A DNA stretch of 64,000 nucleotides. Source: Bacteroidota bacterium (GTDB lineage Bacteria > Bacteroidota > Ignavibacteria > Kryptoniales > JAKASW01). Of this stretch, positions 1-64,000 are shown one piece after another. The DNA is taken from NCBI GenBank assembly GCA_023381615.1, contig JAMCQL010000014.1:80569-144568 (forward strand), given 5' to 3'. Numbering within the stretch: the first letter of the stretch is position 1; each line of letters opens with the position of its first letter. The position numbers were made by a program, and so were the translations under genes. Below the pieces are notes generated by a model that searched no databases, was not told the DNA's origin, and saw only the letters and a list, made by a program, of their open reading frames with translations.

Positions 1-1
1 T

Positions 2-268
2 CCTTTCACGTCTCTTTACCTAAGTAATTATCCGAATCCTTTCAGCTTGACAACCCAAATTGTTTACACGATACCGGTCGGCAGCAAGGTGAAGTTCGAT
101 TTCTATGACGTGCTTGGGAGAAAAGTCCGTGCGATTGATGAAGGTTATCAGGATGCCGGAACGTACCATGTTACTCTTGACGGGCGCCAACTCGCTAGTG
201 GTGCCTATATTTGCCGTATGAACACAGACTTCGGCAGCAAAACAATAAAAATATTACTGGAAAAATAG
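2..268 (+). CDS. C-terminal end of a secreted protein with a type IX secretion sorting tail (5' end outside window)
   Basis: The reading frame is open from the window edge to TAG at 266-268, so only the last 88 residues are seen. It contains NYPNPF near the start, then a short beta-rich stretch with YDVLGRKV and a terminal LASGAYICRM segment ending in ILLEK. This pattern (YPNPF, YDxxGRxV, SGxYxxRM) is the T9SS type A sorting domain, which directs a protein through the outer membrane in Bacteroidetes and relatives. The catalytic part lies upstream and cannot be named. The next gene starts at a GTG that shares the last G of the stop, so the two are translationally coupled and may be co-secreted. 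Confidence 0.85.
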   Translation, partial: PFTSLYLSNYPNPFSLTTQIVYTIPVGSKVKFDFYDVLGRKVRAIDEGYQDAGTYHVTLDGRQLASGAYICRMNTDFGSKTIKILLEK

Positions 269-1404
269 TGAACAATCGCGGAAACTTCTCAAAACATTTA
301 TCTGTCTTTGTCTTATTAACTCTATATGCTGTTTCGACATTCGGCTGGGGGAAGACTGGGCATCAAATAATCAGCGGTAATTTCACAAATCTTCTTCCAT
401 CTCCTTTATCGGCTCTGTCGAAGATGTCAAGCTATTATGTCCAACATGCGTCTGATGCGGACTACCGTAAAAACTCCGATCCATCAGAAGGCCCTAAGCA
501 TTTTATGGACATGGATTACTATCCTGAATTTAAAACCGGCACGTTGACACATAATCTTGATTCTCTTATCGCAAAATATGGATCCGTGACGGTTACCAAC
601 AATGGAATTCTTCCGTGGGCAATAAGTTCAGCTTATGATTCGGTTGTTGTGTACATGCATAATGGAGATTGGAATGACGCCAATCGTCTCATTGCCGACT
701 TGGGACACTATGTCGGTGATGCGTTCCAGCCTTTGCATTGCACTCAGAACTATGACGGCAAATTAACCGGTAACTCCGGGATACATTCCCGGTTCGAAAC
801 AAAACTTTTGGATGCGTACGCCAATCAAGTCTCGATTCAGCGCCGAACCGTGGAAAAAACAAATTCAAGTCCATTGGAATATGCCTTTCAAATAATCACT
901 CAATCCAACTCAAAGGTTCAGCCAATTTTAGATGCCGATAGTTATGCAAAGAGCATCGATCCAAATTATGGGACGGCATATTACAATTCATTATGGTCGA
1001 AGCTTGACTCTCTCATGATCCGGCAGCTGCAAGGCGCCTCCGAGGCATTAGCATCGCTTGTCTATTCCGCGTGGCTTGATGCAGGCTCTCCAGTCATTAC
1101 ACGTATTTCCGCGCAAACGCCGTCAACCTTTTATATTTCTGAGCGTTACCCAAATCCGTTTAATCCTTCGACTAATATTAAAATAATCATCCCGCAGTCA
1201 TTCTCTCCGTCAAATGTGAGAGTCAGTGCTTATTCACTTGACGGGAAAATGGTCAAGAATGAAAATCTAATTCTCCATCCGGGGAATAATTCGCTGCCAT
1301 TGAATTTCACCGGTTTTCCTTCTGGCACTTATCTTGTCGCGGTGGAAATTGCCCAAAGCGGATGGAAGGAAAGACGGACTCTCAAGGCTGTACTTGTTAA
1401 ATAG
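268..1404 (+). CDS. Secreted S1/P1 nuclease or zinc phospholipase C-like protein with T9SS tail
   Basis: A 378-residue protein if the GTG at 268 is used; this start overlaps the previous stop (TAGTG) and gives a normal signal peptide (LSVFVLLTLYAVSTFG) directly before Trp27, the expected mature first residue. Zinc ligands of the S1/P1 nuclease / phospholipase C fold are visible: Trp27, His32, Asp in HASDAD, His78 in KHFMDMD, His147 and Asp151 in LGHYVGDAF, His157, and His173/Glu177 in GIHSRFE. The last ligand is Glu, as in Bacillus phospholipase C, where P1 nuclease has Asp, so substrate (nucleic acid or phospholipid) is open. Residues from about 293 form a T9SS type A tail with RYPNPFNPSTNI. 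An upstream TTG at 211 would also be in frame but ruins the signal peptide. Confidence 0.8.
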   Translation: MNNRGNFSKHLSVFVLLTLYAVSTFGWGKTGHQIISGNFTNLLPSPLSALSKMSSYYVQHASDADYRKNSDPSEGPKHFMDMDYYPEFKTGTLTHNLDSLIAKYGSVTVTNNGILPWAISSAYDSVVVYMHNGDWNDANRLIADLGHYVGDAFQPLHCTQNYDGKLTGNSGIHSRFETKLLDAYANQVSIQRRTVEKTNSSPLEYAFQIITQSNSKVQPILDADSYAKSIDPNYGTAYYNSLWSKLDSLMIRQLQGASEALASLVYSAWLDAGSPVITRISAQTPSTFYISERYPNPFNPSTNIKIIIPQSFSPSNVRVSAYSLDGKMVKNENLILHPGNNSLPLNFTGFPSGTYLVAVEIAQSGWKERRTLKAVLVK

Positions 1405-1488
1405 TTCCTCCTCTCATGCTTATCACATTCAACGCATTTGTTTTTTCTGATCTCACCATATACTTTATGCCCTTGAAAACGAAAGTTT

Positions 1489-3513
1489 ATGAAACAAGAA
1501 TATATTGACGTTCCAAAAGATTCAGGGAATATTGACTTTAAAAAAGTAAAGGTGGTTGTTGTAACCACCGTCATGCTGTCTTTCATTTCTTATTGGCGGG
1601 CAGCCGCCGTTGTCGTCTCGGACCTTGGGTCAAGTGCCTTCTACGCGCTTGGGATCGCCGAGAAGGCCGTTGGTCCTTCCGCGCCGTGGTTCATTCTCTT
1701 CGTGATGCTTTTCTCGTACGGAATCCGTGCGGTCTATATCGAGTCATCAAGCATGTTCGTTCGCGGTGGAGTGTACCGCGTAGTTCGTGAGGCGCTTGGC
1801 GAAACTGCCGCGAAATTTTCTGTATCTGCGTTGCTATTCGATTACTTGATCACAGCACCAATCAGCGCGGTATCAGCCGGACAGTATATAGGGGGTCTCT
1901 TCAATTCGATTTTCTTTTATGCCGGCATTAAACTGGTTTTGCCAACCAATCTGGTCTCTGTAATCACAGCTGTGTTAATCGAGCTTTACTTTTGGCGAAA
2001 GAACATCATCGGTATTGAAGAATCGAGCGAAAAGGCTCTCAGAATTTTCCATGTTACTTCGGCATTGGCGATACTCCTGTTCATCTGGTCATTGGTCACA
2101 ATTATTGCCAAAGGTGCATTTTCACTTCCCCCGTTTTCTATTCACCTTTCGAACTTTTCGCTCGGTTGGCTTAAGAATGTGGATTGGCTCAAGTCAATTG
2201 GTGCCGTAGGTGTTTTAGTCGGAATGGGACATTCGATTCTCGCGGTCAGCGGTGAGGAAACCCTCGCGCAGGTATACAGAGAAATAGAGGCGCCGAAACT
2301 TAAGAATCTTCTGCGGACAGGTTTAATTATTTTCATTTTTAGCTTTATGTTCACGGGCGTCAATTCGCTTTTTGCCGGTATGCTGGTTCCGGCGAATGAG
2401 TTGATCGGAAAATACAACGACAACGTCTTGAGTGGACTAGCAATGCATCTGATTGGCTCGCATGTTCTTCTTCTCACGATGCAGGCATTCGTAGTACTCG
2501 TTGGCTTCCTTATACTTGCCGGTGCGGTGAACACAGCTTTAATTGGCGCGAACAGTGTGCTTAACAGAGTCGCTGAAGACGGTGTGCTTCATGAATGGTT
2601 TAGGAAGCCGCACACGAGATTCGGAACGTCGTATCGAATTATAAACACACTGGCTGTCTTGCAGCTTATAATAATTATCCTAAGCCGCGGAAATGTCTTT
2701 CTGCTCGGCGAAGCGTACGCATTCGGTGTTGTTTGGAGTTTCATAATGAAAACCTTCTCGATGATAGTCCTTCGTTATAAGATGAAAGAACCGCGAGAAT
2801 GGAGCGTGCCGCCCAATATCAAGATCGGTGATTATGAAATACCAGTTGGTCTAGGCTTCATATTCATTGTCTTGTTTTCTCTCGGCTTCGTGAACCTTTT
2901 CACAAAGCCTTTCGCAACAGAAGGCGGAGTCACGTTCACGATTTTGCTGTATATCGTTTTTGGTATTTCCGAACGTGCTAACAAAAAATTGAAGGCAGCG
3001 CGTGATCCGCAATTAGAGAAGTTCAACGTGTTTGCTCAAGACAAACTCACCGCTGAGGTTGTGGGTTGTACTCATGCGCAAAGAAAGCTAGTTGCAATGC
3101 GAGCGCCGAATCGACTTCACCATTTGCAAAAGTGTCTCGAAGAAAATGATCCGGATGAGGCTGACATTATCGTGATGACCGCTAAAGTCATCCCGGGTCA
3201 GAGCACTACCGTTGGTCAGACGATAGACCTGCCCGAAGAAGAACTTTTCAGTGAAGTGATCAAGATGGCGGAAAAGGAAGGAAAGACAGTCCTTCCGATC
3301 GTGGTTCCGACGAACAATCCCGCTTATGCGATCGCGCATACGGCGGTTCAGCTCGGAGCCGAAGAAGTTTTTCTTGGCACATCGGAACGTTATCCGGCAG
3401 AATATCAAATGCAGCAGTTTGCGTTGTATTGGGGAATGGTGGAAGCGGACGAGAATCACCACGTCGCGATCCGAACAATCGGCCCGACCGGTGAGATGAA
3501 ATTCGAAATATAG
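1489..3513 (+). CDS. APC-family amino-acid permease with C-terminal USP-like domain
   Basis: A 674-residue inner-membrane protein. The first two thirds hold about twelve hydrophobic segments typical of amino acid-polyamine-organocation transporters, starting after a short charged N-terminus (residues 1-22). From about residue 500 the chain becomes soluble and contains AEVVGCTHAQRKLVAMRAPN, EADIIVMTAKV and a final GAEEVFLGTSERYP stretch; this resembles the universal-stress-protein-like cytoplasmic domain fused to some bacterial APC permeases. Substrate cannot be read from the sequence. It stands alone, with 84 bases before it and about 170 after it. Function in amino-acid uptake is from the family; the regulatory role of the tail is inference. 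Confidence 0.8.
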   Translation: MKQEYIDVPKDSGNIDFKKVKVVVVTTVMLSFISYWRAAAVVVSDLGSSAFYALGIAEKAVGPSAPWFILFVMLFSYGIRAVYIESSSMFVRGGVYRVVREALGETAAKFSVSALLFDYLITAPISAVSAGQYIGGLFNSIFFYAGIKLVLPTNLVSVITAVLIELYFWRKNIIGIEESSEKALRIFHVTSALAILLFIWSLVTIIAKGAFSLPPFSIHLSNFSLGWLKNVDWLKSIGAVGVLVGMGHSILAVSGEETLAQVYREIEAPKLKNLLRTGLIIFIFSFMFTGVNSLFAGMLVPANELIGKYNDNVLSGLAMHLIGSHVLLLTMQAFVVLVGFLILAGAVNTALIGANSVLNRVAEDGVLHEWFRKPHTRFGTSYRIINTLAVLQLIIIILSRGNVFLLGEAYAFGVVWSFIMKTFSMIVLRYKMKEPREWSVPPNIKIGDYEIPVGLGFIFIVLFSLGFVNLFTKPFATEGGVTFTILLYIVFGISERANKKLKAARDPQLEKFNVFAQDKLTAEVVGCTHAQRKLVAMRAPNRLHHLQKCLEENDPDEADIIVMTAKVIPGQSTTVGQTIDLPEEELFSEVIKMAEKEGKTVLPIVVPTNNPAYAIAHTAVQLGAEEVFLGTSERYPAEYQMQQFALYWGMVEADENHHVAIRTIGPTGEMKFEI

Positions 3514-3552
3514 ATTTTTGTCGAAGCAGAATTTCGAATAGCACTGCAGTAG

Positions 3553-3586
3553 TTTGCTTTTTACACATTCTTTTGTAATATTTTTG
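3553..3586 (+). promoter_or_regulatory. Candidate Bacteroidetes-type promoter
   Basis: TTTG at 3553-3556 and TATTTTTG at 3579-3586 (followed by C) fit the -33 TTTG / -7 TAnnTTTGY pattern of Bacteroidetes; the spacer of 22 is slightly long. It lies about 96 bases upstream of the dehydrogenase start at 3682. Pattern match only. Confidence 0.35.
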
Positions 3587-3681
3587 CGTAACAATCACTA
3601 AGGGAAAATTATCAGCGACTGTGCCCACACAGTCGGATTGAGATTTTTAATCATCACTAACTTAACTGAAACTTGGCGATC

Positions 3682-4548
3682 ATGAAGAAGGTTGCATTTA
3701 TCGGCACGGGCTTGATGGGCAAACCCATGGCGATGAACATTCTGAAGAAGGGTTTCCCGCTTGTCGTGTGCAACCGCACACAGGAGAAGACCCGCGAACT
3801 TGTCAACGCTGGCGCTCGTCTTGCGAGGACTCCTCGCGAAGCCGCGGAAAGCGCCGATGTTATCATCACTATGGTCTCGAATATTGAGGCTGTCGGATCT
3901 GCATTGTCCGGAGAAAACGGAATCTTGCGTGCCCTGAAAAGCGGGAAAGTTTACATCGACATGAGCACAATCACGCCGGAAGCCTCGAAAGAATTTTCAA
4001 AGCAGGTCGAAGCAACCGGCGCGAAGATGATCGACGCTCCGGTGGCGGGAAGCACGAACGTTGCAGAAAAAGGCGAACTTACGATCATGGTCGGCGGCGA
4101 CCCGCGCGTGCTCGACGAGGCAAGAGAAGTCCTGCAAGCGATGGGGAAATTCATTTTCCATATCGGAGACAACGGCGCAGGCTGCTCTATCAAACTTGTG
4201 GTGAATCATTTCGTTGCGGGAATGACGGCTCTGCTCGCCGAAGGCATTCAGTTGTCCGAGAAACTTGGCGTCGATTCGTCAAGCTTCAGCAATGTCATAA
4301 ATACGAGTGTAGTGAAATCGCCGATGTACGATATGAAAACTCCGAAGATGCTGTCGCACGATTACGCGCCTCAATTTCCGCTGAGGCTGATCGTCAAAGA
4401 TCTTAACTATATTACTGAGACCGCCGAGAAAGCCGGCGCCGTTATGCCCGTTCATTCACTCGTCCGGAATTTATTTGCGCTTGCAAATTCATACGGCTAC
4501 GGGGAACAGGACTACTCTGCTGTTTACGAGATTTTCAGCAAAAGATAA
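3682..4548 (+). CDS. NAD(P)-dependent beta-hydroxyacid dehydrogenase (3-hydroxyisobutyrate dehydrogenase / glyoxylate reductase family)
   Basis: A 288-residue protein; ATG at 3682 gives MKKVAFIGTGLMGKPM, placing the Rossmann GxGxxG motif at residues 8-13 as usual. The segment IDMSTITPEAS and then APVAGS (substrate-binding DAPVxGG-like) and the catalytic lysine in GCSIKLVVNHF follow in the right order. The family reduces or oxidises short beta-hydroxyacids such as 3-hydroxyisobutyrate, glyoxylate or succinic semialdehyde with NAD(P). The enzyme is cytosolic. Which substrate is used cannot be fixed here; no valine-catabolism genes are adjacent. An upstream in-frame TTG at 3673 is less likely. 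Confidence 0.85.
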   Translation: MKKVAFIGTGLMGKPMAMNILKKGFPLVVCNRTQEKTRELVNAGARLARTPREAAESADVIITMVSNIEAVGSALSGENGILRALKSGKVYIDMSTITPEASKEFSKQVEATGAKMIDAPVAGSTNVAEKGELTIMVGGDPRVLDEAREVLQAMGKFIFHIGDNGAGCSIKLVVNHFVAGMTALLAEGIQLSEKLGVDSSSFSNVINTSVVKSPMYDMKTPKMLSHDYAPQFPLRLIVKDLNYITETAEKAGAVMPVHSLVRNLFALANSYGYGEQDYSAVYEIFSKR

Positions 4549-4654
4549 ATGGGTGCATCAGCAGGAATCGGCATGGGAAAGAACCGCATTCATTGCTGAG
4601 ACATTTCAATTCAATCAGAAATTTTTTCTTTACTTTCGTTAGGAGAAAAATTAC

Positions 4655-5230
4655 TTGAGTCAAAAGGAAAAAATCAGGAAAACAGTTCTAAAGCTCCGTG
4701 AACAGATCACCGAAGATGAGGCGGTTCAGAGAAGCAAACTCGTGCTTACGCATCTCGAAAATTTGCCGGAGTACAGGAATGCGGGGCTTGTCCACACTTA
4801 CATTGCGTCCAAGCCGAATGAGGTCGACACCATTATGCTGATCGCCCGTTCTTTCGCTCGCGGGAAAAGGATCGCTGTTCCGGTGATAACCGATAAGAAG
4901 GAAAGAAAAATTGACACTTCAGAACTTATGAACATAGGAGATTTGACCGAGGGACCTTTCAATATCAAAGAACCAAAAGTGTTTTCTCCGGTTCCGTTGG
5001 AAGAAGTTGATCTTTTTATTGTTCCGGTGATTGCGGTGGATAAAACGGGAAACAGGATCGGCTGGGGCTTCGGGTATTATGATAATTTTTTGCGTTCGCA
5101 GCATAAACCAATTGTAGCCCTTGCTTACAACTTCCAAATTGTTGATAATATCGAGGTGTCTGACACAGATGTGAAAGTTGATTATATTATCACTGAAAAT
5201 GAGATCATCAAAACAAATGCGCGGAAGTGA
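4655..5230 (+). CDS. 5-formyltetrahydrofolate cyclo-ligase
   Basis: A 191-residue protein converting 5-formyl-THF to 5,10-methenyl-THF with ATP. The signature GWGFGYYDNFL (family GxGxGYYDR) is present near residue 140, with VPVIAVDKTGNRIG before it, and the N-terminal KIRKTVLKLREQ helix matches the family. The start is TTG at 4655 behind a clear AGGAG at 4641-4645; no in-frame ATG gives a better start. Length is normal. The folate role fits fmt and pterin genes elsewhere in the window but it is not in an operon with them. Confidence 0.9.
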   Translation: MSQKEKIRKTVLKLREQITEDEAVQRSKLVLTHLENLPEYRNAGLVHTYIASKPNEVDTIMLIARSFARGKRIAVPVITDKKERKIDTSELMNIGDLTEGPFNIKEPKVFSPVPLEEVDLFIVPVIAVDKTGNRIGWGFGYYDNFLRSQHKPIVALAYNFQIVDNIEVSDTDVKVDYIITENEIIKTNARK

Positions 5231-5260
5231 CGATCGTCGCGGCACGCTGCGGAGGTGATT

Positions 5261-5974
5261 ATGGACGAACCTAAATCGACATCTCAAGTATCGCCGCGAA
5301 GGCTGTACAAGTCGACATCGGACAGGATGATCGATGGCATTTGCGGGGGAATTGCGGAATATTTGGGAATTGATTCAAGTGCCGTGCGTCTGCTTCTCGT
5401 TGCATTTTCAATTTTGAGCATCGGCGCCGGAGTAATTTTCTATATCATTGCTATGCTCGTCATACCGACGAAGCCCGCGTCTGCGGAAGGAGCCGCTTCG
5501 GTCGAGGAAGAGAAGAGGATGTCTAACGCCGGCGCGACGGTAACTCTTGTCATCGGAATCATAATCGTGATCATCGGCGTTACGCTTCTTTTCGATTACT
5601 ACGATATTTTTTCATTCACTTCTATGTGGCATTCCTTCGGACGACTTGCGCTGCCGATTGTTTTCATCTTGATCGGAGGCGCGCTTTTGCTCGGTCGTGA
5701 AAGAAGAGAAGCTCATTCTTTCCAAAGGATCCTTCGGACTGGAAATTACGAGAGCACGCCCGAAGGGGAAGTGAAAGTTGAACATAAGAGGCTTCTTCGT
5801 TCCGTCCACGACAAGAGAATCGCCGGAGTGTGCGGCGGTCTTGCGAAATATTTCGACATAGACTCGACGATCGTGAGACTTCTGTATGTCCTTCTTGCCT
5901 TTGCGTCGTTCGGGCTGGCGCTGGTGCTGTACATAGCGTGTGCTTTTGTGATCCCAAAGGAGTCAAATACATGA
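5261..5974 (+). CDS. Double PspC-domain membrane protein
   Basis: A 237-residue inner-membrane protein with two PspC domains. The first (about residues 14-70) has [20 protein letters not shown] and a hydrophobic hairpin; the second (about 170-237) repeats [20 protein letters not shown] with its own hairpin. Between them are two more hydrophobic segments ending in a basic loop. PspC proteins are envelope-stress sensors or regulators. ATG at 5261 is chosen because GGAGGTG at 5251-5257 is a strong ribosome site; a GTG inside that site is not the start. The next gene overlaps by ATGA, so the two are co-translated. Confidence 0.85.
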
Positions 5975-6504
5975 GCGAAGTTGCAAATAGAAAATCTCAT
6001 CTCGGAACATTCCTTCTCGGAATCTTACTCCTCGTTTTAGGCGTCTTACTGCTGATGAGCCATGCCGGAGTAGTTCATCTGAACTTCACGCGAGTTATTG
6101 CTTTCGTTGTTCTGGTCGGCGGCGGTTTTCAAGCAATCACCGCCTTTGCGTCTTCAGACCAGCGAAGGCTTTTCTGGGGATCCATACTTTTCCTTACAGG
6201 ATTGTTGGCGCTTCTTGTCTCGTATGAATTTGTTCCCGGTTCATGGGATCAGATCTGGCCGTCGGCGCTTATTATTCCCGGATTGGCTTTTCTGATGCTC
6301 TATTTCTCCAATCCGAAAGAGTTTGTCCTCATTGCCCTCGCGGCTTTGTTTGTCGTTGTCGGTTGGGCAGGATTATTGGCGGAAAAAGGGAATTTCGATT
6401 TCAGCGTGAATGTGCTTGACTCGCTTCGTTTCCTCGTGCCGGTCGCAATTGTGCTTGCCGGATTTTATGTGATCTGGAAAAATTTCTTCAGAACCCGAAG
6501 TTAG
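5971..6504 (+). CDS. LiaF/DUF5668-like transmembrane protein
   Basis: A 177-residue protein with about six hydrophobic segments, starting [20 protein letters not shown], separated by short loops, and with a C-terminal basic cap KNFFRTRS. This layout (LiaI/LiaF transmembrane type) commonly accompanies PspC proteins in envelope-stress modules. The start ATG at 5971 overlaps the stop of the PspC gene (ATGA). An extended frame begins upstream at 5830 but lies inside the PspC coding region. Function: probable partner in membrane-stress sensing, inferred from context. Confidence 0.7.
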
Positions 6505-6592
6505 AAACGGTACATAAAGTGGCTGGCAAATAACGGCATCTAATCGTGCTGAATTCATTTCGGCATCTTAGTCCCATACGATGGAGAGCTAT

Positions 6593-6627
6593 TGGATCCC
6601 AAAATAAATTCGGGATGACACCGTGGG
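6593..6627. repeat. Dispersed palindromic repeat (gatcccNN..cgggatgacacc type)
   Basis: The stretch ggatcccaaaataaattcgggatgacacc holds a short imperfect palindrome (ATCCC..AATAA..TTCGGGAT) of a kind common between genes of many bacteria. It lies between the LiaF-like gene and the C1 peptidase. No second full copy was found in the window. Confidence 0.4.
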
Positions 6628-6708
6628 GTGGTTGTAAGCTCGTTGGCAAATTCGAGCCGAATATTGTCAGAAGAATGTCAAACAGCAAAATTCGATAAGG
6701 AGAAAGCG

Positions 6709-7851
6709 ATGCGTAAGATTGTATTTACCATTTCAATCCTTTTTTTAATTTCGGGGAGCGTTTACAGCCAGGCTCTCGACAAGGACCTCGAAAGTTTTAC
6801 ATCAAAGCACCACGTTCCAACCAGCGTTTCAGATTTCACTCCGGTCTTCTATTTGCCCCCGATAAATCAAGATACCACACTTGTTTGCTGGAGCTTCGCA
6901 ACGACTTCCTATGTCGAATCCGAAATGAAGAGGCTCGGCCTTGAGTCCGTGCGCCTGTCTGTAATGTATCCGGTCTATTATGTGTTCATCGAGAAGGCAA
7001 AGCGATTCGTGAAGACACATGGTGATTCTCGTTTTGCGCCGGGCGATTTGTTCACCGGTGTTTGGAATACGATTCAGAAATATGGAATTGTTCCGATGGA
7101 TGTGTATCGCGGTCAGGCAATGTACTGCCCGACTTTCAATCAGGATCCACTTTACACGGAGCTGAGCCGGTACATGGCAAAAGTGAAAGCGGAATCGCTT
7201 TGGAACGAAGACACAGTTGTTCAGCAAGTGAAAGAAATCTTGAACAAAAACTTGGGCGAACCGCCGCAGCAGTTTACTTATAACGGGAAGTCTTTTACAC
7301 CGATGACATTCCTCCACGAAATCGTAAGGCTTCCGTGGAATGATTATATCAAAGTCACTTCGTTCATGTATGCGCCGTTTTATACTTTTACGCAGCTTCG
7401 CGTTCCCGACAATTGGGCGCACGACAGCAGTTATTTCAACGTTCCGCTTGATATGTTTTACAAGTCGATCAAGGAAGCGATTCAGCACGGATATTCAGTG
7501 GCATTCGACGCGGATATATCCGAGCCGAGCTACGAAGTCGAGAAGGGAATCGGGATTATTCCTCCTTACGATATTCCATTGAACGCGATAAATCAGGAAT
7601 CGCGTGAGTTCAGGTTCGAGAACGGAACCACGACCGACGATCATTTGATGCAAGCAGTCGGTTACAAAAATATCGACGGCGATGGATGGTTTCTCATTAA
7701 AGATTCGTGGCGAACCGCCTGGGAAGGAAACCACAAAGGTTATTCCCTTTTCCATGAGTCTTATATGAAACTGAAAGCTCTTGCATTCTTGGTGAATATA
7801 AACGCTGTTCCTGAGATAAGAGATTTGGTAATGCACAAAAGGGCGGAATGA
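6709..7851 (+). CDS. Secreted C1-family cysteine peptidase (aminopeptidase C/bleomycin hydrolase-like)
   Basis: A 380-residue protein with a signal peptide (MRKIVFTISILFLISGSVYS) and start ATG at 6709 preceded by AAGGAG. The papain-fold active site is recognisable: Cys60 in TLVCWSFATTSYVE, His312 in DDHLMQAVGY and the GWFLIKDSW segment. Here the third catalytic position is Asp332, where papain-like enzymes normally have Asn (KNSW). This class in FCB bacteria is usually annotated as aminopeptidase C-like. Localisation is periplasmic or secreted by the signal peptide. It stands alone between repeat-rich spacers. Activity with Asp in place of Asn is uncertain. Confidence 0.8.
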   Translation: MRKIVFTISILFLISGSVYSQALDKDLESFTSKHHVPTSVSDFTPVFYLPPINQDTTLVCWSFATTSYVESEMKRLGLESVRLSVMYPVYYVFIEKAKRFVKTHGDSRFAPGDLFTGVWNTIQKYGIVPMDVYRGQAMYCPTFNQDPLYTELSRYMAKVKAESLWNEDTVVQQVKEILNKNLGEPPQQFTYNGKSFTPMTFLHEIVRLPWNDYIKVTSFMYAPFYTFTQLRVPDNWAHDSSYFNVPLDMFYKSIKEAIQHGYSVAFDADISEPSYEVEKGIGIIPPYDIPLNAINQESREFRFENGTTTDDHLMQAVGYKNIDGDGWFLIKDSWRTAWEGNHKGYSLFHESYMKLKALAFLVNINAVPEIRDLVMHKRAE

Positions 7852-8287
7852 GTTAGCAGTAAATATTCTCTCTGTGTCTCATTGCCTCTGTGTTTCAATT
7901 TGAACCACGAGAGACACGTCCGCCTCGGCTCGAGGCGGAGAGTTCACAACGCGGCAAAGCCGCAACCAAACAAGAGGTTCAAGTCCGCAGGATCCTTCGG
8001 ATAGGATAAGTATTTTCCTGACCAGAGCAGGTCTAATGTTAACCAGGGTTTCTTTTCATAAGATGTGCGCGTTGATCTCCTGTGTCTCCTCTCCCTTGAT
8101 GGGCCTACGGCTCGACGAGTCGAGTCATCGACCTCGTAGAGGAGAGGATTAAGGTGAGGGTGATTTTCGATTGGTCGGTTATGCCTTTCACAGTTTGTCC
8201 ATAGTTTCAGACAACAGGTTTTCGTGCGATCAAGCTGGCAATCTTGAAACAGACCCCCTTTTAGGTTTATATTTCACAGAGGTTTAC
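7852..8287. repeat. Repeat-rich intergenic spacer
   Basis: No gene is seen. The spacer holds a fragment of the 'ctctgtgtctc' family (7871-7897), a perfect-looking palindrome CCGCCTCGGCTCGAGGCGG near 7920, a GCGGCaaaGCCGC hairpin near 7953, a ggatccttcgg fragment near 7987, and from 8086 to 8164 a copy of the 'cctctcccttga...gaggtgagggtga' family split by an inserted palindrome. It appears to be a landing zone for small repeats. Confidence 0.7.
8086..8164. repeat. 'Cctctcccttga' repeat with a second palindrome nested inside
   Basis: The outer parts (cctctcccttga at 8088-8099 and ggagaggattaaggtgaggg from 8141) match the uninterrupted copy at 62246-62284. Between them about 41 bases (8100-8140) with CTCGACGAGTCGAG have been added; related cgacgagtc..gacgagtcatcgac sequence occurs at 28224-28276. 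The layout says one repeat jumped into another. Confidence 0.6.
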
Positions 8288-8593
8288 ATGTCATTACCGA
8301 AACGTGTCTTCAGTCAAGCGAGTGAAGATCAACCCGCCGAAGTTGAAGACACTGTGACTGAAGTGCAGACGCCTGCGAGAGTGATTCTTTTCAACGATGA
8401 CTGGCATACGTTCGAGGAAGTGATCGGGCAATTGATAAAAGCTCTCGGATGCGGTACGGAAAAAGCAGAAGCAATCGCCTTCGAAGCGCATTCGACAGGC
8501 AAGGCTTTTGTTTACGAAGGTCCGATGCAGGAATGTCTAAAAATAAACGGCGTCCTGGAAGAGATCGGTTTAATTACACAAATAGAGATTTGA
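8288..8593 (+). CDS. clpS: ATP-dependent Clp protease adaptor ClpS
   Basis: A 101-residue protein; residues 30 onward read ARVILFNDDWHTFEEVIGQL, the ClpS core with the Asn-Asp pair that binds N-terminal destabilising residues, followed by AIAFEAHSTGKAFVYEGP (family His-x-x-Gly-x-Ala). ClpS hands N-degron substrates to ClpAP. The N-terminal 28 residues are acidic and disordered, as usual for the ClpA-contacting tail. ATG at 8288 is the natural start. No clpA gene is in the window. The stop is three bases before the alaS ATG, so the two are probably co-transcribed. Confidence 0.9.
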   Translation: MSLPKRVFSQASEDQPAEVEDTVTEVQTPARVILFNDDWHTFEEVIGQLIKALGCGTEKAEAIAFEAHSTGKAFVYEGPMQECLKINGVLEEIGLITQIEI

Positions 8594-8596
8594 TTG

Positions 8597-11227
<2,631 letters not shown>

Positions 11228-11234
11228 GAGGCGA

Positions 11235-11999
11235 ATGAAAACTTTCGACTACCTGCTTGACGTCCGCGAGCGAAAGGGATCTGGATTTTTACTTCTCTTG
11301 GATCCCGATAAGCTTGCCAACGAAAACCTGAGTCGTGTAGTCAAACACGCTCAGGATGCCGGTGTAGACGCGTTTCTCGTCGGAAGCAGTTTGATGATGC
11401 GCGATGTGTTCGAGAGAGTGCTTGCCGATATCAAGACCAGCGCGAAAGTCCCGGTGATAATTTTTCCGGGGAGTCTGTTCCAAATTTCAGGTCAGGCTGA
11501 CGCAATTTTATTTCTGTCTGTCCTTGCGTCGAGAAACATAGACTTAATTGTCGGCAACCACGTTCACGCCGCGCCGCTCATAAAGCAGCACAAACTCGAG
11601 ACGATATCAACGGCGTATCTGCTTGTGGAATCCGGGAAAATGACTTCGGCGCATTTTATGTCGGACAGCTTTCCAATCCCGCGGGAGAAACCGGAAATAG
11701 CCGCGGCTTATTCGATGGCGGCGGAAATGTTCGGAATGAATATGATTTATCTCGAGGCGGGAAGCGGCGCTCTGTCGTCAGTGCCGAAAGAGATGGTGAA
11801 GATGGTTTCGAAGTCGGTGAAGATGCCCGTCGCGGTCGGTGGCGGAATTAGGAATCCGGAAACAGCGAACGAGCTTGCCAGCGCAGGAGCGTCTTTCGTG
11901 GTTACCGGCAACTTTTTTGAAGAAAATGGCAATTCGAATATGTTAAGAGAATTTGCGAGAGCAGTTCATTTCAAGGAGACTAAAGGAGTAATTGTTTAA
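11235..11999 (+). CDS. Geranylgeranylglyceryl phosphate synthase family protein
   Basis: A 254-residue TIM-barrel prenyltransferase homologue of the GGGP synthase/PcrB family. Family marks are LLLDPDK near residue 20 (binding of glycerol-1-phosphate end), FLVGSSLM, IIFPGS, IVGNHVHAAP, YLEAGSGA and the phosphate-binding VGGGIRNPE. In archaea the enzyme joins sn-glycerol-1-phosphate to geranylgeranyl diphosphate as the first step of ether lipids; related bacterial enzymes are known. A strong AGGAGG at 11227-11232 precedes ATG 11235. It is embedded in the alaS-gmhA run, so it is expressed with housekeeping genes. Whether it makes an ether lipid here is inference. Confidence 0.88.
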   Translation: MKTFDYLLDVRERKGSGFLLLLDPDKLANENLSRVVKHAQDAGVDAFLVGSSLMMRDVFERVLADIKTSAKVPVIIFPGSLFQISGQADAILFLSVLASRNIDLIVGNHVHAAPLIKQHKLETISTAYLLVESGKMTSAHFMSDSFPIPREKPEIAAAYSMAAEMFGMNMIYLEAGSGALSSVPKEMVKMVSKSVKMPVAVGGGIRNPETANELASAGASFVVTGNFFEENGNSNMLREFARAVHFKETKGVIV

Positions 12000-12592
12000 T
12001 GGTAGATCGCAGCAAGTTCATTCGTGAATCACTTGAAGAAAGTGCGGAGACAAAGAAAGCTATTCTGAACTCATGCTTTGAAGATATTTCACGAGCGGTA
12101 ACGATTGTCAGAGACGCATTCGAAAACGACAACAAGGTTTTGTTCTGCGGCAACGGCGGAAGCGCTGCCGACTCTCAGCACATCGCAACTGAATTCACGA
12201 TTCGCCTGAACCACGAAGTGAAGCGAAAAGGACTTCCGGCAATAGCGCTGACGACAGATACGTCTGCGTTGACAGCCGGCGGAAACGACATCGGTTTTGA
12301 AAATACTTTCGCGCGGCTTGTCGAAGCGCTCGGAAGAAAAGGCGATGTATTGATTGGTATTTCCACAAGCGGGAATTCGGAGAACATAATTCGCGCGGTA
12401 GACAAAGCACATGAGAACGGAATGTTTGTCATAGGATTTTTGGGAAAAGACGGCGGAAAGCTGAAAGCAAAATGCGACCTGCCGATAGTCGTTCCATCCG
12501 ATAATACGCAGAGAATTCAAGAGGGGCACATTACCATCGGACATATTATCGCAGAGCTTGTCGAGATGGAACTATACGCGGGAAAAGTCTAG
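11999..12592 (+). CDS. gmhA: Phosphoheptose isomerase (sedoheptulose-7-phosphate isomerase)
   Basis: A 197-residue SIS-domain protein. It contains LFCGNGGSAADSQHIATEF, TDTSALTAGGND and GISTSGNSENIIRA in the order typical of GmhA, which converts sedoheptulose 7-phosphate to heptose 7-phosphate for lipopolysaccharide core or S-layer heptose. The ATG at 11999 overlaps the previous stop (TAATG), so translation is coupled to the GGGP-synthase gene. A second role as a DiaA-like SIS protein is less likely given the full GmhA motifs. Confidence 0.9.
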   Translation: MVDRSKFIRESLEESAETKKAILNSCFEDISRAVTIVRDAFENDNKVLFCGNGGSAADSQHIATEFTIRLNHEVKRKGLPAIALTTDTSALTAGGNDIGFENTFARLVEALGRKGDVLIGISTSGNSENIIRAVDKAHENGMFVIGFLGKDGGKLKAKCDLPIVVPSDNTQRIQEGHITIGHIIAELVEMELYAGKV

Positions 12593-12628
12593 CCGAAGAC
12601 GAAACAATATTTCTTGGAGAATTGAGAG

Positions 12629-12910
12629 ATGAAATTGAAGGGACAAGAGATCGATGAAAGGCTTCTGAAATTGCCGGGTTGGCAATATGTCGATGGCGCG
12701 ATCAAGAAAGAATACAAACTGAAAGATTTTCAGGAAGCGATGGCGTTCGTCGTTAAGATAGCGCTCGCAGCGGAAAAGATGGATCATCATCCCGACATCA
12801 CAATCGAATACAATCGTGTGAAAATAAATCTGACGACTTACAGCGAAGAAGGCGTTACAGTCAAAGATTTCAATCTTGCTGAAAAAATCGAAAAATTTAT
12901 CGGGGCATAA
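12629..12910 (+). CDS. Pterin-4a-carbinolamine dehydratase
   Basis: A 93-residue protein with the family signature EKMDHHPDITIEYNRVKINL (residues about 50-69) and a closing TVKDFNLAEKIEKFI. The family dehydrates 4a-hydroxytetrahydropterin during recycling of the cofactor of aromatic amino-acid hydroxylases; in bacteria it also serves other pterin roles. No hydroxylase gene is adjacent. ATG 12629 follows GGAGAATTGAG. The stop overlaps the pyrE start (TAATG). Confidence 0.9.
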   Translation: MKLKGQEIDERLLKLPGWQYVDGAIKKEYKLKDFQEAMAFVVKIALAAEKMDHHPDITIEYNRVKINLTTYSEEGVTVKDFNLAEKIEKFIGA

Positions 12911-13491
12911 TGGAAAAAGACAAACTCTTAGAGCTTTTCAAATCTACAGGTGCGCTGCAGCACGGACATTTCAAACTGACGAGCGGGCTTCACAGTCCGG
13001 ACTATTTTCAATGCGCGAAAGTTCTCCAGTATCCACAGTACAACGAAATCCTGTGCGGCGAAATCGCAAGGCATTTCCACGACTGGCGAGTTGAGATTGT
13101 GGTAGCGCCCGCAATTGGTGGAATCATGGTTGGGCAGGAAGTCGCGCGGCAGATGCGTGTCCGCGGAATTTTTGCCGAACGCGAAGATTCGAAGATGTCG
13201 CTGAGACGCGGCTTCGAGATAAAAGAAGGCGAACGAGTCTTAGTTTGCGAGGATGTAGTCACTACCGGAGGAAGCGTCCAGGAAGTTGTAGGTATAGTTC
13301 GCAAGGCTGGCGGAACTGTCGTCGGGGTTGCATCGATTGTAGATAGAAGTAAAACCTCGATAAATTTCGGCGCGAAATTTTTCCCACTGCTGAAAATGGA
13401 AGTTCCTGTGTACCAACCGGAAGCTTGTCCGCTCTGCAAAGAAAATGTTCCGATCGAAAAACCGGGAAGCAGAAAAGTCGATGCCGCTTAA
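12910..13491 (+). CDS. pyrE: Orotate phosphoribosyltransferase
   Basis: A 193-residue type I phosphoribosyltransferase of pyrimidine synthesis (orotate + PRPP to OMP). The N-terminal GHFKLTSGLHSPDYFQCAKV and the PRPP loop VLVCEDVVTTGGSVQE are diagnostic. Its start ATG overlaps the preceding stop, and its last 11 bases overlap the next gene. The C-terminus carries a CPLC pair found in some long OPRTases. Sits with pyrimidine salvage (14041) in one operon, consistent with nucleotide metabolism. Confidence 0.95.
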   Translation: MEKDKLLELFKSTGALQHGHFKLTSGLHSPDYFQCAKVLQYPQYNEILCGEIARHFHDWRVEIVVAPAIGGIMVGQEVARQMRVRGIFAEREDSKMSLRRGFEIKEGERVLVCEDVVTTGGSVQEVVGIVRKAGGTVVGVASIVDRSKTSINFGAKFFPLLKMEVPVYQPEACPLCKENVPIEKPGSRKVDAA

Positions 13492-14041
13492 GGTACTAGA
13501 TCGCAAAGTTATTTATCGCGGCAAAGTTTTCAGTACTATCGTAGATGAAGTGGAATACGATTCCGGTCATAAGGCGATTCGGGAAGTCGCGGAGCATCCC
13601 GGCGGTGCGGTTGTGCTTCCTTTGCTCGATGACGGCCGAATTGTGTTCGTTTACCAGAAGCGCTATCCGTTGAATGAATTTCTTTACGAACTTCCCGCGG
13701 GAAAATTGGAGCCGAATGAGCCTCCGGAACTTTGCGCTAAGCGTGAGTTAAAAGAGGAGACAGGCTACGACGCCGGACAGATCGAGAAGCTGACAGCAAT
13801 TTACACCTCGCCGGGATTCTGCACGGAGAGACTTCACATATTCATCGCGCGTGATCTGCGGGATGGAAAACAGAATCTTGAAGAGGGGGAGATTGATCTG
13901 AAATTGAAACTCATTCCCGCGAAAGAAGCTTTTGAAATGGTCGGGAGAGGGGAGATAGTTGACGCGAAAACAATTGTGGGGCTGTTTTTTCTCAGGAATT
14001 CTGTATCCCGACCGTGGTCGGGATCCTTTGGAAAAGTTTGA
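13481..14041 (+). CDS. NUDIX hydrolase (ADP-ribose pyrophosphatase type)
   Basis: A 186-residue protein with a perfect NUDIX box: G-x5-E-x7-REL-x-EE-x-GY in GKLEPNEPPELCAKRELKEE and following TGY. The YRGKVFSTIVDEVEYDSG start and the later TSPGFCTERLHIF are typical of ADP-ribose/ADP-sugar pyrophosphatases. ATG 13481 lies inside the end of pyrE (11-base overlap). The last 13 residues (from SVSRPW) are encoded by a palindromic element at 14004-14030, so the natural C-terminus was replaced or extended. The stop TGA shares its last A with the next ATG. Confidence 0.9.
   Translation: MPLKVLDRKVIYRGKVFSTIVDEVEYDSGHKAIREVAEHPGGAVVLPLLDDGRIVFVYQKRYPLNEFLYELPAGKLEPNEPPELCAKRELKEETGYDAGQIEKLTAIYTSPGFCTERLHIFIARDLRDGKQNLEEGEIDLKLKLIPAKEAFEMVGRGEIVDAKTIVGLFFLRNSVSRPWSGSFGKV
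14004..14030. repeat. Palindromic element at the 3' end of the NUDIX gene
   Basis: TCCCGACCGTGGTCGGGA followed by tcctttgg; same family as the elements in alaS and the RND pump. It is read in frame up to the TGA at 14039-14041. Confidence 0.65.
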
Positions 14042-15348
14042 TGTTCACACCTTATGAAATAATCCGGAAGAAGAGAGACGGAGAAGCTCTTTCGAAAGAA
14101 GAGATAGAATACTTCGTAAAAGGATACACTTCCGGCGGCATCCCGGACTACCAAGTTTCATCGCTGCTTATGTCCATCTTTTTTACAGGCATGAGCGACG
14201 AGGAGTTACTGCATTTAACGCGTGCCATGATGGCGACCGGCGTCATAGTTGATCTTTCCGATATTCCCGGCTGCAAAGCCGACAAGCATTCAACAGGCGG
14301 AGTCGGAGACAAAATTTCACTGATACTTGCTCCTCTTGCCGCAGCGTGCGGACTGAAAGTTCCGATGGTCTCCGGAAGAGGTTTGGGACATACGGGAGGG
14401 ACGATCGACAAACTTGAGTCGATACCGGGCTTCCGCACAAAAATGTCGATCGAGGATTACAAAAAGATATTGAAGAAAGTCGGCCTGGTGATGAGCGCAC
14501 AATCGGACGATCTTGTTCCCGCAGACCGAAAGCTTTATGCGCTTCGAGACGTTACCGCGACTGTCGAATCGATTCCGCTTATCACTTCGAGCATAATGAG
14601 CAAAAAACTTGCGGAGGGAATAGATACGCTTGTTCTCGATGTGAAAGTCGGAAGCGGGGCGTTCATGAAAAATATCGACGATGCCCGTGCACTCGCTCAG
14701 AAGATGGTACAGGTTGGAAAACTCTATGGCAAAAAAGTTGCTGTGTATTTAACGGACATGAGCCAGCCGCTTGGAAGAGAGATCGGAAATTGGAGCGAAG
14801 TTGTCGAGTCGATAAAAGTCTTGCGCGGCGAATCTGATGTCGAAGACGTAATTGAACTGACTGTCGTACTAGCCGCAGAGATGATCGCACTTTGTTCCGG
14901 CGAAAATATTTCTAACGCAAGCGAACGCGTCAGGAATGCGTTGAAGTCCGGTGCCGGATACGAGAAGTTTATCGAAATGGTGCGTGCTCAGGGCGGCGAC
15001 GTGAGTGTCGTCGAGGATTTGTCGAAATATCCGAAGCCGAAAATTGTGCGGGAAATAAAAGCAAGCGCAAGCGGCTGCGTAACATCAATTGATACGTTTA
15101 AGATAGGTGTTGCCGCTGTAAAACTTGGGGCGGGGCGGCTGAAGGTCGGTGACAAAGTCGATCCTGTCGTCGGCATCACTGTCTTGAAGAAGATTGGCGA
15201 TAAAGTCTCAAGCGGCGACGTGATTGCCATTGTCCATGCAAACGAAGAGAATATCGTCAAGCCGGTTACTGATGAAATCTTGTCAGCCTATAAGTTCTCC
15301 GACGCCAAACCCGGTAAACAGGAGCTTGTAAAAGAGAGGATTGCATGA
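14041..15348 (+). CDS. Pyrimidine-nucleoside (thymidine) phosphorylase
   Basis: A 435-residue enzyme that phosphorolyses thymidine/uridine/deoxyuridine to base and (deoxy)ribose 1-phosphate. The sequence DKHSTGGVGDKISLILAPLA, then SGRGLGHTGGTIDKLE, is the family signature; VATVESIPLI-like and KVGSGAFMKN follow. ATG 14041 overlaps the NUDIX stop (TGATG). Length matches the bacterial family. deoA and pdp types are not distinguished here. It closes the nucleotide part of the operon and its stop overlaps the next ATG (ATGA). Confidence 0.93.
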   Translation: MFTPYEIIRKKRDGEALSKEEIEYFVKGYTSGGIPDYQVSSLLMSIFFTGMSDEELLHLTRAMMATGVIVDLSDIPGCKADKHSTGGVGDKISLILAPLAAACGLKVPMVSGRGLGHTGGTIDKLESIPGFRTKMSIEDYKKILKKVGLVMSAQSDDLVPADRKLYALRDVTATVESIPLITSSIMSKKLAEGIDTLVLDVKVGSGAFMKNIDDARALAQKMVQVGKLYGKKVAVYLTDMSQPLGREIGNWSEVVESIKVLRGESDVEDVIELTVVLAAEMIALCSGENISNASERVRNALKSGAGYEKFIEMVRAQGGDVSVVEDLSKYPKPKIVREIKASASGCVTSIDTFKIGVAAVKLGAGRLKVGDKVDPVVGITVLKKIGDKVSSGDVIAIVHANEENIVKPVTDEILSAYKFSDAKPGKQELVKERIA

Positions 15349-15836
15349 ACAGGAAAATAGTGATGTATCAAAAGTCGACCTGCGACACCTGCAAGAAGGA
15401 GAAAGCCTATCTTACAAAAGTGAAAGTTTCGTTCGACGAGATCGACATCGTCAAGAATCCACCGACGCGGGAATTTTTGGAAGCGCACATTGAGGAGAAC
15501 AATCTCGACGCTTTCATCAACAAGTATTCGAAACCATACCGCGAACTTAATCTTACCAAAAGTTGTACATGTCCCGCGGGACACCACGACGGATGAAAAC
15601 GCCGCAGGTGACCGTCACTTCTATGTCATATTGTCAGTGTATTGCAATATTGGGACAAGTGACGGTCACATTCACAGAAGCGTTTTCAAGCGAGGAAAGT
15701 GAGCAAGTCGGAGTTGATTGACTTGATGCTGAAGTACCCCAACTTGATCAAGCGGCAGATTTTCATTGTGGGAAAGTCATCGCGAAGCGGGATCCCGCTT
15801 GCGGGAAAAGTCTATTTTGGATACAACGAGATTTAA
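15345..15836 (+). pseudogene. ArsC/Spx-like protein gene interrupted by a MITE-like repeat
   Basis: The first part encodes MNRKIVMYQKSTCDTCKKEK and continues to SKPYRELNLTK, an ArsC/Spx-type thioredoxin-fold start with a CxxC. At about 15562 the family sequence ends and a repeat carrying in-frame TGA at 15594-15596 follows. The expected C-terminal half resumes in the SAME frame at 15702 (SKSELIDLMLKYPNLIKRQI) and ends at TAA 15834-15836. This second half itself contains a 25-base palindromic element (15781-15805, SRSGIPLAG) before KVYFGYNEI. So the gene carries at least two insertions and one of them stops translation. An 83-residue N-terminal product could still be made. Confidence 0.8.
15594..15689. 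repeat. MITE-like element, copy 1 (inside the arsC-like gene)
   Basis: Imperfect inverted ends tgaaaacgc...GTGACCGTCACTT and AAGTGACGGTCAC...gcgttttca enclose a core with tatgtcatattgtcagtgtattgcaa. A second copy lies at 21277-21364 with the same inner arms. There is no coding capacity for a transposase. A further palindrome GTCCCGCGGGAC lies just upstream at 15571-15582. Confidence 0.65.
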
Positions 15837-15843
15837 GTCGGTC

Positions 15844-16878
15844 TTGCCTGACAAACGTATTGTAGTATTTCTGGGCCTGATCCTTTGCTTGCAGCCCTTG
15901 CAATCAACCCAGGCTCAATCACACACTCCTTCAGCCGAGCTTGAAGCCTTGATAAGCATGACTATAAATGACACTTATAATTACAAATTCGGCGATGCTC
16001 TCAAGGCTGCTGACCAAATAATAGCTGCTTATCCGAAAGAGCCCGAAGGTTATTTGTACAAATGCGGGGTCTACTGGAAGATGCTCGAGGAGGGCAGCGT
16101 CGGATCAACTGACAGTACCAAACATGAGATCAAGCGACTCGTCGACAAGGCTTGCAGATTATCAGCGGTAAAAGTCGATGCAAATCCTAATGATGTGAAG
16201 GGACTCTTCTACTATGCGGGTTCACTGGTTTACCGGGCGCGGTACGAGGCAACGAAGAGCAATTGGCTTTCGGTCATGACTGACGGAGTTAAAAGCAAGA
16301 AGCTGTTGGAAAAGGCGATTGAGATCGATCCGCATTTCTATGACGCTTACTCGGGAATTGGAGCCTTCAACTATTATGCTGCCCGCATTCCATGGTATTT
16401 GAAACCCCTTGCGTTAGTGCTGGGAATTAGCGGGAATGAAGAGGAGGGGATCGCACAATTAAAGAAAGCGGCTCAATTTGGTAAGTATGCCAAGGCTGAA
16501 GCAGCCAACTTTCTCGCATCGGTGGTTTACATGAACAAGGAAGATTACCCGGACGCAACGAAGTTGATGAGCGAGCTTCATCAACAATATCCGGGTAATC
16601 TCGATTTTGTTCGGAACTTGTGTTCGGCTTACTACAAAATGCGAGATTATACCGAGGTAATTCACTGCGCCGATTCTGCATTGACGGAGTATGATGCGGC
16701 CAAATCGTGTCATCGCAGCAGCGTCGGGTACATACGGTTTTATAGAGGCGCGTCGTATGAAAGACTGAATGAGAAAGACAAGGCTATTGCTGACTTTGAA
16801 ATGGTGGTCAAGCTGAACGGCGGTGACCGAGCCTGCAAGGCGGCGCAAGCGGCGCTCGATAGAATGAAGAGACAGTGA
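15844..16878 (+). CDS. Exported TPR-repeat protein
   Basis: A 344-residue protein if the TTG at 15844 is used; this puts a signal peptide (IVVFLGLILCLQPLQSTQAQ) close to the N-terminus. The frame is open further upstream, into the end of the broken arsC-like gene, but that part is a different gene. The body is helical with TPR-like segments such as AYPKEPEGYLYKCGVYWKML, AIEIDPHFYDAYSGIGAFNY and YERLNEKDKAIADFEMVVKL. It is probably a periplasmic scaffold. No partner can be named; the next gene is a secreted propeller 267 bases downstream. Confidence 0.65.
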   Translation: MPDKRIVVFLGLILCLQPLQSTQAQSHTPSAELEALISMTINDTYNYKFGDALKAADQIIAAYPKEPEGYLYKCGVYWKMLEEGSVGSTDSTKHEIKRLVDKACRLSAVKVDANPNDVKGLFYYAGSLVYRARYEATKSNWLSVMTDGVKSKKLLEKAIEIDPHFYDAYSGIGAFNYYAARIPWYLKPLALVLGISGNEEEGIAQLKKAAQFGKYAKAEAANFLASVVYMNKEDYPDATKLMSELHQQYPGNLDFVRNLCSAYYKMRDYTEVIHCADSALTEYDAAKSCHRSSVGYIRFYRGASYERLNEKDKAIADFEMVVKLNGGDRACKAAQAALDRMKRQ

Positions 16879-17145
16879 TGCTGAGGGGCAGAAATCTTAT
16901 TCGTGCCGCAGTGTCTGCGTGTAACAAAAGATTGTTTCACAGAGAGACACAGAGAAAAGACGGAGTTACACAGAGGAAAGAACATCTCCGCCCCGACTTT
17001 GTCGGGATCACTTAGACCGGATTTCAGGTATTGACTCAATCGAGAGCCGCATGAAGTGTAAAGAGACATCGTTGACATTATTAAGAGTCTATTGTTTCCA
17101 AAAACTCACATCAACGCAGTTAAATCTTTAGGGGAGTAGCGAAGA
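16879..17145. repeat. Spacer with 'cacagag' repeat and a CCCGAC palindrome
   Basis: Positions 16919-16990 hold the sequence gtaacaaaagattgtttcacagagagacacagag and its continuation, the reverse-strand form of the array at 27084-28380. At 16991-17007 it is joined to CCCCGACTTTGTCGGGA, identical in core to the palindrome in the pseudo-tRNA units. No gene seen. Confidence 0.7.
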
Positions 17146-18183
17146 ATGCCGCAATACTTACTTCTTCTGTTAAGTCTGTTGTTTCTCCCATCCACGCCGG
17201 AGAAACCAAAAGGCAGCAATGAACCTCATCTTGCAAACATTCGTCAGTTGACATTCGGAGGGCAGAACGCGGAGGCTTATTTGTCGTGGGATGAAAAAAA
17301 GATTGTGTTTCAGGCAACAAGAGACTCGTTCAAGTGCGATCAGATTTTCACGATGAACATCGACGGGTCGGACGTAAAACTTATCTCAAACGGAGAGGGA
17401 AGAACTACGTGTTCCTACTTTTTCCCGGGCGACACAACCATTCTTTATGCTTCTACTTTTCTTGGAGGAAAAAATTGTCCTCCTCCGCCGGATTATTCGC
17501 GCGGCTACGTCTGGCCTGTCTATCCGAGTTTCGACATTTTTACGTGCAGGGCAGACGGCTCCAATCTGCGAAGACTTACGACAACACCGGGATATGATGC
17601 AGAGGCGACGATTTCAGATGTGTTGAAGAGAATCGTCTTCACGAGCATAAGAGACGGCGACCTCGACATTTATACGATGAACTTTGACGGAACGGACGTT
17701 AAACGACTCACGAACGAACTCGGCTATGATGGGGGCCCGTTTTTCTCGTGGGACGGAAAGATGATTGTTTACAGAGCCTATCATCCCGACCTTCGTCGGG
17801 ACAGCGCCGAAGCGGCAGAGTATAGAAAACTTCTTTCCGAGAATCTTGTGAAACCGGAGAAGATGGAAATTTTTGTGATGAACTCGGATGGGACGGATAA
17901 ACGGCAGTTGACTCATCTCGGCAAAGCTTCGTTCGGTCCGTTTTTCTTTCCGGACAACAAAAGAATAATTTTCTCGTCCAATTACGAAGATCCACAAGGC
18001 AGAAACTTCCAACTGTACACCATAAATCTTGATGGGAGCGGCTTACATAAGGTGACATCCGAAGGGACTTACAACTTTTTCCCGGTTTTCACGCGCGACG
18101 GTAAGCACCTCATCTTCTGCTCCAACCGCGGAGCAAAGTCAGTCCATGAGTTGAATGTGTTCATTGCGGATTGGGTGGAATGA
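17146..18183 (+). CDS. TolB-like beta-propeller (PD40 repeats) exported protein
   Basis: A 345-residue protein with an N-terminal hydrophobic signal and repeated PD40/TolB blades: NIRQLTFGGQNAEAYLSWDE, then QIFTMNIDGSDVKLIS, DIFTCRADGSNLRRLT, DIYTMNFDGTDVKRLT, EIFVMNSDGTDKRQLT and QLYTINLDGSGLHKVT. Each blade ends in a D-x-D/N-G-(S/T) turn. Such six-bladed propellers bind proteins or peptides in the periplasm. A palindromic element (17784-17801) encodes PDLRRDSA in a loop near residue 213, again without frame loss. Its last bases overlap the next gene (ATGA). Specific role unknown. Confidence 0.8.
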   Translation: MPQYLLLLLSLLFLPSTPEKPKGSNEPHLANIRQLTFGGQNAEAYLSWDEKKIVFQATRDSFKCDQIFTMNIDGSDVKLISNGEGRTTCSYFFPGDTTILYASTFLGGKNCPPPPDYSRGYVWPVYPSFDIFTCRADGSNLRRLTTTPGYDAEATISDVLKRIVFTSIRDGDLDIYTMNFDGTDVKRLTNELGYDGGPFFSWDGKMIVYRAYHPDLRRDSAEAAEYRKLLSENLVKPEKMEIFVMNSDGTDKRQLTHLGKASFGPFFFPDNKRIIFSSNYEDPQGRNFQLYTINLDGSGLHKVTSEGTYNFFPVFTRDGKHLIFCSNRGAKSVHELNVFIADWVE

Positions 18184-18584
18184 AACTCAAACAGGATCTG
18201 ATCTCTGCTGTTGACGGCATCATAACCGGGAAGCTCGTCAACCGTTCTGCGCATGATCTTACGTATGATGGTAAGAATGTGACAAGGCTTTTTCTCGAGC
18301 GGCTTTCAGTTCACGGTTACACTCCGATGAAAGTTGGTGATGTAGAAGTCGAGGCAGGGTATCGCATTCCAGCGTTTGTCATTCGAGATGGAACAGCTTA
18401 TTTTGGATGGGTTTTCGTTGAACAGTTTACAGAAAAGAAGTCGAGAAAACTTTTCGGCAGCGTGGTGAGGAACAGGAAAGGCGACTGGTCAATCCAGATT
18501 CCTCACAACAGTCAGGAAATCGTGTACGCGAACTGCGGTGAAAAAGTTGAAATGGAAAATGAAAGACTATTTATAATGGAGTGA
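18180..18584 (+). CDS. Conserved-looking hypothetical protein
   Basis: A 134-residue protein that I do not recognise. ATG 18180 overlaps the stop of the propeller gene. There is no signal peptide. The sequence alternates strands and short helices, with VEVEAGYRIPAFVIRDGTAY and YFGWVFVEQFTEKK as notable segments. It is followed three bases later by the M28 peptidase, so all three genes are one unit. Confidence 0.55.
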   Translation: MKLKQDLISAVDGIITGKLVNRSAHDLTYDGKNVTRLFLERLSVHGYTPMKVGDVEVEAGYRIPAFVIRDGTAYFGWVFVEQFTEKKSRKLFGSVVRNRKGDWSIQIPHNSQEIVYANCGEKVEMENERLFIME

Positions 18585-18587
18585 AAA

Positions 18588-20339
18588 ATGAAGAGGGCAA
18601 TTCTTTTTGTCGTGCTTTGGGCTGTTGCTGCAAATGCGCAAATCAATCCTGACAGCCTTAAATCGGATATCAAGTTTCTCGCTTCTGACAGACTTCAGGG
18701 GAGACTTACAGGCTCGCCCCAGGCAGCAGATGCGGCAGAATGGATCGCTGGAAAATTCAAAGCATACGGACTTATTCCAGCCGTTCCAGAATATTTTCAG
18801 AAATACGATTTCAACTCGAAAGCGGTCCTCGGGAAAAATAATTCACTTGCATTCTTCGTCAAAGGGAAGCAATTCGCTGCTCGGCTTCATTCCGATTATG
18901 TGCCATATGTGTTCTCGGACAGCGGGAAAGTAAAATCGCCTCTCGTATTCGCCGGATACGGTATCTCGGCGAAAGACTCGAGCTACGACGATTATGCCGG
19001 CATCGACGTGAAAGGCAAAGCCGTTTTGATCATGAGAGGCTCGCCGGAGGAAGACTCGACAAATGCCAGACTCTATAGGTTCAGTCCGACCAGAATGAAG
19101 CTCATGGCCGCGCGCGACAAAGGCGCAGCGGTCGTCCTTGTTGCAAATGGGAAGGAAGATAAGTCGCTCGCGAAGTTTGAATATGACTACAGCTCGCGCG
19201 CCGGTGTTCCTGTTGTCAACATATCTTACGCATTTGCGAAGAGAGTCCTAATCGCCTCCGGCTTCGACTTAGAGAAGGCGCTCGCAAAAATTGAAAAGAC
19301 TCAGGAACCAAACTCATCTTTGATAAAAAGAGTTGAGGTTTCCATTTCCGTGGATATTTCGATTCTCGGGACGAAGGCTATCAATGTTGCTGGTATGGTC
19401 GCTCCGCCGATTATTTCGGATTCAACTTTCTACGTGATTGGCGCGCATTACGATCATCTCGGCTGGGGCCCGTACGGTTCTATGGCGCCTGATACAATCG
19501 CGATTCATCACGGCGCAGATGACAACGCCAGCGGGGTTGCCGGGCTTCTCGAGCTCGCAAGGTATTACGGTTCGCATCCGCAGTTGGTGAAGAAGCCGAT
19601 ATTATTTGTCTCTTTCTCCGGTGAAGAAGAAGGGCTATTGGGTTCGCAGTATTTTGTCGAACATCCCCCGGTCGACAAATCGAAAGTTGCTGCAATGCTG
19701 AACATGGACATGGTGGGTCGGCTGCGAAACGACAAGCTCATCATTGGAGGGATCGGTTCCGCTTTGCAGTGGGAAGGTCTTGTCAAAACGCTCGATGTTG
19801 AACTTGGAAAAGATTCGCTCAAATTATCTTTAGATATGGCGGGCTTTGGACCGAGCGACCATGCCTCATTCTATGTTAAGTCGATTCCTGTCCTGTTCTT
19901 TTTCACCGACGTCCATTCTGACTATCACAAGCCGAGTGACACTTACGACAAGGTAAACTATGTTGGCGAAGAGCGAGTCGTGACTTTCGTAAAGAGCATC
20001 ATAGACAGTCTGCAAGAGGCGAGATGGGTGCCTACCTACGCAAAGGTTGTGGCCGCGGAAAAACCGTCAGGCGGTCCTCGTGTCTACCTCGGAACGATTC
20101 CCGATTTTGGAAGTCAAGCGAATGGATATAAACTCAGCGGTGTAACTCCGGGAAGTCCGGCAGAGAAGGCAGGGTTGAAAGGTGGCGACGTGATCACGAA
20201 AATCGGCGACAAAGGAATAAAGAACATTTACGATCTGACTTACGTTCTGCAAGAGTTGAAGCCGGGTGAGAAAGTGGTCGTTGAATACATCAGGGATGGG
20301 AAAAAAACAAAGACGGATGTGGTCGTCGGAAGAAAATGA
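18588..20339 (+). CDS. Secreted M28 family zinc aminopeptidase with PA-like insert and C-terminal PDZ domain
   Basis: A 583-residue protein with signal peptide MKRAILFVVLWAVAANAQ. The peptidase metal ligands are all visible: His/Asp in GAHYDHLGWG, Asp in HGADDNASGVAGLLE, catalytic Glu pair in FSGEEEGLLGSQYF, Asp in LNMDMVGRL and His in DVHSDYHKPSDTYD. Residues about 110-210 look like a PA-type insert (PLVFAGYGISAK...). From about 490 a PDZ domain follows (LGTIPDF, GSPAEKAGLKGGDVITKIGD). The family removes N-terminal residues from peptides; the PDZ domain may recruit substrates or partners. Ends the 17146-20339 gene group. Confidence 0.92.
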   Translation: MKRAILFVVLWAVAANAQINPDSLKSDIKFLASDRLQGRLTGSPQAADAAEWIAGKFKAYGLIPAVPEYFQKYDFNSKAVLGKNNSLAFFVKGKQFAARLHSDYVPYVFSDSGKVKSPLVFAGYGISAKDSSYDDYAGIDVKGKAVLIMRGSPEEDSTNARLYRFSPTRMKLMAARDKGAAVVLVANGKEDKSLAKFEYDYSSRAGVPVVNISYAFAKRVLIASGFDLEKALAKIEKTQEPNSSLIKRVEVSISVDISILGTKAINVAGMVAPPIISDSTFYVIGAHYDHLGWGPYGSMAPDTIAIHHGADDNASGVAGLLELARYYGSHPQLVKKPILFVSFSGEEEGLLGSQYFVEHPPVDKSKVAAMLNMDMVGRLRNDKLIIGGIGSALQWEGLVKTLDVELGKDSLKLSLDMAGFGPSDHASFYVKSIPVLFFFTDVHSDYHKPSDTYDKVNYVGEERVVTFVKSIIDSLQEARWVPTYAKVVAAEKPSGGPRVYLGTIPDFGSQANGYKLSGVTPGSPAEKAGLKGGDVITKIGDKGIKNIYDLTYVLQELKPGEKVVVEYIRDGKKTKTDVVVGRK

Positions 20340-20497
20340 GATCGTGACGCTTCGTTCTAGTTACCAAGCTCTCGGATTGCGTGGAAACTCGGTTTCATTA
20401 GAAAAAAGTTCCATTTTCAGTTTATGTTCTCATTTCCAAAATCTAAAAATCGACTTTTCACACGGTCTGAGGAGCTTGGGAACAAGAAGAAACCTTC

Positions 20498-20529
20498 TTG
20501 ACTTTCATAGACTGGTTTACTAAACTAGT
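20498..20529 (+). promoter_or_regulatory. Promoter and palindromic operator of the toxin-antitoxin pair
   Basis: TTGACT (20498-20503), 17-base spacer, TAAACT (20521-20526), overlapped by the 19-base palindrome ACTGGTTTACTAAACTAGT (20511-20529, one mismatch per half). It ends four bases before the antitoxin ATG, the usual place for autoregulation by a Phd-type antitoxin. Confidence 0.55.
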
Positions 20530-20532
20530 TTC

Positions 20533-20787
20533 ATGGAAACCAAAAGCAAACTTATAGGCTCGTTCAACGCGAAAACGCATTTATCTAAACTTATTGATGA
20601 TGTTCAAAAAGGCGAAGAATATATTATCACGAAAAGAGGTAAGCTTGTTGCAAAATTAATTCCCTATCGCAATCCTGATGATAATGTAAAGATCGATGAA
20701 ATAATTGCACAATTTGATAAGATTAGGAATTCCATAAAACGAAGAGTTAATATCAAAAGATATATTGCAGAAGGGAGAAAATATTAA
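20533..20787 (+). CDS. Type II antitoxin, Phd/YefM family
   Basis: An 84-residue protein starting METKSKLIGSFNAKTHLSKLIDDVQKGEE and then YIITKRGKLVAKLIP; this is the Phd/YefM DNA-binding fold (NAKTHLSxLI, ITxxGxxVAxLxP). The C-terminal half is basic and helical, as expected for the toxin-binding tail. The gene is AT-rich compared with its upstream neighbours. Its stop overlaps the toxin start (TAATG). Confidence 0.9.
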   Translation: METKSKLIGSFNAKTHLSKLIDDVQKGEEYIITKRGKLVAKLIPYRNPDDNVKIDEIIAQFDKIRNSIKRRVNIKRYIAEGRKY

Positions 20788-21191
20788 TGCAATATGTTAT
20801 TGACTGTTCGTTCTCTTCAGCTCTATACCTTCCCGATGAAGAATCCGGCGACGCGCGCAATTTTTTTATTAATTTGAAAGAAGATGATCAAGTTTTTGTG
20901 CCGATACTTTGGTGGTACGAAACCGTCAACGTGTTAAACATTTCCACAAAACGAAAACGATTAAATCGTAACCATATTTCAATTGTGATCAATCTATTGA
21001 ATAAAATGAATCTAATTACAGATTTTGAATATGGAGCACAATTTGCAGAAGAATTATTTGACTTAACTCAGTTATATCATGTGACATCATACGATGCTGC
21101 CTATTTGGAATTAGCACACAGAAAGAGAGCGAAACTGATGAGTCTTGATGAAGATTTAATTTCTGCGGCTAAAGCAATCGGGATAAAATAA
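20787..21191 (+). CDS. PIN-domain toxin (VapC-like)
   Basis: A 134-residue PIN-domain ribonuclease. Acidic residues expected for metal binding are visible: Asp6 in VIDCSF, Glu in WWYETVNVL, Asp in TSYDAAYLELA and Asp in LMSLDEDLI. VapC toxins cleave tRNA or rRNA when freed from antitoxin. It follows a Phd/YefM-type antitoxin with a four-base overlap. Codon use is AT-rich, in line with horizontal gain. Confidence 0.9.
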   Translation: MQYVIDCSFSSALYLPDEESGDARNFFINLKEDDQVFVPILWWYETVNVLNISTKRKRLNRNHISIVINLLNKMNLITDFEYGAQFAEELFDLTQLYHVTSYDAAYLELAHRKRAKLMSLDEDLISAAKAIGIK

Positions 21192-21276
21192 GCGGGGAAA
21201 CACGGATTTTCAGAACAATAGCGACAGCGATTTTGCTTGCCCGAAGGCTTTTATCGGGAATCTTGCGGCGAAAAAC

Positions 21277-21364
21277 GAAAATGCCCCAAGTGACCATCAC
21301 TTCTATGTCAGATCGTCAGTGCATTGCAATGTTTACACGAGTGACGGTCACCTTCACGCCAAAG
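21277..21364. repeat. MITE-like element, copy 2
   Basis: Matches copy 1 (15594-15689) across the core: GTGACCATCACTTCTATGTC, a central cagtgcattgcaatg and GAGTGACGGTCACCTTCAC. It lies between the PIN toxin and the C-terminal end of the giant kinase. Confidence 0.6.
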
Positions 21365-21406
21365 GCGCTCACGTGTGCCATTTTATTCGGTTGCAGCTTC
21401 GCCGCG

Positions 21407-24400
21407 TTAGGAAGAATGTTCTGATGAAAGCGGAGCATCAAGCACTTGTCGCAGCGATGTAAGCAATTTCTCGGCAGTGTGTGGTTTGCGAAGAAAGAAA
21501 ACCTTACCACTTCCAGATGATGTAGCGGTATACCCGTTATCTGCCGCGCCGCTGACAGCAAGGATTCTAACTTGCGGGTTCATCTTCTGTAATGCACGAA
21601 TAGTTGCTGGGCCATCCATAAAAGGCATCATCATATCAGTTATCACCGCTGCAATTTCATCCTTTCGTTGTGCATACAACGCCAATGCCTCGGTGCCATC
21701 GCTTGCCGTGATGACCTTGTACCCAAACGACTCAAGTGTTGCTTTCGTGATTTCACGTATAGCCCCCTCATCATCTACGACAAGCACCAATTCGTTAGCA
21801 CCAAAAGAAATTATCGGTTGTTTTTCGCCGGCATGTTCTATATCGGGCGACTTGACTGCGGGCAAATATACACTGAACGTCGTTCCCTTACCGACTTCAC
21901 TATAGACATTCACGAACCCGTTGTGGCTCTTCGCAATGGCGAAGACAGTTGACAAACCCAAGCCGGTTCCTTTGCCTATTTCTTTCGTCGTGAAAAACGG
22001 TTCGAAAATCCTATCTATTACTGCCGGGGGCATTCCAGTCCCGTTATCAGTGATGTTGAGAGTGACATACGGGCCTGGCTTTGCATCAGGATGCATTCGA
22101 GTATATGTTTCATCAAGGATAATGTTGTTCGCTTCTATTTCAATTTTGCCTCCATGAGGCATAGCGTCTCGTGCGTTGACACAGAGGTTCATAAGCACCT
22201 GATGGATCTGTGTAGAGTCGGCGGAAACTAGCCAAAGGTCTTTAGGTACTCTTGTAACCACGTTAATGGACTTCGGAAATGTTTCTTCGATAATTTTTTC
22301 AACTTCGGATATGAGATGACGGATTTGTACGACGGCGCGTTCTCCTTCAGCGCCTCGGGCAAACGAGAGCACCTGCTTAACGAGATCAGCGCCGCGCTTT
22401 GCACTTGAGTAAAGGGTATCTAATATCTTGAGGCTCTTTTCGTCTGTAAATTTGCGCTGCAGGATTTCGAGAGACATCATGATTGGCGCTAAGATATTGT
22501 TGAGGTCATGTGCAATACCGCCCGCGAGCGTCCCGATACTTTCCATACGCTGCGCACGAAGGGATTGTGCTTCAAGTTTCTTCTTTTCGGTAATGTCATC
22601 CACCGTGAAGACGACTCGCGTTATGTTGCCGGCGTCATCTCTGAGCGGCGCGCCGTTAATGGAAAGGAGCCTCCGCTCTCTATTCGGCCATTCGATCGCG
22701 TGTTCAACGTCAAATACAGGTGCGTTAGAGGTAATGACTGTACGGAAAGGGAGTTGATCTTCAGGGAACGGCTTGCCATCGAAGTCGGTGATCTTCCATT
22801 CGGGCGCGTTATACGTAAGCGCTGTGATGGAACTTTTATCCAATCCCAAGATTTCCTCGGCGCGCGTGTTGGCAAAGATAATATTCCCATCTTCATCAAG
22901 CACTGTGACGGCAGCGACGCTTGTTTCCATAATGGCATTCAACATATCACGCTCTTCGCGTAGGAGAGTCTCCGCGCGCTTGCGGTCGGTGATGTCTCTG
23001 CCAGCGGAAACGAAGTGAGAGACGTTTCCCTGCTCGTCTTTCAGAGGTGTGATGGTCTTTTCTTCATAATACAACTCGCCGTTCTTTCTCTTGTTAATGA
23101 AGACTCGGCGAAAAGTTTGTCCAGATAGAAGCGTCTTCCACAATTCCTGATAGAATTCTTCGTTGTGTTCGCCTGACTTAACTATTCTTGGTGTTTGGCC
23201 TATCGCTTCTTCTTTAGTATACCCTGTACGTTCCTCAAAGGCAGGATTGACATATTCAATGATGCCGTCCTTATTTGTAATGAAAATACTGTCAGCGGTT
23301 TGCTCAACGGCGCTTGAAAGTTTCCGCAGGTTTTCCTCTGCCTGCTTGCGATCGGTGATGTCATTGGCGAGGACGAGTCGGGCTGGTCGGTTGAGGAACA
23401 TGATCTCGTGCGAGATGATTTCGACGTCAATCAACGTTCCATCTTTCTTGCGGTGCTTCCAGGGTCCCGACCGTTCCTGCGGCTGGCTCGGCCCCGACAG
23501 GTTGGCCTCCAGGCGCGGCAGCTCTTCCGGCGGACGAATGTCCTTGATGGTCATGGCCAGGAACTCGTCCCGCGCGTAGCCGTAATGCTCGACGGCCGCA
23601 TCATTCACAGCCACGAAGCGCAGTGTTTCTATGTCATAGACAAACATGGGCAGCGGATTGCTTTCGAACAGCAGGCGGTAGTGCTCCTCCGACTCGCGCA
23701 GGTTTTCCTCCGCCTGCCTGCGCTCGCTGATGTCTCTGGCAACCGTGGAGATGTATTCAACCTTCCCATCGGGAGATTTGTGTGCGATGAGGAGTTGTGA
23801 GACTGGAATCTCCCGCCCATCGCGGGCTAAGAACTCCGTTTCTCCACCCCATGTACCTTCTCGAATTGCCGTTGGAATTCCCTCCTCATAGACCAGTCTT
23901 CGCGCCCATTCTGGATGGTACTCAGAGAAGTCGATGCTAGAAACATCTTCGTCCGGACCGACACCAACCATCGCTCGACCTGCAGAGTTGAGATAGAGAA
24001 CATGCATATTTGCATCGGCAACTCCTACAAAGTCCGTTGTCGCTTCAAGAATTGCTGTCAATCGCTCGCGTTCCTCTTCAGCTTGTTTCCGCTTCGTGAT
24101 GTCTATCGTCGTGCCTTCAAAACCGATCAATGTTCTATCAGCATCGCGGAGTGCGCGGGCATCTTCTGAAATCCATATGACTGTTCCGTCTTTGCAATAG
24201 ACCTGAGACTCAAAATCCGTCACGGTGTCTTGCTCTCGAATCAAACGAATGAACTCCGCGCGTCGATCTGGCTCAACATAAAAGTGATGTCCGCAATCTG
24301 TTAGTTGAGTAGTCAGTTCTTGAGGAGATTGATACCCAAGGACGCGTGCCAACGTCGGGTTGGCTATTAGAAACTGCCCATCGCTTGTCGTTTGATAGAT

Positions 24401-26635
24401 ACCAATGACTGCATTTTCGAAGATGCTGCGATACTTCTCTTCGGTTTGCCGCAGCGCCTCTTCCGCTTGCTGACGCTGGATGGCTGCTCCCAGAGTGCCA
24501 GCCGCCACCTTGAGGGCATCTATTTCTGCCGCCGACCACACGCGTTCGCTCAGGCACTCGTCAAACCCGACGAATCCCCACAACGCTTGGCCAACGAAGA
24601 TGGGCACCACTGCGATGGATTGAATGCCCTGTGGGGTCAGCACCTGCTGTTCACTTTTGGGAAATTCTCGTACGTGGCCGTGGACAATCTGGCCCAGGCC
24701 CAGCACCTCCATCCACCTCGAAAAACCGCCTGCCACCGCAGGAAAATCCTGCACGTCCGGGTTATCGATCTGCGGCATGACACCCGGTGCTGCCCATTCG
24801 TAGCGCTGGCTGGTCAAAAGGGTGCCATCCTCAGCGAAATGATTCTCAAAGATATAAACACGGCTTACAGTGGTAGCCTGCCCCAACCGTTCCAACACAT
24901 CTTGGATGGTTTCTTCCCACGAGGTCGCCTTCAGGAACCGCTCGGCGGCAAAGCTCACAGCTTCGAGGATGACATCCCGACGGCGCAGATCCTCTTCTGC
25001 TTGCTTGCGCTTGGTGATATCTTCAGCAACACCAATAAGTGCAATTGCCTGACCCTGGTTATCTCTAACCAACGAGGTAGAGAGCGAAATTGGAAATTCG
25101 CTCCCGTCTTTCCGGCGGTTCCAGAGTTCACCGCTCCAGCCACCACTCATGGTTGCGGGCAGAATCTCTTGAACAACTTCAGGCTGATTCCTTGTCGAGC
25201 GCACAATGCTGACATTCTTGCCAATGAGTTCATGCTCGGCAAAGCCATACGTCTTCAGAAACGCATCATTGACAAACAGAAAGGTGTCCGTGAGGTCGGT
25301 GATGCTCACGCATTCATTAATACTTTTGAGGGAATGAGCAAGTAGATTGATTTTCTCCTCAGCCTTCTTGCGCTCCGTGATATCGCGCGCCACGCCGATG
25401 ACACCGGCCACTTCGCCGGCGTCAAAATAGGGCTGCTCCTTTACTTCTAAGAAAACGCGCCGGCCATCCTTGTGATATATCTCCAACAAATAAGGCGGGC
25501 TTTCCTTCCCCATCTGAAGTGTCTCTTCAGTGTATGCAATGACTTTTTCGTTGACCGGGTTATCCGTGAGGTAGGCGGCGTAGTGAGTGTTCAGGAACTC
25601 CTCGACGGAGTAACCAGTAACCTGCTCAACTGCCGGAGAGACATAGGTGAACAACCCTTGGTTGTCGTGGCGATAGACAAAATCCCGTGTGTGCTCGAGG
25701 ATAAGACGCTGCTCTTTGGCAAGCGCCGACATCTTCGTCGTCAATTCCCGGAGTTCCTCCATCATGCGCTTGCGCTTTTCCTCCACTCCCACTGCAGTGG
25801 CAGCGATCCCCAGTAGATTCAAGTCATCCTCGCTGGGGATTCGATCTTGTTGATAAAGGACGCACAGGGAACCGACGAAGGCACCTTCGAATGATACGGC
25901 CTTTCCAATATAAGTCCTCAGTCCGTAGCGGACCACGCTCGGATCGGTTTGCGCATAGCTGGTTTGCAGAAGGTTACGAATCACGCAGACATTGTCTCTT
26001 CCACTCTGGATGACGTCGTAGCAAATATGGCCATCAGGTGCGTCTACCGGGTTAAAGTCGGGAGGAATGTTCCATTGCCCCAGCGAGTGCAGCTTCCCGT
26101 CTTCCTCTAAGCGGTTGTAAAGCGCCGTGGCTGCTTGCAGCTGCTCACCACAAAAGGCAACGAGACGGTTGATGTTTTCATTCGGATCGGCTCCGAAACT
26201 CAGGAGGCACGCGTTCAACTTTGCCAGTCTCTCCTCCGCGCACTTGCGCTCACGACGTATCTGCGTCTCACGCAGCTCACGTTCGATTGCAGGGGTAAGC
26301 CGCTTCAAGTCACCCTTCATGATATAATCATGCGCACCGGCTTTCATCGCTGCCACGGCGACATCTTCACCCACTGTTCCCGATACTAAGATAAATGGGA
26401 TATCGATGCCGCTTTTCTGTAACTCATGTAATGCATCGAGACCGCTAAACTTCGGCATAGAATAATCAGAGATAATACAATCCCACTTCTTGTTTTCTAA
26501 TGCCTTCCTCATTGCTTCAGGCGTTTCCACACGCTCATAGGTAGGATCATACCCGCCTTTTCTTAGTTCATTCACTTCCAGGATAGCATCGTCTTCACTA
26601 TCCTCGACCACCAATACACGAATCGGCTTCTTCAT
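21407..26635 (-). CDS. Giant hybrid histidine kinase: REC-GAF-PAS2-GAF-PAS5-HisKA-HATPase-REC
   Basis: A 1742-residue soluble sensor. Domains in order: receiver 1-125 (Asp57), GAF-like 150-290, PAS 305-425 and 428-545, GAF 555-720, five PAS at about 728-850, 855-975, 980-1100, 1102-1220 and 1225-1355, HisKA with His1376 in AGGIAHDLNN, HATPase 1470-1595 (VNARDAM, DNGTGM, GTGLGLS), and a second receiver 1615-1735 (Asp1667). Each PAS ends in an ITxRKxAE linker. No membrane segment is seen, so the ligands are cytosolic. The N-terminal receiver suggests input from another kinase; the upstream Rcp1-like regulator, ending one base before this start, is the likely partner. GC content rises in the GAF2 and fifth PAS regions. 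Confidence 0.93.
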   Translation of the reverse strand: MKKPIRVLVVEDSEDDAILEVNELRKGGYDPTYERVETPEAMRKALENKKWDCIISDYSMPKFSGLDALHELQKSGIDIPFILVSGTVGEDVAVAAMKAGAHDYIMKGDLKRLTPAIERELRETQIRRERKCAEERLAKLNACLLSFGADPNENINRLVAFCGEQLQAATALYNRLEEDGKLHSLGQWNIPPDFNPVDAPDGHICYDVIQSGRDNVCVIRNLLQTSYAQTDPSVVRYGLRTYIGKAVSFEGAFVGSLCVLYQQDRIPSEDDLNLLGIAATAVGVEEKRKRMMEELRELTTKMSALAKEQRLILEHTRDFVYRHDNQGLFTYVSPAVEQVTGYSVEEFLNTHYAAYLTDNPVNEKVIAYTEETLQMGKESPPYLLEIYHKDGRRVFLEVKEQPYFDAGEVAGVIGVARDITERKKAEEKINLLAHSLKSINECVSITDLTDTFLFVNDAFLKTYGFAEHELIGKNVSIVRSTRNQPEVVQEILPATMSGGWSGELWNRRKDGSEFPISLSTSLVRDNQGQAIALIGVAEDITKRKQAEEDLRRRDVILEAVSFAAERFLKATSWEETIQDVLERLGQATTVSRVYIFENHFAEDGTLLTSQRYEWAAPGVMPQIDNPDVQDFPAVAGGFSRWMEVLGLGQIVHGHVREFPKSEQQVLTPQGIQSIAVVPIFVGQALWGFVGFDECLSERVWSAAEIDALKVAAGTLGAAIQRQQAEEALRQTEEKYRSIFENAVIGIYQTTSDGQFLIANPTLARVLGYQSPQELTTQLTDCGHHFYVEPDRRAEFIRLIREQDTVTDFESQVYCKDGTVIWISEDARALRDADRTLIGFEGTTIDITKRKQAEEERERLTAILEATTDFVGVADANMHVLYLNSAGRAMVGVGPDEDVSSIDFSEYHPEWARRLVYEEGIPTAIREGTWGGETEFLARDGREIPVSQLLIAHKSPDGKVEYISTVARDISERRQAEENLRESEEHYRLLFESNPLPMFVYDIETLRFVAVNDAAVEHYGYARDEFLAMTIKDIRPPEELPRLEANLSGPSQPQERSGPWKHRKKDGTLIDVEIISHEIMFLNRPARLVLANDITDRKQAEENLRKLSSAVEQTADSIFITNKDGIIEYVNPAFEERTGYTKEEAIGQTPRIVKSGEHNEEFYQELWKTLLSGQTFRRVFINKRKNGELYYEEKTITPLKDEQGNVSHFVSAGRDITDRKRAETLLREERDMLNAIMETSVAAVTVLDEDGNIIFANTRAEEILGLDKSSITALTYNAPEWKITDFDGKPFPEDQLPFRTVITSNAPVFDVEHAIEWPNRERRLLSINGAPLRDDAGNITRVVFTVDDITEKKKLEAQSLRAQRMESIGTLAGGIAHDLNNILAPIMMSLEILQRKFTDEKSLKILDTLYSSAKRGADLVKQVLSFARGAEGERAVVQIRHLISEVEKIIEETFPKSINVVTRVPKDLWLVSADSTQIHQVLMNLCVNARDAMPHGGKIEIEANNIILDETYTRMHPDAKPGPYVTLNITDNGTGMPPAVIDRIFEPFFTTKEIGKGTGLGLSTVFAIAKSHNGFVNVYSEVGKGTTFSVYLPAVKSPDIEHAGEKQPIISFGANELVLVVDDEGAIREITKATLESFGYKVITASDGTEALALYAQRKDEIAAVITDMMMPFMDGPATIRALQKMNPQVRILAVSGAADNGYTATSSGSGKVFFLRKPHTAEKLLTSLRQVLDAPLSSEHSS

Positions 26636-26636
26636 T

Positions 26637-27083
26637 TTAGCCGCCCCTTTTTGATGGAACCTCGTTTAAGACAAGCCAGTACAAACCCAAGTTGCGTACC
26701 GCTTCTGTAAACTGGTCGAAATTCACCGGCTTACGGATGTAACTATTCGCTCCTAACTTGTAACTCGCTAACATATCCTGCTCTTCCTTGGAGGAGGTGA
26801 GCACGACAACCGGCAGCAGTTCCGTTCGCTCATCGCCGCGCAGCCGGCTCAACACTTCGAGGCCATTCACCTTAGGAAGATTAATGTCCAGCAGGACCAC
26901 TTGCGGCATGATGCTGAGATCGCGGCCTTCATACATGCCCGTTCCGAACAAATAATCGAGCGCCTCAGCTCCATCATGCGCAACTACAACCTCGTTCTTA
27001 ATATGGTTCTCCTTCAAAGCGTGAAGCGTCAGCAGCTCATCGTCAGGGTTGTCTTCCACTAGCAGGATCATTTTGTTTTCCAT
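26637..27083 (-). CDS. Rcp1-like single-domain response regulator
   Basis: A 148-residue receiver with the acidic pocket EDNPDDELL, phospho-acceptor Asp66 in QVVLLDINLPKVNG, Thr in VVVLTSS and Lys118 in SYIRKPVNFDQF. The long spacing between strand 3 and the acceptor and the FDQF ending are typical of Rcp1-type regulators that pair with phytochrome-like kinases. It has no output domain, so it acts by protein contact. It lies just upstream of the giant kinase on the same strand and in the same operon. Confidence 0.9.
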   Translation of the reverse strand: MENKMILLVEDNPDDELLTLHALKENHIKNEVVVAHDGAEALDYLFGTGMYEGRDLSIMPQVVLLDINLPKVNGLEVLSRLRGDERTELLPVVVLTSSKEEQDMLASYKLGANSYIRKPVNFDQFTEAVRNLGLYWLVLNEVPSKRGG

Positions 27084-27104
27084 GTAGTTTCTCCTTTTCG
27101 ATTA

Positions 27105-27600
27105 TAGGCTTTTTCCACTCTTTCAAATGACCTTTTATTACACGGAGTGACACCGAGAAACACAGAGTTCCATCCGCGGGATCCTTCGGGCGGAGATGTT
27201 CTTTCCTCTGTGTAGCTCCATCTGTTCTCTGTGTCTCTCTGTGAAATAATCTTTTGTTACACGGAGTGACACCGAGAAACACAGAGTTCCACAGAGAGTG
27301 TTTACTTCGCATGTCTGTGAAATAATCTTTTATTACACTGAGTGACACTGAGAAACACAGAGTTCCACAGAGAGTGTTTACTTCGCATGTCTGTGAAATA
27401 ATCTTTTATTACACTGAGTGACACTGAGGAACACAGAGTTTCATCCACGGGGTCCTTCGGGCGGAGATGTTCTTTCCTCTGTGTAACTCCATCTGTTCTC
27501 TGTGTCTCTCTGTGAAATAATCTTTTGTTACACTGAGTGACACTGAGAAACCCAGAGTTCCACAGAGAGTGTTTACTATGCATGTCTGTGAAAGGTTCTT
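27105..27600. repeat. Tandem array of 'cacagag' repeats (left arm)
   Basis: The phrase gtgaaataatcttttgttac recurs at 27241, 27317, 27393 and 27512, giving steps of 76, 76 and 119 bases; a further 119-base step precedes. The longer unit contains an extra ccgcgggatccttcgggcggagatgttctttcctc segment with a palindromic element. Repeated words are acacagagttccacagagag and ctctgtgtctctctgtg. Open frames on the minus strand here (SLWNSVFLSVTQCNKRLF type) are translations of the repeat, not genes. Confidence 0.85.
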
Positions 27601-27614
27601 TTGTTAAATACAGA

Positions 27615-27986
27615 TCAAAAGACATATCTCTTGATGCCATTTTTTAGAACCGTGACGTTGAAATTAATAAGCAATCCGATTTTCTTCTTTGCAAAACGCA
27701 TGTAAGTTAGTATTTGTGCTTCATGGATTGGAGCGAGAGCATCAACGGATTTCAATTCTACAACGACAGTGCCATTTACGAGAATATCAATCCTGTAACC
27801 ACACTCGAGTTTAACCTCTTTATAAACAACAGGAACTGGTTTTTGCCTCTCGACCGAAAATCCTCTGCTGGTTAGTTCATAACTCAGACATTCCTCATAG
27901 GCAGACTCTAGCATGCCAGGTCCAAGTTGCTTATGTACCTCTATCGCCGCACCGATTATTTCTCTCGTTATTTCATTGAATTCCAT
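27615..27986 (-). CDS. GxxExxY protein (PD-(D/E)XK nuclease-like)
   Basis: A 123-residue protein of the GxxExxY family. The naming motif is Gly24-x-x-Glu27-x-x-Tyr30 in LGPGMLESAYEECL. Further on, Asp67 in CGYRIDILV and Glu77-Leu-Lys79 in VVVELKSVDAL form the D...ExK pattern of PD-(D/E)XK nucleases, and IHEAQILTYMRF closes the core. The ATG at 27986 is the family start; the frame runs upstream through repeat sequence but that is not coding. It is enclosed on both sides by the same 'cacagag' repeats. Biochemical function of the family is unknown. Confidence 0.85.
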   Translation of the reverse strand: MEFNEITREIIGAAIEVHKQLGPGMLESAYEECLSYELTSRGFSVERQKPVPVVYKEVKLECGYRIDILVNGTVVVELKSVDALAPIHEAQILTYMRFAKKKIGLLINFNVTVLKNGIKRYVF

Positions 27987-28002
27987 GCTCACTCCCAGTT
28001 TT

Positions 28003-28385
28003 GTTTTGGTAAGTTCTTTCCTCTGTGTAGCTCCATCTTTTCTCTGTGTCTCTCTGTGAAATAATCTTTTGTTACACGGAGTGACACCGAGGAGCACAGA
28101 GTTCCACAGAGGAATTATTTCTCTGTGTCTCTCTTTCTTTTCTCCGTGGAACTCTGTGAAATAATTCCTCTTCTTGTAAGTAAAAACGTTACACAGAGTA
28201 ACACAGAGAAGCACAGAGTTCCACTCGACGAGTCCCAACGGGTCTATCGACCCGAAGGGTCATGGACGAGTCATCGACAGAGTAATTATTTCTCTGTGTC
28301 TCTCTTTCTTTTCTCTGTGTCTCTCTGTGAAATAATCCTTTGTTACACGGAGTGACACCGCGGAATACAGAGCTTCATCAGCGGA
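28003..28385. repeat. 'cacagag' repeats (right arm) with an inserted palindrome
   Basis: Continuation of the family of 27105-27600 in both orientations: ctctgtgtctctctgtgaaa at 28036 and 28314, and inverted cagagttccac forms at 28097 and 28213. At 28224-28276 a palindromic cluster (ctcgacgagtcccaacgggt and onward) is inserted. No gene seen between 27987 and 28456. Confidence 0.8.
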
Positions 28386-28456
28386 ATCCCGACAAAGTTT
28401 GGATGGAGAGTTTTTGCTGCGCGTCTTCATACGAGCAATCTTTTTGTTTTTCATCA

Positions 28457-30745
28457 TCAACCGATTGTGAAATAGAACGTCGCACCGTTATTTACTTCGC
28501 CTTCCGCCCAAACATTCCCGCCGTGTCTGTGAATAATGTGCTGGACGGTTGCAAGTCCGATCCCTGTTCCTTCAAACTCATTTGCGCTGTGAAGCCTTTG
28601 AAACGCACCAAACAGTTTGTCTACGTATCTCATATCGAATCCGGCGCCATTATCCCGAACGAAATATACTTTGCTGTTGTCCCGCACCAGCGATCCGAAT
28701 TCTATTGTCGCGGTCTGTTTGTTTCTCGAATATTTCCACGCATTATTGAGCAAATTCTGTAATGCTATTTCCAATAAATGCGGATCACCTTCTTCAATAA
28801 GACCTTCTTGAATAATGAACTCCACATGACGGTCGGGATTAGTGCCGTGAAGCTCATCAACGATTGTTGCAGCCAAACCGCTGAGGTTTACTTTTTCGCG
28901 GCGCATTTCCACGCGTGTAATACGCGAGAGTTTCAGCAATTCATCGATGAGCTGTCCCATGTGCTGCGTTGCGTTCCGAACTCGCTGCAGGTAATCTTTC
29001 CCTTGCCCGTCAACCTTGTCGCCGTAGTCTTTCAGAAGGAGATTGCTGAAGCCATCGATACCTCGCAAAGGCGCTCGCAGATCGTGGGAAATGGAATAGC
29101 TGAAGGCCTCAAGCTCCTTGTTTGTAGCTTCGAGGCGTGAGGTTCGTTCGACAACTCGTTGTTCCAGTTCTTCGTTCATTCGTCGGATTTCTTCTTCTGC
29201 CTGCTTACGTTCGATGATCTTCCAAACAGAATCCATCATGAACGTCAGTTGATTTACATCGGCATCGGTGTAATCGGTTGGCTTATTGGCAATACCGACA
29301 ACTGCTACTATCCTCCCTTCGCTGAAAACGGGAATTGTGAAATATCGAAATAGGCTTGCATGTCCTTCGGGATAACCCTTTTTCAAGGGATGCGGTGCGC
29401 TGAAATCGTTTACGACAATAGCTTTACGCTGCCTCACTGCTTCGCCCCATAAGCCTGTCTTCTCAAGTTGATAAATGGTCTGCGGCTCCCGGATTGCACA
29501 TTCCTTCATAACATCCTTTGACCACGCGTGCAGCGTGAACTCTCTCGTATCTTCATTATAGTAGTAAAGATAACCAAATTTGCTCCCCGATAGGGCAATG
29601 GCTTCATCCAACGCCAGGTCCAATAATTCACGCATCGAAGCAGATGGATGCTGTGAGATTTTCAACACACTTCTCAGCCGGGCCTCTTCAAGTTTGGCAA
29701 TTTCCTCAAGTCTCCTACGTTCAATGATTTCGACCCGCAATGCTTCATTGGTTTTGGCCAGCTCTGCTGTGCGTTCGGCAACAAGCTCGTCAAGGTGATC
29801 GCGGTTTCTTTTCATGTCCTCTTCTGCGCGTTCACGCTCTCTATCTGCCCGATTAAGCGATACACCAGTCCAGAAAATTGTGACTGATAACATTACAGTG
29901 GTAGCCAACACCATGATGATCATGCCAACAGCGGTTGGGTAAATGCCCGCTATCTCACCTCTCCATCTCAACCAACCAACGATGGTTGTGAGGAGAATTG
30001 CTGCAGGAATCAAACGACGCATCAAAACACTTCCTACGTTCTCACCAATGATTACCGCCATAAACCCACGATCCGGCCGAGAGAATAGGATACCGACAGA
30101 AAGGATTGTGAACGTGACCGACGTATGCAGCGCCATTTTCGTGTAGTTTGCAATTCCATAAAACTCTTTGATGTTATAAAAATATCCGAGCAATGCTGCC
30201 CATGCGATGAATGCTGCAGCAAGCGCCAGCAAGTGAGAGAGTAAAAATAGTCGGGATGATTTAGAATCCAAAAGCAGAAGTGAGAAGCTAACGATAACAA
30301 AACTAAATGCCGTGTTTGGCGCCATACGACCTGGACTAGAAGTTCCAATGGCTCCGGGCGCTTCCTTGAACAGCAATTGGTCTATGCCCAAGCTCCGGCC
30401 GAACAGATATTCACTCATCGTGAGTAATCCAACAGCCGCAACCACGCCTGCGCACACTCGAGCGATGCGATAGTCCGCAGACCTCCGATACCGATCTGGC
30501 AGATCTGTTCGCAACAACCATAGCGCCGTGCCAGATAGGATGAAAGCGAGCGCGGTGTTGACCTTCATCGTGACCAAACCCGGGAGAACGCTCTTCAGGA
30601 AGGCAACGTCAAAGATCCATCCGAGTAACACTATCCCCCCGATAAGTATTGTGAATGCTGCCGCGGACCTCGAAAACAATCTGACTGAAGAAGGAAAACG
30701 TGCCTTAACTTCGATGGTCATATCCTCTCCATCTGTCATCATCAT
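28457..30745 (-). CDS. Membrane-bound GAF-HisKA-HATPase sensor kinase
   Basis: A 762-residue histidine kinase. Residues 25-295 hold about eight hydrophobic segments (MASE-like integral membrane sensor), then a coiled coil (300-350), a GAF domain (about 355-510), a second coiled linker with VVERTSRLEATNKELEAF, HisKA with His554 in SYSISHDLRAPLRG and a HATPase domain (NLLNNAWKYS, FVRDNGAGFD, GTGIGLA). The SHDLRAPLR box is the phytochrome-like kinase type, which fits the Rcp1-like regulator in the same block. ATG 30745 is one of three adjacent ATG codons on the minus strand. Signal unknown. Confidence 0.92.
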   Translation of the reverse strand: MMMTDGEDMTIEVKARFPSSVRLFSRSAAAFTILIGGIVLLGWIFDVAFLKSVLPGLVTMKVNTALAFILSGTALWLLRTDLPDRYRRSADYRIARVCAGVVAAVGLLTMSEYLFGRSLGIDQLLFKEAPGAIGTSSPGRMAPNTAFSFVIVSFSLLLLDSKSSRLFLLSHLLALAAAFIAWAALLGYFYNIKEFYGIANYTKMALHTSVTFTILSVGILFSRPDRGFMAVIIGENVGSVLMRRLIPAAILLTTIVGWLRWRGEIAGIYPTAVGMIIMVLATTVMLSVTIFWTGVSLNRADRERERAEEDMKRNRDHLDELVAERTAELAKTNEALRVEIIERRRLEEIAKLEEARLRSVLKISQHPSASMRELLDLALDEAIALSGSKFGYLYYYNEDTREFTLHAWSKDVMKECAIREPQTIYQLEKTGLWGEAVRQRKAIVVNDFSAPHPLKKGYPEGHASLFRYFTIPVFSEGRIVAVVGIANKPTDYTDADVNQLTFMMDSVWKIIERKQAEEEIRRMNEELEQRVVERTSRLEATNKELEAFSYSISHDLRAPLRGIDGFSNLLLKDYGDKVDGQGKDYLQRVRNATQHMGQLIDELLKLSRITRVEMRREKVNLSGLAATIVDELHGTNPDRHVEFIIQEGLIEEGDPHLLEIALQNLLNNAWKYSRNKQTATIEFGSLVRDNSKVYFVRDNGAGFDMRYVDKLFGAFQRLHSANEFEGTGIGLATVQHIIHRHGGNVWAEGEVNNGATFYFTIG

Positions 30746-31445
30746 TTACTCGTTTTTGACTCAATGCGCCCGCCTGACTTCTGCCTCTCTGGCGCATGGG
30801 GAAACGCACCATAGATCTGTACCATGTTCTAATGTATTACTGTCAAAATAATAAAGCAAGATGTGAACGGAACACGGGTGTGCGACACCTTGTCAAGTGC
30901 CGCCTTGTCCGAAGGACTCCTTCGGAGCGGCATCCCGCATACAATGTAATTTAAATGATCGAGCGGGAGTTTCTTTTGACCCTTGACAAGGTTGAAGGAT
31001 GCGGCCCTGAACCTTGTCAAGGTCAAGAGCATTCCAACCTTGACAAGGTTTGATTCCCCGCCTGTCTTTCCCAAGCTCGGAGTTTATCCCGCCCCGGCGG
31101 GACTTGGGAAAGTCAAGGGTTCTGCTTCTGTTGACTTGCTTGTCATTGGTGGAATTAATGAAGCGGAGCTTCGAGGTATCCCTTCCCAAGCAGGGGCTTG
31201 GGAAGGAGAAAAAACATACCTAGAGACGTGGCCGAAAAGTCCCTTTCGAAAAAGATGGGACACAGAGTTCCACCGAGAAGACACAGAGAGACACCGAGAA
31301 TAAGTCTTCTCTCTGTGGAACTCAAAGATTTTCTCTGTGTCGCTCTGTGTAATTTTTCTTCCTACCGGGTTTTCGGCCGAATCTCTAGCTTTCTTTATGC
31401 AAGGATTTATAGCCGCGGGTGGTTCTCTTTCCCGAGCGTTTCAGT
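30746..31445. repeat. 700-base repeat-only spacer
   Basis: No gene. From left: CCTTGTCAAG at 30888, tCCGAAGGActCCTTCGGA at 30907, three palindromes of the CCTTGNCAAGG type (30981-30993, 31010-31022, 31036-31050), a stem CTTTCCCAAG/CTTGGGAAAG (31066-31112) enclosing cccgccccggcggg, a palindrome CCTTCCCAAG..CTTGGGAAGG (31181-31206), and 'cacagag' family sequence in inverted orientation (31258-31352). Apparent frames across it are repeat translations. Confidence 0.75.
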
Positions 31446-32216
31446 TTACAGGTTTTGCCGAAGCACTTCGATCATCTCGTCGTGTATCAGTCCATTCGAC
31501 AAAACAATATCACGCTGATAGATAGAATATTTTTCTCCGTGAAAGCCCGTTACTTTTGCGCCTGCCTCATTGGCAATTAGCGCTGCGGCGGCGGTATCCC
31601 ACGGATGCAAGTTGACTTCCCAAAATCCGTCAAGCCTTCCTGCAGCAACGTAACAAATATCAAGTGCTGCCGAACCTAATCGCCTCACAGCCTGCGCGCG
31701 AGTAAGGAAAGCTTCGAAGTGCTGGATACAGTTGAATGGATTATGTTTTATATCATAAGGGAAACCGGTTGCCAGCATTGAGCGTTCGAGAGTGTTTGAC
31801 AATGTGACTTTCAATCTCCTCCCATTAAGAAACGATCCGCTTCCTTTTTCTGCTGAAAAAAGTTCATCGAAGTTTGGATCGTAAACCGCGCCCGCGACTA
31901 CTTCGCCTTTGCGTTCCACTCCTATCGACACACAGTAAACCGGAAACGCATGAGTGAAGTTGGTAGTCCCGTCCAGCGGGTCGATGATCCACTTGTATTC
32001 CGACAAGGGTAAAGATGCACCGCTCTCTTCCGCTAGGATCCCGTGCTCCGGAAAATTTTTCGCGATGAATTCTTTGATCATGACTTCCGAACCTCTGTCA
32101 ACGTTGGTGACGAGATTGGTAAACGAGCCTTTCTCATTTATTTCGATAATTTTGCCTTCATTCTCCTTTAAGAATTTTCCTGCTTGCTTTGCAATCTCAA
32201 TAATTCTATCGATCAT
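31446..32216 (-). CDS. Inositol monophosphatase family protein (SuhB-like)
   Basis: A 256-residue enzyme with the lithium-sensitive phosphatase signature: Glu pair in GILAEESGAS, metal-binding WIIDPLDGTTNFTHAFP and C-terminal NLHPWDTAAAALIANEAGA. The family hydrolyses inositol monophosphates or related sugar phosphates. ATG 32216 is preceded on its strand by AAAGGAAAT. It stands apart from the kinases. Confidence 0.92.
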   Translation of the reverse strand: MIDRIIEIAKQAGKFLKENEGKIIEINEKGSFTNLVTNVDRGSEVMIKEFIAKNFPEHGILAEESGASLPLSEYKWIIDPLDGTTNFTHAFPVYCVSIGVERKGEVVAGAVYDPNFDELFSAEKGSGSFLNGRRLKVTLSNTLERSMLATGFPYDIKHNPFNCIQHFEAFLTRAQAVRRLGSAALDICYVAAGRLDGFWEVNLHPWDTAAAALIANEAGAKVTGFHGEKYSIYQRDIVLSNGLIHDEMIEVLRQNL

Positions 32217-32441
32217 AAATTTCCTTTTTTATAAATTTAAGGTTCGTGAACCTGATTTTTAACGTCTACTTTTTTCGTTGTCGAATTTTGAAGATAAAAC
32301 CCGCTATCAAGGCAGAAGATAGACTTTTCGCTATCACAGACGAGTTTACCCATTTTGATAACGATCGAGAAAATGTCGTGGAAATGGATATCGGAACCGA
32401 CCCAAGTTGTGAGAAGAGGCCACTAAGATCATCACGAATCA

Positions 32442-32488
32442 ACCACCCCTTAGTCCCCTCCTTGATAAGGAGGGGATATAGGGGTGGT
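32442..32488. repeat. Long hairpin repeat
   Basis: ACCACCCCT-tag-TCCCCTCCTT, loop gat, AAGGAGGGGA-tat-AGGGGTGGT: a 19-base-pair stem with matched internal bulges. This is a type of dispersed intergenic repeat seen in many bacteria. The rest of 32217-32577 shows no gene; it could also act as a transcription barrier between the divergent genes. Confidence 0.7.
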
Positions 32489-32577
32489 CAAGACCAAGTT
32501 TTCAAATCTCTTGGCATTTTGGTAAACTCGTCCTATCACAGAATAGATTTTAATATTTTTAAACCTTACTTTCCTTC

Positions 32578-32961
32578 ATGGCAACAGTCTTAGTCGTCGA
32601 AGATACGAAAGAAATTGCCGCTCTTGTCAGATTTAAGTTGCTGAGTGCCGGGTATAATGTAATTGTCGCAGAGGATGGAAAGAAAGGTTTGGAGACAGCT
32701 AAGAGTCTTTTGCCGGATCTCATTATACTGGATGTTATGATGCCGGTGATGAATGGATTGGAAACTCTGATGAACCTCAAGAGCGACCAAGCTTGCAGAA
32801 CGATTCCTGTGATAATGCTGACGGCGCAATCGACGGAGCAGGAAATTATCAGAGGACTGGAACTTGGCGCAGACGATTACGTCACGAAGCCGTTCAGTCC
32901 GCAAGAGTTGCTTGTGCGTGTTAAAACGGTTCTTGCTCGACGACAAAAGCCTTCGCGTTAA
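32578..32961 (+). CDS. CheY-like response regulator
   Basis: A 127-residue single receiver: MATVLVVEDTKE (acidic pocket), phosphorylatable Asp in LIILDVMMPVMNG, MLTAQ and YVTKPFSPQELLVRV. It has no output domain. It is the first gene of a run with a TPR-YaiO barrel, a HEAT protein and a glycosyltransferase; in that setting the receiver likely gates polysaccharide production, which is inference. Confidence 0.9.
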   Translation: MATVLVVEDTKEIAALVRFKLLSAGYNVIVAEDGKKGLETAKSLLPDLIILDVMMPVMNGLETLMNLKSDQACRTIPVIMLTAQSTEQEIIRGLELGADDYVTKPFSPQELLVRVKTVLARRQKPSR

Positions 32962-32976
32962 CCCACAAAACATTTG

Positions 32977-34308
32977 ATGAAGTCTCTTTTTTTTCCCTTA
33001 CTGATCCTTATCGCGTCGGCGGACATTGTGCAGGCACAGGTGGATACGCTGCGCTTCAAGAGTATTCTCTCCGACAGTGCAAAAGCTTTGGAAGCCAAAC
33101 GCGATTATCGCGGAGCTGCTGAAATCTACTCCGCGCTCGTAAAAAAATATCCCGACGACAATGACCTGAAAATTCAGTTTGCTCAAGTTTTGAGTTGGAG
33201 CGGAAATCTGGACTCTGCATTGGCGGTGTACCGAGAAGTACTTTCTTCAGAGCCAAATTCATTTGACGCTCTGCTTGGTTATGCGACTGTCTCTTCGTGG
33301 AAGGGAGAATACGAAATATCTCTGAAACTTTTGAAGGGATTGCTTTTCCAGCATCCTTCTAATGTCGAAGTGCTTGTTGCTGCTGCAAGAGTGTCTTTTT
33401 GGGTTGGGGATTTGGCAAATGCCGTCAAATATGCGAGCCGCATCATCGAGCTGGACCATTCGCAGAAAGATGCTCTGTTAATTCTGGCGCAAGCATACGA
33501 GAAGGATCTCAATTTCAAATCATCAAGCGAATATGTCGAGCGTCTATTGAGGTTAGACCCGGATAATGAGACCGCAAAGAGACTGTCATCCGCACTTCAG
33601 AATGAATTCTTAGATAAACTTTCTCTTGGTTTTTATGACGAAAATTTCGGTCCCGCAAATCGTTACTCAAACAAAATCGTGTCCTTGTTTTTCGATAGAA
33701 GAATTTCTTACCCCCTCGAAGTTTTTGGTGAAATTGATTCGAGAGATATTTTTGGCTCCAAGGATTTTGCTGGAGCAGTGGGGGGATCGTATAAATTTTC
33801 GGATGTGTTTTCTGTCTATGGAGACTTTCTTTATGGGCCCAATTCCTCCACCGCTCAACGAGAAAGAGGCACGATTGAGTTGAACTACAGAATTTTCGGT
33901 CCCTTGTCTGTGACTGGTAGTTATCAATATCTGCAATTCGCGGGAAACGCTGTCAGGGTATTGTCGCCTGCGATCAGTTACTATTTTTCTTCGAATGATT
34001 GGATTATGCTGCGGGCATATTTCGGCAACAGTAATACCGGCGGATCTTCTACAAGTTTTGTTGCCCGTGCGAACATTGAAATGACGCCCGACTTTCAATC
34101 TCAGTTCGGAGGTTTTCACGGCGCGGAACTTTACCGGCTTTTCAGTCAGTCGTACCTGACCGTTTCTGCAAATGGCGGATTCATTACTGGCAAATACAGG
34201 TTTTACAGAAACTATGTTTTGGAACTTGATATGAGCTATACAAGATGGAGTTCATCGCCGTGGAAGTGGAGCTATGCCGGCACGTTGAACTTTTTGTACC
34301 AGTGGTAA
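32977..34308 (+). CDS. TPR protein with YaiO-type outer-membrane beta barrel
   Basis: A 443-residue exported protein. A signal peptide (MKSLFFPLLILIASADIVQA) is followed by about four TPR units (residues 25-205, for example DYRGAAEIYSALVKKYPDDN and NLDSALAVYREVLSSEPNSF), then a barrel domain with alternating aromatic strands ending in LNFLYQW, a C-terminal aromatic typical of BAM substrates. This TPR-barrel layout is like PgaA/YaiO exporters of polysaccharides. ATG 32977 is chosen over an adjacent TTG. Confidence 0.85.
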   Translation: MKSLFFPLLILIASADIVQAQVDTLRFKSILSDSAKALEAKRDYRGAAEIYSALVKKYPDDNDLKIQFAQVLSWSGNLDSALAVYREVLSSEPNSFDALLGYATVSSWKGEYEISLKLLKGLLFQHPSNVEVLVAAARVSFWVGDLANAVKYASRIIELDHSQKDALLILAQAYEKDLNFKSSSEYVERLLRLDPDNETAKRLSSALQNEFLDKLSLGFYDENFGPANRYSNKIVSLFFDRRISYPLEVFGEIDSRDIFGSKDFAGAVGGSYKFSDVFSVYGDFLYGPNSSTAQRERGTIELNYRIFGPLSVTGSYQYLQFAGNAVRVLSPAISYYFSSNDWIMLRAYFGNSNTGGSSTSFVARANIEMTPDFQSQFGGFHGAELYRLFSQSYLTVSANGGFITGKYRFYRNYVLELDMSYTRWSSSPWKWSYAGTLNFLYQW

Positions 34309-34318
34309 AGGGCAAAAG

Positions 34319-35437
34319 TTGAGCGTCATCGCGATTTACATTCTGGTATTAATTATCGCCACATTTGTGGCAATAATAGTAACTCTTTTGGTCATCCGAA
34401 AAATTATTGCATCGCGGTCGATAAAGTCGAATGAGCGCTTATATGACTTTTTTGCAGATAGATTCTCGTATGTTCTGGCTCTCGGTGAAGATATCCCCCT
34501 CGGCGCAATTCGGAAAAGTTTTTTGGAAATGGTGAGGAAGAGCAGGGGAACCGGCAGATACAGCCGTCAGCGCAAGCGGGAAATTGCACGAAGAGTGATT
34601 TTGAATATGTCGGATGAAATTATCGGCGAAAATCGAGAGCGGCTTTCGCAAATCTACGACGCTTTGGGTTTTGCCGATGACGCTATTAAAGAGCTTAAAG
34701 ATAAACGTTGGTGGAGACAGGCAGATGCAATAAGAGAACTTCAGACGATGCATTCAACAAAAGCCGTAGGAAGTATCATCACGCTGCTTTCTGACAAGAG
34801 CGAAGAAGTAAGGCTGCTTGCTTTTGAGGCAGTGGTCGAAATTGATGGCGTCAGCTCTCTGCCGATTCTTGTTGACCTGCTCAGGGACCTGACGCGCTGG
34901 ACCGCGATAAATCTGTCGAGAATCATCTTGGAGTATAAGAACGAAGCCGCTCCGTACATATTATCGTTGGTCAAACACAAAGACAGAAGCGTGGAGTTGT
35001 TCGCGATACAGATGCTGGGAATAATAAGATGGGTGAATGCTGTTCCATCTTTAATTGAGATCGCTGAAAAGGGAATGACACAGGAGGTTGTTGAGGCGAT
35101 CCATGCGTTGGGGAGTATAGGCGATGAGAGGGCGATTCCCGTTTGCGTGTCCAAGTTGGCAAGCAGGAATTCTGAAGTACGTGCCGCTGCAGCTTCGGCA
35201 CTTGGAAAATTTGGAGCGCCGTCTTCTGTGGAGAGTCTGATCCCGTTGCTCGATGACAAGGCGGTCGACGTGAGATTATCTGCGGCGGAAGCAATCTCGA
35301 GATGCGGGGAAAGAGGAATGTCGGCACTTGAGACAGCGTTCTTGAACGGGACCGAAAACGTCGCCGCCGCTGCGAGGTATATTTTAGATGAAGTCGATCT
35401 CGTATCAATAAGCAGAAGTATTGTCGGAAATTTTTAA
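34319..35437 (+). CDS. Membrane-anchored HEAT-repeat protein
   Basis: A 372-residue protein starting with TTG at 34319 and a single N-terminal transmembrane helix (residues 3-28). From about residue 125 there are HEAT repeats, e.g. AVGSIITLLSDKSEEVRLLA, then RAIPVCVSKLASRNSEVRAA and SVESLIPLLDDKAVDVRLSA. HEAT repeats are protein-interaction scaffolds. Only ten bases separate it from the preceding barrel gene and its stop overlaps the next ATG (TAATG), so it is tied to the glycosyltransferase. Role: probable scaffold for the synthase, inferred. Confidence 0.8.
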   Translation: MSVIAIYILVLIIATFVAIIVTLLVIRKIIASRSIKSNERLYDFFADRFSYVLALGEDIPLGAIRKSFLEMVRKSRGTGRYSRQRKREIARRVILNMSDEIIGENRERLSQIYDALGFADDAIKELKDKRWWRQADAIRELQTMHSTKAVGSIITLLSDKSEEVRLLAFEAVVEIDGVSSLPILVDLLRDLTRWTAINLSRIILEYKNEAAPYILSLVKHKDRSVELFAIQMLGIIRWVNAVPSLIEIAEKGMTQEVVEAIHALGSIGDERAIPVCVSKLASRNSEVRAAAASALGKFGAPSSVESLIPLLDDKAVDVRLSAAEAISRCGERGMSALETAFLNGTENVAAAARYILDEVDLVSISRSIVGNF

Positions 35438-36870
35438 TGGCGAACACTTGGGCATTTCTTGCGACGTTCTACGATTATTTCGTCCTGATCTATTTTTTTG
35501 TGATAGATTTTACTTATCTATTTCTACTTGTGGTTGCACTCCGTGAGATACTGCTTTACCTTCGCAAGAACCGGTTTGTGAACTACCAGCATATACTGCA
35601 GTCAGAGTTTGCTACACCGATTTCCATTCTTGCGCCGGCATACAACGAGGAGACGAACATTATCGAGAGCATCCAATCGCTGATGATGCTGAATTATGCG
35701 AAATATGAAATAGTTGTGATTAATGACGGCTCGAAGGATGGAACGCTGAAGAAGCTTATTGATTTCTTCCAACTGAAAAAGTTGAGTTACGTTTACAATG
35801 TTTCAATCCCGACGAAGCCGGTTCATGGAATCTACCGCTCGCCGCTTCCTGCTTACAACAGACTTGTGGTCATAGATAAAGAAAATGGCGGTAAAGCCGA
35901 TGCTCTCAACGCCGGAATAAACGTTGCAAAGTATCCGCTGGTTTGCAGCATTGACGCTGATTCTTTGCTTGAGCAAGACGCATTGTTAAAAGTCGTGAAG
36001 CCCTTTCTTGAAAACCCGCGACGAATGGTTGCAACCGGCGGAATAGTGAGAATCGTGAACGGCTGCACGGTCGAACGAGGGAATGTAACGGACATACGTT
36101 TATCAAAGAAATGGATTCCGACATTTCAGGTAGTCGAATATCTGAGAGCATTTCTTTCCGGTAGAATGGGTTGGACTGCGATGAACGGACTATTGGTTAT
36201 CTCCGGTGCATTTGGTCTGTTCCGGAAAAGTGCACTGATTGAAGTCGGCGGGTATAATACGAACACTGTAGGCGAGGACATGGAACTTGTTGTGCGCCTC
36301 CATAAATTCATGCACCGGGAAAAGAGGGATTATAGAATCGGATTCGTTCCCGATCCCGTTTGCTGGACTGAGGCTCCGGAGAGTGTTCGCAATCTTTCCC
36401 GCCAGAGGAATCGATGGCACCGTGGATTAATTGACACTTTGAGAATTCATAAAGACTTGTTCTTTAATCCGAAATATGGTGTTGTCGGAATGATGTCATT
36501 TCCATATTTTGCGCTGTTCGAGTTGATCGGTCCTATCATCGAGGCAACGGGAATAATTTTCGTTACAATATCTTTCATATTAGGGAATGTGAATTTCCCG
36601 TTTTTTGCAATGTTTCTTGTTTTGGCAATTGTTTACGGTGTTTTTCTTTCAGTCGGCGCCGTGCTTTTGGAAGAATATTCATTCCATCGTTATCCAAGGC
36701 CTTTGGATCTTTTTAGGCTCCTTCTTTTCAGTGTGATAGAGAACTTTGGATATAGACAAATGACCGCGTGGTGGCGAGTGAAAGCGTTTTACGATTATTT
36801 CCGCGGCGTGAAAAGCTGGGGTGCAATGACGCGCGTCGGTTTCGAGAAGAAGAACGAAGCTAAGGTTTGA
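35437..36870 (+). CDS. Processive family 2 glycosyltransferase (PgaC/HmsR-like membrane synthase)
   Basis: A 477-residue polytopic membrane protein. Residues 14-40 form an N-terminal helix pair; the GT2 domain shows ISILAPAYNEETNI, VVINDGSKDGT, DKENGGKADALNAGI, the DxD-type CSIDADSLLEQD, the acceptor loop VGEDMELVVRLHKF and the processive QRNRWHRG box (family QxxRW). Three or four C-terminal membrane helices follow. These motifs identify polysaccharide synthases related to poly-N-acetylglucosamine and cellulose synthases. With the TPR barrel, HEAT protein and receiver it makes an exopolysaccharide synthesis and export operon; the sugar is unknown. Confidence 0.92.
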   Translation: MANTWAFLATFYDYFVLIYFFVIDFTYLFLLVVALREILLYLRKNRFVNYQHILQSEFATPISILAPAYNEETNIIESIQSLMMLNYAKYEIVVINDGSKDGTLKKLIDFFQLKKLSYVYNVSIPTKPVHGIYRSPLPAYNRLVVIDKENGGKADALNAGINVAKYPLVCSIDADSLLEQDALLKVVKPFLENPRRMVATGGIVRIVNGCTVERGNVTDIRLSKKWIPTFQVVEYLRAFLSGRMGWTAMNGLLVISGAFGLFRKSALIEVGGYNTNTVGEDMELVVRLHKFMHREKRDYRIGFVPDPVCWTEAPESVRNLSRQRNRWHRGLIDTLRIHKDLFFNPKYGVVGMMSFPYFALFELIGPIIEATGIIFVTISFILGNVNFPFFAMFLVLAIVYGVFLSVGAVLLEEYSFHRYPRPLDLFRLLLFSVIENFGYRQMTAWWRVKAFYDYFRGVKSWGAMTRVGFEKKNEAKV

Positions 36871-36901
36871 TTTTCAAGCCAATACAAAATATATTTTCAG
36901 C

Positions 36902-37522
36902 GTGATTGAAACCGAACCTAAAGTTCCCACGAGAGAAGAAGCGGTATCACTCCTCTTTGAATACACGAAGACGGAGAGTCTCCGAAAGCATGCCCTTGCC
37001 GTCGAAGCGGTAATGCGCGCTTGTGCGAAGAAATTTAATGAGGATGAAAATCTCTACGGACTGGCGGGCTTACTCCACGACTTCGATTACGAAATGTATC
37101 CGAATGCTGACCAGTCCACAGGATCTCGCCTTGGCGAGCCGCCTTCGGAGACCTTCGGACATCCCTACGTTGGAAATAAAATTCTGGCCGAGAAAGGCTA
37201 CCCTGAAATTCTCAGGCAGGCAATCCTGGGGCACGCTCCGTACACGCACGTTGCTCGTGAGACGCAAATGGCAAAATGCCTTTTTGCTGTCGACGAACTT
37301 TCCGGATTCATAGTAGCAGTTGCACTTGTTCGTCCCACCAGACTCGAAGGTTTGGAGCCGTCGTCGGTCAAAAAAAAGCTCAAGGACAAAGCCTTCGCGC
37401 GGAGTGTCAGCCGAGAAGACATCAAGAATGGAATTGCGGAATTAGGAATACCGGAAGACGAGCATATAAGCTTCGTGATAAAAGCGCTTCAAGAAAACGC
37501 GGGAACTTTAGGAATGAGTTGA
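36902..37522 (+). CDS. HDIG/HD-superfamily hydrolase with an in-frame palindromic insertion
   Basis: A 206-residue protein; GTG 36902 is the only plausible start. HD-fold ligands are His in LRKHALAVEAVM and His-Asp in GLLHDFDYEMYPN, then GHAPY. Between MYPNADQ and HPYVGNKIL, where relatives of this family run on directly, there are about fourteen extra residues (STGSRLGEPPSETFG region) encoded by a 42-base palindromic element. The same element is in the 20-haem cytochrome gene. The family hydrolyses nucleotides or other phosphates; function here unknown. Confidence 0.85.
   Translation: MIETEPKVPTREEAVSLLFEYTKTESLRKHALAVEAVMRACAKKFNEDENLYGLAGLLHDFDYEMYPNADQSTGSRLGEPPSETFGHPYVGNKILAEKGYPEILRQAILGHAPYTHVARETQMAKCLFAVDELSGFIVAVALVRPTRLEGLEPSSVKKKLKDKAFARSVSREDIKNGIAELGIPEDEHISFVIKALQENAGTLGMS
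37119..37160. repeat. 42-base palindromic element in the HD hydrolase gene
   Basis: Holds CTCGCCTTGGCGAG (imperfect palindrome) and GCCTTCGGAGACCTTCGGAC. It matches 45792-45833 at all but one position. The length of 42 is a multiple of three, so the reading frame is kept. Confidence 0.75.
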
Positions 37523-37878
37523 TGGCAAGAGTAACAGCGATTGTTAATGATTTAATTTTCATGACGAAAATCCGGAATATCGCAGAGTATTTTGGATTGA
37601 CTGTCGGATTTGTCGGCACTGAAGACCAGATCGATCTTTACCTCAAGGATTGCGAACTAATTTTAATCGATCTTGAGAACGACTTTATCGACTCGCTCAG
37701 TCTCATTGAAAAGCTCAAGGCGAATCCGGCAACAGCCTCCATCAAACTGATAGCGTATCTCTCACACGTGAACACGCCTCTCAGGGCTCAAGCGCTCGCG
37801 GCTGGGTGCGACGAGGTTCTTGCCCGCTTCGAATTCAATTCCAATATGAGAGGAATCCTTCAGGCGGCTTGTTGTTAG
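37522..37878 (+). CDS. Receiver-like (pseudo-receiver) protein
   Basis: A 118-residue protein. ATG 37522 shares bases with the stop of the HD gene (TGATG). The layout resembles a CheY fold: LILIDLENDF at the position of the phospho-acceptor strand, KANPATASIKLIAYLSHVNT for strand 4 and helix 4, and ALAAGCDEVLARFEF at the end. The acidic pocket after the first strand is not evident (VTAIVNDLIF), so it is probably not phosphorylated normally. It may bind the HD protein; that is inference. Confidence 0.6.
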   Translation: MARVTAIVNDLIFMTKIRNIAEYFGLTVGFVGTEDQIDLYLKDCELILIDLENDFIDSLSLIEKLKANPATASIKLIAYLSHVNTPLRAQALAAGCDEVLARFEFNSNMRGILQAACC

Positions 37879-38023
37879 TTTGTCCCACATAGTACGACAA
37901 TTGCCTTGATGAATATCTTGTTCGGTTATATGGTCTATTGATTCTCTTGAACTCAAATTTATTTTTCTGGCATATTCGCCTCAGACTCATTGATAACAAA
38001 AAAGTATTCTAAAAGAAGGTTAC

Positions 38024-38857
38024 ATGGTCTACAAACCCTCATTGTCGTTAGTTATTGCCGTCTATAATAAGCCTGATGTTCTCAGATTCGTACTGGCAAC
38101 GTGCAATCGTCAATCGTTTAAGGATTTTGAAATTATAGTTGCCGACGACGGTTCTGGCCCAGAAGTAAGAGAAGTCGTAGAGGAATCAAGAGTGCTTTAT
38201 GGCTTTCCCATAATACATCTATGGCAAGAAGACATGGGCTGGCGAAAGGACAAGATGCTTAACAGCGCGATCCGTTCCTCCAGTTCGGAATATCTTGTGT
38301 TTGTGGACGGGGATTGCCTTTTGGGGAAGGATTTCTTGCTTGATCATTGGAATCAACGCGAGAGTAATAGAATCCTTTTTGGGAGGCGAGTGCAGATGAG
38401 CGAGAGATGGTTTAAGACGTTAACTCTTGCAAAGGTGATGAGTGGAGAATATGAGAAGATCGGGATGAGAGAACTGATCGATGGATTGAAAGGAGACACG
38501 ACTTATCTTGAGACGGGCATAAGGATAAAAAATAAGTTGTTGCGCAAATTTCTATTCCGCAATTCGATTGCGATGCTTGGGTCCAATTTTTCAGTTCATA
38601 AGAAGGATATGGTGACCATTAACGGCTTCGACGAGACGTATGACGAACCGGGATTGGGGGAAGACACCGATGTCGAATTCAGGCTTTCACTCATCGGCGT
38701 AACTGGGAAATCGCTGCGTAATCTCGCGCTCCAATTTCATGTACATCATCCTCCTCCGAAGTGGTCTCTGAAGTCCATCAAGAGACTCGATGCGGTAAAA
38801 GCTGCAAAAAATCCGAGGTGCATGATTGGGTTGGATAATAGCAGAGAGTTGGACTGA
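38024..38857 (+). CDS. Family 2 glycosyltransferase
   Basis: A 277-residue soluble GT2 enzyme: LSLVIAVYNKPDVLRF, IVADDGSGPEV, YLVFVDGDCLLGKD (DxD motif) and GLGEDTDVEFR with a terminal galactosyltransferase-like segment. It resembles chondroitin-synthase-type or WcaA transferases that act on cell-surface glycans. AGAAGG precedes ATG 38024. Stands alone between the pseudo-receiver and fmt. Confidence 0.88.
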   Translation: MVYKPSLSLVIAVYNKPDVLRFVLATCNRQSFKDFEIIVADDGSGPEVREVVEESRVLYGFPIIHLWQEDMGWRKDKMLNSAIRSSSSEYLVFVDGDCLLGKDFLLDHWNQRESNRILFGRRVQMSERWFKTLTLAKVMSGEYEKIGMRELIDGLKGDTTYLETGIRIKNKLLRKFLFRNSIAMLGSNFSVHKKDMVTINGFDETYDEPGLGEDTDVEFRLSLIGVTGKSLRNLALQFHVHHPPPKWSLKSIKRLDAVKAAKNPRCMIGLDNSRELD

Positions 38858-38920
38858 CATGGCGTCTTTGTTTCCAGTTGCTGCTCAATTAATTTTCTGT
38901 GTAAACCTATCGAGAGTAAG

Positions 38921-39856
38921 ATGAAAATTGTTTTCATGGGGACGCCGGAATTTGCCGTCCCTTCGCTGAAAGCTATCGCTGAAGCAGGTTATGAAATTGC
39001 CGCAGTCGTAACGAATCAAGACGAGCCGCAGGGGAGAGGCTTAAAAATTTCTCCGTCTGCGGTAAAGACGGCAGCGCTCGAACTCGGATTGCCCATCATT
39101 CAAGCTGCGTCGCTGAAAGATCCTGAATTTGTGGCGAGACTGAAGACTATTGCGCCCGACTTGATGGTTGTGGTTGCCTTCAGGATTTTGCCCAGAGACG
39201 TTTTTACAATTCCAAAGCTTGGCACGTTCAATCTCCACGCCTCGCTTTTGCCGCGCTACCGGGGGGCAGCGCCGATTAATTGGGCAATAATAAGAGGGGA
39301 ACGCGAAACGGGCGTAACAACATTTTTCCTCGACGATAAAGTTGACACCGGGAAAATCATACTCCAAAAGAAAACGTCAATTAGTATTGACGATACCGCC
39401 AGTGAACTTGCCAAGCGGCTTTCTTTGACAGGCGCAGAGGCAGTCGTGGAAACAATACGACTTGTAGAGGATGGCAATGTCAAGATCATCGAACAGGACA
39501 ACTCGCTTGCCACAACAGCGCCAAAGATTTCAAAAGAGAATTGCCTGATCGACTGGTCAAAACCGGCAAAGGAAGTTCACAACTTTGTCCGCGGCTTTTC
39601 GCCCGAGCCGGGAGCTTATACTTTTCTCGATGATAAATTTCTGAAGATCTTCAGGACACGTTTGACAGGAGAGAAAGCGAATCCCTCCGCTGGGGAAATA
39701 AAAATAGGAGCCGGGCGGTTTTATACGTCGTGCTCTGATGAACTCGTCGAGGTATTGGAGTTGCAGTTAGAAGGTAAGAAAAAGCTGGACGCGCGTGAGT
39801 TTGTCAGAGGCGCGCGAATCGAGTCAGGCGAAAAATTTCAGAATGGTAAAGCCTAA
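38921..39856 (+). CDS. fmt: Methionyl-tRNA formyltransferase
   Basis: A 311-residue enzyme that formylates Met-tRNA-fMet with 10-formyl-THF. MKIVFMGTPEFAVPSL, then the active-site run FNLHASLLPRYRGAAPINWA (Asn, His, SLLPxYRG loop), TGVTTFFLDDKVDTG with the catalytic Asp, and the C-terminal tRNA-binding OB domain (GAYTFLDDKFLKIF) are all present. Its natural substrate, the initiator tRNA, is encoded 500 bases downstream at 40350, an unusually close pairing. Confidence 0.96.
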   Translation: MKIVFMGTPEFAVPSLKAIAEAGYEIAAVVTNQDEPQGRGLKISPSAVKTAALELGLPIIQAASLKDPEFVARLKTIAPDLMVVVAFRILPRDVFTIPKLGTFNLHASLLPRYRGAAPINWAIIRGERETGVTTFFLDDKVDTGKIILQKKTSISIDDTASELAKRLSLTGAEAVVETIRLVEDGNVKIIEQDNSLATTAPKISKENCLIDWSKPAKEVHNFVRGFSPEPGAYTFLDDKFLKIFRTRLTGEKANPSAGEIKIGAGRFYTSCSDELVEVLELQLEGKKKLDAREFVRGARIESGEKFQNGKA

Positions 39857-39861
39857 TTCGG

Positions 39862-40152
39862 TTAGTTGGGCTTTTCTGTCGCGGCGGGTTTTTCGGCTTT
39901 TACGGTAGAGGTTGTTTCTGGTTTCTTCGATTTACTTTCGCCGTTGCCGCCGGCCGGGGAAGAGTTCGATTTCTTGTAGTCTGTTAGGTAGAAGCCTGAG
40001 CCTTTGAATATGAGAGCGGCGCCGGTACCAATAAGCCTGTGAACCTTGCTGCCGCATTTCGGACATTTGGTTAATGGTTCATCGTTCATTGATTGAAGTT
40101 CTTCGAAGACATGACCGCATTTATCACATTTATATTCGTACGTCGGCATCAT
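39862..40152 (-). CDS. FmdB-family zinc-ribbon protein
   Basis: A 96-residue protein with two CxxC pairs (YKCDKCGHVF and TKCPKCGSKV) forming a zinc ribbon, then FKGSGFYLTDYKK, the FmdB family C-terminal phrase, and a low-complexity Lys/Glu/Pro tail. FmdB-type proteins are putative regulators. The family usually begins MPTYEYKC, so the second ATG (40149) may be the real start. It converges on fmt with five bases between stops. Confidence 0.88.
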   Translation of the reverse strand: MMPTYEYKCDKCGHVFEELQSMNDEPLTKCPKCGSKVHRLIGTGAALIFKGSGFYLTDYKKSNSSPAGGNGESKSKKPETTSTVKAEKPAATEKPN

Positions 40153-40311
40153 TACACTCCATTTTCACTTTTTCAATATGCAAAATTTAAGACATAGCAC
40201 CTGAACATTCAATCTCCAGTCGTTTGTAACAGCAAGCATAATTCTTTTGTTCCATTCAATCTGATGATGAATTCTTGTTACAGATTCAATGACATTTGGT
40301 CAATCCGAACC

Positions 40312-40340
40312 TTGTTTACGGTTGTACGTTTAGTTATATT
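40312..40340 (+). promoter_or_regulatory. Candidate promoter of tRNA-fMet
   Basis: TTGTTT (40312-40317), 17-base spacer, TATATT (40335-40340), ten bases before the tRNA start at 40350. No similar pair was seen inside the downstream repeat units. Confidence 0.5.
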
Positions 40341-40349
40341 GTTTCCGAT

Positions 40350-40422
<73 letters not shown>

Positions 40423-40423
40423 C

Positions 40424-41103
40424 AAAACAAAGTCCGCCTGAAAGCGGACTTTGTTTTTCTTAGGCTGTTAGCTCGTGGGTTCATATCCCGACTTTGTCGG
40501 GACGAAGGTTCGAATCCTTCCCCCGCTACAAAACAAAGTCCGCCTGAAAGCGGACTTTGTTTTTCTTAGGCTGTTAGCTCGTGGGTTCATATCCCGACTT
40601 TGTCGGGACGAAGGTTCGAATCCTTCCCCCGCTACAAAACGAAGTCCGCCTGAAAGCGGACTTTCTTTTTCTTAGGCTGTTAGCTCGTGGGCTCATATCC
40701 CGACTTTGTCGGGACGAAGGTTCGAATCCTTCCCCCGCTACAAAACGAAGTCCGCCTGAAAGCGGACTTTCTTTTTCTTAGGCTGTTAGCTCGTGGGCTC
40801 ATATCCCGACTTTGTCGGGACGAAGGTTCGAATCCTTCCCCCGCTACAAAACGAAGTCCGCCTGAAAGCGGACTTTCTTTTTCTTAGGCTGTTAGCTCGT
40901 GGGCTCATATCCCGACTTTGTCGGGACGAAGGTTCTCCCGAAGGGACTCCTTCGGAGGAATCCTTCCCCCGCTACAAGACGAAGTCCGCGTGAAAGCGGA
41001 CTTTCTTTTTCTTAGGCTGTTAGCTCGTGGGCTCATATCCCGACTTTGTCGGGACGAAGGTTCTCCCGAAGGGACTCCTTCGGAGGAATCCTTCCCCCGC
41101 TAC
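40424..41103 (+). repeat. Six tandem terminator + pseudo-tRNA-fMet units (106 or 128 bases)
   Basis: Units: 40424-40529, 40530-40635, 40636-40741, 40742-40847 (106 each), 40848-40975 and 40976-41103 (128 each). A seventh begins and breaks off at 41104-41118. Every unit consists of the tRNA terminator hairpin, then ggctgttagctcgtggg-TTCATAT-ccc (a seven-base anticodon loop with CAT), a palindrome TCCCGACTTTGTCGGGA in place of the variable region, and the intact T arm and 3' acceptor strand TTCCCCCGCTA. The 5' acceptor strand is missing. The last two units have a second palindrome (CCGAAGGGACTCCTTCGG) in the T loop. Units 1-2 differ from 3-6 by a few shared bases. The phrase MGSYPDFVGTKVRILPPLQN read across it is not a gene. 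Confidence 0.9.
40427..40459 (+). terminator. Intrinsic terminator of tRNA-fMet
   Basis: ACAAAGTCCGC (40427-40437), loop ctgaaa, GCGGACTTTGT (40444-40454), then a T-run TTTTTCTT. The stem is 11 perfect pairs. A copy lies in each following repeat unit. Confidence 0.85.
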
Positions 41104-41145
41104 AAAACGAAGTCCGCCATCGTGCGGGTCTTTCGTCATCTGGAG

Positions 41146-42099
41146 TTACGTGACTCTTTTGTCAAGGGAGCTGTTTTGCCTGAATCTCAGACTTTCTTTC
41201 ATGGGTGCTCCCCTCAAAACAAAAAGACCAAGTTTAAGGAATTTGGAATCTTTATACGATTTTCGCAGCAACTTCACGGCAAAGAGTAGTCTCAGGATGA
41301 CCCGATTGAAAGCAGAATAGTATTTTCTTAAGAAATACAGATACGAAATGTAGAACTCTTTCTCGACCGCCAGGTTTCGGTTTGTGCTCCCCCCTCCGTA
41401 ATGGATGAATTTCGCTCCCGGCACAAGATAAATCCGCCATCCGTTTTTCCGCATTCTCATGCAAAGATCCTCCTCTTCGCTGTAGAGAAAATAATTCGTG
41501 TCGAAACCGCCGATGTCGACGAAATGCGCTCTTCTCACAAACATAGCGCTTCCGGTGGCATAAGGGATCGTTATCGGTTCCGAGTACTCTTTTTTATTCG
41601 AGCGATACATTTCTTTATTGAACAATCGCATGAATCCTGTGCCCAATAGTATTGCGCCAACCGACGGATAATACCCGAACGAAGGCAGCGGCTGCATATT
41701 CGGAGAATACATCTGGCCGGTGGCAATGCTGACCGCTGGAGTTTCGTCGAAGAAGTTGCCCAAAGTTGAAATCACGTCGTTTACAAACACACAATCATTA
41801 TTCAGGAAAAAATAATATGCGGAATCAGGATGCGCCTGTTGAACTCCCAACATATTTCCGCCAGAAAACCCCAGATTAATTCTGCTTCCAAAAATTTTGA
41901 CAGAAGGAATACTCTCGATTTCTTTCAGCTCGATGAAATCTTCCTCTTTTGAGTTGTTGTCAACGATTACTATTTCGTAGTTTTTTGATTTGGTGTGTTC
42001 GATTATCGAATTCACACAGTCGATTGTATAATGCCTGGAATTGTAATTTATAAGGATTACAGAGACTTCGGGATTGTTCGGCATCGTATTAGCGATCAA
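41146..42099 (-). CDS. Family 2 glycosyltransferase (rhamnosyltransferase-like)
   Basis: A 317-residue soluble GT2 enzyme: EVSVILINYNSRHYT, IVIVDNNSKEE, NLGFSGGNMLGV, YYFFLNNDCVF (NDxC variation of the DxD region), PYATGSAMFVRRAHF and the acceptor site YFLYSEEEDLCMRMRKNGW. These are the marks of WbbL-type rhamnosyltransferases used for O-antigen or other surface glycans. The C-terminus runs close to the end of the pseudo-tRNA array. No other glycan gene is in its operon. Confidence 0.9.
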   Translation of the reverse strand: MIANTMPNNPEVSVILINYNSRHYTIDCVNSIIEHTKSKNYEIVIVDNNSKEEDFIELKEIESIPSVKIFGSRINLGFSGGNMLGVQQAHPDSAYYFFLNNDCVFVNDVISTLGNFFDETPAVSIATGQMYSPNMQPLPSFGYYPSVGAILLGTGFMRLFNKEMYRSNKKEYSEPITIPYATGSAMFVRRAHFVDIGGFDTNYFLYSEEEDLCMRMRKNGWRIYLVPGAKFIHYGGGSTNRNLAVEKEFYISYLYFLRKYYSAFNRVILRLLFAVKLLRKSYKDSKFLKLGLFVLRGAPMKESLRFRQNSSLDKRVT

Positions 42100-42223
42100 T
42101 TCTTATGCAGAACCATCCCGTAGGCGTTCCGGAAGTTATCGTGACCCAAGCAAAACCTCTTCGTGTCTCATCTTTTGCATGCGCTCAATATGCTTAGGGA
42201 GAAATTCTAAAGCAATCCTTCTG

Positions 42224-43858
42224 CTAAAATCTGAAATTCAATCCGCCGATGAGACTTCCGTAAGTAGTCTTATTGCTGAAGATACCCTCGTAGTAAAGAT
42301 TGAAAAACAGTCGGTCGAAAATTCTAGTGGAGGCTTCGACTGTGGCTGTGTTCTGAATAAGATTGTTCCCCCCATTTCCAAAGCTATAATTTATCCTCGA
42401 GTAACCAGCCGAGACCGTGGTGAAATTAAAGGGAAGATATTTGGAAAATCTTATTCCATAAATCGAACCGTCAAGGTAATTGCTAAGTATTCTGTTGTAT
42501 GAGATCGTGCCGGAAATCATTAGCAACGGTATTTCCGTTTGGGTAATTGAAATATTTATATTTCTTGAAGGCCTAACATCACCCTTCTGAAAGCCGTAAC
42601 CAGCGCCGAGATTAACGAACATGCCAGAGAATGGCATCCAGTTTATTCCTATTCTTAGACCTTGTCGCAATTCATTTTGAAAGAGACTATCGAGGAGGCT
42701 TCCGAAGGTTTGATAGTAGATAACATTTTTTCTTGCATCGTAGGATAGATTGAAAGACAAATTGCCAACGGGATAGTATTGAGTCGAGAAAAACAGGTTG
42801 GTAAGAGAAAAGTCATTCTTTGGCAGGTTGTTCTGTAACTTGAAAAGATCAACCTCCATTGATAGAAAGAAGTTTAGATTGTTGAACAAGTTACTGTTAT
42901 GTTGAAAGTAGATAAATCGTCTGTCTGTTCTCATGTCATTGTTTTGCTGGAAGACCGCGATAGTATTTTCCATCAAGCCACTGCTTAGGGTATCGGTCCT
43001 GTTCAAATAACCGCCGAATTCAAAAAGTTTAGAGTTGAAAGCCATGTCGCCGAAATCCGGCCTCGAGCCTACCACACCACCGGCGGAATAACTCCCGAAA
43101 TGTTTCTCCATTTGCAGTCCGTCAACCGGACCAACATCTGAAATGTGATTATTAATATGCCTTCCAAACCAGAAGTCGAACCCGCTTCCTTTGTAGCCGA
43201 GTGTCAGGTCGTAAATTCTCAAATTATTAAACAGGCTTGATTTCACATCCTGCCATTCGCTGTTGACATAAGAAAAGTTCATGTAGTTCGAAAAATAGAC
43301 CGAAGTCCCGGCAATACTTTCCGCGTTCAATGAGACTGAATAATTCCATCTCTGAATATTTGAGCTGCCGGTATAATTCGAAAAATTGGAATAGGAACTT
43401 GCAGACACTCCTCCGTAAAATCTTGAGCTGCTAAGCGGTGTTTGTACGAAGTTTTCTTCAACCTGAGGGCTTGCATTAGTCTGCACAGAATTGGTATCCA
43501 ACTTTACTTCGGTCATTTTTTGGGGCAGCGCCTTTGAGGCTTCCACTTTTACTAAAGCAAACATTTTGTCGCCAACTTTCAATTCCAAATTACCAATCTT
43601 TTCACCGGCGCATGACTGAGTCGACATATACTTAATTGCTACAGCGGGCACAAGTTTTCCTCTGCTCTCGAAAAAAATCGTGTCGCCTACGGCTATGCCG
43701 TCTGTATTTCCAAATCTTAGGTAAATATTTTGCGGGGTAATAAAAGAAACAGTCCCGACCTTTTTTTGAAGCCTTCGTTCCCGCGAATGCGCAGCATTGA
43801 AGGAAGATACTACCACAAGAATGAGAAAGAATGCTCCTCTAATTTGCCGATTCATCAC
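42224..43858 (-). CDS. Outer-membrane beta-barrel protein of the multihaem module
   Basis: A 544-residue protein with a signal peptide (FFLILVVVSSFNAAHS), a small N-terminal beta domain (about 30-110, VGTVSFITPQNIYLRFG), a linker, and a long barrel (from about 150) of alternating aromatic/polar strands ending GSLIGGLNFRF, with Phe as last residue. It is the last gene of a five-gene minus-strand run behind two multihaem cytochromes, separated from them by two bases. By position it could be the pore through which a cytochrome carries electrons across the outer membrane. It has no recognisable similarity to MtrB by motif; that role is inference. Confidence 0.75.
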   Translation of the reverse strand: MMNRQIRGAFFLILVVVSSFNAAHSRERRLQKKVGTVSFITPQNIYLRFGNTDGIAVGDTIFFESRGKLVPAVAIKYMSTQSCAGEKIGNLELKVGDKMFALVKVEASKALPQKMTEVKLDTNSVQTNASPQVEENFVQTPLSSSRFYGGVSASSYSNFSNYTGSSNIQRWNYSVSLNAESIAGTSVYFSNYMNFSYVNSEWQDVKSSLFNNLRIYDLTLGYKGSGFDFWFGRHINNHISDVGPVDGLQMEKHFGSYSAGGVVGSRPDFGDMAFNSKLFEFGGYLNRTDTLSSGLMENTIAVFQQNNDMRTDRRFIYFQHNSNLFNNLNFFLSMEVDLFKLQNNLPKNDFSLTNLFFSTQYYPVGNLSFNLSYDARKNVIYYQTFGSLLDSLFQNELRQGLRIGINWMPFSGMFVNLGAGYGFQKGDVRPSRNINISITQTEIPLLMISGTISYNRILSNYLDGSIYGIRFSKYLPFNFTTVSAGYSRINYSFGNGGNNLIQNTATVEASTRIFDRLFFNLYYEGIFSNKTTYGSLIGGLNFRF

Positions 43859-43860
43859 GA

Positions 43861-45528
43861 TTAGTCCCCTGCGGTTCCACTTGGATGGCAGCTATAGCAA
43901 GAAGTGGGACTGTACACATAGCCGCCTACATCTTGGTGATGAGGATCGGTATTTGCCTGGCTGTGTTCGTGACAATTGATGCAGGAAAAGACAGTAAAGT
44001 TTGTGGAATTGGTATGACAATCGGAACATAAAGTCCATCTGCCGGCATGAGTGCCGGAGTAGATTGGAAAATATTGGCCGTCATGATTAAAAGTTGAAGG
44101 CTGCCAAGCACTTTGCGAATGGCAACTTTGGCAATCGGTTGGGAAACCCGCTGCTTGATGCGCCGGATTTGTCGTTGAGTTATAATCATTCTGGTGACAT
44201 CCGTAGCAAGTGGCCGGCGCTGTATTGTAGTTTCCATTGTGGCATTGATCGCAAGTAAGTGACGCATGAGCGCCAACTATTTGATAATAATTATTATGAA
44301 TTGGAAATGTGGCAGGCTTCCAGCCGGGATTTGTTGTGTGGCAGGTTTCGCAGCCCGTTGGCAGCGCTAATGCAGGATGATTCGGATTTGTTGTGCTTTG
44401 ATAATTCTGCTGATGACAGCTATAACAAATCGTCGGTATTCCTGCAAAGCCTGTTGTGTGGCAAGAAGAACAATTAACAGTAGTATGCGCACCTGTAAGC
44501 GGGAACGCTGTGGTATTGTGGTCAAAAGTCGATTGATTCCATGAGGTCGTATTGTGACACATTTTGCAGTCAGTCGGATAGTTTTGCGCTGCATGATTTG
44601 GCGCTGAGTTATACTTATCTCTGTGGCATGAAATGCAATCAGGGCTTAACACACCAATTGTTCCTTTATGACAAGCCGAACAGTTCAACGTTGAATGACT
44701 GCCCGTCAAAGCAAATCCTGTCGTTGCATGATTAAAACTTGCCGGTATCCAGGCATTTATTGTATGGCAGCTTTTACAATCTGTGGACATCCCCAGCGCC
44801 GCATGATTTGGACTAATGGTCTGCTCATAATTTGTCTTATGACAGCTGTAGCAGTCCGTCGATAATCCGTTGAAGTTACTCCCTTGCGTGTGGCACGCAA
44901 AACAATTTTGGATATTATGTCCGCCGACTAACGGAAAAAAATCGTGATTGAAATTTGCGGCAGTCCAAACAAAGCCGGTAACACCGTGGCAATCCTGGCA
45001 TTCAATTGAGAATCCGGATTGAACATGGTTTGGTGAAGTTGCGGCATAGTACTGCTCGGCATGGCAGCTGATGCAGGAAGTATTCAGAGGTGGGAAATAC
45101 AATTCTGAATAACCTGAATGACAACTAGCGCAATCGACATTTTGATGAGCGCCAACGAGCGGGAATCGAGTGTTCCTATGTATTTCATTTGCATTTGAAA
45201 TCAACCATGTAGTTGGCGTATGGCATCTTGAACAGTCCGGCCCCAAGGTGCTCTGATGAACATCCCGATGACAGGAGTTACAGTTACTTTTCGCATCAGA
45301 GAAGATTAGACTCGTGTGGCATGATTTGCACCCTACCTCCGCATGTTGGCCGGTCAGTTTGAAGGAGGTCTCATCATGGTTGAATTTTATATGCTCTGGA
45401 ATGACTTTCCAACTTGTTGGTTCATGGCAATATGAGCAATCAAGTTTCAGCTCATCTCCATGAGGGGACTGCGAAAAAACGGTTGAAGCCGAAAGCATCA
45501 AGGCTATGATGAATGGCAAGATTCGCAT
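43861..45528 (-). CDS. 22-haem c-type cytochrome
   Basis: A 555-residue protein with a signal peptide (MRILPFIIALMLSASTVFS). I count 22 CxxCH haem-binding motifs, from CSYCH to the final CYSCH. From residue 20 it is built of about 62-residue units with three haem sites each, of the form CxxCH...W...FNH...F.L.G.H....C.xCH...CxxCH, plus many extra His that can be the second haem ligand. Such arrangements make a continuous haem wire. The start lies inside the end of the upstream gene (25-base overlap). Expected location is the periplasm or outer surface. Confidence 0.93.
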   Translation of the reverse strand: MRILPFIIALMLSASTVFSQSPHGDELKLDCSYCHEPTSWKVIPEHIKFNHDETSFKLTGQHAEVGCKSCHTSLIFSDAKSNCNSCHRDVHQSTLGPDCSRCHTPTTWLISNANEIHRNTRFPLVGAHQNVDCASCHSGYSELYFPPLNTSCISCHAEQYYAATSPNHVQSGFSIECQDCHGVTGFVWTAANFNHDFFPLVGGHNIQNCFACHTQGSNFNGLSTDCYSCHKTNYEQTISPNHAALGMSTDCKSCHTINAWIPASFNHATTGFALTGSHSTLNCSACHKGTIGVLSPDCISCHRDKYNSAPNHAAQNYPTDCKMCHNTTSWNQSTFDHNTTAFPLTGAHTTVNCSSCHTTGFAGIPTICYSCHQQNYQSTTNPNHPALALPTGCETCHTTNPGWKPATFPIHNNYYQIVGAHASLTCDQCHNGNYNTAPATCYGCHQNDYNSTTNPAHQAAGFPTDCQSCHSQSAWQPSTFNHDGQYFPIYSGTHAGRWTLCSDCHTNSTNFTVFSCINCHEHSQANTDPHHQDVGGYVYSPTSCYSCHPSGTAGD

Positions 45529-47156
45529 TTGAAATTTTCCAGTTTATATTTGACGAAAGTGTTTCCGTTTACTGTAACCACTTTATGGCACTTGACGCAT
45601 CCCAACTTTTTGTGAGCGCCTGTAAGATGGAAACTCGTGCGATTATGGTCAAAAGTAGTAGTGGTCCAGTTTTCAAAGCCGTGGCATCTTTGACAGTCTG
45701 TTATTTTTCCTTTGGCAAACTGTCCGTAATGAACATCTTTATGGCAAGTTTCACAATCTGAATTTAAAGAACGAAAGATTGATTCTTCTCCGCAGGATCT
45801 CGCCTTGGCGAGTCGCCTTCGGAGACCTTCGGACAAACCGCCGTGAGTTTTTGTATAGTGGCACGCCCTGCATTCGACCGTCAGATGTTTTCCTAATAAT
45901 TTGAATTTCGTCTTGTCGTGATCGAACGAAATTTTCTGCCAGCCCTCGATCGAATGGCAAACCGTGCATTTGTTATCGGGTAAGAATTGGTTCGTTAATT
46001 CGGTTCCGTGTACATTCTTGTGGCAGTCGATACATTTCAATCCGATTTTTTCAAATTGCCAGGAGTCGACGGCGTAATGACAGGATTTGCATGAAACGGC
46101 CAAATGGCTCCCGGTTAGTTCAAACTCAGTTTTGTTGTGCATCTCAATCGTGTAAGTGGTAAGTTTAAAACCCTCCACCGTGTGGCATTTGGAGCAATCT
46201 GTAACAATATTATTTTTAGTAAATTGACCCTTGTGATAATCCCGGTGACAATCAACGCATTCATCATGTTTAGGTCTTGAGTTTAAATCTTTCCCATGGC
46301 AGTTTTTGCATGAGACTTCAACATGTAAACCTCTCAACGGATAATTTGTTAAGTCATGGTCGAAAGAGTTTGTCTTTATCAGCTTAAATGAAACATCAGT
46401 GTGGCATTTTTTGCAGTTCTCGCCAAACTTTTTTTGATGAACATCTCTATGGCAGGGGGTGCAATTACTGAATTGCAGCCCAACGAACTTCTGAAAGTCT
46501 TGTCTATTTCTTTTTTCCGTTATGTGGCATTTTGAGCATTCGACTTTTTCGTGAGCGCCGGTTAAGATAAAATTGGTTTTGTTATGGTCGAAGTTTGCTG
46601 CAGGTTTAAATTTTTCCGTGTTGTGGCAGGAAGAACAATTGGTGCCCAGGGTATTCTGATGGGGATCTTCATGGCACGTGATGCAGTTCTTATCAAGTCC
46701 TAAATAGGTGCTTTTCCTCTCTTTCAATTCGGGATTTGAAATAAACTTTGATCGATGACATTCGATGCAATCGATTCTGGAGTGTTTTCCGTCCAGCTTA
46801 AATCCGGTTACTTCATGGTCGAATTCCTTTGGATTAAAATTGATAATTCTGAAGTCTCTTCCGTGATGTTCGCCGTGGCACGACCAGCAGTCTTTGTTTT
46901 TTACTTCCGGGCTTGCGTGGTAGCCTTTGTCTTGACTGATCAGACTGTTGATTTCCGTGTGGCATGACAAGCACCGTGAATTTTCTATTTGCTTACCAAG
47001 CACATGGCAAAGCGTACAATTGCTTAACCCCTCGTACTTGGCGTGATAGTAAGTAAGGTTGCCGGGCGAAATTTGTGCAAAGACTTTTGTCGCGGAGAAT
47101 AAGAAAAGGAGAAACGCGGAGAAATACTTGCCGATTATGCGCGTTTTAATTTCCAT
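45504..47156 (-). CDS. 20-haem c-type cytochrome with an in-frame palindromic insertion
   Basis: A 550-residue protein with a signal peptide (FSAFLLFLFSATKVFA) and 20 CxxCH motifs (CTLCH to CESCH) in F-H-x(2)-T-x-F-x-L-x-G-x-H units like those of the next gene. At about residue 442-455 the chain reads GGLSEGLRRRLAKARSCGEE, encoded by the same 42-base element that is in the HD hydrolase gene, in the opposite orientation relative to coding. It is placed between two haem sites and adds one lone Cys. It is probably periplasmic or outer-surface; electron transfer partner of the flavoprotein and cytochrome b upstream. Confidence 0.93.
   Translation of the reverse strand: MEIKTRIIGKYFSAFLLFLFSATKVFAQISPGNLTYYHAKYEGLSNCTLCHVLGKQIENSRCLSCHTEINSLISQDKGYHASPEVKNKDCWSCHGEHHGRDFRIINFNPKEFDHEVTGFKLDGKHSRIDCIECHRSKFISNPELKERKSTYLGLDKNCITCHEDPHQNTLGTNCSSCHNTEKFKPAANFDHNKTNFILTGAHEKVECSKCHITEKRNRQDFQKFVGLQFSNCTPCHRDVHQKKFGENCKKCHTDVSFKLIKTNSFDHDLTNYPLRGLHVEVSCKNCHGKDLNSRPKHDECVDCHRDYHKGQFTKNNIVTDCSKCHTVEGFKLTTYTIEMHNKTEFELTGSHLAVSCKSCHYAVDSWQFEKIGLKCIDCHKNVHGTELTNQFLPDNKCTVCHSIEGWQKISFDHDKTKFKLLGKHLTVECRACHYTKTHGGLSEGLRRRLAKARSCGEESIFRSLNSDCETCHKDVHYGQFAKGKITDCQRCHGFENWTTTTFDHNRTSFHLTGAHKKLGCVKCHKVVTVNGNTFVKYKLENFKCESCHSS
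45792..45833. repeat. 42-base palindromic element in the 20-haem cytochrome gene
   Basis: Matches 37119-37160 with one difference (gagtcgcc for gagccgcc). Read on the minus strand it gives a basic RRRLAKARS peptide; on the plus strand the copy in the HD gene gives SRLGEPPSE. Both are free of stops. Confidence 0.75.
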
Positions 47157-48486
47157 GTTTCAAAATCGCCTCTCCGAATTTTTTGGTTATCGTAACTCCG
47201 ACCTTTTGAAGGAATTCTGTGGGCAGCGTTCCTCCGACGAGGATATAAACCGAATCGTTTTCAAGTTCGACCAGTTCGCCAGCGCCATTGATGTAGAGAA
47301 TAATCCTGTCGTCGAGTATTTCTTTTACATTTGAATTGAAAAGTACTCGTATCTTTTTGTTGGCCGACGCTTCGGTAATATTCTCTAAGTTCTTGGGCTT
47401 CAATCTTGAAAAGTTTTCTCCGCGATATGAGATGGTCACTTCATTCCGATTGGTTTCCGCCAGCAGGAGCGCCGTTTCTATCGCCGCATCTCCACCGCCG
47501 ACGACCAGGACTTTCTTGTCATTAATTAATTCCGGCTCGATCATGCGATAAGCGACCTTTTCCTTCTCTTCTCCGGGCACTCCCAGCTTGCGCGGAGTCC
47601 CCCTCCTGCCTATTGCCAAGATTACACCTTTCGAAGTACAAGTTCTCTTGGAGGATTTGACAATGAAAATATTATTTACTTTTCCTATTTCCTCAACCCT
47701 TTCATTTTCATTTATCGAGATCCTATTTCTTTGCAATACTCCTTTCCAGATTTCCAACAGCTCGGGTTTGGATGTCTCTTTGAGTTTTAATTGACCGTAT
47801 AGCGGAAGATCCATCGGGGAAGTCATGACTATTTTCTTGCGTGGGAAATTATAAACCGTTCCTCCCAGGGTGTCTTGCTCGATAGTCAGGAATTTTAATT
47901 TGTTTTTGGCGGCGGTTAATGATGCGGAAATTCCTGCCGGGCCGGCGCCGACAATTATTAAATCATAATTCGTTTCTATTTTGGTGTTCATTTTTCTCAA
48001 GAAAAATGTTACCGCCTGTTTTCCTTGCTCGACGGCATTCTTAATTAATCCCATTCCGCCTAATTCACCGGCGACATAGAGCCCCGGTATGTTTGTCTCA
48101 AACTCCCGACTTACATGCGGAATTTCTACGCCGCGCTTTTCAGTCCCTATGCACAGCGTTATTGCTTGAACAGGGCACGCATGGAAGCAAGCGCCATGTC
48201 CAACGCATCTTGCAGCGTTGATTACATGTGCCTGGCCATTAACCATTCCAAGAATGTCTTTCTCTGGACAAGCCGTTATGCACGCACCGCTGCCGATACA
48301 TGTGTTCGTGTCGATTACGGGGTGAAGTGAAACCGGTTCATGGATTCCCAGTTTTTTTGCAGCTTCGATCTGTAAAATTGTCCTTTTAGTTTTAAGTGAG
48401 TTCCTTCTTACGTACCAGACAATTATTATGGCGGCAACGCATGCCACCATGAAATAGCTTATGAAATTTTCGAGAAGTGTTTCCAT
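47146..48486 (-). CDS. Ferredoxin-fused FAD/NAD(P)-binding oxidoreductase
   Basis: A 446-residue protein. Residues 8-25 are one membrane helix. Residues 55-115 are a ferredoxin-like domain with CIGSGACITACP and CVGHGACFHACP; in each the second Cys of the usual CxxCxxCxxxCP is replaced (Ser, His). The rest is a thioredoxin-reductase-like flavoprotein: FAD site YDLIIVGAGPAGISASLTA (about 173), NAD(P) site KKVLVVGGGDAAIETALLLA, and a late GGTLPTEFL. The redox CxxC of true thioredoxin reductases is absent, as in YpdA-type enzymes. It probably passes electrons between NAD(P)H and the cytochrome b/c partners in this operon. Confidence 0.85.
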   Translation of the reverse strand: METLLENFISYFMVACVAAIIIVWYVRRNSLKTKRTILQIEAAKKLGIHEPVSLHPVIDTNTCIGSGACITACPEKDILGMVNGQAHVINAARCVGHGACFHACPVQAITLCIGTEKRGVEIPHVSREFETNIPGLYVAGELGGMGLIKNAVEQGKQAVTFFLRKMNTKIETNYDLIIVGAGPAGISASLTAAKNKLKFLTIEQDTLGGTVYNFPRKKIVMTSPMDLPLYGQLKLKETSKPELLEIWKGVLQRNRISINENERVEEIGKVNNIFIVKSSKRTCTSKGVILAIGRRGTPRKLGVPGEEKEKVAYRMIEPELINDKKVLVVGGGDAAIETALLLAETNRNEVTISYRGENFSRLKPKNLENITEASANKKIRVLFNSNVKEILDDRIILYINGAGELVELENDSVYILVGGTLPTEFLQKVGVTITKKFGEAILKHGN

Positions 48487-48523
48487 CGATATCTATATTC
48501 TCACGTGCTCAAAACAGTGGTTT

Positions 48524-49399
48524 CTAAAAGATCCACCTATAGCCGAAAACAATTGCCACGGCGATGTGGATAAACATTATGAAAAACATCAATATCGCAA
48601 AGGGAAGATGAACGATATGCCAGTGTCTGAAGAATCTTTGCATCGTGCTGAGCAGCCTGACTCTTCTTGCAAGAATCATCTTTGACTTTGCCGTGTTCTG
48701 GATTTCCCTGATTTCTTTTGAAGGGACACTGGCTGCCTTTGATTCTTTTTTTATATTTTTTAGAATTCGTCTGATGCGGATGGAATCCTTGAGCATGAAG
48801 GAGATGCTATTTCTAAGATTTTCCTTCTGTGGCTTGGCGAATCGGGAAGCTTCCTCGATCTTTGAAATTAGATTTTCGTTCACTGAGAATTCTTCACGCA
48901 GTCTTTTAGACAACTGCTGGTTTATTCCATTTAGTTCTTCAATGCCGATCATCTGTCCCTGGATTGTCCTTGGAATTTGCACGTAAATGAATCTGCCGAT
49001 TACTCCGCTGAGCACCACGGCTGTCATACTCCAAAAACTCACCGCAACTATTCCACCGAACTTGAAAGCCGTATGGAACAGAACAAAGATAGGACCGAGA
49101 GTGCAGAGGAAAATATGAAGCTCGAGCCAATTCTTTAGGTAGCCCCAATGAAGAAACGCCCTGACTCTTTTTCTGATCATATAGATAGCGACCCCAACTA
49201 TCATCATGAGACTGCCAACGATGCCTAGACCGTGCCCGATTAAGCCGCTCGGATTCAACAGGCTATCTTGGGGATTGAAGAATCTATTTACCAATGGAGT
49301 TGTGTAGTATTGATATCCGTCGATGGCCAACAAGAGCGTGGAAGTGACACCGACAAAAATGAACAAACCTATATAAATAGCATGCAGCTTTTTGTTCAT
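48524..49399 (-). CDS. Membrane cytochrome b-like protein
   Basis: A 291-residue protein with about five membrane helices: residues 8-27, 50-75, 92-115, 118-142 and 265-288. Histidines suited to haem b lie in the helices: LIGHGLGIVG, ELHIFLCTLGPIFVLFHTAF, and RHWHIVHLPFAILMF with MFIHIAV. Between helices 4 and 5 lies a charged coiled region of about 110 residues. First gene of the five-gene module, so it may oxidise or reduce quinones and feed the multihaem proteins. Exact family not identified. Confidence 0.75.
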   Translation of the reverse strand: MNKKLHAIYIGLFIFVGVTSTLLLAIDGYQYYTTPLVNRFFNPQDSLLNPSGLIGHGLGIVGSLMMIVGVAIYMIRKRVRAFLHWGYLKNWLELHIFLCTLGPIFVLFHTAFKFGGIVAVSFWSMTAVVLSGVIGRFIYVQIPRTIQGQMIGIEELNGINQQLSKRLREEFSVNENLISKIEEASRFAKPQKENLRNSISFMLKDSIRIRRILKNIKKESKAASVPSKEIREIQNTAKSKMILARRVRLLSTMQRFFRHWHIVHLPFAILMFFIMFIHIAVAIVFGYRWIF

Positions 49400-49728
49400 T
49401 CAGACTTTCTCTCTCTGTTTTGAATTATTTATAAACAAACTGAAGCGAAAAAATTGGCGCCAGCTCGTCCTTCTACCGTAGAGAGAATAAAAAAAGAATG
49501 TTTGAATTACAAGGAATGAATGTCAAAATTCGGTTTAGCAGTTTTGATGCTTCCGATCAGATGAAGAACTGAAAGCATCAAGTGAAGTAAGTTACCGGTG
49601 TGAAGAGACACTGAATCGGAGAACTTCTGCAGAGTCTTTATTCTTTTTTCATATAGTTGCATCTGACGCAATCCTCAAATTTGAAAGACCTCACTTCAAC
49701 TTTTCATTTCTTAGAACTAATTTACAGC
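49400..49728. other. Divergent intergenic spacer
   Basis: Lies between the electron-transfer operon (minus) and the YVTN propeller (plus). It must contain both promoters but I see no convincing -35/-10 or TAnnTTTG pair, no hairpin and no repeat. An in-frame TTG at 49657 for the downstream gene is a possible alternative start. Confidence 0.5.
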
Positions 49729-50769
49729 GTGGTTAAGAACGCACTTCTAACACGACTTTTTGTCGCGCTTTGTCTTCTGATGATTGTTCTCTCTCTTGTC
49801 GGAATTACCATAGCAGGACGCCAAAAGTCTCCCGGTCGAAATGCTGAAAAGCTTGGGCTGAAATTCGTTGCTGATATTCCGCTGCCTGGCGGCACTTCAC
49901 GCTTCGATTATCAAGCCATCGACGAGGTTCATCGGCGGCTCTACATCTCACACATGGGGGCAAATCTTGTAACAGTTTTTGACCTCGACTCGAGGACAGT
50001 CATTGCTAACTTACATGATATTCCAAGACCGACTGGGATTCTTGTCATTCCGGAGTTGAACCGCGTTTATGTTTCTGCCGCCGCCAAGAATGAAGTCTAT
50101 GTTTTCGATGCCAACACTCTCAAAGTAATTGACAGAGTTCCCACGGGACATTTCCCTGATGGAATCGCATTCGATCCGGAATCGAAAAGAGTTTTTGTAT
50201 CAAATGAGTTTGGCAGAACTGTTACTGTATTCGATGCTTCGACTAACCGTGTTATAACGAATATCGGGATGGGAGGCGAAGTTGGAAACACTCACTACGA
50301 TCCAGTGTCAAAGCTGATTTATTCTGCGGTTCAAACCCGCGGAGAGCTTGTTGCGATCGATCCGCAGACGCTTAAGATAATTGCGCGTTACAGCTTACCC
50401 GGCTGTAAAGGCCCGCATGGCTTTTACATCGATGCAGAAACTCATTATGCTTTTGTCACCGGCGAGGACAACGCGACTTATATCGTTTTCGATTTGTCGT
50501 CCAAGAAAATAATTTCGAGAGGAAACCTGGGAAGTGATCCTGACGTGATCGCATTCGACAAGCAGACTCATCGTCTTTACGTTGCTTCGGAAAGCGGGGT
50601 AGTCTCAGTCTTCGATCTTGAAATGAGAGCAGTGAAGAAAATCGGGGAGGGTTTCTTTGCAAAAAATGCACACACCGTCAGTGTGGATGAGAGGACACAT
50701 TTTGTTTTCTTTCCGCTGCAGAATGTCGACGGACGTCCGGTTCTGCGCGTGATGTTTTCGGCCCCCTAA
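49729..50769 (+). CDS. YVTN/lactonase-like seven-bladed beta-propeller, exported
   Basis: About 346 residues from GTG 49729, which places a hydrophobic signal or anchor (LFVALCLLMIVLSLVGITIAG) at the N-terminus; TTG 49657 would add 24 residues and is less likely. Blades repeat the form RLYISHMGANLVTVFDLDSR, NRVYVSAAAKNEVYVFDANT and KRVFVSNEFGRTVTVFDAST. The family (YVTN, PQQ-like propellers) is usually periplasmic and binds partners or cofactors. Being beside the cytochrome module suggests, but does not show, a redox link. Confidence 0.75.
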   Translation: MVKNALLTRLFVALCLLMIVLSLVGITIAGRQKSPGRNAEKLGLKFVADIPLPGGTSRFDYQAIDEVHRRLYISHMGANLVTVFDLDSRTVIANLHDIPRPTGILVIPELNRVYVSAAAKNEVYVFDANTLKVIDRVPTGHFPDGIAFDPESKRVFVSNEFGRTVTVFDASTNRVITNIGMGGEVGNTHYDPVSKLIYSAVQTRGELVAIDPQTLKIIARYSLPGCKGPHGFYIDAETHYAFVTGEDNATYIVFDLSSKKIISRGNLGSDPDVIAFDKQTHRLYVASESGVVSVFDLEMRAVKKIGEGFFAKNAHTVSVDERTHFVFFPLQNVDGRPVLRVMFSAP

Positions 50770-51152
50770 GCTTTTCGGGATTTCAAACAGCGGGGTGCGA
50801 GTTATCATTGCGTTCCTGAGAATTTGCAGGAAGGGGGCAGTGAAGTGAAGGGCAGGGCAGGGAAATCTTCCAGAGGACAGAATTTTATTTTTCACAGACG
50901 CCATCTTTCATCTCATTTTCATTTACACTTCTTATCTTGTGTATAATGCAGCGGACTGTTAAGAATCGTCTTCACACTAAAGTAAGCAGGAGGCAATTTG
51001 CGATCTCTCGAATGTGCATGTAACACTATCAAAGAGGCATTGAGGATGAAAAAATGATGATACTATCATTTGATTCCTGTAGATGCGTGCCGTAATGAGG
51101 CTGTCCTGAACAAACACGATCCCAGCTCGGGACGAGAGGAGGTGAAGGAAAT
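50770..51152. other. Intergenic spacer with no gene
   Basis: Apart from a TATAAT-like tgtataatg near 50940, a small inverted repeat ATGATGataCTATCAT at about 51055 and a gatcccagctcgggac palindrome near 51118, nothing is recognised. The end carries a strong ribosome site GAGGAGGTGAAGG before 51153. Confidence 0.5.
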
Positions 51153-51509
51153 ATGAGAAGAATGCTGTTTTTCTTTTCCGTAATAGCTATGGCGGCACTT
51201 GCTCCAAGGGCTCATGCTCAAGCATTGAACGATGCTGAGTTATTTGGAGTAGCTTCGCCGGTCGTAGTTAGCAACGTCGGCCACGTTTCTTCGTCACAGC
51301 TCATCTTGACGAAGTCCGTTGGTGCTGTGGTGAATGCCAATCAATTGATGAACACCACTTCCGCGGGCATCAAGGTGGTCAGCGGGACTAAAATTGACGG
51401 ACTAGAAGTCGGTGGTCAAGAAGCTCTAGAATTCGATGGGCCTGGCGGTCCTGACCATCAGTTCGAATCCGTCAACAACGCTACCGGCGAGGAAACCGGA
51501 GAACACTGA
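51153..51509 (+). CDS. Small exported protein, unknown family
   Basis: A 118-residue protein with a signal peptide (FFFSVIAMAALAPRAHAQA) and a mature part of about 95 residues rich in Val, Ser, Asn and Gly. SSSQLILTKSVGAVVNANQL and SAGIKVVSGTKIDGLEVGGQ are its most regular parts; the C-terminus is acidic (EETGEH). I do not recognise it. It is followed by a TPR-barrel and a PAP2 protein, so it may be a periplasmic or surface component of an envelope glycan system. Confidence 0.6.
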   Translation: MRRMLFFFSVIAMAALAPRAHAQALNDAELFGVASPVVVSNVGHVSSSQLILTKSVGAVVNANQLMNTTSAGIKVVSGTKIDGLEVGGQEALEFDGPGGPDHQFESVNNATGEETGEH

Positions 51510-51578
51510 GGGTAATCATGACGCCTCATTCGCCGCATCTGCAGGTTTATTTAACAGAAGGAGGTGTAAGGAGGTGTA

Positions 51579-52886
51579 ATGAAAACGAAAAAAATAAATG
51601 TAATGCTGGCGGTTTTGAGTGCGTTCTTCATTGACGCAAACGCTCAAGATGGCTCATTTCTTAATCGTTTCGGATACAGTATCTCACTGCAAAATGTAAA
51701 CCGTTTCGACTCGAATGTCCTGAGGTTGAGTAATCCTACATCCGACTTGACCCTTGGCCTCTACCCTGCTGTGACAGTCAGGTACCTAATTCAACAACCT
51801 ACTGTGGTTGAAGCTGGGTACGTCTTTGGTTGGGACAGTTATACCGCTTCAAAATTTCTGAATACAAATTCTCACCAGTTTTTCATGGCGGTCACTCACT
51901 CATTCAAGCCGGGATTGGGAATAACGTTGCTTGGCAGCTTTGTGCATTCAAATCAACCGGATGTCCTCAACCAGAGGAGCCTGTACTCGATTGCCTCATT
52001 CGATCAGTTTCGTGAGGGGATAGGGGTGCGCATGGTTGTGTCGACTTCAACGTTGGTCTCGTTTGAATATTCCATCTATCAACGAATGTATGACAGGCTC
52101 TTCGTGAGTGTGCAGGACAAACAGCGGGATTGGCAGCAAAGGCTTGGACTGCATGTGTTCCATGCCTTTAGCCAAGAAACCATAGGCGGCGCCAACATCG
52201 GGCTTATTGCTGACAACTCCAACAATCCCGCCTACAAATACGTTGAGCCATTTCTGAAATTTTATGTGTCACATTCGATAGGCGGCGGATTTCTAATGCA
52301 GATCTCTGACGAAGTGAGAGGACTACTCTTCTCGAATAGGCCGGTGAGCAATAGTATCGTTACAAACCGGTCTGACATAATAAACACATTCTCAATTGGT
52401 TTTGAGAAGCCAATTTCCTCCTATCTTGCCCTTTATGGCAGATACTACCTGCAGCGTGACTTTTCGAATGAGCCGTTACGGGATTTCATTGATCATTCCG
52501 TAAATTTTGGATTTCGGATCTCGTTTGACAAAGCGGTGGGTCCCTATAGTTCAAACGGCACATCATCATCTGTTGATGGCTTAGCCGGTAACGAAGTCGG
52601 TTCTGTTAATAAGGCTGCGGTGACTATGACTAACCTCGGTTACGAATATTTGAGAAAAAGATTATATGACCAGGCGCTCACTTACAGTTTGACAGCCATA
52701 TCATTGGATCCAACCATCGCCCAGGCACATATCAACGCAGGGATTGCTTATTACAAGAAAGGGGACGTTGGCAATGCAATAGCCCAGTGGAAGATTGCGC
52801 TATCCCTTGATCCACATAATGCGAAGCTTGCTGATCTGATTGAGAAGGCTGAGCATGAAAGCGGTGGCGCCAATAATGCTCACTAG
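51579..52886 (+). CDS. Outer-membrane barrel with C-terminal TPR repeats
   Basis: A 435-residue protein starting with MKTKKINVMLAVLSAFFIDA (signal peptide) and a doubled GGAGGTG ribosome site just upstream. Residues 25-320 have barrel-like alternating aromatic strands (RFGYSISLQNVNRFDSNVLR, YLALYGRYYLQRDF). After a Ser-rich linker, from about 350 two TPR units follow (NLGYEYLRKRLYDQALTYSL, AHINAGIAYYKKGDVGNAIA). TPR after the barrel is the reverse of the usual order (YaiO/PgaA). Its 3' end overlaps the next start by 32 bases. Likely export or anchoring of a surface polymer; unproven. Confidence 0.7.
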   Translation: MKTKKINVMLAVLSAFFIDANAQDGSFLNRFGYSISLQNVNRFDSNVLRLSNPTSDLTLGLYPAVTVRYLIQQPTVVEAGYVFGWDSYTASKFLNTNSHQFFMAVTHSFKPGLGITLLGSFVHSNQPDVLNQRSLYSIASFDQFREGIGVRMVVSTSTLVSFEYSIYQRMYDRLFVSVQDKQRDWQQRLGLHVFHAFSQETIGGANIGLIADNSNNPAYKYVEPFLKFYVSHSIGGGFLMQISDEVRGLLFSNRPVSNSIVTNRSDIINTFSIGFEKPISSYLALYGRYYLQRDFSNEPLRDFIDHSVNFGFRISFDKAVGPYSSNGTSSSVDGLAGNEVGSVNKAAVTMTNLGYEYLRKRLYDQALTYSLTAISLDPTIAQAHINAGIAYYKKGDVGNAIAQWKIALSLDPHNAKLADLIEKAEHESGGANNAH

Positions 52887-53826
52887 ACTCGTTCCGCTAT
52901 CCCTTTTTTTTGTCTTGTCAATCTGGATTCCTGCAGCTCAAGGGAAGGCTGTGGGCGGCGATACATCGTGTGCCAAGCCTTCATCTAAGCTAGCCGCTTT
53001 AAAATCGGCAGGTCAGAACTGTGATCTCAAAAATCTGATGACTCGATTCAAAGACGATTTCGCTTCTCAAGGAAGTGCCTTTTTTAAGATGGGTCAGGTT
53101 CACCCCTATTATTTTAGTGGAGCGCTTGCGTTAACGACCATACTCATGTACACCGATCAATCGTCTTATAATTCACTCAAACGATTGCAGTATCACAACA
53201 GGTGGATTGATAAACCAAGTGCCATACTGACCGGTTTAGGCTCTAGCTATGGATTGGGATTGCTTGCGGGGTTTGCCGGATATAGTCTGTTATTCAAAGA
53301 TAAAAAGGCTCAAGATGTGTCACTCTTGGCTACCGAATCTTTCGTAACTTCGGGCGTATGGGTTATTGCAATCAAATGGATGACTGGAAGAGAACGCCCA
53401 AGTGCCACAGGATCATTCTCTCATGAATCCGGGGGAGAGTGGGCTGGACCGCTTGCTTATTTTTGGAGAACGGACGGAAGGTCTATTTCTTCGTTTGACT
53501 CGTTTCCATCTGGACACACTGCAACGGCATTTTCTTTAGCTGCTGTGTTCGCCACCGAATACAAGGATTATCCCGCTGTGCCGGTGATTTGTTATGGAGT
53601 GGCATCATTGGTTGGGATCTCAAGGATTTTCAGGGACGCCCACTGGTTATCCGATGTTTTTGTTGGGGGGCTTATAGGTTTTCTGTCCGCAAAGATAGTG
53701 ATTCAAAATAACAATCAAGATTACGTGGATTCGACGCTCCTTCATTCAGGCAGTCAGTGGAAGCTGTCGGTGACACCGGTTTTCTTTGGACAGAATGTCG
53801 GGATAGGAGTGAAGGTTGATTTTTGA
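52855..53826 (+). CDS. PAP2-superfamily membrane phosphatase
   Basis: A 323-residue protein with a signal or anchor (VPLSLFFVLSIWIPAAQG) and the three-part lipid phosphatase signature: KWMTGRERP, FPSGHTATAF and SRIFRDAHWLSDV. About five membrane helices follow the signal. PAP2 enzymes dephosphorylate undecaprenyl diphosphate, phosphatidic acid or lipid A. The C-terminus ends like a barrel strand. ATG 52855 lies within the previous gene; ATG 52876 is an alternative. In this context recycling of a glycan lipid carrier is likely. Confidence 0.88.
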   Translation: MKAVAPIMLTRLVPLSLFFVLSIWIPAAQGKAVGGDTSCAKPSSKLAALKSAGQNCDLKNLMTRFKDDFASQGSAFFKMGQVHPYYFSGALALTTILMYTDQSSYNSLKRLQYHNRWIDKPSAILTGLGSSYGLGLLAGFAGYSLLFKDKKAQDVSLLATESFVTSGVWVIAIKWMTGRERPSATGSFSHESGGEWAGPLAYFWRTDGRSISSFDSFPSGHTATAFSLAAVFATEYKDYPAVPVICYGVASLVGISRIFRDAHWLSDVFVGGLIGFLSAKIVIQNNNQDYVDSTLLHSGSQWKLSVTPVFFGQNVGIGVKVDF

Positions 53827-53968
53827 TTCTTTAGATGCCGGACTGTTGAGGATTTCCGATGGCAAGAGCTATTTTGACAAATCCATTTCGCATATTGTTC
53901 GATATATGTTATGCTGAATTTTGTAAAGAATTTGTCAATATCATAACCACTAGATTATCTCGAATACG

Positions 53969-55762
53969 ATGAATATTTTGATGGCACTTTCTCAATTGGA
54001 AGTCACGGGCGCTGAGGTGTATGCCGTTACGATTGCGGATATGCTTGTCGATCGAGGACACAGGGTGTACATTATGTCGGACACTCTCACTAAGCCCACG
54101 AAGGCACAGTATGTAGCCGTTCCTTTCAACAAAAGAAATTACGTTGACAGAATCCGTCAAATTGTCTTCCTCATTAAGTTTATCAAAAGGAATCAAATCC
54201 ATGTTGTTCATGCTCATTCGCGTGCCGCGGGGTGGGTCAGTCTTTTTGCAACGCGATTTTGCCTGATACCGATGCTAACAACCGCACATGGAAAGCGCCA
54301 TCTTCACCTTTCCAGTATTTTGATAAAGGCGCTCGGCGATAAGGTGGTTGCCGTGTGCGAGAATGTTCAAGACCAGCTTGTTGGAGAACTGAAGGTCAAG
54401 ACTGGCAGGGTGGAGATCCTGCGGAATCCCATTAGAATTTCCCATTTGAATGTTGCTTCCAAATGTGAGGATGATGCAGAGAAGCCAGTTGCCGTAATCG
54501 GAAGGATGTCTGGGCCAAAGGGTGAGGTGTTGAGGTCGGTAGTCAAACTATTGATCGATGAATTTCCGAATCACAAAATTGCGGTAATTGGTTCACATAC
54601 CGAATCATTGGAAGTGGGTCGGTCCCGACAAAATGTCGAGATTATCGGCCATTTTGAAGACGCTGGGGATTGGATGAGAAGGTCGGCAGTGGTAATAGCA
54701 TCTGGAAGAATTGCAGCAGAAGCATTAATGAGGAAAGTGCCAACTGTTGCCGTTGGAGAAGAGAGAGCCATAGGCCTTGTCGGCGAGCAAAACATAGAAG
54801 AGGCATTGAGATCAAATTTCGGTGACATTGCACCGACAAGAGATTATGATAACCAAAGAATTGTCGAAGGAATGAAAGCGGCATTAGATGGATATCAAGT
54901 CAGCGACTCTGTTGTGGCCAGAGTGGAGTATGAATTCGACTCAGCCCGTATCTTTGAGCGGATCGAGAACATTTATCAATCCGAGTACGTGAAGCGCCGC
55001 AAACGTGAGATACCAGTCCTGATGTACCATAGGGTTGTTCGAGACCGTTCTGAGGCTGGAAAACATGGCATTTATGTAACCGCGACTCAATTTCGCAAGC
55101 ATCTCAGTTATCTAAAGAAGAATGGGTATGAAACCATAACTTTCAAAGAGTTTTCTCTTGAGAAGAGGTTTGATGGAAATTCAAAGAAGGTATTACTCAC
55201 TTTTGATGACGGTTATGAAGACAATTATACCGTAATGTTTCCCATCCTGGCCGAATTCGGGTTCAAGGCTACCGTGTTTCTTGTGACAGGCTTGGTTTCC
55301 AATGAGTGGGATCACAAAGTTGGTGATGAGCCGTCTGTCAGGCTCCTCAGTCGATCACAAGTTGAAGAAATGCAGAGTCACAGAATTGAGTTCGGCTCGC
55401 ACGGGAGAACCCATTGCGATTTGACGATGCTATCTGAGGGCGACTTGAGGCATGAGATAACTGGAAGTAAAGTGGAACCGGAGGATATCACCGGAGAGGG
55501 AGCTGTGGCATTCTGCTATCCTTATGGTAGAGTCAACGAGAAAGTTAAGCAGGCTGTTCGGGGGGCGGAATACAAATTCGGCGTCGCGACCGACTCGGGG
55601 CCTATACCAATGAACGAGGATTTGTTTCAGATAAGACGAATCGCCATTTTTCCTGACACGAACCGTGCAAGATTCTCAAGGAAAGTAAGAGGGGATTACA
55701 CATTCAAACAGGTGAGGAGGTATCTGAAGAAAAATAGTGCACAGGTGAGGAATGGCTTTTGA
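53969..55762 (+). CDS. GT4 glycosyltransferase fused to a polysaccharide deacetylase (CE4)
   Basis: A 597-residue fusion. Residues 1-340 are a GT-B glycosyltransferase: MNILMALSQLEVTGAEVYAV, HVVHAHSRAAGWVSLFATRF, TTAHGKRHLH, VAVIGRMSGPKGEVLRSVV and a conserved acidic IAAEALMRKVPTVAVGEE near the nucleotide site. From about 355 a CE4 deacetylase follows: IPVLMYHRV, the NodB motif LLTFDDGYEDNYTVMFPIL, GSHGRTHCDLTML (second metal site), and FCYPYGRVNEKV. The enzyme could both transfer and de-N-acetylate sugars in one polymer. A single frame with no internal start suggests a real fusion. Confidence 0.85.
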   Translation: MNILMALSQLEVTGAEVYAVTIADMLVDRGHRVYIMSDTLTKPTKAQYVAVPFNKRNYVDRIRQIVFLIKFIKRNQIHVVHAHSRAAGWVSLFATRFCLIPMLTTAHGKRHLHLSSILIKALGDKVVAVCENVQDQLVGELKVKTGRVEILRNPIRISHLNVASKCEDDAEKPVAVIGRMSGPKGEVLRSVVKLLIDEFPNHKIAVIGSHTESLEVGRSRQNVEIIGHFEDAGDWMRRSAVVIASGRIAAEALMRKVPTVAVGEERAIGLVGEQNIEEALRSNFGDIAPTRDYDNQRIVEGMKAALDGYQVSDSVVARVEYEFDSARIFERIENIYQSEYVKRRKREIPVLMYHRVVRDRSEAGKHGIYVTATQFRKHLSYLKKNGYETITFKEFSLEKRFDGNSKKVLLTFDDGYEDNYTVMFPILAEFGFKATVFLVTGLVSNEWDHKVGDEPSVRLLSRSQVEEMQSHRIEFGSHGRTHCDLTMLSEGDLRHEITGSKVEPEDITGEGAVAFCYPYGRVNEKVKQAVRGAEYKFGVATDSGPIPMNEDLFQIRRIAIFPDTNRARFSRKVRGDYTFKQVRRYLKKNSAQVRNGF

Positions 55763-56014
55763 GAGTATTCACTCACTCGGTGCTGCTCACCTCAGACTTA
55801 TCTTTGCCCGCAATCTTCTTCTCGCTCCTCGTCGTCTATGACTATACGAGGTTTGGCATCAAGACTGTGGGGCAAAGTCCGCGGCAGTCATGGCGTGACC
55901 AGAGATTTTGACAGCGTAGGAGAGGGGCCCGCTCTTTTCATGGAAACGGTTCTCTCCCTTTCATTCAGGTTTCATTCTTACTTCTTAAATTAAATTCAAA
56001 AAATGGAGGTTCAA

Positions 56015-56542
56015 ATGAAGTTCAAAGGTTTTTTAACCGTTGGTCTGGCTTTAAGTTTGCCGCTCTTCGCGGAAGCCCAAATGAAACCGAAAGTCTCTAA
56101 GGCTCAAGCCGAGCAGGCCGCGCTCGCCCAGATGAAAGGCGGGAAGGTGCTAAGCGGAGAATATGAGCACGAGTCAGGCAAGTACATCTGGTCGTTTGAT
56201 ATCAAAGCAGGCGATCAGCTCAAAGAAGTCTGGGTCGATCCGAACACCGGGAAAGTGATAAAGGTCGATACGGAAACGCCGGCAAATGAGAAGAAGGAAA
56301 GGTCGGAGGACATGAAGTCTGCCAAAATTACCAAGTCAGAAGCGGAGAAGATCGCGCTCAAAGCCGTTCCCGGCGGAAAAGTCATGGACGCGGAACTCGA
56401 GCATGAATCCGGAATGTTCATTTGGTCGCTCGATGTGAAGTCAGGCAAAGAGACCAAAGAAGTCTGGATTGATCCGCAGAGCGGCAAAGTGGTGAAGATT
56501 ACAACCGAGAGCGCCAACAATGGAGCGCATGAAAAAGACTAA
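56015..56542 (+). CDS. Double PepSY-domain periplasmic protein
   Basis: A 175-residue protein with a signal peptide (FKGFLTVGLALSLPLFAEAQ) and two PepSY repeats: residues 25-85 (KAQAEQAALAQMKGGKVLSG, YIWSFDIKAG, VWVDPNTGKVI) and 105-165 (KSEAEKIALKAVPGGKVMDA, FIWSLDVKSG, VWIDPQSGKVV). ATG 56015 sits four bases after GGAGGT; an in-frame ATG at 56003 precedes that site. PepSY proteins inhibit or sense periplasmic factors and often accompany two-component systems and metal or envelope-stress efflux, which fits the RND operon that follows. Confidence 0.85.
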   Translation: MKFKGFLTVGLALSLPLFAEAQMKPKVSKAQAEQAALAQMKGGKVLSGEYEHESGKYIWSFDIKAGDQLKEVWVDPNTGKVIKVDTETPANEKKERSEDMKSAKITKSEAEKIALKAVPGGKVMDAELEHESGMFIWSLDVKSGKETKEVWIDPQSGKVVKITTESANNGAHEKD

Positions 56543-56591
56543 GAAATGAATGGCAGAAATACCAGGCATGTTTTAAATTTGCAAAGGCGAT

Positions 56592-56620
56592 GGGCGGCTT
56601 AGACGGCCGCCCGTTTGTCT
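56592..56620 (+). terminator. Hairpin terminator after the PepSY gene
   Basis: GGGCGGC (56592-56598), loop ttagacg, GCCGCCC (56606-56612), then gtttgtct. The stem is seven GC pairs; the T-run is short. It probably separates pepSY from the TolC-RND genes. Confidence 0.5.
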
Positions 56621-56655
56621 CCTCAGTTTCGTCACTTATCTAATGAAAAGGGAAA

Positions 56656-57924
56656 ATGAAGTTCAAGCAGGTTCTTAGGCCATTGTTCGTTACGTGCGTG
56701 CTCTTGCTCGCAACACAGGCACAAGCACAGGTGAAGCCGCTATCGCTTTCCGACTACTTGAGCGCAGCGTTGAAGTACAATCCTCTGCTTGGCTCTGCGG
56801 AACAGGTAAAGGCCTCTGCCAAATACAGGAGCGAAGCCATACGGAAGAGTTATTACCCACAAATCGGAATCGGCTCTCATCTTATTGTCGCGCCGGGTTA
56901 TGATCCGGCCATCACGAACGGCGGTGAGTTCGGCGCCCAGATCAGCGGCTCTTATACAATTTACGACGGAGGCGCGAGGGGGTATGAAATTCGGAAGGGT
57001 GGAGTCGGAGTGGAACAGGGAACGTTGAACCAGTCCCGCACGAAAGCTGATATCATTTATTCGGTGTCGACGGCGTTTGTTGCCGCATTGAAGGAGAAAA
57101 GGGAACTGGATGTTGTCAAACAGGGGTATAATCTCTTAGATAACTATCTTCAGTTGGTCAGGCAACTCCAGGCATCCGGACAGGGGAGCGAGACTGATGT
57201 TTTGAAAACGACAGTTGATCTTAACAACGCACTGATAGACATTAACATCCGCAAGGTCTCCTCCGCCAACTCTTTGCTCGCACTTGCGCAGGCGGCAGGA
57301 CTCCCCTCAAACGAAGTTACCGATGTTGACTCGAGTTCCGTATCCATTTCGTATGATACTACATTTCACGCGGAACGAAGCATCGACCTGCAATCGCAGG
57401 CGCTCATTCTTAAGCAGGCGGATCTTGAGGCCAATATAGCCAATTCAAGACTGAAACCGATTGTCTCTGTCGGAGCGGACGCCGGGGCACTTACTTCTTT
57501 GCCGAACGTCAGCCCTGGATTGCCAAACGTGTTCGGCGCTTCCGTCGGAATTTCCGTCTCCGTTCCAGTTTTTACGCTCGGTTCGCTGCAGGACAGCTAC
57601 ATGGCGGCGGAGGCCAACGCCAAGAGTATTTCCCTGCATAACGATTACACACGCAATTTTTTGGGGCGTAATTTCCAGGCTACGAAGAATGACATTGCAA
57701 GAGCCAAATCCGAGATTGACGCGTTGAAGAAAAATCTCGTTGTGGCACAGCAGAATTATCTCCTTTCGAAAGCCAAATATGCCGTTGGAAGTGGACTCAG
57801 CCTTGATGTCCTCGATGCAATCCAGAAGGTCAACCAAATTAGACTGGCGATTGAGGAAGCAAGGGCGCAAATGGAAATGAGTGTTTTGAAATTGAACCGA
57901 CTGAATTATTCGGAAGGCAAATAA
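56656..57924 (+). CDS. TolC-family outer-membrane efflux protein
   Basis: A 422-residue protein with a signal peptide (LRPLFVTCVLLLATQAQAQ). Two OEP repeats: LSDYLSAALKYNPLLGSAEQ at the start, GGEFGAQISGSYTIYDGGAR, SVSTAFVAALKEKRELDVVK, then a second half beginning with LQSQALILKQADLEANIANS and VSVGADAGALTSL. The length and coiled helices are those of TolC tunnels. It is first in a TolC-MFP-RND run, three bases before the next start. Confidence 0.92.
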   Translation: MKFKQVLRPLFVTCVLLLATQAQAQVKPLSLSDYLSAALKYNPLLGSAEQVKASAKYRSEAIRKSYYPQIGIGSHLIVAPGYDPAITNGGEFGAQISGSYTIYDGGARGYEIRKGGVGVEQGTLNQSRTKADIIYSVSTAFVAALKEKRELDVVKQGYNLLDNYLQLVRQLQASGQGSETDVLKTTVDLNNALIDINIRKVSSANSLLALAQAAGLPSNEVTDVDSSSVSISYDTTFHAERSIDLQSQALILKQADLEANIANSRLKPIVSVGADAGALTSLPNVSPGLPNVFGASVGISVSVPVFTLGSLQDSYMAAEANAKSISLHNDYTRNFLGRNFQATKNDIARAKSEIDALKKNLVVAQQNYLLSKAKYAVGSGLSLDVLDAIQKVNQIRLAIEEARAQMEMSVLKLNRLNYSEGK

Positions 57925-57926
57925 GT

Positions 57927-59057
57927 ATGGTTAGGCATTTGGAAGTAAATTTTGCCGATAAAAGCAAAAATATTCTTTCACCGCCGAGACGCGAAGGCGC
58001 AAAGAATTCTTTATCTTTTTCAATAATATCCTCTGCGCCCTTGCGACTTTGCGGTTCAAATTCTTTCTGGTTTCGGCTATGCCGATTTAGGAACGTTTCG
58101 ATCTTCTTAGTTTCAATTCTTCTCTCAGGGGTTCTTTTCGGCTGCAGCTCGAAAAAAGATGACACTGCTGCCATAAAGCCGCGTGCGGCTGTAAGGGTTG
58201 CCGCTGCTTCCCTCGGCGATATAAACAACATGGTGACCACCACCGGCTCGTTCGAAGTTCTGCGTGATGAGAAAGTCAAATCCACTATCCCCGGCAAAAT
58301 CGAAAGGGTATTCGTGCTCGAAGGAGATGTCATCAGAAAAGGACAGGTGATTGCAACCGTTATCTCGCAGGAATCGAATGCCGCCATTGCGGGAGCCACC
58401 GAGCTGCTCGATCAGGCGGTAACCGCAGCAGAAAAGAAACAGGCTGAAGAAGCGCTGCATCTGGCTGAAAGCACCGCGGCGATTGCAGATATTACCGCAC
58501 CATTTTCCGGCGCAATCATCCACAGATTTGTCACTGAAGGCGAGCTTGTAACTCAGGGAACCGACCTTGTGGAAATGGTCGATCTCAGCAGCGAATACTT
58601 TGTCGCCAATGTTCCGATAAATTATGTGTCTTCGATCAGGCCAGGCCAACCCGCTCTTGTTACGATTCCCGGAATGAGCATACCGCCCGTTCATGGAACG
58701 GTTCAGGCAATTAACCCTGCGACGGATCCGAACAGTCAGACAATTCAAGTTAGAATAACCCTCCAGGCGATTCCCGCGCTGGTGACTGCCGGTACGTTCG
58801 GAAATGTTCAAATCAAAATCGGCGAGGACAGGTCAGTGGTTCTCGTGCCGAGACAGGCTGTCTATCACAATGATGAACTCGATCAGTACTTCGTCTGGCG
58901 AATTCAGGGTGATTCCATTGCGCTTCTGACGCGAGTTCAGGTGGGGCTTTCAGATTCGTCGCGATTCGAGATTACTTCCGGGATAAGGCCCGGGGACGTC
59001 GTCGCCACCGTTGGCGGATACGGATTACCCGATTCAACAGACGTAAAGGTCGAGTAG
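57927..59057 (+). CDS. RND membrane fusion lipoprotein with a repeat-derived N-terminus
   Basis: A 376-residue membrane fusion protein. The core from about 80 is normal: TTTGSFEVLRDEKVKSTIPG, GDVIRKGQVIATV, helical hairpin TELLDQAVTAAEKKQAEEAL, lipoyl half ITAPFSGAIIHRFVTEGELV and the later VLVPRQAVYHND. A lipobox LLSGVLFGC occurs with Cys at about residue 73, far too deep for a lipoprotein signal. Residues about 17-45 (SPPRREGAKNSLSF, SSAPLRLCGS) are translated from an inverted repeat at 57977-58060. The natural start therefore seems lost; ATG 57927 or a TTG within the repeat may be used. Confidence 0.85.
   Translation: MVRHLEVNFADKSKNILSPPRREGAKNSLSFSIISSAPLRLCGSNSFWFRLCRFRNVSIFLVSILLSGVLFGCSSKKDDTAAIKPRAAVRVAAASLGDINNMVTTTGSFEVLRDEKVKSTIPGKIERVFVLEGDVIRKGQVIATVISQESNAAIAGATELLDQAVTAAEKKQAEEALHLAESTAAIADITAPFSGAIIHRFVTEGELVTQGTDLVEMVDLSSEYFVANVPINYVSSIRPGQPALVTIPGMSIPPVHGTVQAINPATDPNSQTIQVRITLQAIPALVTAGTFGNVQIKIGEDRSVVLVPRQAVYHNDELDQYFVWRIQGDSIALLTRVQVGLSDSSRFEITSGIRPGDVVATVGGYGLPDSTDVKVE
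57977..58060. repeat. 'accgccgagacgc' inverted repeat inside the MFP 5' end
   Basis: Left arm ACCGCCGAGACGCGAAGGCG, right arm CTCTGCGCCCTTGCGACTTT-gcggtt: imperfect inverted arms about 27 bases long around an AT-rich core. It is of the widely dispersed 'cgcagagacgcaaag' kind. No other copy was found in the window. Confidence 0.7.
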
Positions 59058-59061
59058 CCCG

Positions 59062-62000
59062 ATGAACTTCTACAACTTCGTAAGTTCTCACAGGAGAGCT
59101 GTCCTTTTCACGGCGATTATTCTGAGCCTCGGCGGAATATTTGCAATCTTTCAGCTTCCGATTTCTCTATACCCCAACATAGATTTTCCTCGTATCGTCA
59201 TGCTTGCCGACAACGGTGAGGAACCAGCGGATCGTATGATGATAGAAGTAACTCGCCCGTTAGAGGAGGCGGCTAGAGCAATACCGGGAGTTACACGCGT
59301 AAGGTCGGCAACGAGCAGAGGTTCATGCGAAATAAACATCAATTTCAAATGGGGCACCGACGTAATCCAGGCGCTTCAGCTCCTGCAAGGGAAAGTGTCA
59401 AGCATAAGGAACCAACTCCCCCCCGCTGTCTCCATAGATATCGAGAGGATGAACGCGACGGTATTCCCGATCGCAGGTTTCAGCTTGACCTCTGACTCTC
59501 TGAATCAGGTTCAGCTCCGTGATCTTGCCTATTATGTGATTCGGCCTGTTCTGGTAAGAATAAATGGAATTGCGCAGGTCAAAATAGTAGGCGGAAAGAC
59601 TCGAGAGTTTCTCGTCAACGTTGATCCGCAAAAGCTTCAAAGTTATGGCCTAAGCATAGATGATGTGGCTCAAGCGGTGAAAAGGACGAACTTCGTTTCA
59701 TCGACCGGACTCGTGCAGAGAAACTATCAAATTTATCTTTCGCTGGTGAACGGTTTATATAAGTCTCTTGATGACATCAAGAACACGGTTATCAGTTTCT
59801 CCAAGGGATCCCGACCTTCGTCGGGACAGGCAGGTGTGCCCATAAAAATTTCAGATGTGGCTAGCGTAGAACCGTCCGAGAAAATTGAATACATAAGAGT
59901 AACCGCAGATGGGAAACAGGCGGTGCTCATCAACATAATTCGCCAGCCGGACGGCAACACCGTCGTGATTGACAGACAGGTCAGAGAGGCACTGCGGCAA
60001 CTGTCAAGCGTTATTCCTCCCGGAGTGAAGGTTAAATATTTTTACGATCAAGGTGATTTCATAAGCAGCTCCATCGGAAGCGCGAGAGACTCAATCGCGA
60101 TAGGAATTCTTCTGGCAATTGTAGTCCTATTTGTTTTCCTGCGAAGCTTCCGGATCAGCGCCGTCGCGATCATAACCGTGCCGGCTGTCTTTGCCACCAC
60201 ATTGTTCATACTCTATTCGATGGGGCGTTCCTTGAACATTATGACGCTCGGCGGAATTGCTGCCGCCGTCGGGCTGGTTATAGATGACACGGTCGTTTTT
60301 GTCGAAAACATTTTTCGACATCTAAGATATGAAAATGGAAGTATAAGGAGTGCAGTTACTTCATCTCTGAAAGAGCTGCTTCCGGCGATAATCGGTTCGA
60401 GTCTGAGTACGATCGTCGTCTTTATCCCGTTTGCATTTCTTAGCGGTGTTACAGGCGCTTTCTTTAAGCCGCTTGCCATAACTATGGCAATCGCTTTGAT
60501 CGCATCGCTGATATATTCTTTGACACTTGTTCCCATTTTGGCAGAATCGTTTATCAGGAAGCGCGACGCAGAAATTGAGATCGAGCGCGAAGAAAAGTCG
60601 GGCCATAGGCTGTCATCGTGGTACAAGAATGTGCTCGCCTTCCTTCTGAAATGGAAAAACTTGGCACCCGTCATCGTGGCGCTCATTCTCGCTGCAACTT
60701 ACTTCATGTACCAGCACATCGGGAGCGGCTTCATGCCCAATATGGATGAAGGAGCATTTGTATTGGATTACAATTCTCCCCCCGGAACTTCACTCGACGA
60801 GACAAACAGGATGTTGATGCATGTCGAGAAAATAATAATGTCAATACCTGAAGTGGAATCCTATTCCCGCCGGACGGGAACACAGTTGGGCTTTTTCATA
60901 ACAGAGCCGAACAACGGGGATTTTTTGATAAAGTTAAAAAGTCATCGTTCTAGATCGGTTTTTCAGGTCATAGATGAGCTGCGGACAAGGATAGAAGCTT
61001 CTGAGCCGGCGCTTCGCATAAGTTTCGGACAGGCGATGCAGGATTTAATCGGCGATCTGACTAACAGTCCTGCGCCGATCGAGATAAAAATTTTCGGCCC
61101 CGACCAAAGTGTCATCGAGCAAAAGGCAAGAGAAGCGGCTGACCTGATCAAGAACGTACCGGGTGTAGTGGACGTATTTAATGGGATTGTCATCAGCGGG
61201 CCGTCACTGGTCGTCAGGGTTGATAGGACGCTTGCGGCCCGCGCCGGGTTAACTCCTGAGGATGTCCTTGCCCAGCTTAGGACGATAATTAATGGTACGG
61301 TAAACACTTACGTTCTAAGAGGGGAAAAGCTGATCGGAGTTCGGGTAAGGTTCCCGGACGAATACCATTCATCACTGAAGCAAATTGAAAACATCAGCCT
61401 GAAGTCGCCCAATGGATTTTACGTTTTGTTGAAAAACATTGCAAGCGTCGATGTCGAAAAAGGGCAAAGTGAGATCGACAGGGAAGACCTGAAACTGATG
61501 GTGCCGGTGACTGCGCGCATTTCGGGGCGCGACCTTGGTTCCACCATTGCCGCGATAAAGCAAGTCTTGAATCAAAAATTAGTCCTTCCGCAGGGAGTTA
61601 CGTATTCGTTCGGGGGACTTTACCAGAGCCAGCAGGAATCCTTCCTCGGACTTCTGATAGTGCTGATTGCCGCTTCGCTTCTCGTGATCACCGTGCTTCT
61701 TTTCGAGTTCGAAAGCTTTGTGGTGCCCGTCGCCGTGTTCTCAGCTAACTTGAGCTCTCTGTTTGGCGTGTTCTTGGCTCTTTACATAACCGGAATTGAT
61801 TTTAATATATCGAGCTTTGTGGGAATGATAATGATGGTTGGCATTGTTGCCGAAAATGCTATATTCATTCTGCACATGACTCAAGAGCTTGAGAAAGCTG
61901 GAAAGTCGAGCTACGATGCGCTTATCGAAGCGTCTGTCGTGAGAGCAAGACCGATCCTGATGACGATGCTTGCTGCAGTGTTTGCACTTGCTCCGCTGGC

Positions 62001-62133
62001 GCTCGGAATTGGCGCGGGCGCCCAGATGCAGCAGCCGCTCGCCGTTGCCGTCATCGGAGGATTTTCAGTTTCAACTTTCCTCCTGCTCTTCTTGCTGCCA
62101 ATGATGTATGCCTTCTTGAGAAAAGCAAAATGA
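59062..62133 (+). CDS. RND efflux transporter (HAE1-like) with an in-frame palindromic insertion
   Basis: A 1023-residue inner-membrane pump. N-terminal helix RRAVLFTAIILSLGGIFAIF, the long periplasmic porter loops, then helices 2-6 with the proton-relay GIAAAVGLVIDDTVVFVEN (Asp-Asp), and a mirror half with YGMIMMVGIVAENAIFILHM-like sequence near 920. The Asp-Asp pair marks the HAE type rather than metal-type CusA. At residues about 248-258, KGSRPSSGQAG interrupts the porter domain between NTVISFS and VPIKISDVASV; its DNA is the dispersed palindrome at 59805-59828. Last of the TolC-MFP-RND run. Confidence 0.93.
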   Translation: MNFYNFVSSHRRAVLFTAIILSLGGIFAIFQLPISLYPNIDFPRIVMLADNGEEPADRMMIEVTRPLEEAARAIPGVTRVRSATSRGSCEININFKWGTDVIQALQLLQGKVSSIRNQLPPAVSIDIERMNATVFPIAGFSLTSDSLNQVQLRDLAYYVIRPVLVRINGIAQVKIVGGKTREFLVNVDPQKLQSYGLSIDDVAQAVKRTNFVSSTGLVQRNYQIYLSLVNGLYKSLDDIKNTVISFSKGSRPSSGQAGVPIKISDVASVEPSEKIEYIRVTADGKQAVLINIIRQPDGNTVVIDRQVREALRQLSSVIPPGVKVKYFYDQGDFISSSIGSARDSIAIGILLAIVVLFVFLRSFRISAVAIITVPAVFATTLFILYSMGRSLNIMTLGGIAAAVGLVIDDTVVFVENIFRHLRYENGSIRSAVTSSLKELLPAIIGSSLSTIVVFIPFAFLSGVTGAFFKPLAITMAIALIASLIYSLTLVPILAESFIRKRDAEIEIEREEKSGHRLSSWYKNVLAFLLKWKNLAPVIVALILAATYFMYQHIGSGFMPNMDEGAFVLDYNSPPGTSLDETNRMLMHVEKIIMSIPEVESYSRRTGTQLGFFITEPNNGDFLIKLKSHRSRSVFQVIDELRTRIEASEPALRISFGQAMQDLIGDLTNSPAPIEIKIFGPDQSVIEQKAREAADLIKNVPGVVDVFNGIVISGPSLVVRVDRTLAARAGLTPEDVLAQLRTIINGTVNTYVLRGEKLIGVRVRFPDEYHSSLKQIENISLKSPNGFYVLLKNIASVDVEKGQSEIDREDLKLMVPVTARISGRDLGSTIAAIKQVLNQKLVLPQGVTYSFGGLYQSQQESFLGLLIVLIAASLLVITVLLFEFESFVVPVAVFSANLSSLFGVFLALYITGIDFNISSFVGMIMMVGIVAENAIFILHMTQELEKAGKSSYDALIEASVVRARPILMTMLAAVFALAPLALGIGAGAQMQQPLAVAVIGGFSVSTFLLLFLLPMMYAFLRKAK
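59805..59828. repeat. Palindromic element in frame in the RND pump gene
   Basis: GGGATCCCGACCTTCGTCGGGAC: core TCCCGACCTTCGTCGGGA matches the elements at 17784 (same CCGACCTTCGTCGGG core) and in the pseudo-tRNA units. Eight to ten residues are added to the protein. Confidence 0.65.
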
Positions 62134-62170
62134 GAAACCGTTTCTTTAGGCATTCTGGAGGTGTCTTGTG

Positions 62171-62284
62171 CGCCCTCACCCTAACCCTCTCCCATTTCAT
62201 GGGCGAGGGAACGTTTCAGAAAAGTTGCAGGTGCCACGCAAGCATTTCCTCTCCCTTGAGGGAGAGGATTGAGGTGAGGGTGAG
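62171..62284. repeat. 'ccctcaccctaaccctctccc' inverted repeat
   Basis: Arms ccctcaccctaaccctctcc and ggagaggattgaggtgaggg, about 70 bases apart, form a long stem. The right arm matches 8141-8164. It lies between the RND pump and the response regulator; a second gene pair on each side is thus separated by this repeat only. Confidence 0.75.
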
Positions 62285-62292
62285 CTAAGTAT

Positions 62293-62967
62293 ATGAGAAT
62301 TCTTCTTGTAGAAGACGACCGCAGTTTGCAGCGCACTCTAGTGAAGCTTCTCAAAACGCAGAACTTCGCCGTGGATGCGACTGCATTCGGCAAGGAGGCG
62401 GTCTTTCTCGCGAAGACGAACGACTATGATGTGATTGTCCTTGACCTGATGCTGCCGGATATTGACGGCTTCGAGGTCTGCAAACAGATTCGTAGGGAGA
62501 AATTGCCGACTCCTATTCTGATGCTGACGGCACTCGACGAGGTTGATAACAGAATAAAGGGGCTCGACACCGGCGCAGATGATTATCTTCCGAAACCTTT
62601 CCATGCCGGCGAACTTCTTGCACGTATCCGCGCGTTGACACGGAGAGTGCTCGATGATAAGACATCGGTTTTGAAAATCCATGACATCGAGTTGGACACT
62701 GCGGCACGAAAGGCTTTCAGGAACGGAAAAGATCTGAAGCTTTCGGGAAAGGAACTTGCCCTGTTGGAATATTTGATGGCCAACCGGAACAAAATCGTTA
62801 CTCGCGGCGAAATCGCGGAACATGTCTGGGATTTGAATTTCGACCCGCGGAGCAACGTCATAGACGCCTTCATAAAGCTGCTTCGCAAAAAAGTCGACGC
62901 AGGTTCAAAGCAGGGGTTTATAAAGACGGTCAGAGGTGTAGGCTACACCATGTCGGATGAGGGATGA
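62293..62967 (+). CDS. OmpR/PhoB-family response regulator
   Basis: A 224-residue regulator: receiver with acidic pair in LLVEDDRSL, phospho-acceptor Asp51 in VIVLDLMLPDIDG, Thr in MLTALDE and Lys in YLPKPFHAGEL; then a winged-helix domain (LSGKELALLEYLMANRNKIV, GVGYTMSDEG). It controls transcription, probably of the RND operon upstream or its own, which is inference. Its stop overlaps the kinase start (ATGA). Confidence 0.95.
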   Translation: MRILLVEDDRSLQRTLVKLLKTQNFAVDATAFGKEAVFLAKTNDYDVIVLDLMLPDIDGFEVCKQIRREKLPTPILMLTALDEVDNRIKGLDTGADDYLPKPFHAGELLARIRALTRRVLDDKTSVLKIHDIELDTAARKAFRNGKDLKLSGKELALLEYLMANRNKIVTRGEIAEHVWDLNFDPRSNVIDAFIKLLRKKVDAGSKQGFIKTVRGVGYTMSDEG

Positions 62968-64000
62968 AGCTGCCGATACGGATAAGAGTAGCCCTCTACG
63001 TAACACTTTCATTTGCCATCGTAATTGTTGCCCTGAGTTTTGCACTGACAGAACTCTATGAGAGATATTCCTACCGTTCGTTCGATGTGACACTTGAGGC
63101 AGCGGCGAGCAGCGTTGCGAACCGACTTGTTGAAGAGAATCTACAGAAAGACCTATCCGAAATCAGCGAGGACATTGGGGAGACAATTTCAAGTTTTGAG
63201 AACAAGATCGGAGTAATCCATGTTGCCATTTTCGGTACCACAGGCAGAGAGGTTTTTTCGGTAAACGACCAAGACTCCGTCGCGTCAAGAATCCCACTTG
63301 AAGCGGGAAGGAAATTCGTCTCTATTTCGTTGGCAGGCAGGAGATACCGTGCGGCAATCGAAAATTTTGAGATAAACGAGAACTCACAAGGGACGGTCGT
63401 AGTATCAGGCTCATTGGCGGCAACTCGCGAATCTATAGACAGGATTCGCGGTCTTATCTTTGCTGTTGCACCAATTACTATCTTAATTGTAGGGATAGGA
63501 TCGGTGCTAATTGCGCACAGAGCTTTGCGTCCTCTCGAAAAAATTGCCCATGACGTTGACAGAATACAAGTCGACAAGCCATTGAGCGAGCTTTCCGTAC
63601 CAACGACCAATGACGAAATCGAGAAGGTCGCACTATCTTTCAACGCTCTCATTCGCCGGATCGTTTCGGTTCTTGAATCTCAGAGGAATTTCTTGATGGA
63701 TGCCTCTCACGAATTGAAGACTCCGCTTACAGTTATTCAGACGGAAATAGAGATGCTATTGATGAAGTCGAATTTGACAAGCGAGGAAAGGGAGAACTTG
63801 CAGCAGCTTGTTTCGGAAGTCGAGTACGCTTCCAAGCTTGCAATAGATCTTATTTACCTTTCAAAATTGGAGTCGTCGGTTGTCGAGAAGTTCTCGCCTG
63901 TGGATTTTGATTCGGTTGCCGAAGAAGTCATTTCCCATCAGTTGTCTATCGCCAAGCGCAAAAACATTTTTTTGCGGATAAAGCTTGGCTGTAAGTGTGA
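62964..64000 (+). CDS. Sensor histidine kinase, cut by the window edge
   Basis: The frame from ATG 62964 is open to the end of the window (about 345 codons). Residues 9-28 are a membrane helix, followed by a periplasmic region of about 130 residues (SVNDQDSVASRIP), a second helix (LIFAVAPITILIVGIGSVLI), a HAMP-like linker ending RPLEKIAHDVDRI, and a HisKA domain with His in FLMDASHELKTPL. The ATPase part is beyond the edge. It is the partner of the overlapping OmpR regulator. Confidence 0.93.
   Translation, partial: MKLPIRIRVALYVTLSFAIVIVALSFALTELYERYSYRSFDVTLEAAASSVANRLVEENLQKDLSEISEDIGETISSFENKIGVIHVAIFGTTGREVFSVNDQDSVASRIPLEAGRKFVSISLAGRRYRAAIENFEINENSQGTVVVSGSLAATRESIDRIRGLIFAVAPITILIVGIGSVLIAHRALRPLEKIAHDVDRIQVDKPLSELSVPTTNDEIEKVALSFNALIRRIVSVLESQRNFLMDASHELKTPLTVIQTEIEMLLMKSNLTSEERENLQQLVSEVEYASKLAIDLIYLSKLESSVVEKFSPVDFDSVAEEVISHQLSIAKRKNIFLRIKLGCKC

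What the first reader, a model, noticed from the sequence alone, without database searches (positions are those of the whole stretch)
37119..45833. The same 42-base palindromic element sits in frame in two unrelated genes, in opposite orientations
Seen: 37119-37160 (HD hydrolase) and 45792-45833 (20-haem cytochrome) differ at one base. The length is 14 codons and both reading directions are free of stops, so the element can be tolerated either way round. In the HD protein the extra residues fall between YPNADQ and HPYVG, where family members run on directly. Established parallel: Rickettsia palindromic elements that insert in frame in protein genes. I am not aware of such elements described for this lineage.
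Basis: partly seen in the sequence, partly recalled or inferred. Interest (0 to 1): 0.75.

Follow-up and report, generated by a model that had tools for sequence, protein, structure and literature searches.

The report
Tiny palindromes inserted inside bacterial genes
This bacterium carries well over a hundred copies of short, mirror-symmetric DNA pieces, the smallest only 18 letters long, and at least 32 of them sit inside working genes as whole numbers of codons, so they add a few amino acids to proteins instead of breaking them; they look like one of the smallest kinds of spreading DNA known.

Summary
The finding is real and larger than reported. The two window copies are clean 45-bp insertions, not 42 bp. 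The HD copy is absent from all 29 orthologues compared and the cytochrome copy from the three compared. They belong to a modular family bounded by TCC…GGA. Its commonest member is an 18-bp palindrome, TCCNNAGGATCCTNNGGA: 95 exact copies in this genome, 0-7 in twelve same-genus genomes, at most one in nearly every other genome sampled from the phylum. Longer members (27 to about 135 bp) keep the ends and carry other palindromes in the middle. Three copies are an 18-mer inserted inside an 18/19-mer. In 32 genes (AlaRS, IleRS, RNase R, FtsK, SdhA, LigA, AccA, HflX and others) same-genus orthologues show an in-frame insertion without target duplication at T-N^N-A. Reading phase is biased 23:0:9. 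At the HflX site the hexapeptide STGSFG is unchanged in four species while the DNA differs only at synonymous positions, so the insert is translated. It works like Rickettsia palindromic elements or intragenic REPs but belongs to neither. The enzyme that moves it is unknown; none of the eight Y1-transposase genes inspected is flanked by the element on both sides. New variant of a known kind.

The parts
37115..37159 (+). 45-bp element (subtype A) in frame in the HD-domain protein gene; encodes STGSRLGEPPSETFG
   Evidence: Absent from 29 orthologues, clean CAG|CAT junction; low-confidence loop in the AlphaFold2 model, pLDDT <50 at residues 72-80
36902..37522 (+). host gene 1: HD hydrolase-like protein, 206 aa (no Pfam match at 1e-8)
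45789..45833 (+). 45-bp element (subtype A), same strand as the first copy; read from the other strand in the cytochrome gene as SEGLRRRLAKARSCG
   Evidence: three same-genus orthologues lack exactly 15 codons
45504..47156 (-). host gene 2: multihaem cytochrome c, 550 aa
   Evidence: Cytochrome_C7, Cytochrom_c3_2
10187..10213 (+). 27-bp composite element TCCCGAAAGCGTTCGGGATCCTTCGGA in frame in alanyl-tRNA synthetase; encodes SRKRSGSFG
   Evidence: three same-genus orthologues lack exactly 9 codons; gene named by tRNA-synt_2c
59800..59826 (+). 27-bp composite element TCCAAGGGATCCCGACCTTCGTCGGGA in frame in an RND (AcrB-type) transporter; encodes SKGSRPSSG
   Evidence: same-genus orthologue lacks exactly 9 codons; ACR_tran
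5721..5738 (.). 18-bp core element TCCAAAGGATCCTTCGGA, in a linker of a 247-aa ORF whose alignment is too variable to prove insertion
7984..8001 (.). 18-bp core element TCCGCAGGATCCTTCGGA, apparently intergenic
14006..14032 (.). 27-bp composite element TCCCGACCGTGGTCGGGATCCTTTGGA at the 3' end of a 215-aa ORF (SRPWSGSFG-KV-stop)
   Evidence: no orthologue found to test
30908..30926 (.). 19-bp variant TCCGAAGGACTCCTTCGGA, not in a clear gene

Best explanation
A species-specific burst of non-autonomous, palindromic mobile DNA. The commonest unit is an 18-bp palindrome, TCC-NN-AGGATCCT-NN-GGA. It inserts without target duplication or loss between the two middle bases of a T-N^N-A site, often YTG^CA-like. 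Copies have served as targets for further insertion of palindromes bounded by TCC and GGA. Nested insertion, deletion and point change then give the longer modular forms (27, 39, 45, 54, 60, 72, 78 up to about 135 bp), which themselves spread. Because the abundant forms are multiples of three and open in most frames, an insertion into a gene adds a short polar peptide (S-x-G-S-x-G, or P-K/Q-D-P in another phase). Where this falls in a tolerant loop the allele survives; selection removes the phase that would encode the basic-hydrophobic RRILR. Shown: absence in orthologues, in-frame lengths, target preference, three nested insertions, phase bias, and synonymous-only divergence of one shared insert. 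Inferred: that copies move by an active enzyme supplied in trans, that this enzyme recognises the TCC/GGA ends on folded or duplex DNA, and that most inserts are neutral for the host.
For: Window copies absent from orthologues: HD in 29, cytochrome in 3. 95 exact 18-mers in own genome against 0 for the reversed pattern, 0-7 in 12 same-genus genomes. Covariance model: about 50 extended copies at E<0.01 in own genome and nothing below E=0.1 in 40 relatives. 32 in-gene insertions with same-genus orthologues lacking them, net lengths all 3n. Nested insertions L341, L342, L343: removing the inner 18-mer restores an intact 18- or 19-mer. Flank preference on both sides: T at -2 in 79%, G at -1 in 50%, pyrimidine at -3 in 77%. 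Codon phase 23:0:9; P of no phase-1 copy 1e-6 to 3e-5. HflX site: STGSFG identical in G000, G003, G009, G012 with only synonymous DNA differences, absent in G001, G002, G005, G008, G010. The HD insert is modelled as a low-confidence loop in an otherwise confident fold.
Against: No enzyme identified: Y1 transposases exist (11 in own genome), but in none of the eight loci inspected is the gene flanked by the element on both sides. No movement was observed within a species; only one genome of this species was available. At the HflX and AccA sites non-sister species are occupied at the same position, which simple single-origin insertion does not explain. Intergenic extended copies are also mostly 3n (about 21 of 23; read), so 3n length is a property of the amplified subtypes and not by itself proof of selection at each site.
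Confidence: 0.78

Rival explanations
1. REP-like elements mobilised by a Y1 (RAYT/IS200-type) transposase of this genome: single-strand hairpins copied by an HUH enzyme.
For: Own genome has 11 Y1_Tnp matches. The elements fold into hairpins. Absence of target duplication suits HUH-type insertion (established for IS200/IS605).
Against: The Y1 genes inspected lie next to different palindromes (CCCCATCGGGG-, CCTTGCGAAGG-, GGTCGGGAGT-like). Only one of eight loci has an 18-mer nearby, about 200 nt from the Y1 domain match. Sister genomes with similar Y1 numbers (G002 has 10) have few copies. No GTAG tag.
Confidence: 0.3
2. Footprints: the 18-mer is what remains after a larger transposon with 9-bp inverted ends (TCCNNAGGA) is lost by internal deletion or imprecise excision; longer forms are other internal-deletion products.
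For: The 18-mer is two inverted 9-mers, and the longer forms share the ends and differ in the middle.
Against: No full-length element with these ends was seen in the roughly 300 kb of own genome read. The same middles recur at unrelated sites (type B at 11 or more sites), so the short forms themselves were copied. Nested 18-mers insert as units.
Confidence: 0.2
3. The extra residues are ancestral protein features lost in relatives, or conserved functional insertions.
For: RelA C-terminal SAGSSG is shared by several genus members.
Against: The same DNA sits in unrelated genes and in intergenic DNA, and inserts are missing from close and distant orthologues alike.
Confidence: 0.03
4. The inserts are skipped by the ribosome or spliced out, like the hairpin 'byp' elements of some yeast mitochondria.
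For: Hairpin-forming sequence inside essential genes.
Against: All 32 supported in-gene insertions are 3n and free of stops in the frame used, phases are strongly biased, and one shared insert shows synonymous-only change. Skipped DNA would need none of this.
Confidence: 0.04
5. Assembly artefact of a metagenome-derived genome.
For: Draft genome in 86 contigs.
Against: More than 140 copies with unique flanks and individual sequence differences. Related insertions recur in independently assembled sister genomes (G002 and G009 share one site; G003, G009 and G012 share HflX and AccA sites).
Confidence: 0.02

Closest known systems
Rickettsia palindromic elements (RPE; Ogata et al. 2000, 2002; summarised in PMC2229807)
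   Same: Palindromic repeats found both between genes and in frame inside conserved protein genes; open reading frames; mobilising enzyme unknown; target duplication uncertain.
   Different: RPE are given as 105-146 bp; here the commonest unit is 18 bp. Sequence relationship not tested. Here nested insertion, a T-N^N-A target and no target duplication are shown. Not in a Rickettsia-like reduced genome.
Intragenic GTAG and CGTC REPs (Di Nocera et al. 2013, PMC3733652), including R. conorii RPE-4 and RPE-6
   Same: Small hairpin repeats, some inside genes of DNA and RNA metabolism; the CGTC class lacks a dedicated transposase.
   Different: No unpaired GTAG or CGTC tag at one end and no CCA tail; element symmetric at both ends; mostly single units rather than head-to-head dimers; unit as short as 18 bp.
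Small dispersed repeats (SDR) of Nostoc punctiforme (Elhai et al. 2008; from memory, paper not held)
   Same: 21-27-nt dispersed repeats, some nested in copies of themselves; proposed as among the smallest mobile elements.
   Different: The SDRs are not described, to my knowledge, as in-frame codon-multiple inserts in many conserved genes.
Enterobacterial ERIC/RU-1, YPAL/RU-2 and other bacterial MITEs (PMC2229807)
   Same: Non-autonomous small repeats with inverted ends, some fused in frame to genes.
   Different: About 100-200 bp, usually with a target duplication; here 18 bp upward and no duplication.

Membership tests
Rickettsia palindromic element (RPE) | palindromic repeat in frame inside protein genes and also between genes | tested here: met
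Rickettsia palindromic element (RPE) | length 105-146 bp (PMC2229807) | tested here: not met
   commonest unit 18 bp; most extended forms 39-78 bp
Rickettsia palindromic element (RPE) | sequence similarity to RPE families | not tested
   No RPE consensus was at hand
GTAG REP / RAYT system | hairpin tagged at one end by unpaired GTAG | tested here: not met
   symmetric TCC...GGA ends; flanks show YTG/CAR, no GTAG
GTAG REP / RAYT system | repeats flank a Y1 transposase (RAYT) gene | tested here: not met
   8 of the 11 Y1 matches in own genome inspected; one has a single 18-mer nearby, none is flanked on both sides
CGTC REP | terminal CGTC (TGTC/CCTC), 8-9-bp stem starting with AT pairs, 4-5-nt loop, CCA tail | tested here: not met
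   both ends alike, stem TCC-NN-AGG, no CCA tail; definition from PMC3733652
MITE with target duplication | terminal inverted repeats | tested here: met
   TCCNNAGG at both ends
MITE with target duplication | target site duplication | tested here: not met
   clean insertion without duplication at aligned empty sites, e.g. CAG|CAT, ATG|AAG, CTG|AAA
MITE with target duplication | derives from a full-length transposon with the same ends | tested here: inconclusive
   none seen in the loci read; the whole genome could not be read as a file
Small dispersed repeats (SDR) | very short, dispersed, nested in copies of itself | tested here: met
   L341-L343
Small dispersed repeats (SDR) | confined to a group of cyanobacteria, sequence families SDR1-8 | not testable with these tools
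   paper not held; host genome unnamed

The most novel reading that the evidence does not exclude
An 18-bp palindrome is itself a mobile element, among the smallest known. It inserts blunt, without target duplication, at T-N^N-A by an unknown enzyme, and grows by repeated insertion of palindromes into palindromes while keeping codon-multiple length, so that it acts as a genome-wide generator of short peptide insertions in essential proteins.
Probability: 0.35. Interest if true: 0.88.

Novelty: new variant of a known kind. Interest (0 to 1): 0.74.

Why it matters
In-frame palindromic repeats have been a curiosity of Rickettsia, Wolbachia and a few REP-rich genomes. Here is a 3.4-Mb genome of another lineage with a recent burst, and twelve same-genus genomes in which sites can be seen empty, occupied by a short form, or occupied by a grown form. 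That makes three open questions testable by sequence alone: how such repeats insert, how they lengthen, and what selection allows inside proteins. If the 18-mer itself moves, it would rank with the smallest mobile DNA described. It also offers a natural catalogue of insertion-tolerant sites in essential enzymes such as AlaRS, IleRS, RNase R and FtsK.

Tried and rejected
Two covariance-model hits in genes (CoaE at C13:28361 and C74:11751) were dropped because orthologues align without a gap. The TolB-like window copy at 17784 was not counted: the gap to its orthologue is 3 residues, not 6. Window 5721 and L265:1118 lie in linkers too variable to judge. Rfam gives only a tRNA in the window. First attempt at the HD alignment used unflipped minus-strand loci and was redone. 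Papers PMC186582 (Ogata 2002) and Elhai 2008 are not held.

Full report
OBSERVATION. No match to the 42-mer with up to three mismatches is expected in shuffled window sequence (0 in 100). Comparison with orthologues fixes the inserted unit at 45 bp, 37115-37159 and 45789-45833. They differ at two bases and lie in the same orientation on the + strand but in genes of opposite strand.

EMPTY SITES OF THE TWO WINDOW COPIES. The HD protein was sought in 61 genomes. In the alignment of 30 sequences, 12 of them from other species of the genus and the rest out to class level, only the window protein has STGSRLGEPPSETFG. The DNA junction is exact...GAC CAG | TCC...GGA | CAT CCC... against GAT CAG CAT CCG. 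In the cytochrome, three same-genus orthologues lack exactly 15 codons. An AlphaFold2 model of the HD protein (mean pLDDT 89) puts the first nine insert residues below pLDDT 50 in a loop of an otherwise confident helical fold.

THE FAMILY IN THE GENOME. A 60-base query found 26 places in the genome that holds the window (3.37 Mb, 86 contigs), with a conserved end TCC[A/G][C/A]AGGATCTCG. A covariance model from 12 copies raised this to about 70 places, about 50 at E<0.01; none of the 40 relatives has a hit below E=0.1 (the tool scored at most 147 candidates per genome, so the count is a lower bound). Reading the copies side by side shows constant ends and variable middles: subtype A (45 bp net), A2 (54), B (39), C (72), D (78) and singletons.

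THE COMMONEST UNIT. At the AccA site, sister species G003, G009 and G012 carry only 18 bp, TCCGCCGGACCTTAYGGA, exactly where this genome has 72 bp. At the IleRS site G007 and G011 carry 21 bp where this genome has 78. This pointed to an ends-only core. Pattern TCCNNAGGATCCTNNGGA occurs 95 times in this genome and the reversed control pattern 0 times. It occurs 0-7 times in the other genus members, 4 times in one class-level relative (G029), and at most once in nearly all other genomes sampled from the phylum. A second palindrome, TCCCGACNNNNGTCGGGA, has 55 copies here and 0-13 in sister species. Composite 27-mers in the window join the two.

IN-FRAME INSERTION IN GENES. Three concatenated-protein searches and fetched orthologues support 32 in-gene insertions in this genome, absent from at least one same-genus orthologue and all of net length divisible by three. 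Hosts of extended copies: HD protein, cytochrome, histidine kinase/symporter (L017), ABC transporter (L012), zinc-finger protein (L081), FtsK, SdhA-type flavoprotein, LptB-like ABC ATPase (L084), MeaB, phosphogluconate dehydrogenase, GltD-like oxidoreductase, DNA ligase LigA, NiFe hydrogenase large subunit, a helicase (L102), IleRS, AccA, an enoyl-ACP-reductase-like SDR (L114), L116, RNase R, an AddB-like protein (L079) and AnmK. Hosts of 18/27-mers: AlaRS, RND transporter, histidine kinase (L243), L245, HflX (L247), L248, L253, L254, L258, CinA (L265) and L259. Family names rest or on the alignments; a few names are from memory. Exact gap placement is ambiguous in L102, LigA, MeaB and FtsI; FtsI is not counted.

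CODON PHASE. Of the 32, 23 start with TCC on a codon boundary (peptides SxGSxG..., SEGQRLDSSRSFG), 9 have T at codon position 3 (xPKDPx...), and none uses the remaining phase (xRRILRx). Target-like sites in window ORFs predict about 11-14: 9-11: 9-10. The chance of no copy in the middle phase is 1e-6 to 3e-5 depending on the target definition. Caveat: phase was tallied after seeing the data and the expectation comes from this window's ORFs.

TRANSLATION. At the HflX site STGSFG is present in G000, G003, G009 and G012 and absent in G001, G002, G005, G008 and G010. The four DNA sequences (TCCACAGGATCCTTTGGA, TCTACAGGATCGTTTGGA, TCTACGGGATCCTTCGGA, TCAACCGGTTCCTTCGGA) differ only at synonymous third positions. 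This argues that the insert is translated and kept, and against splicing or ribosomal bypass.

INSERTION RULE AND NESTING. Forty distinct 18-mers show T at -2 (79%), G at -1 (50%) and a pyrimidine at -3 (77%), counted on both sides; there is no target duplication at aligned empty sites. The NN dinucleotides are not complementary to each other more often than chance (6 of 40 against 11.2 expected). Three copies are nested: TCCACAGGATCCTG[TCCAAAGGATCCTTTGGA]TGGA, TCCG[TCCGCAGGAATCTGCGGA]CAGGATCCTGCGGA and TCCGAAGGACTCCTTCG[TCCAAAGGATCCTGCGGA]GA; removing the inner copy restores an intact outer one. Subtype A2 likewise contains TCCGCCTTTGGCGGA at a CG^GA site (inference). So insertion into copies has happened repeatedly.

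WHAT MOVES IT. Eleven Y1-transposase matches exist here, and 0-10 in the sister species. In the eight own-genome loci inspected the Y1 genes lie next to other palindromes; one has a single 18-mer about 200 nt from the domain match, and none is flanked on both sides. No transposon with TCCNNAGGATC ends was seen in the stretches read. The enzyme is unknown, and mobility itself is inferred from copy number, empty sites and nesting rather than observed.

UNEXPLAINED. A tree of SdhA+FtsK+HD does not group G000 with G003/G009/G012; those three have G008, G001 and G010 as sisters, which lack the HflX insert. Yet G000 and that trio are occupied at the same HflX and AccA positions, and G000, G007 and G011 at the same IleRS position. 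Either sites are strongly preferred, or precise loss is common, or genes were exchanged. The HflX flank of G000 reads like that of G008, which lacks the insert, and this speaks against exchange of that segment.

COMPARISON WITH KNOWN KINDS. RPE are 105-146-bp palindromes, some in frame in genes, with no known enzyme (PMC2229807). GTAG and CGTC REPs also occur inside genes; the CGTC class lacks a transposase (PMC3733652). The present family works like these but lacks their length, tags and tails, and adds an 18-bp unit, a defined target, nesting and growth. Searches of the open-access library found no description of such elements for this group; subscription papers were not searchable. Verdict: new variant of a known kind.

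Noticed in passing
window 40288-41118: Tandem 106-bp repeats (copies 97-98% alike) directly after a tRNA gene at 40350-40422, containing GAATCCTTCCCCCGCTACAAAACGAAGTCCGCC.
   Followed up: no
window 27079-28382, 16915-16993, 31261-31360: Clustered dispersed repeats with the motif ACACGGAGTGACACCGAGAAACACAGAG, some inverted relative to a copy 10 kb away.
   Followed up: no
window 15595-15675 and 21277-21357: Two 81-bp copies (84%) with inverted GTGACCGTCAC / GTGACGGTCAC arms, a different long palindrome.
   Followed up: no
whole genome G000; window 14006, 17784, 59809: Second palindromic family TCCCGACNNNNGTCGGGA, 55 copies here, 13 in G007, 0-5 in other genus members; combines with the TCC/GGA family into 27-mers.
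   Followed up: partly
AccA (L109, L162, L173, L175), HflX (L247, L330, L361, L362), IleRS (L108, L161, L164): The same insertion position is occupied in species that are not sisters in the tree, by palindromes of different length or age.
   Followed up: partly
L017, about 25 codons after the element: A five-residue tandem duplication (YFIGR) in the same protein, absent from the G002 orthologue.
   Followed up: no
L321-L327, L110: IS200-like Y1 transposase genes each bordered by their own short palindromes (CCCCATCGGGG, CCTTGCGAAGG, GGTCGGGAGT), apparently several REP/RAYT-type families in this genome.
   Followed up: partly
L237 (G029, another family of the class): 18-mer in frame (SEGSFG) in a 177-aa ORF of a distant relative, suggesting the element or its type spreads beyond the genus.
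   Followed up: no
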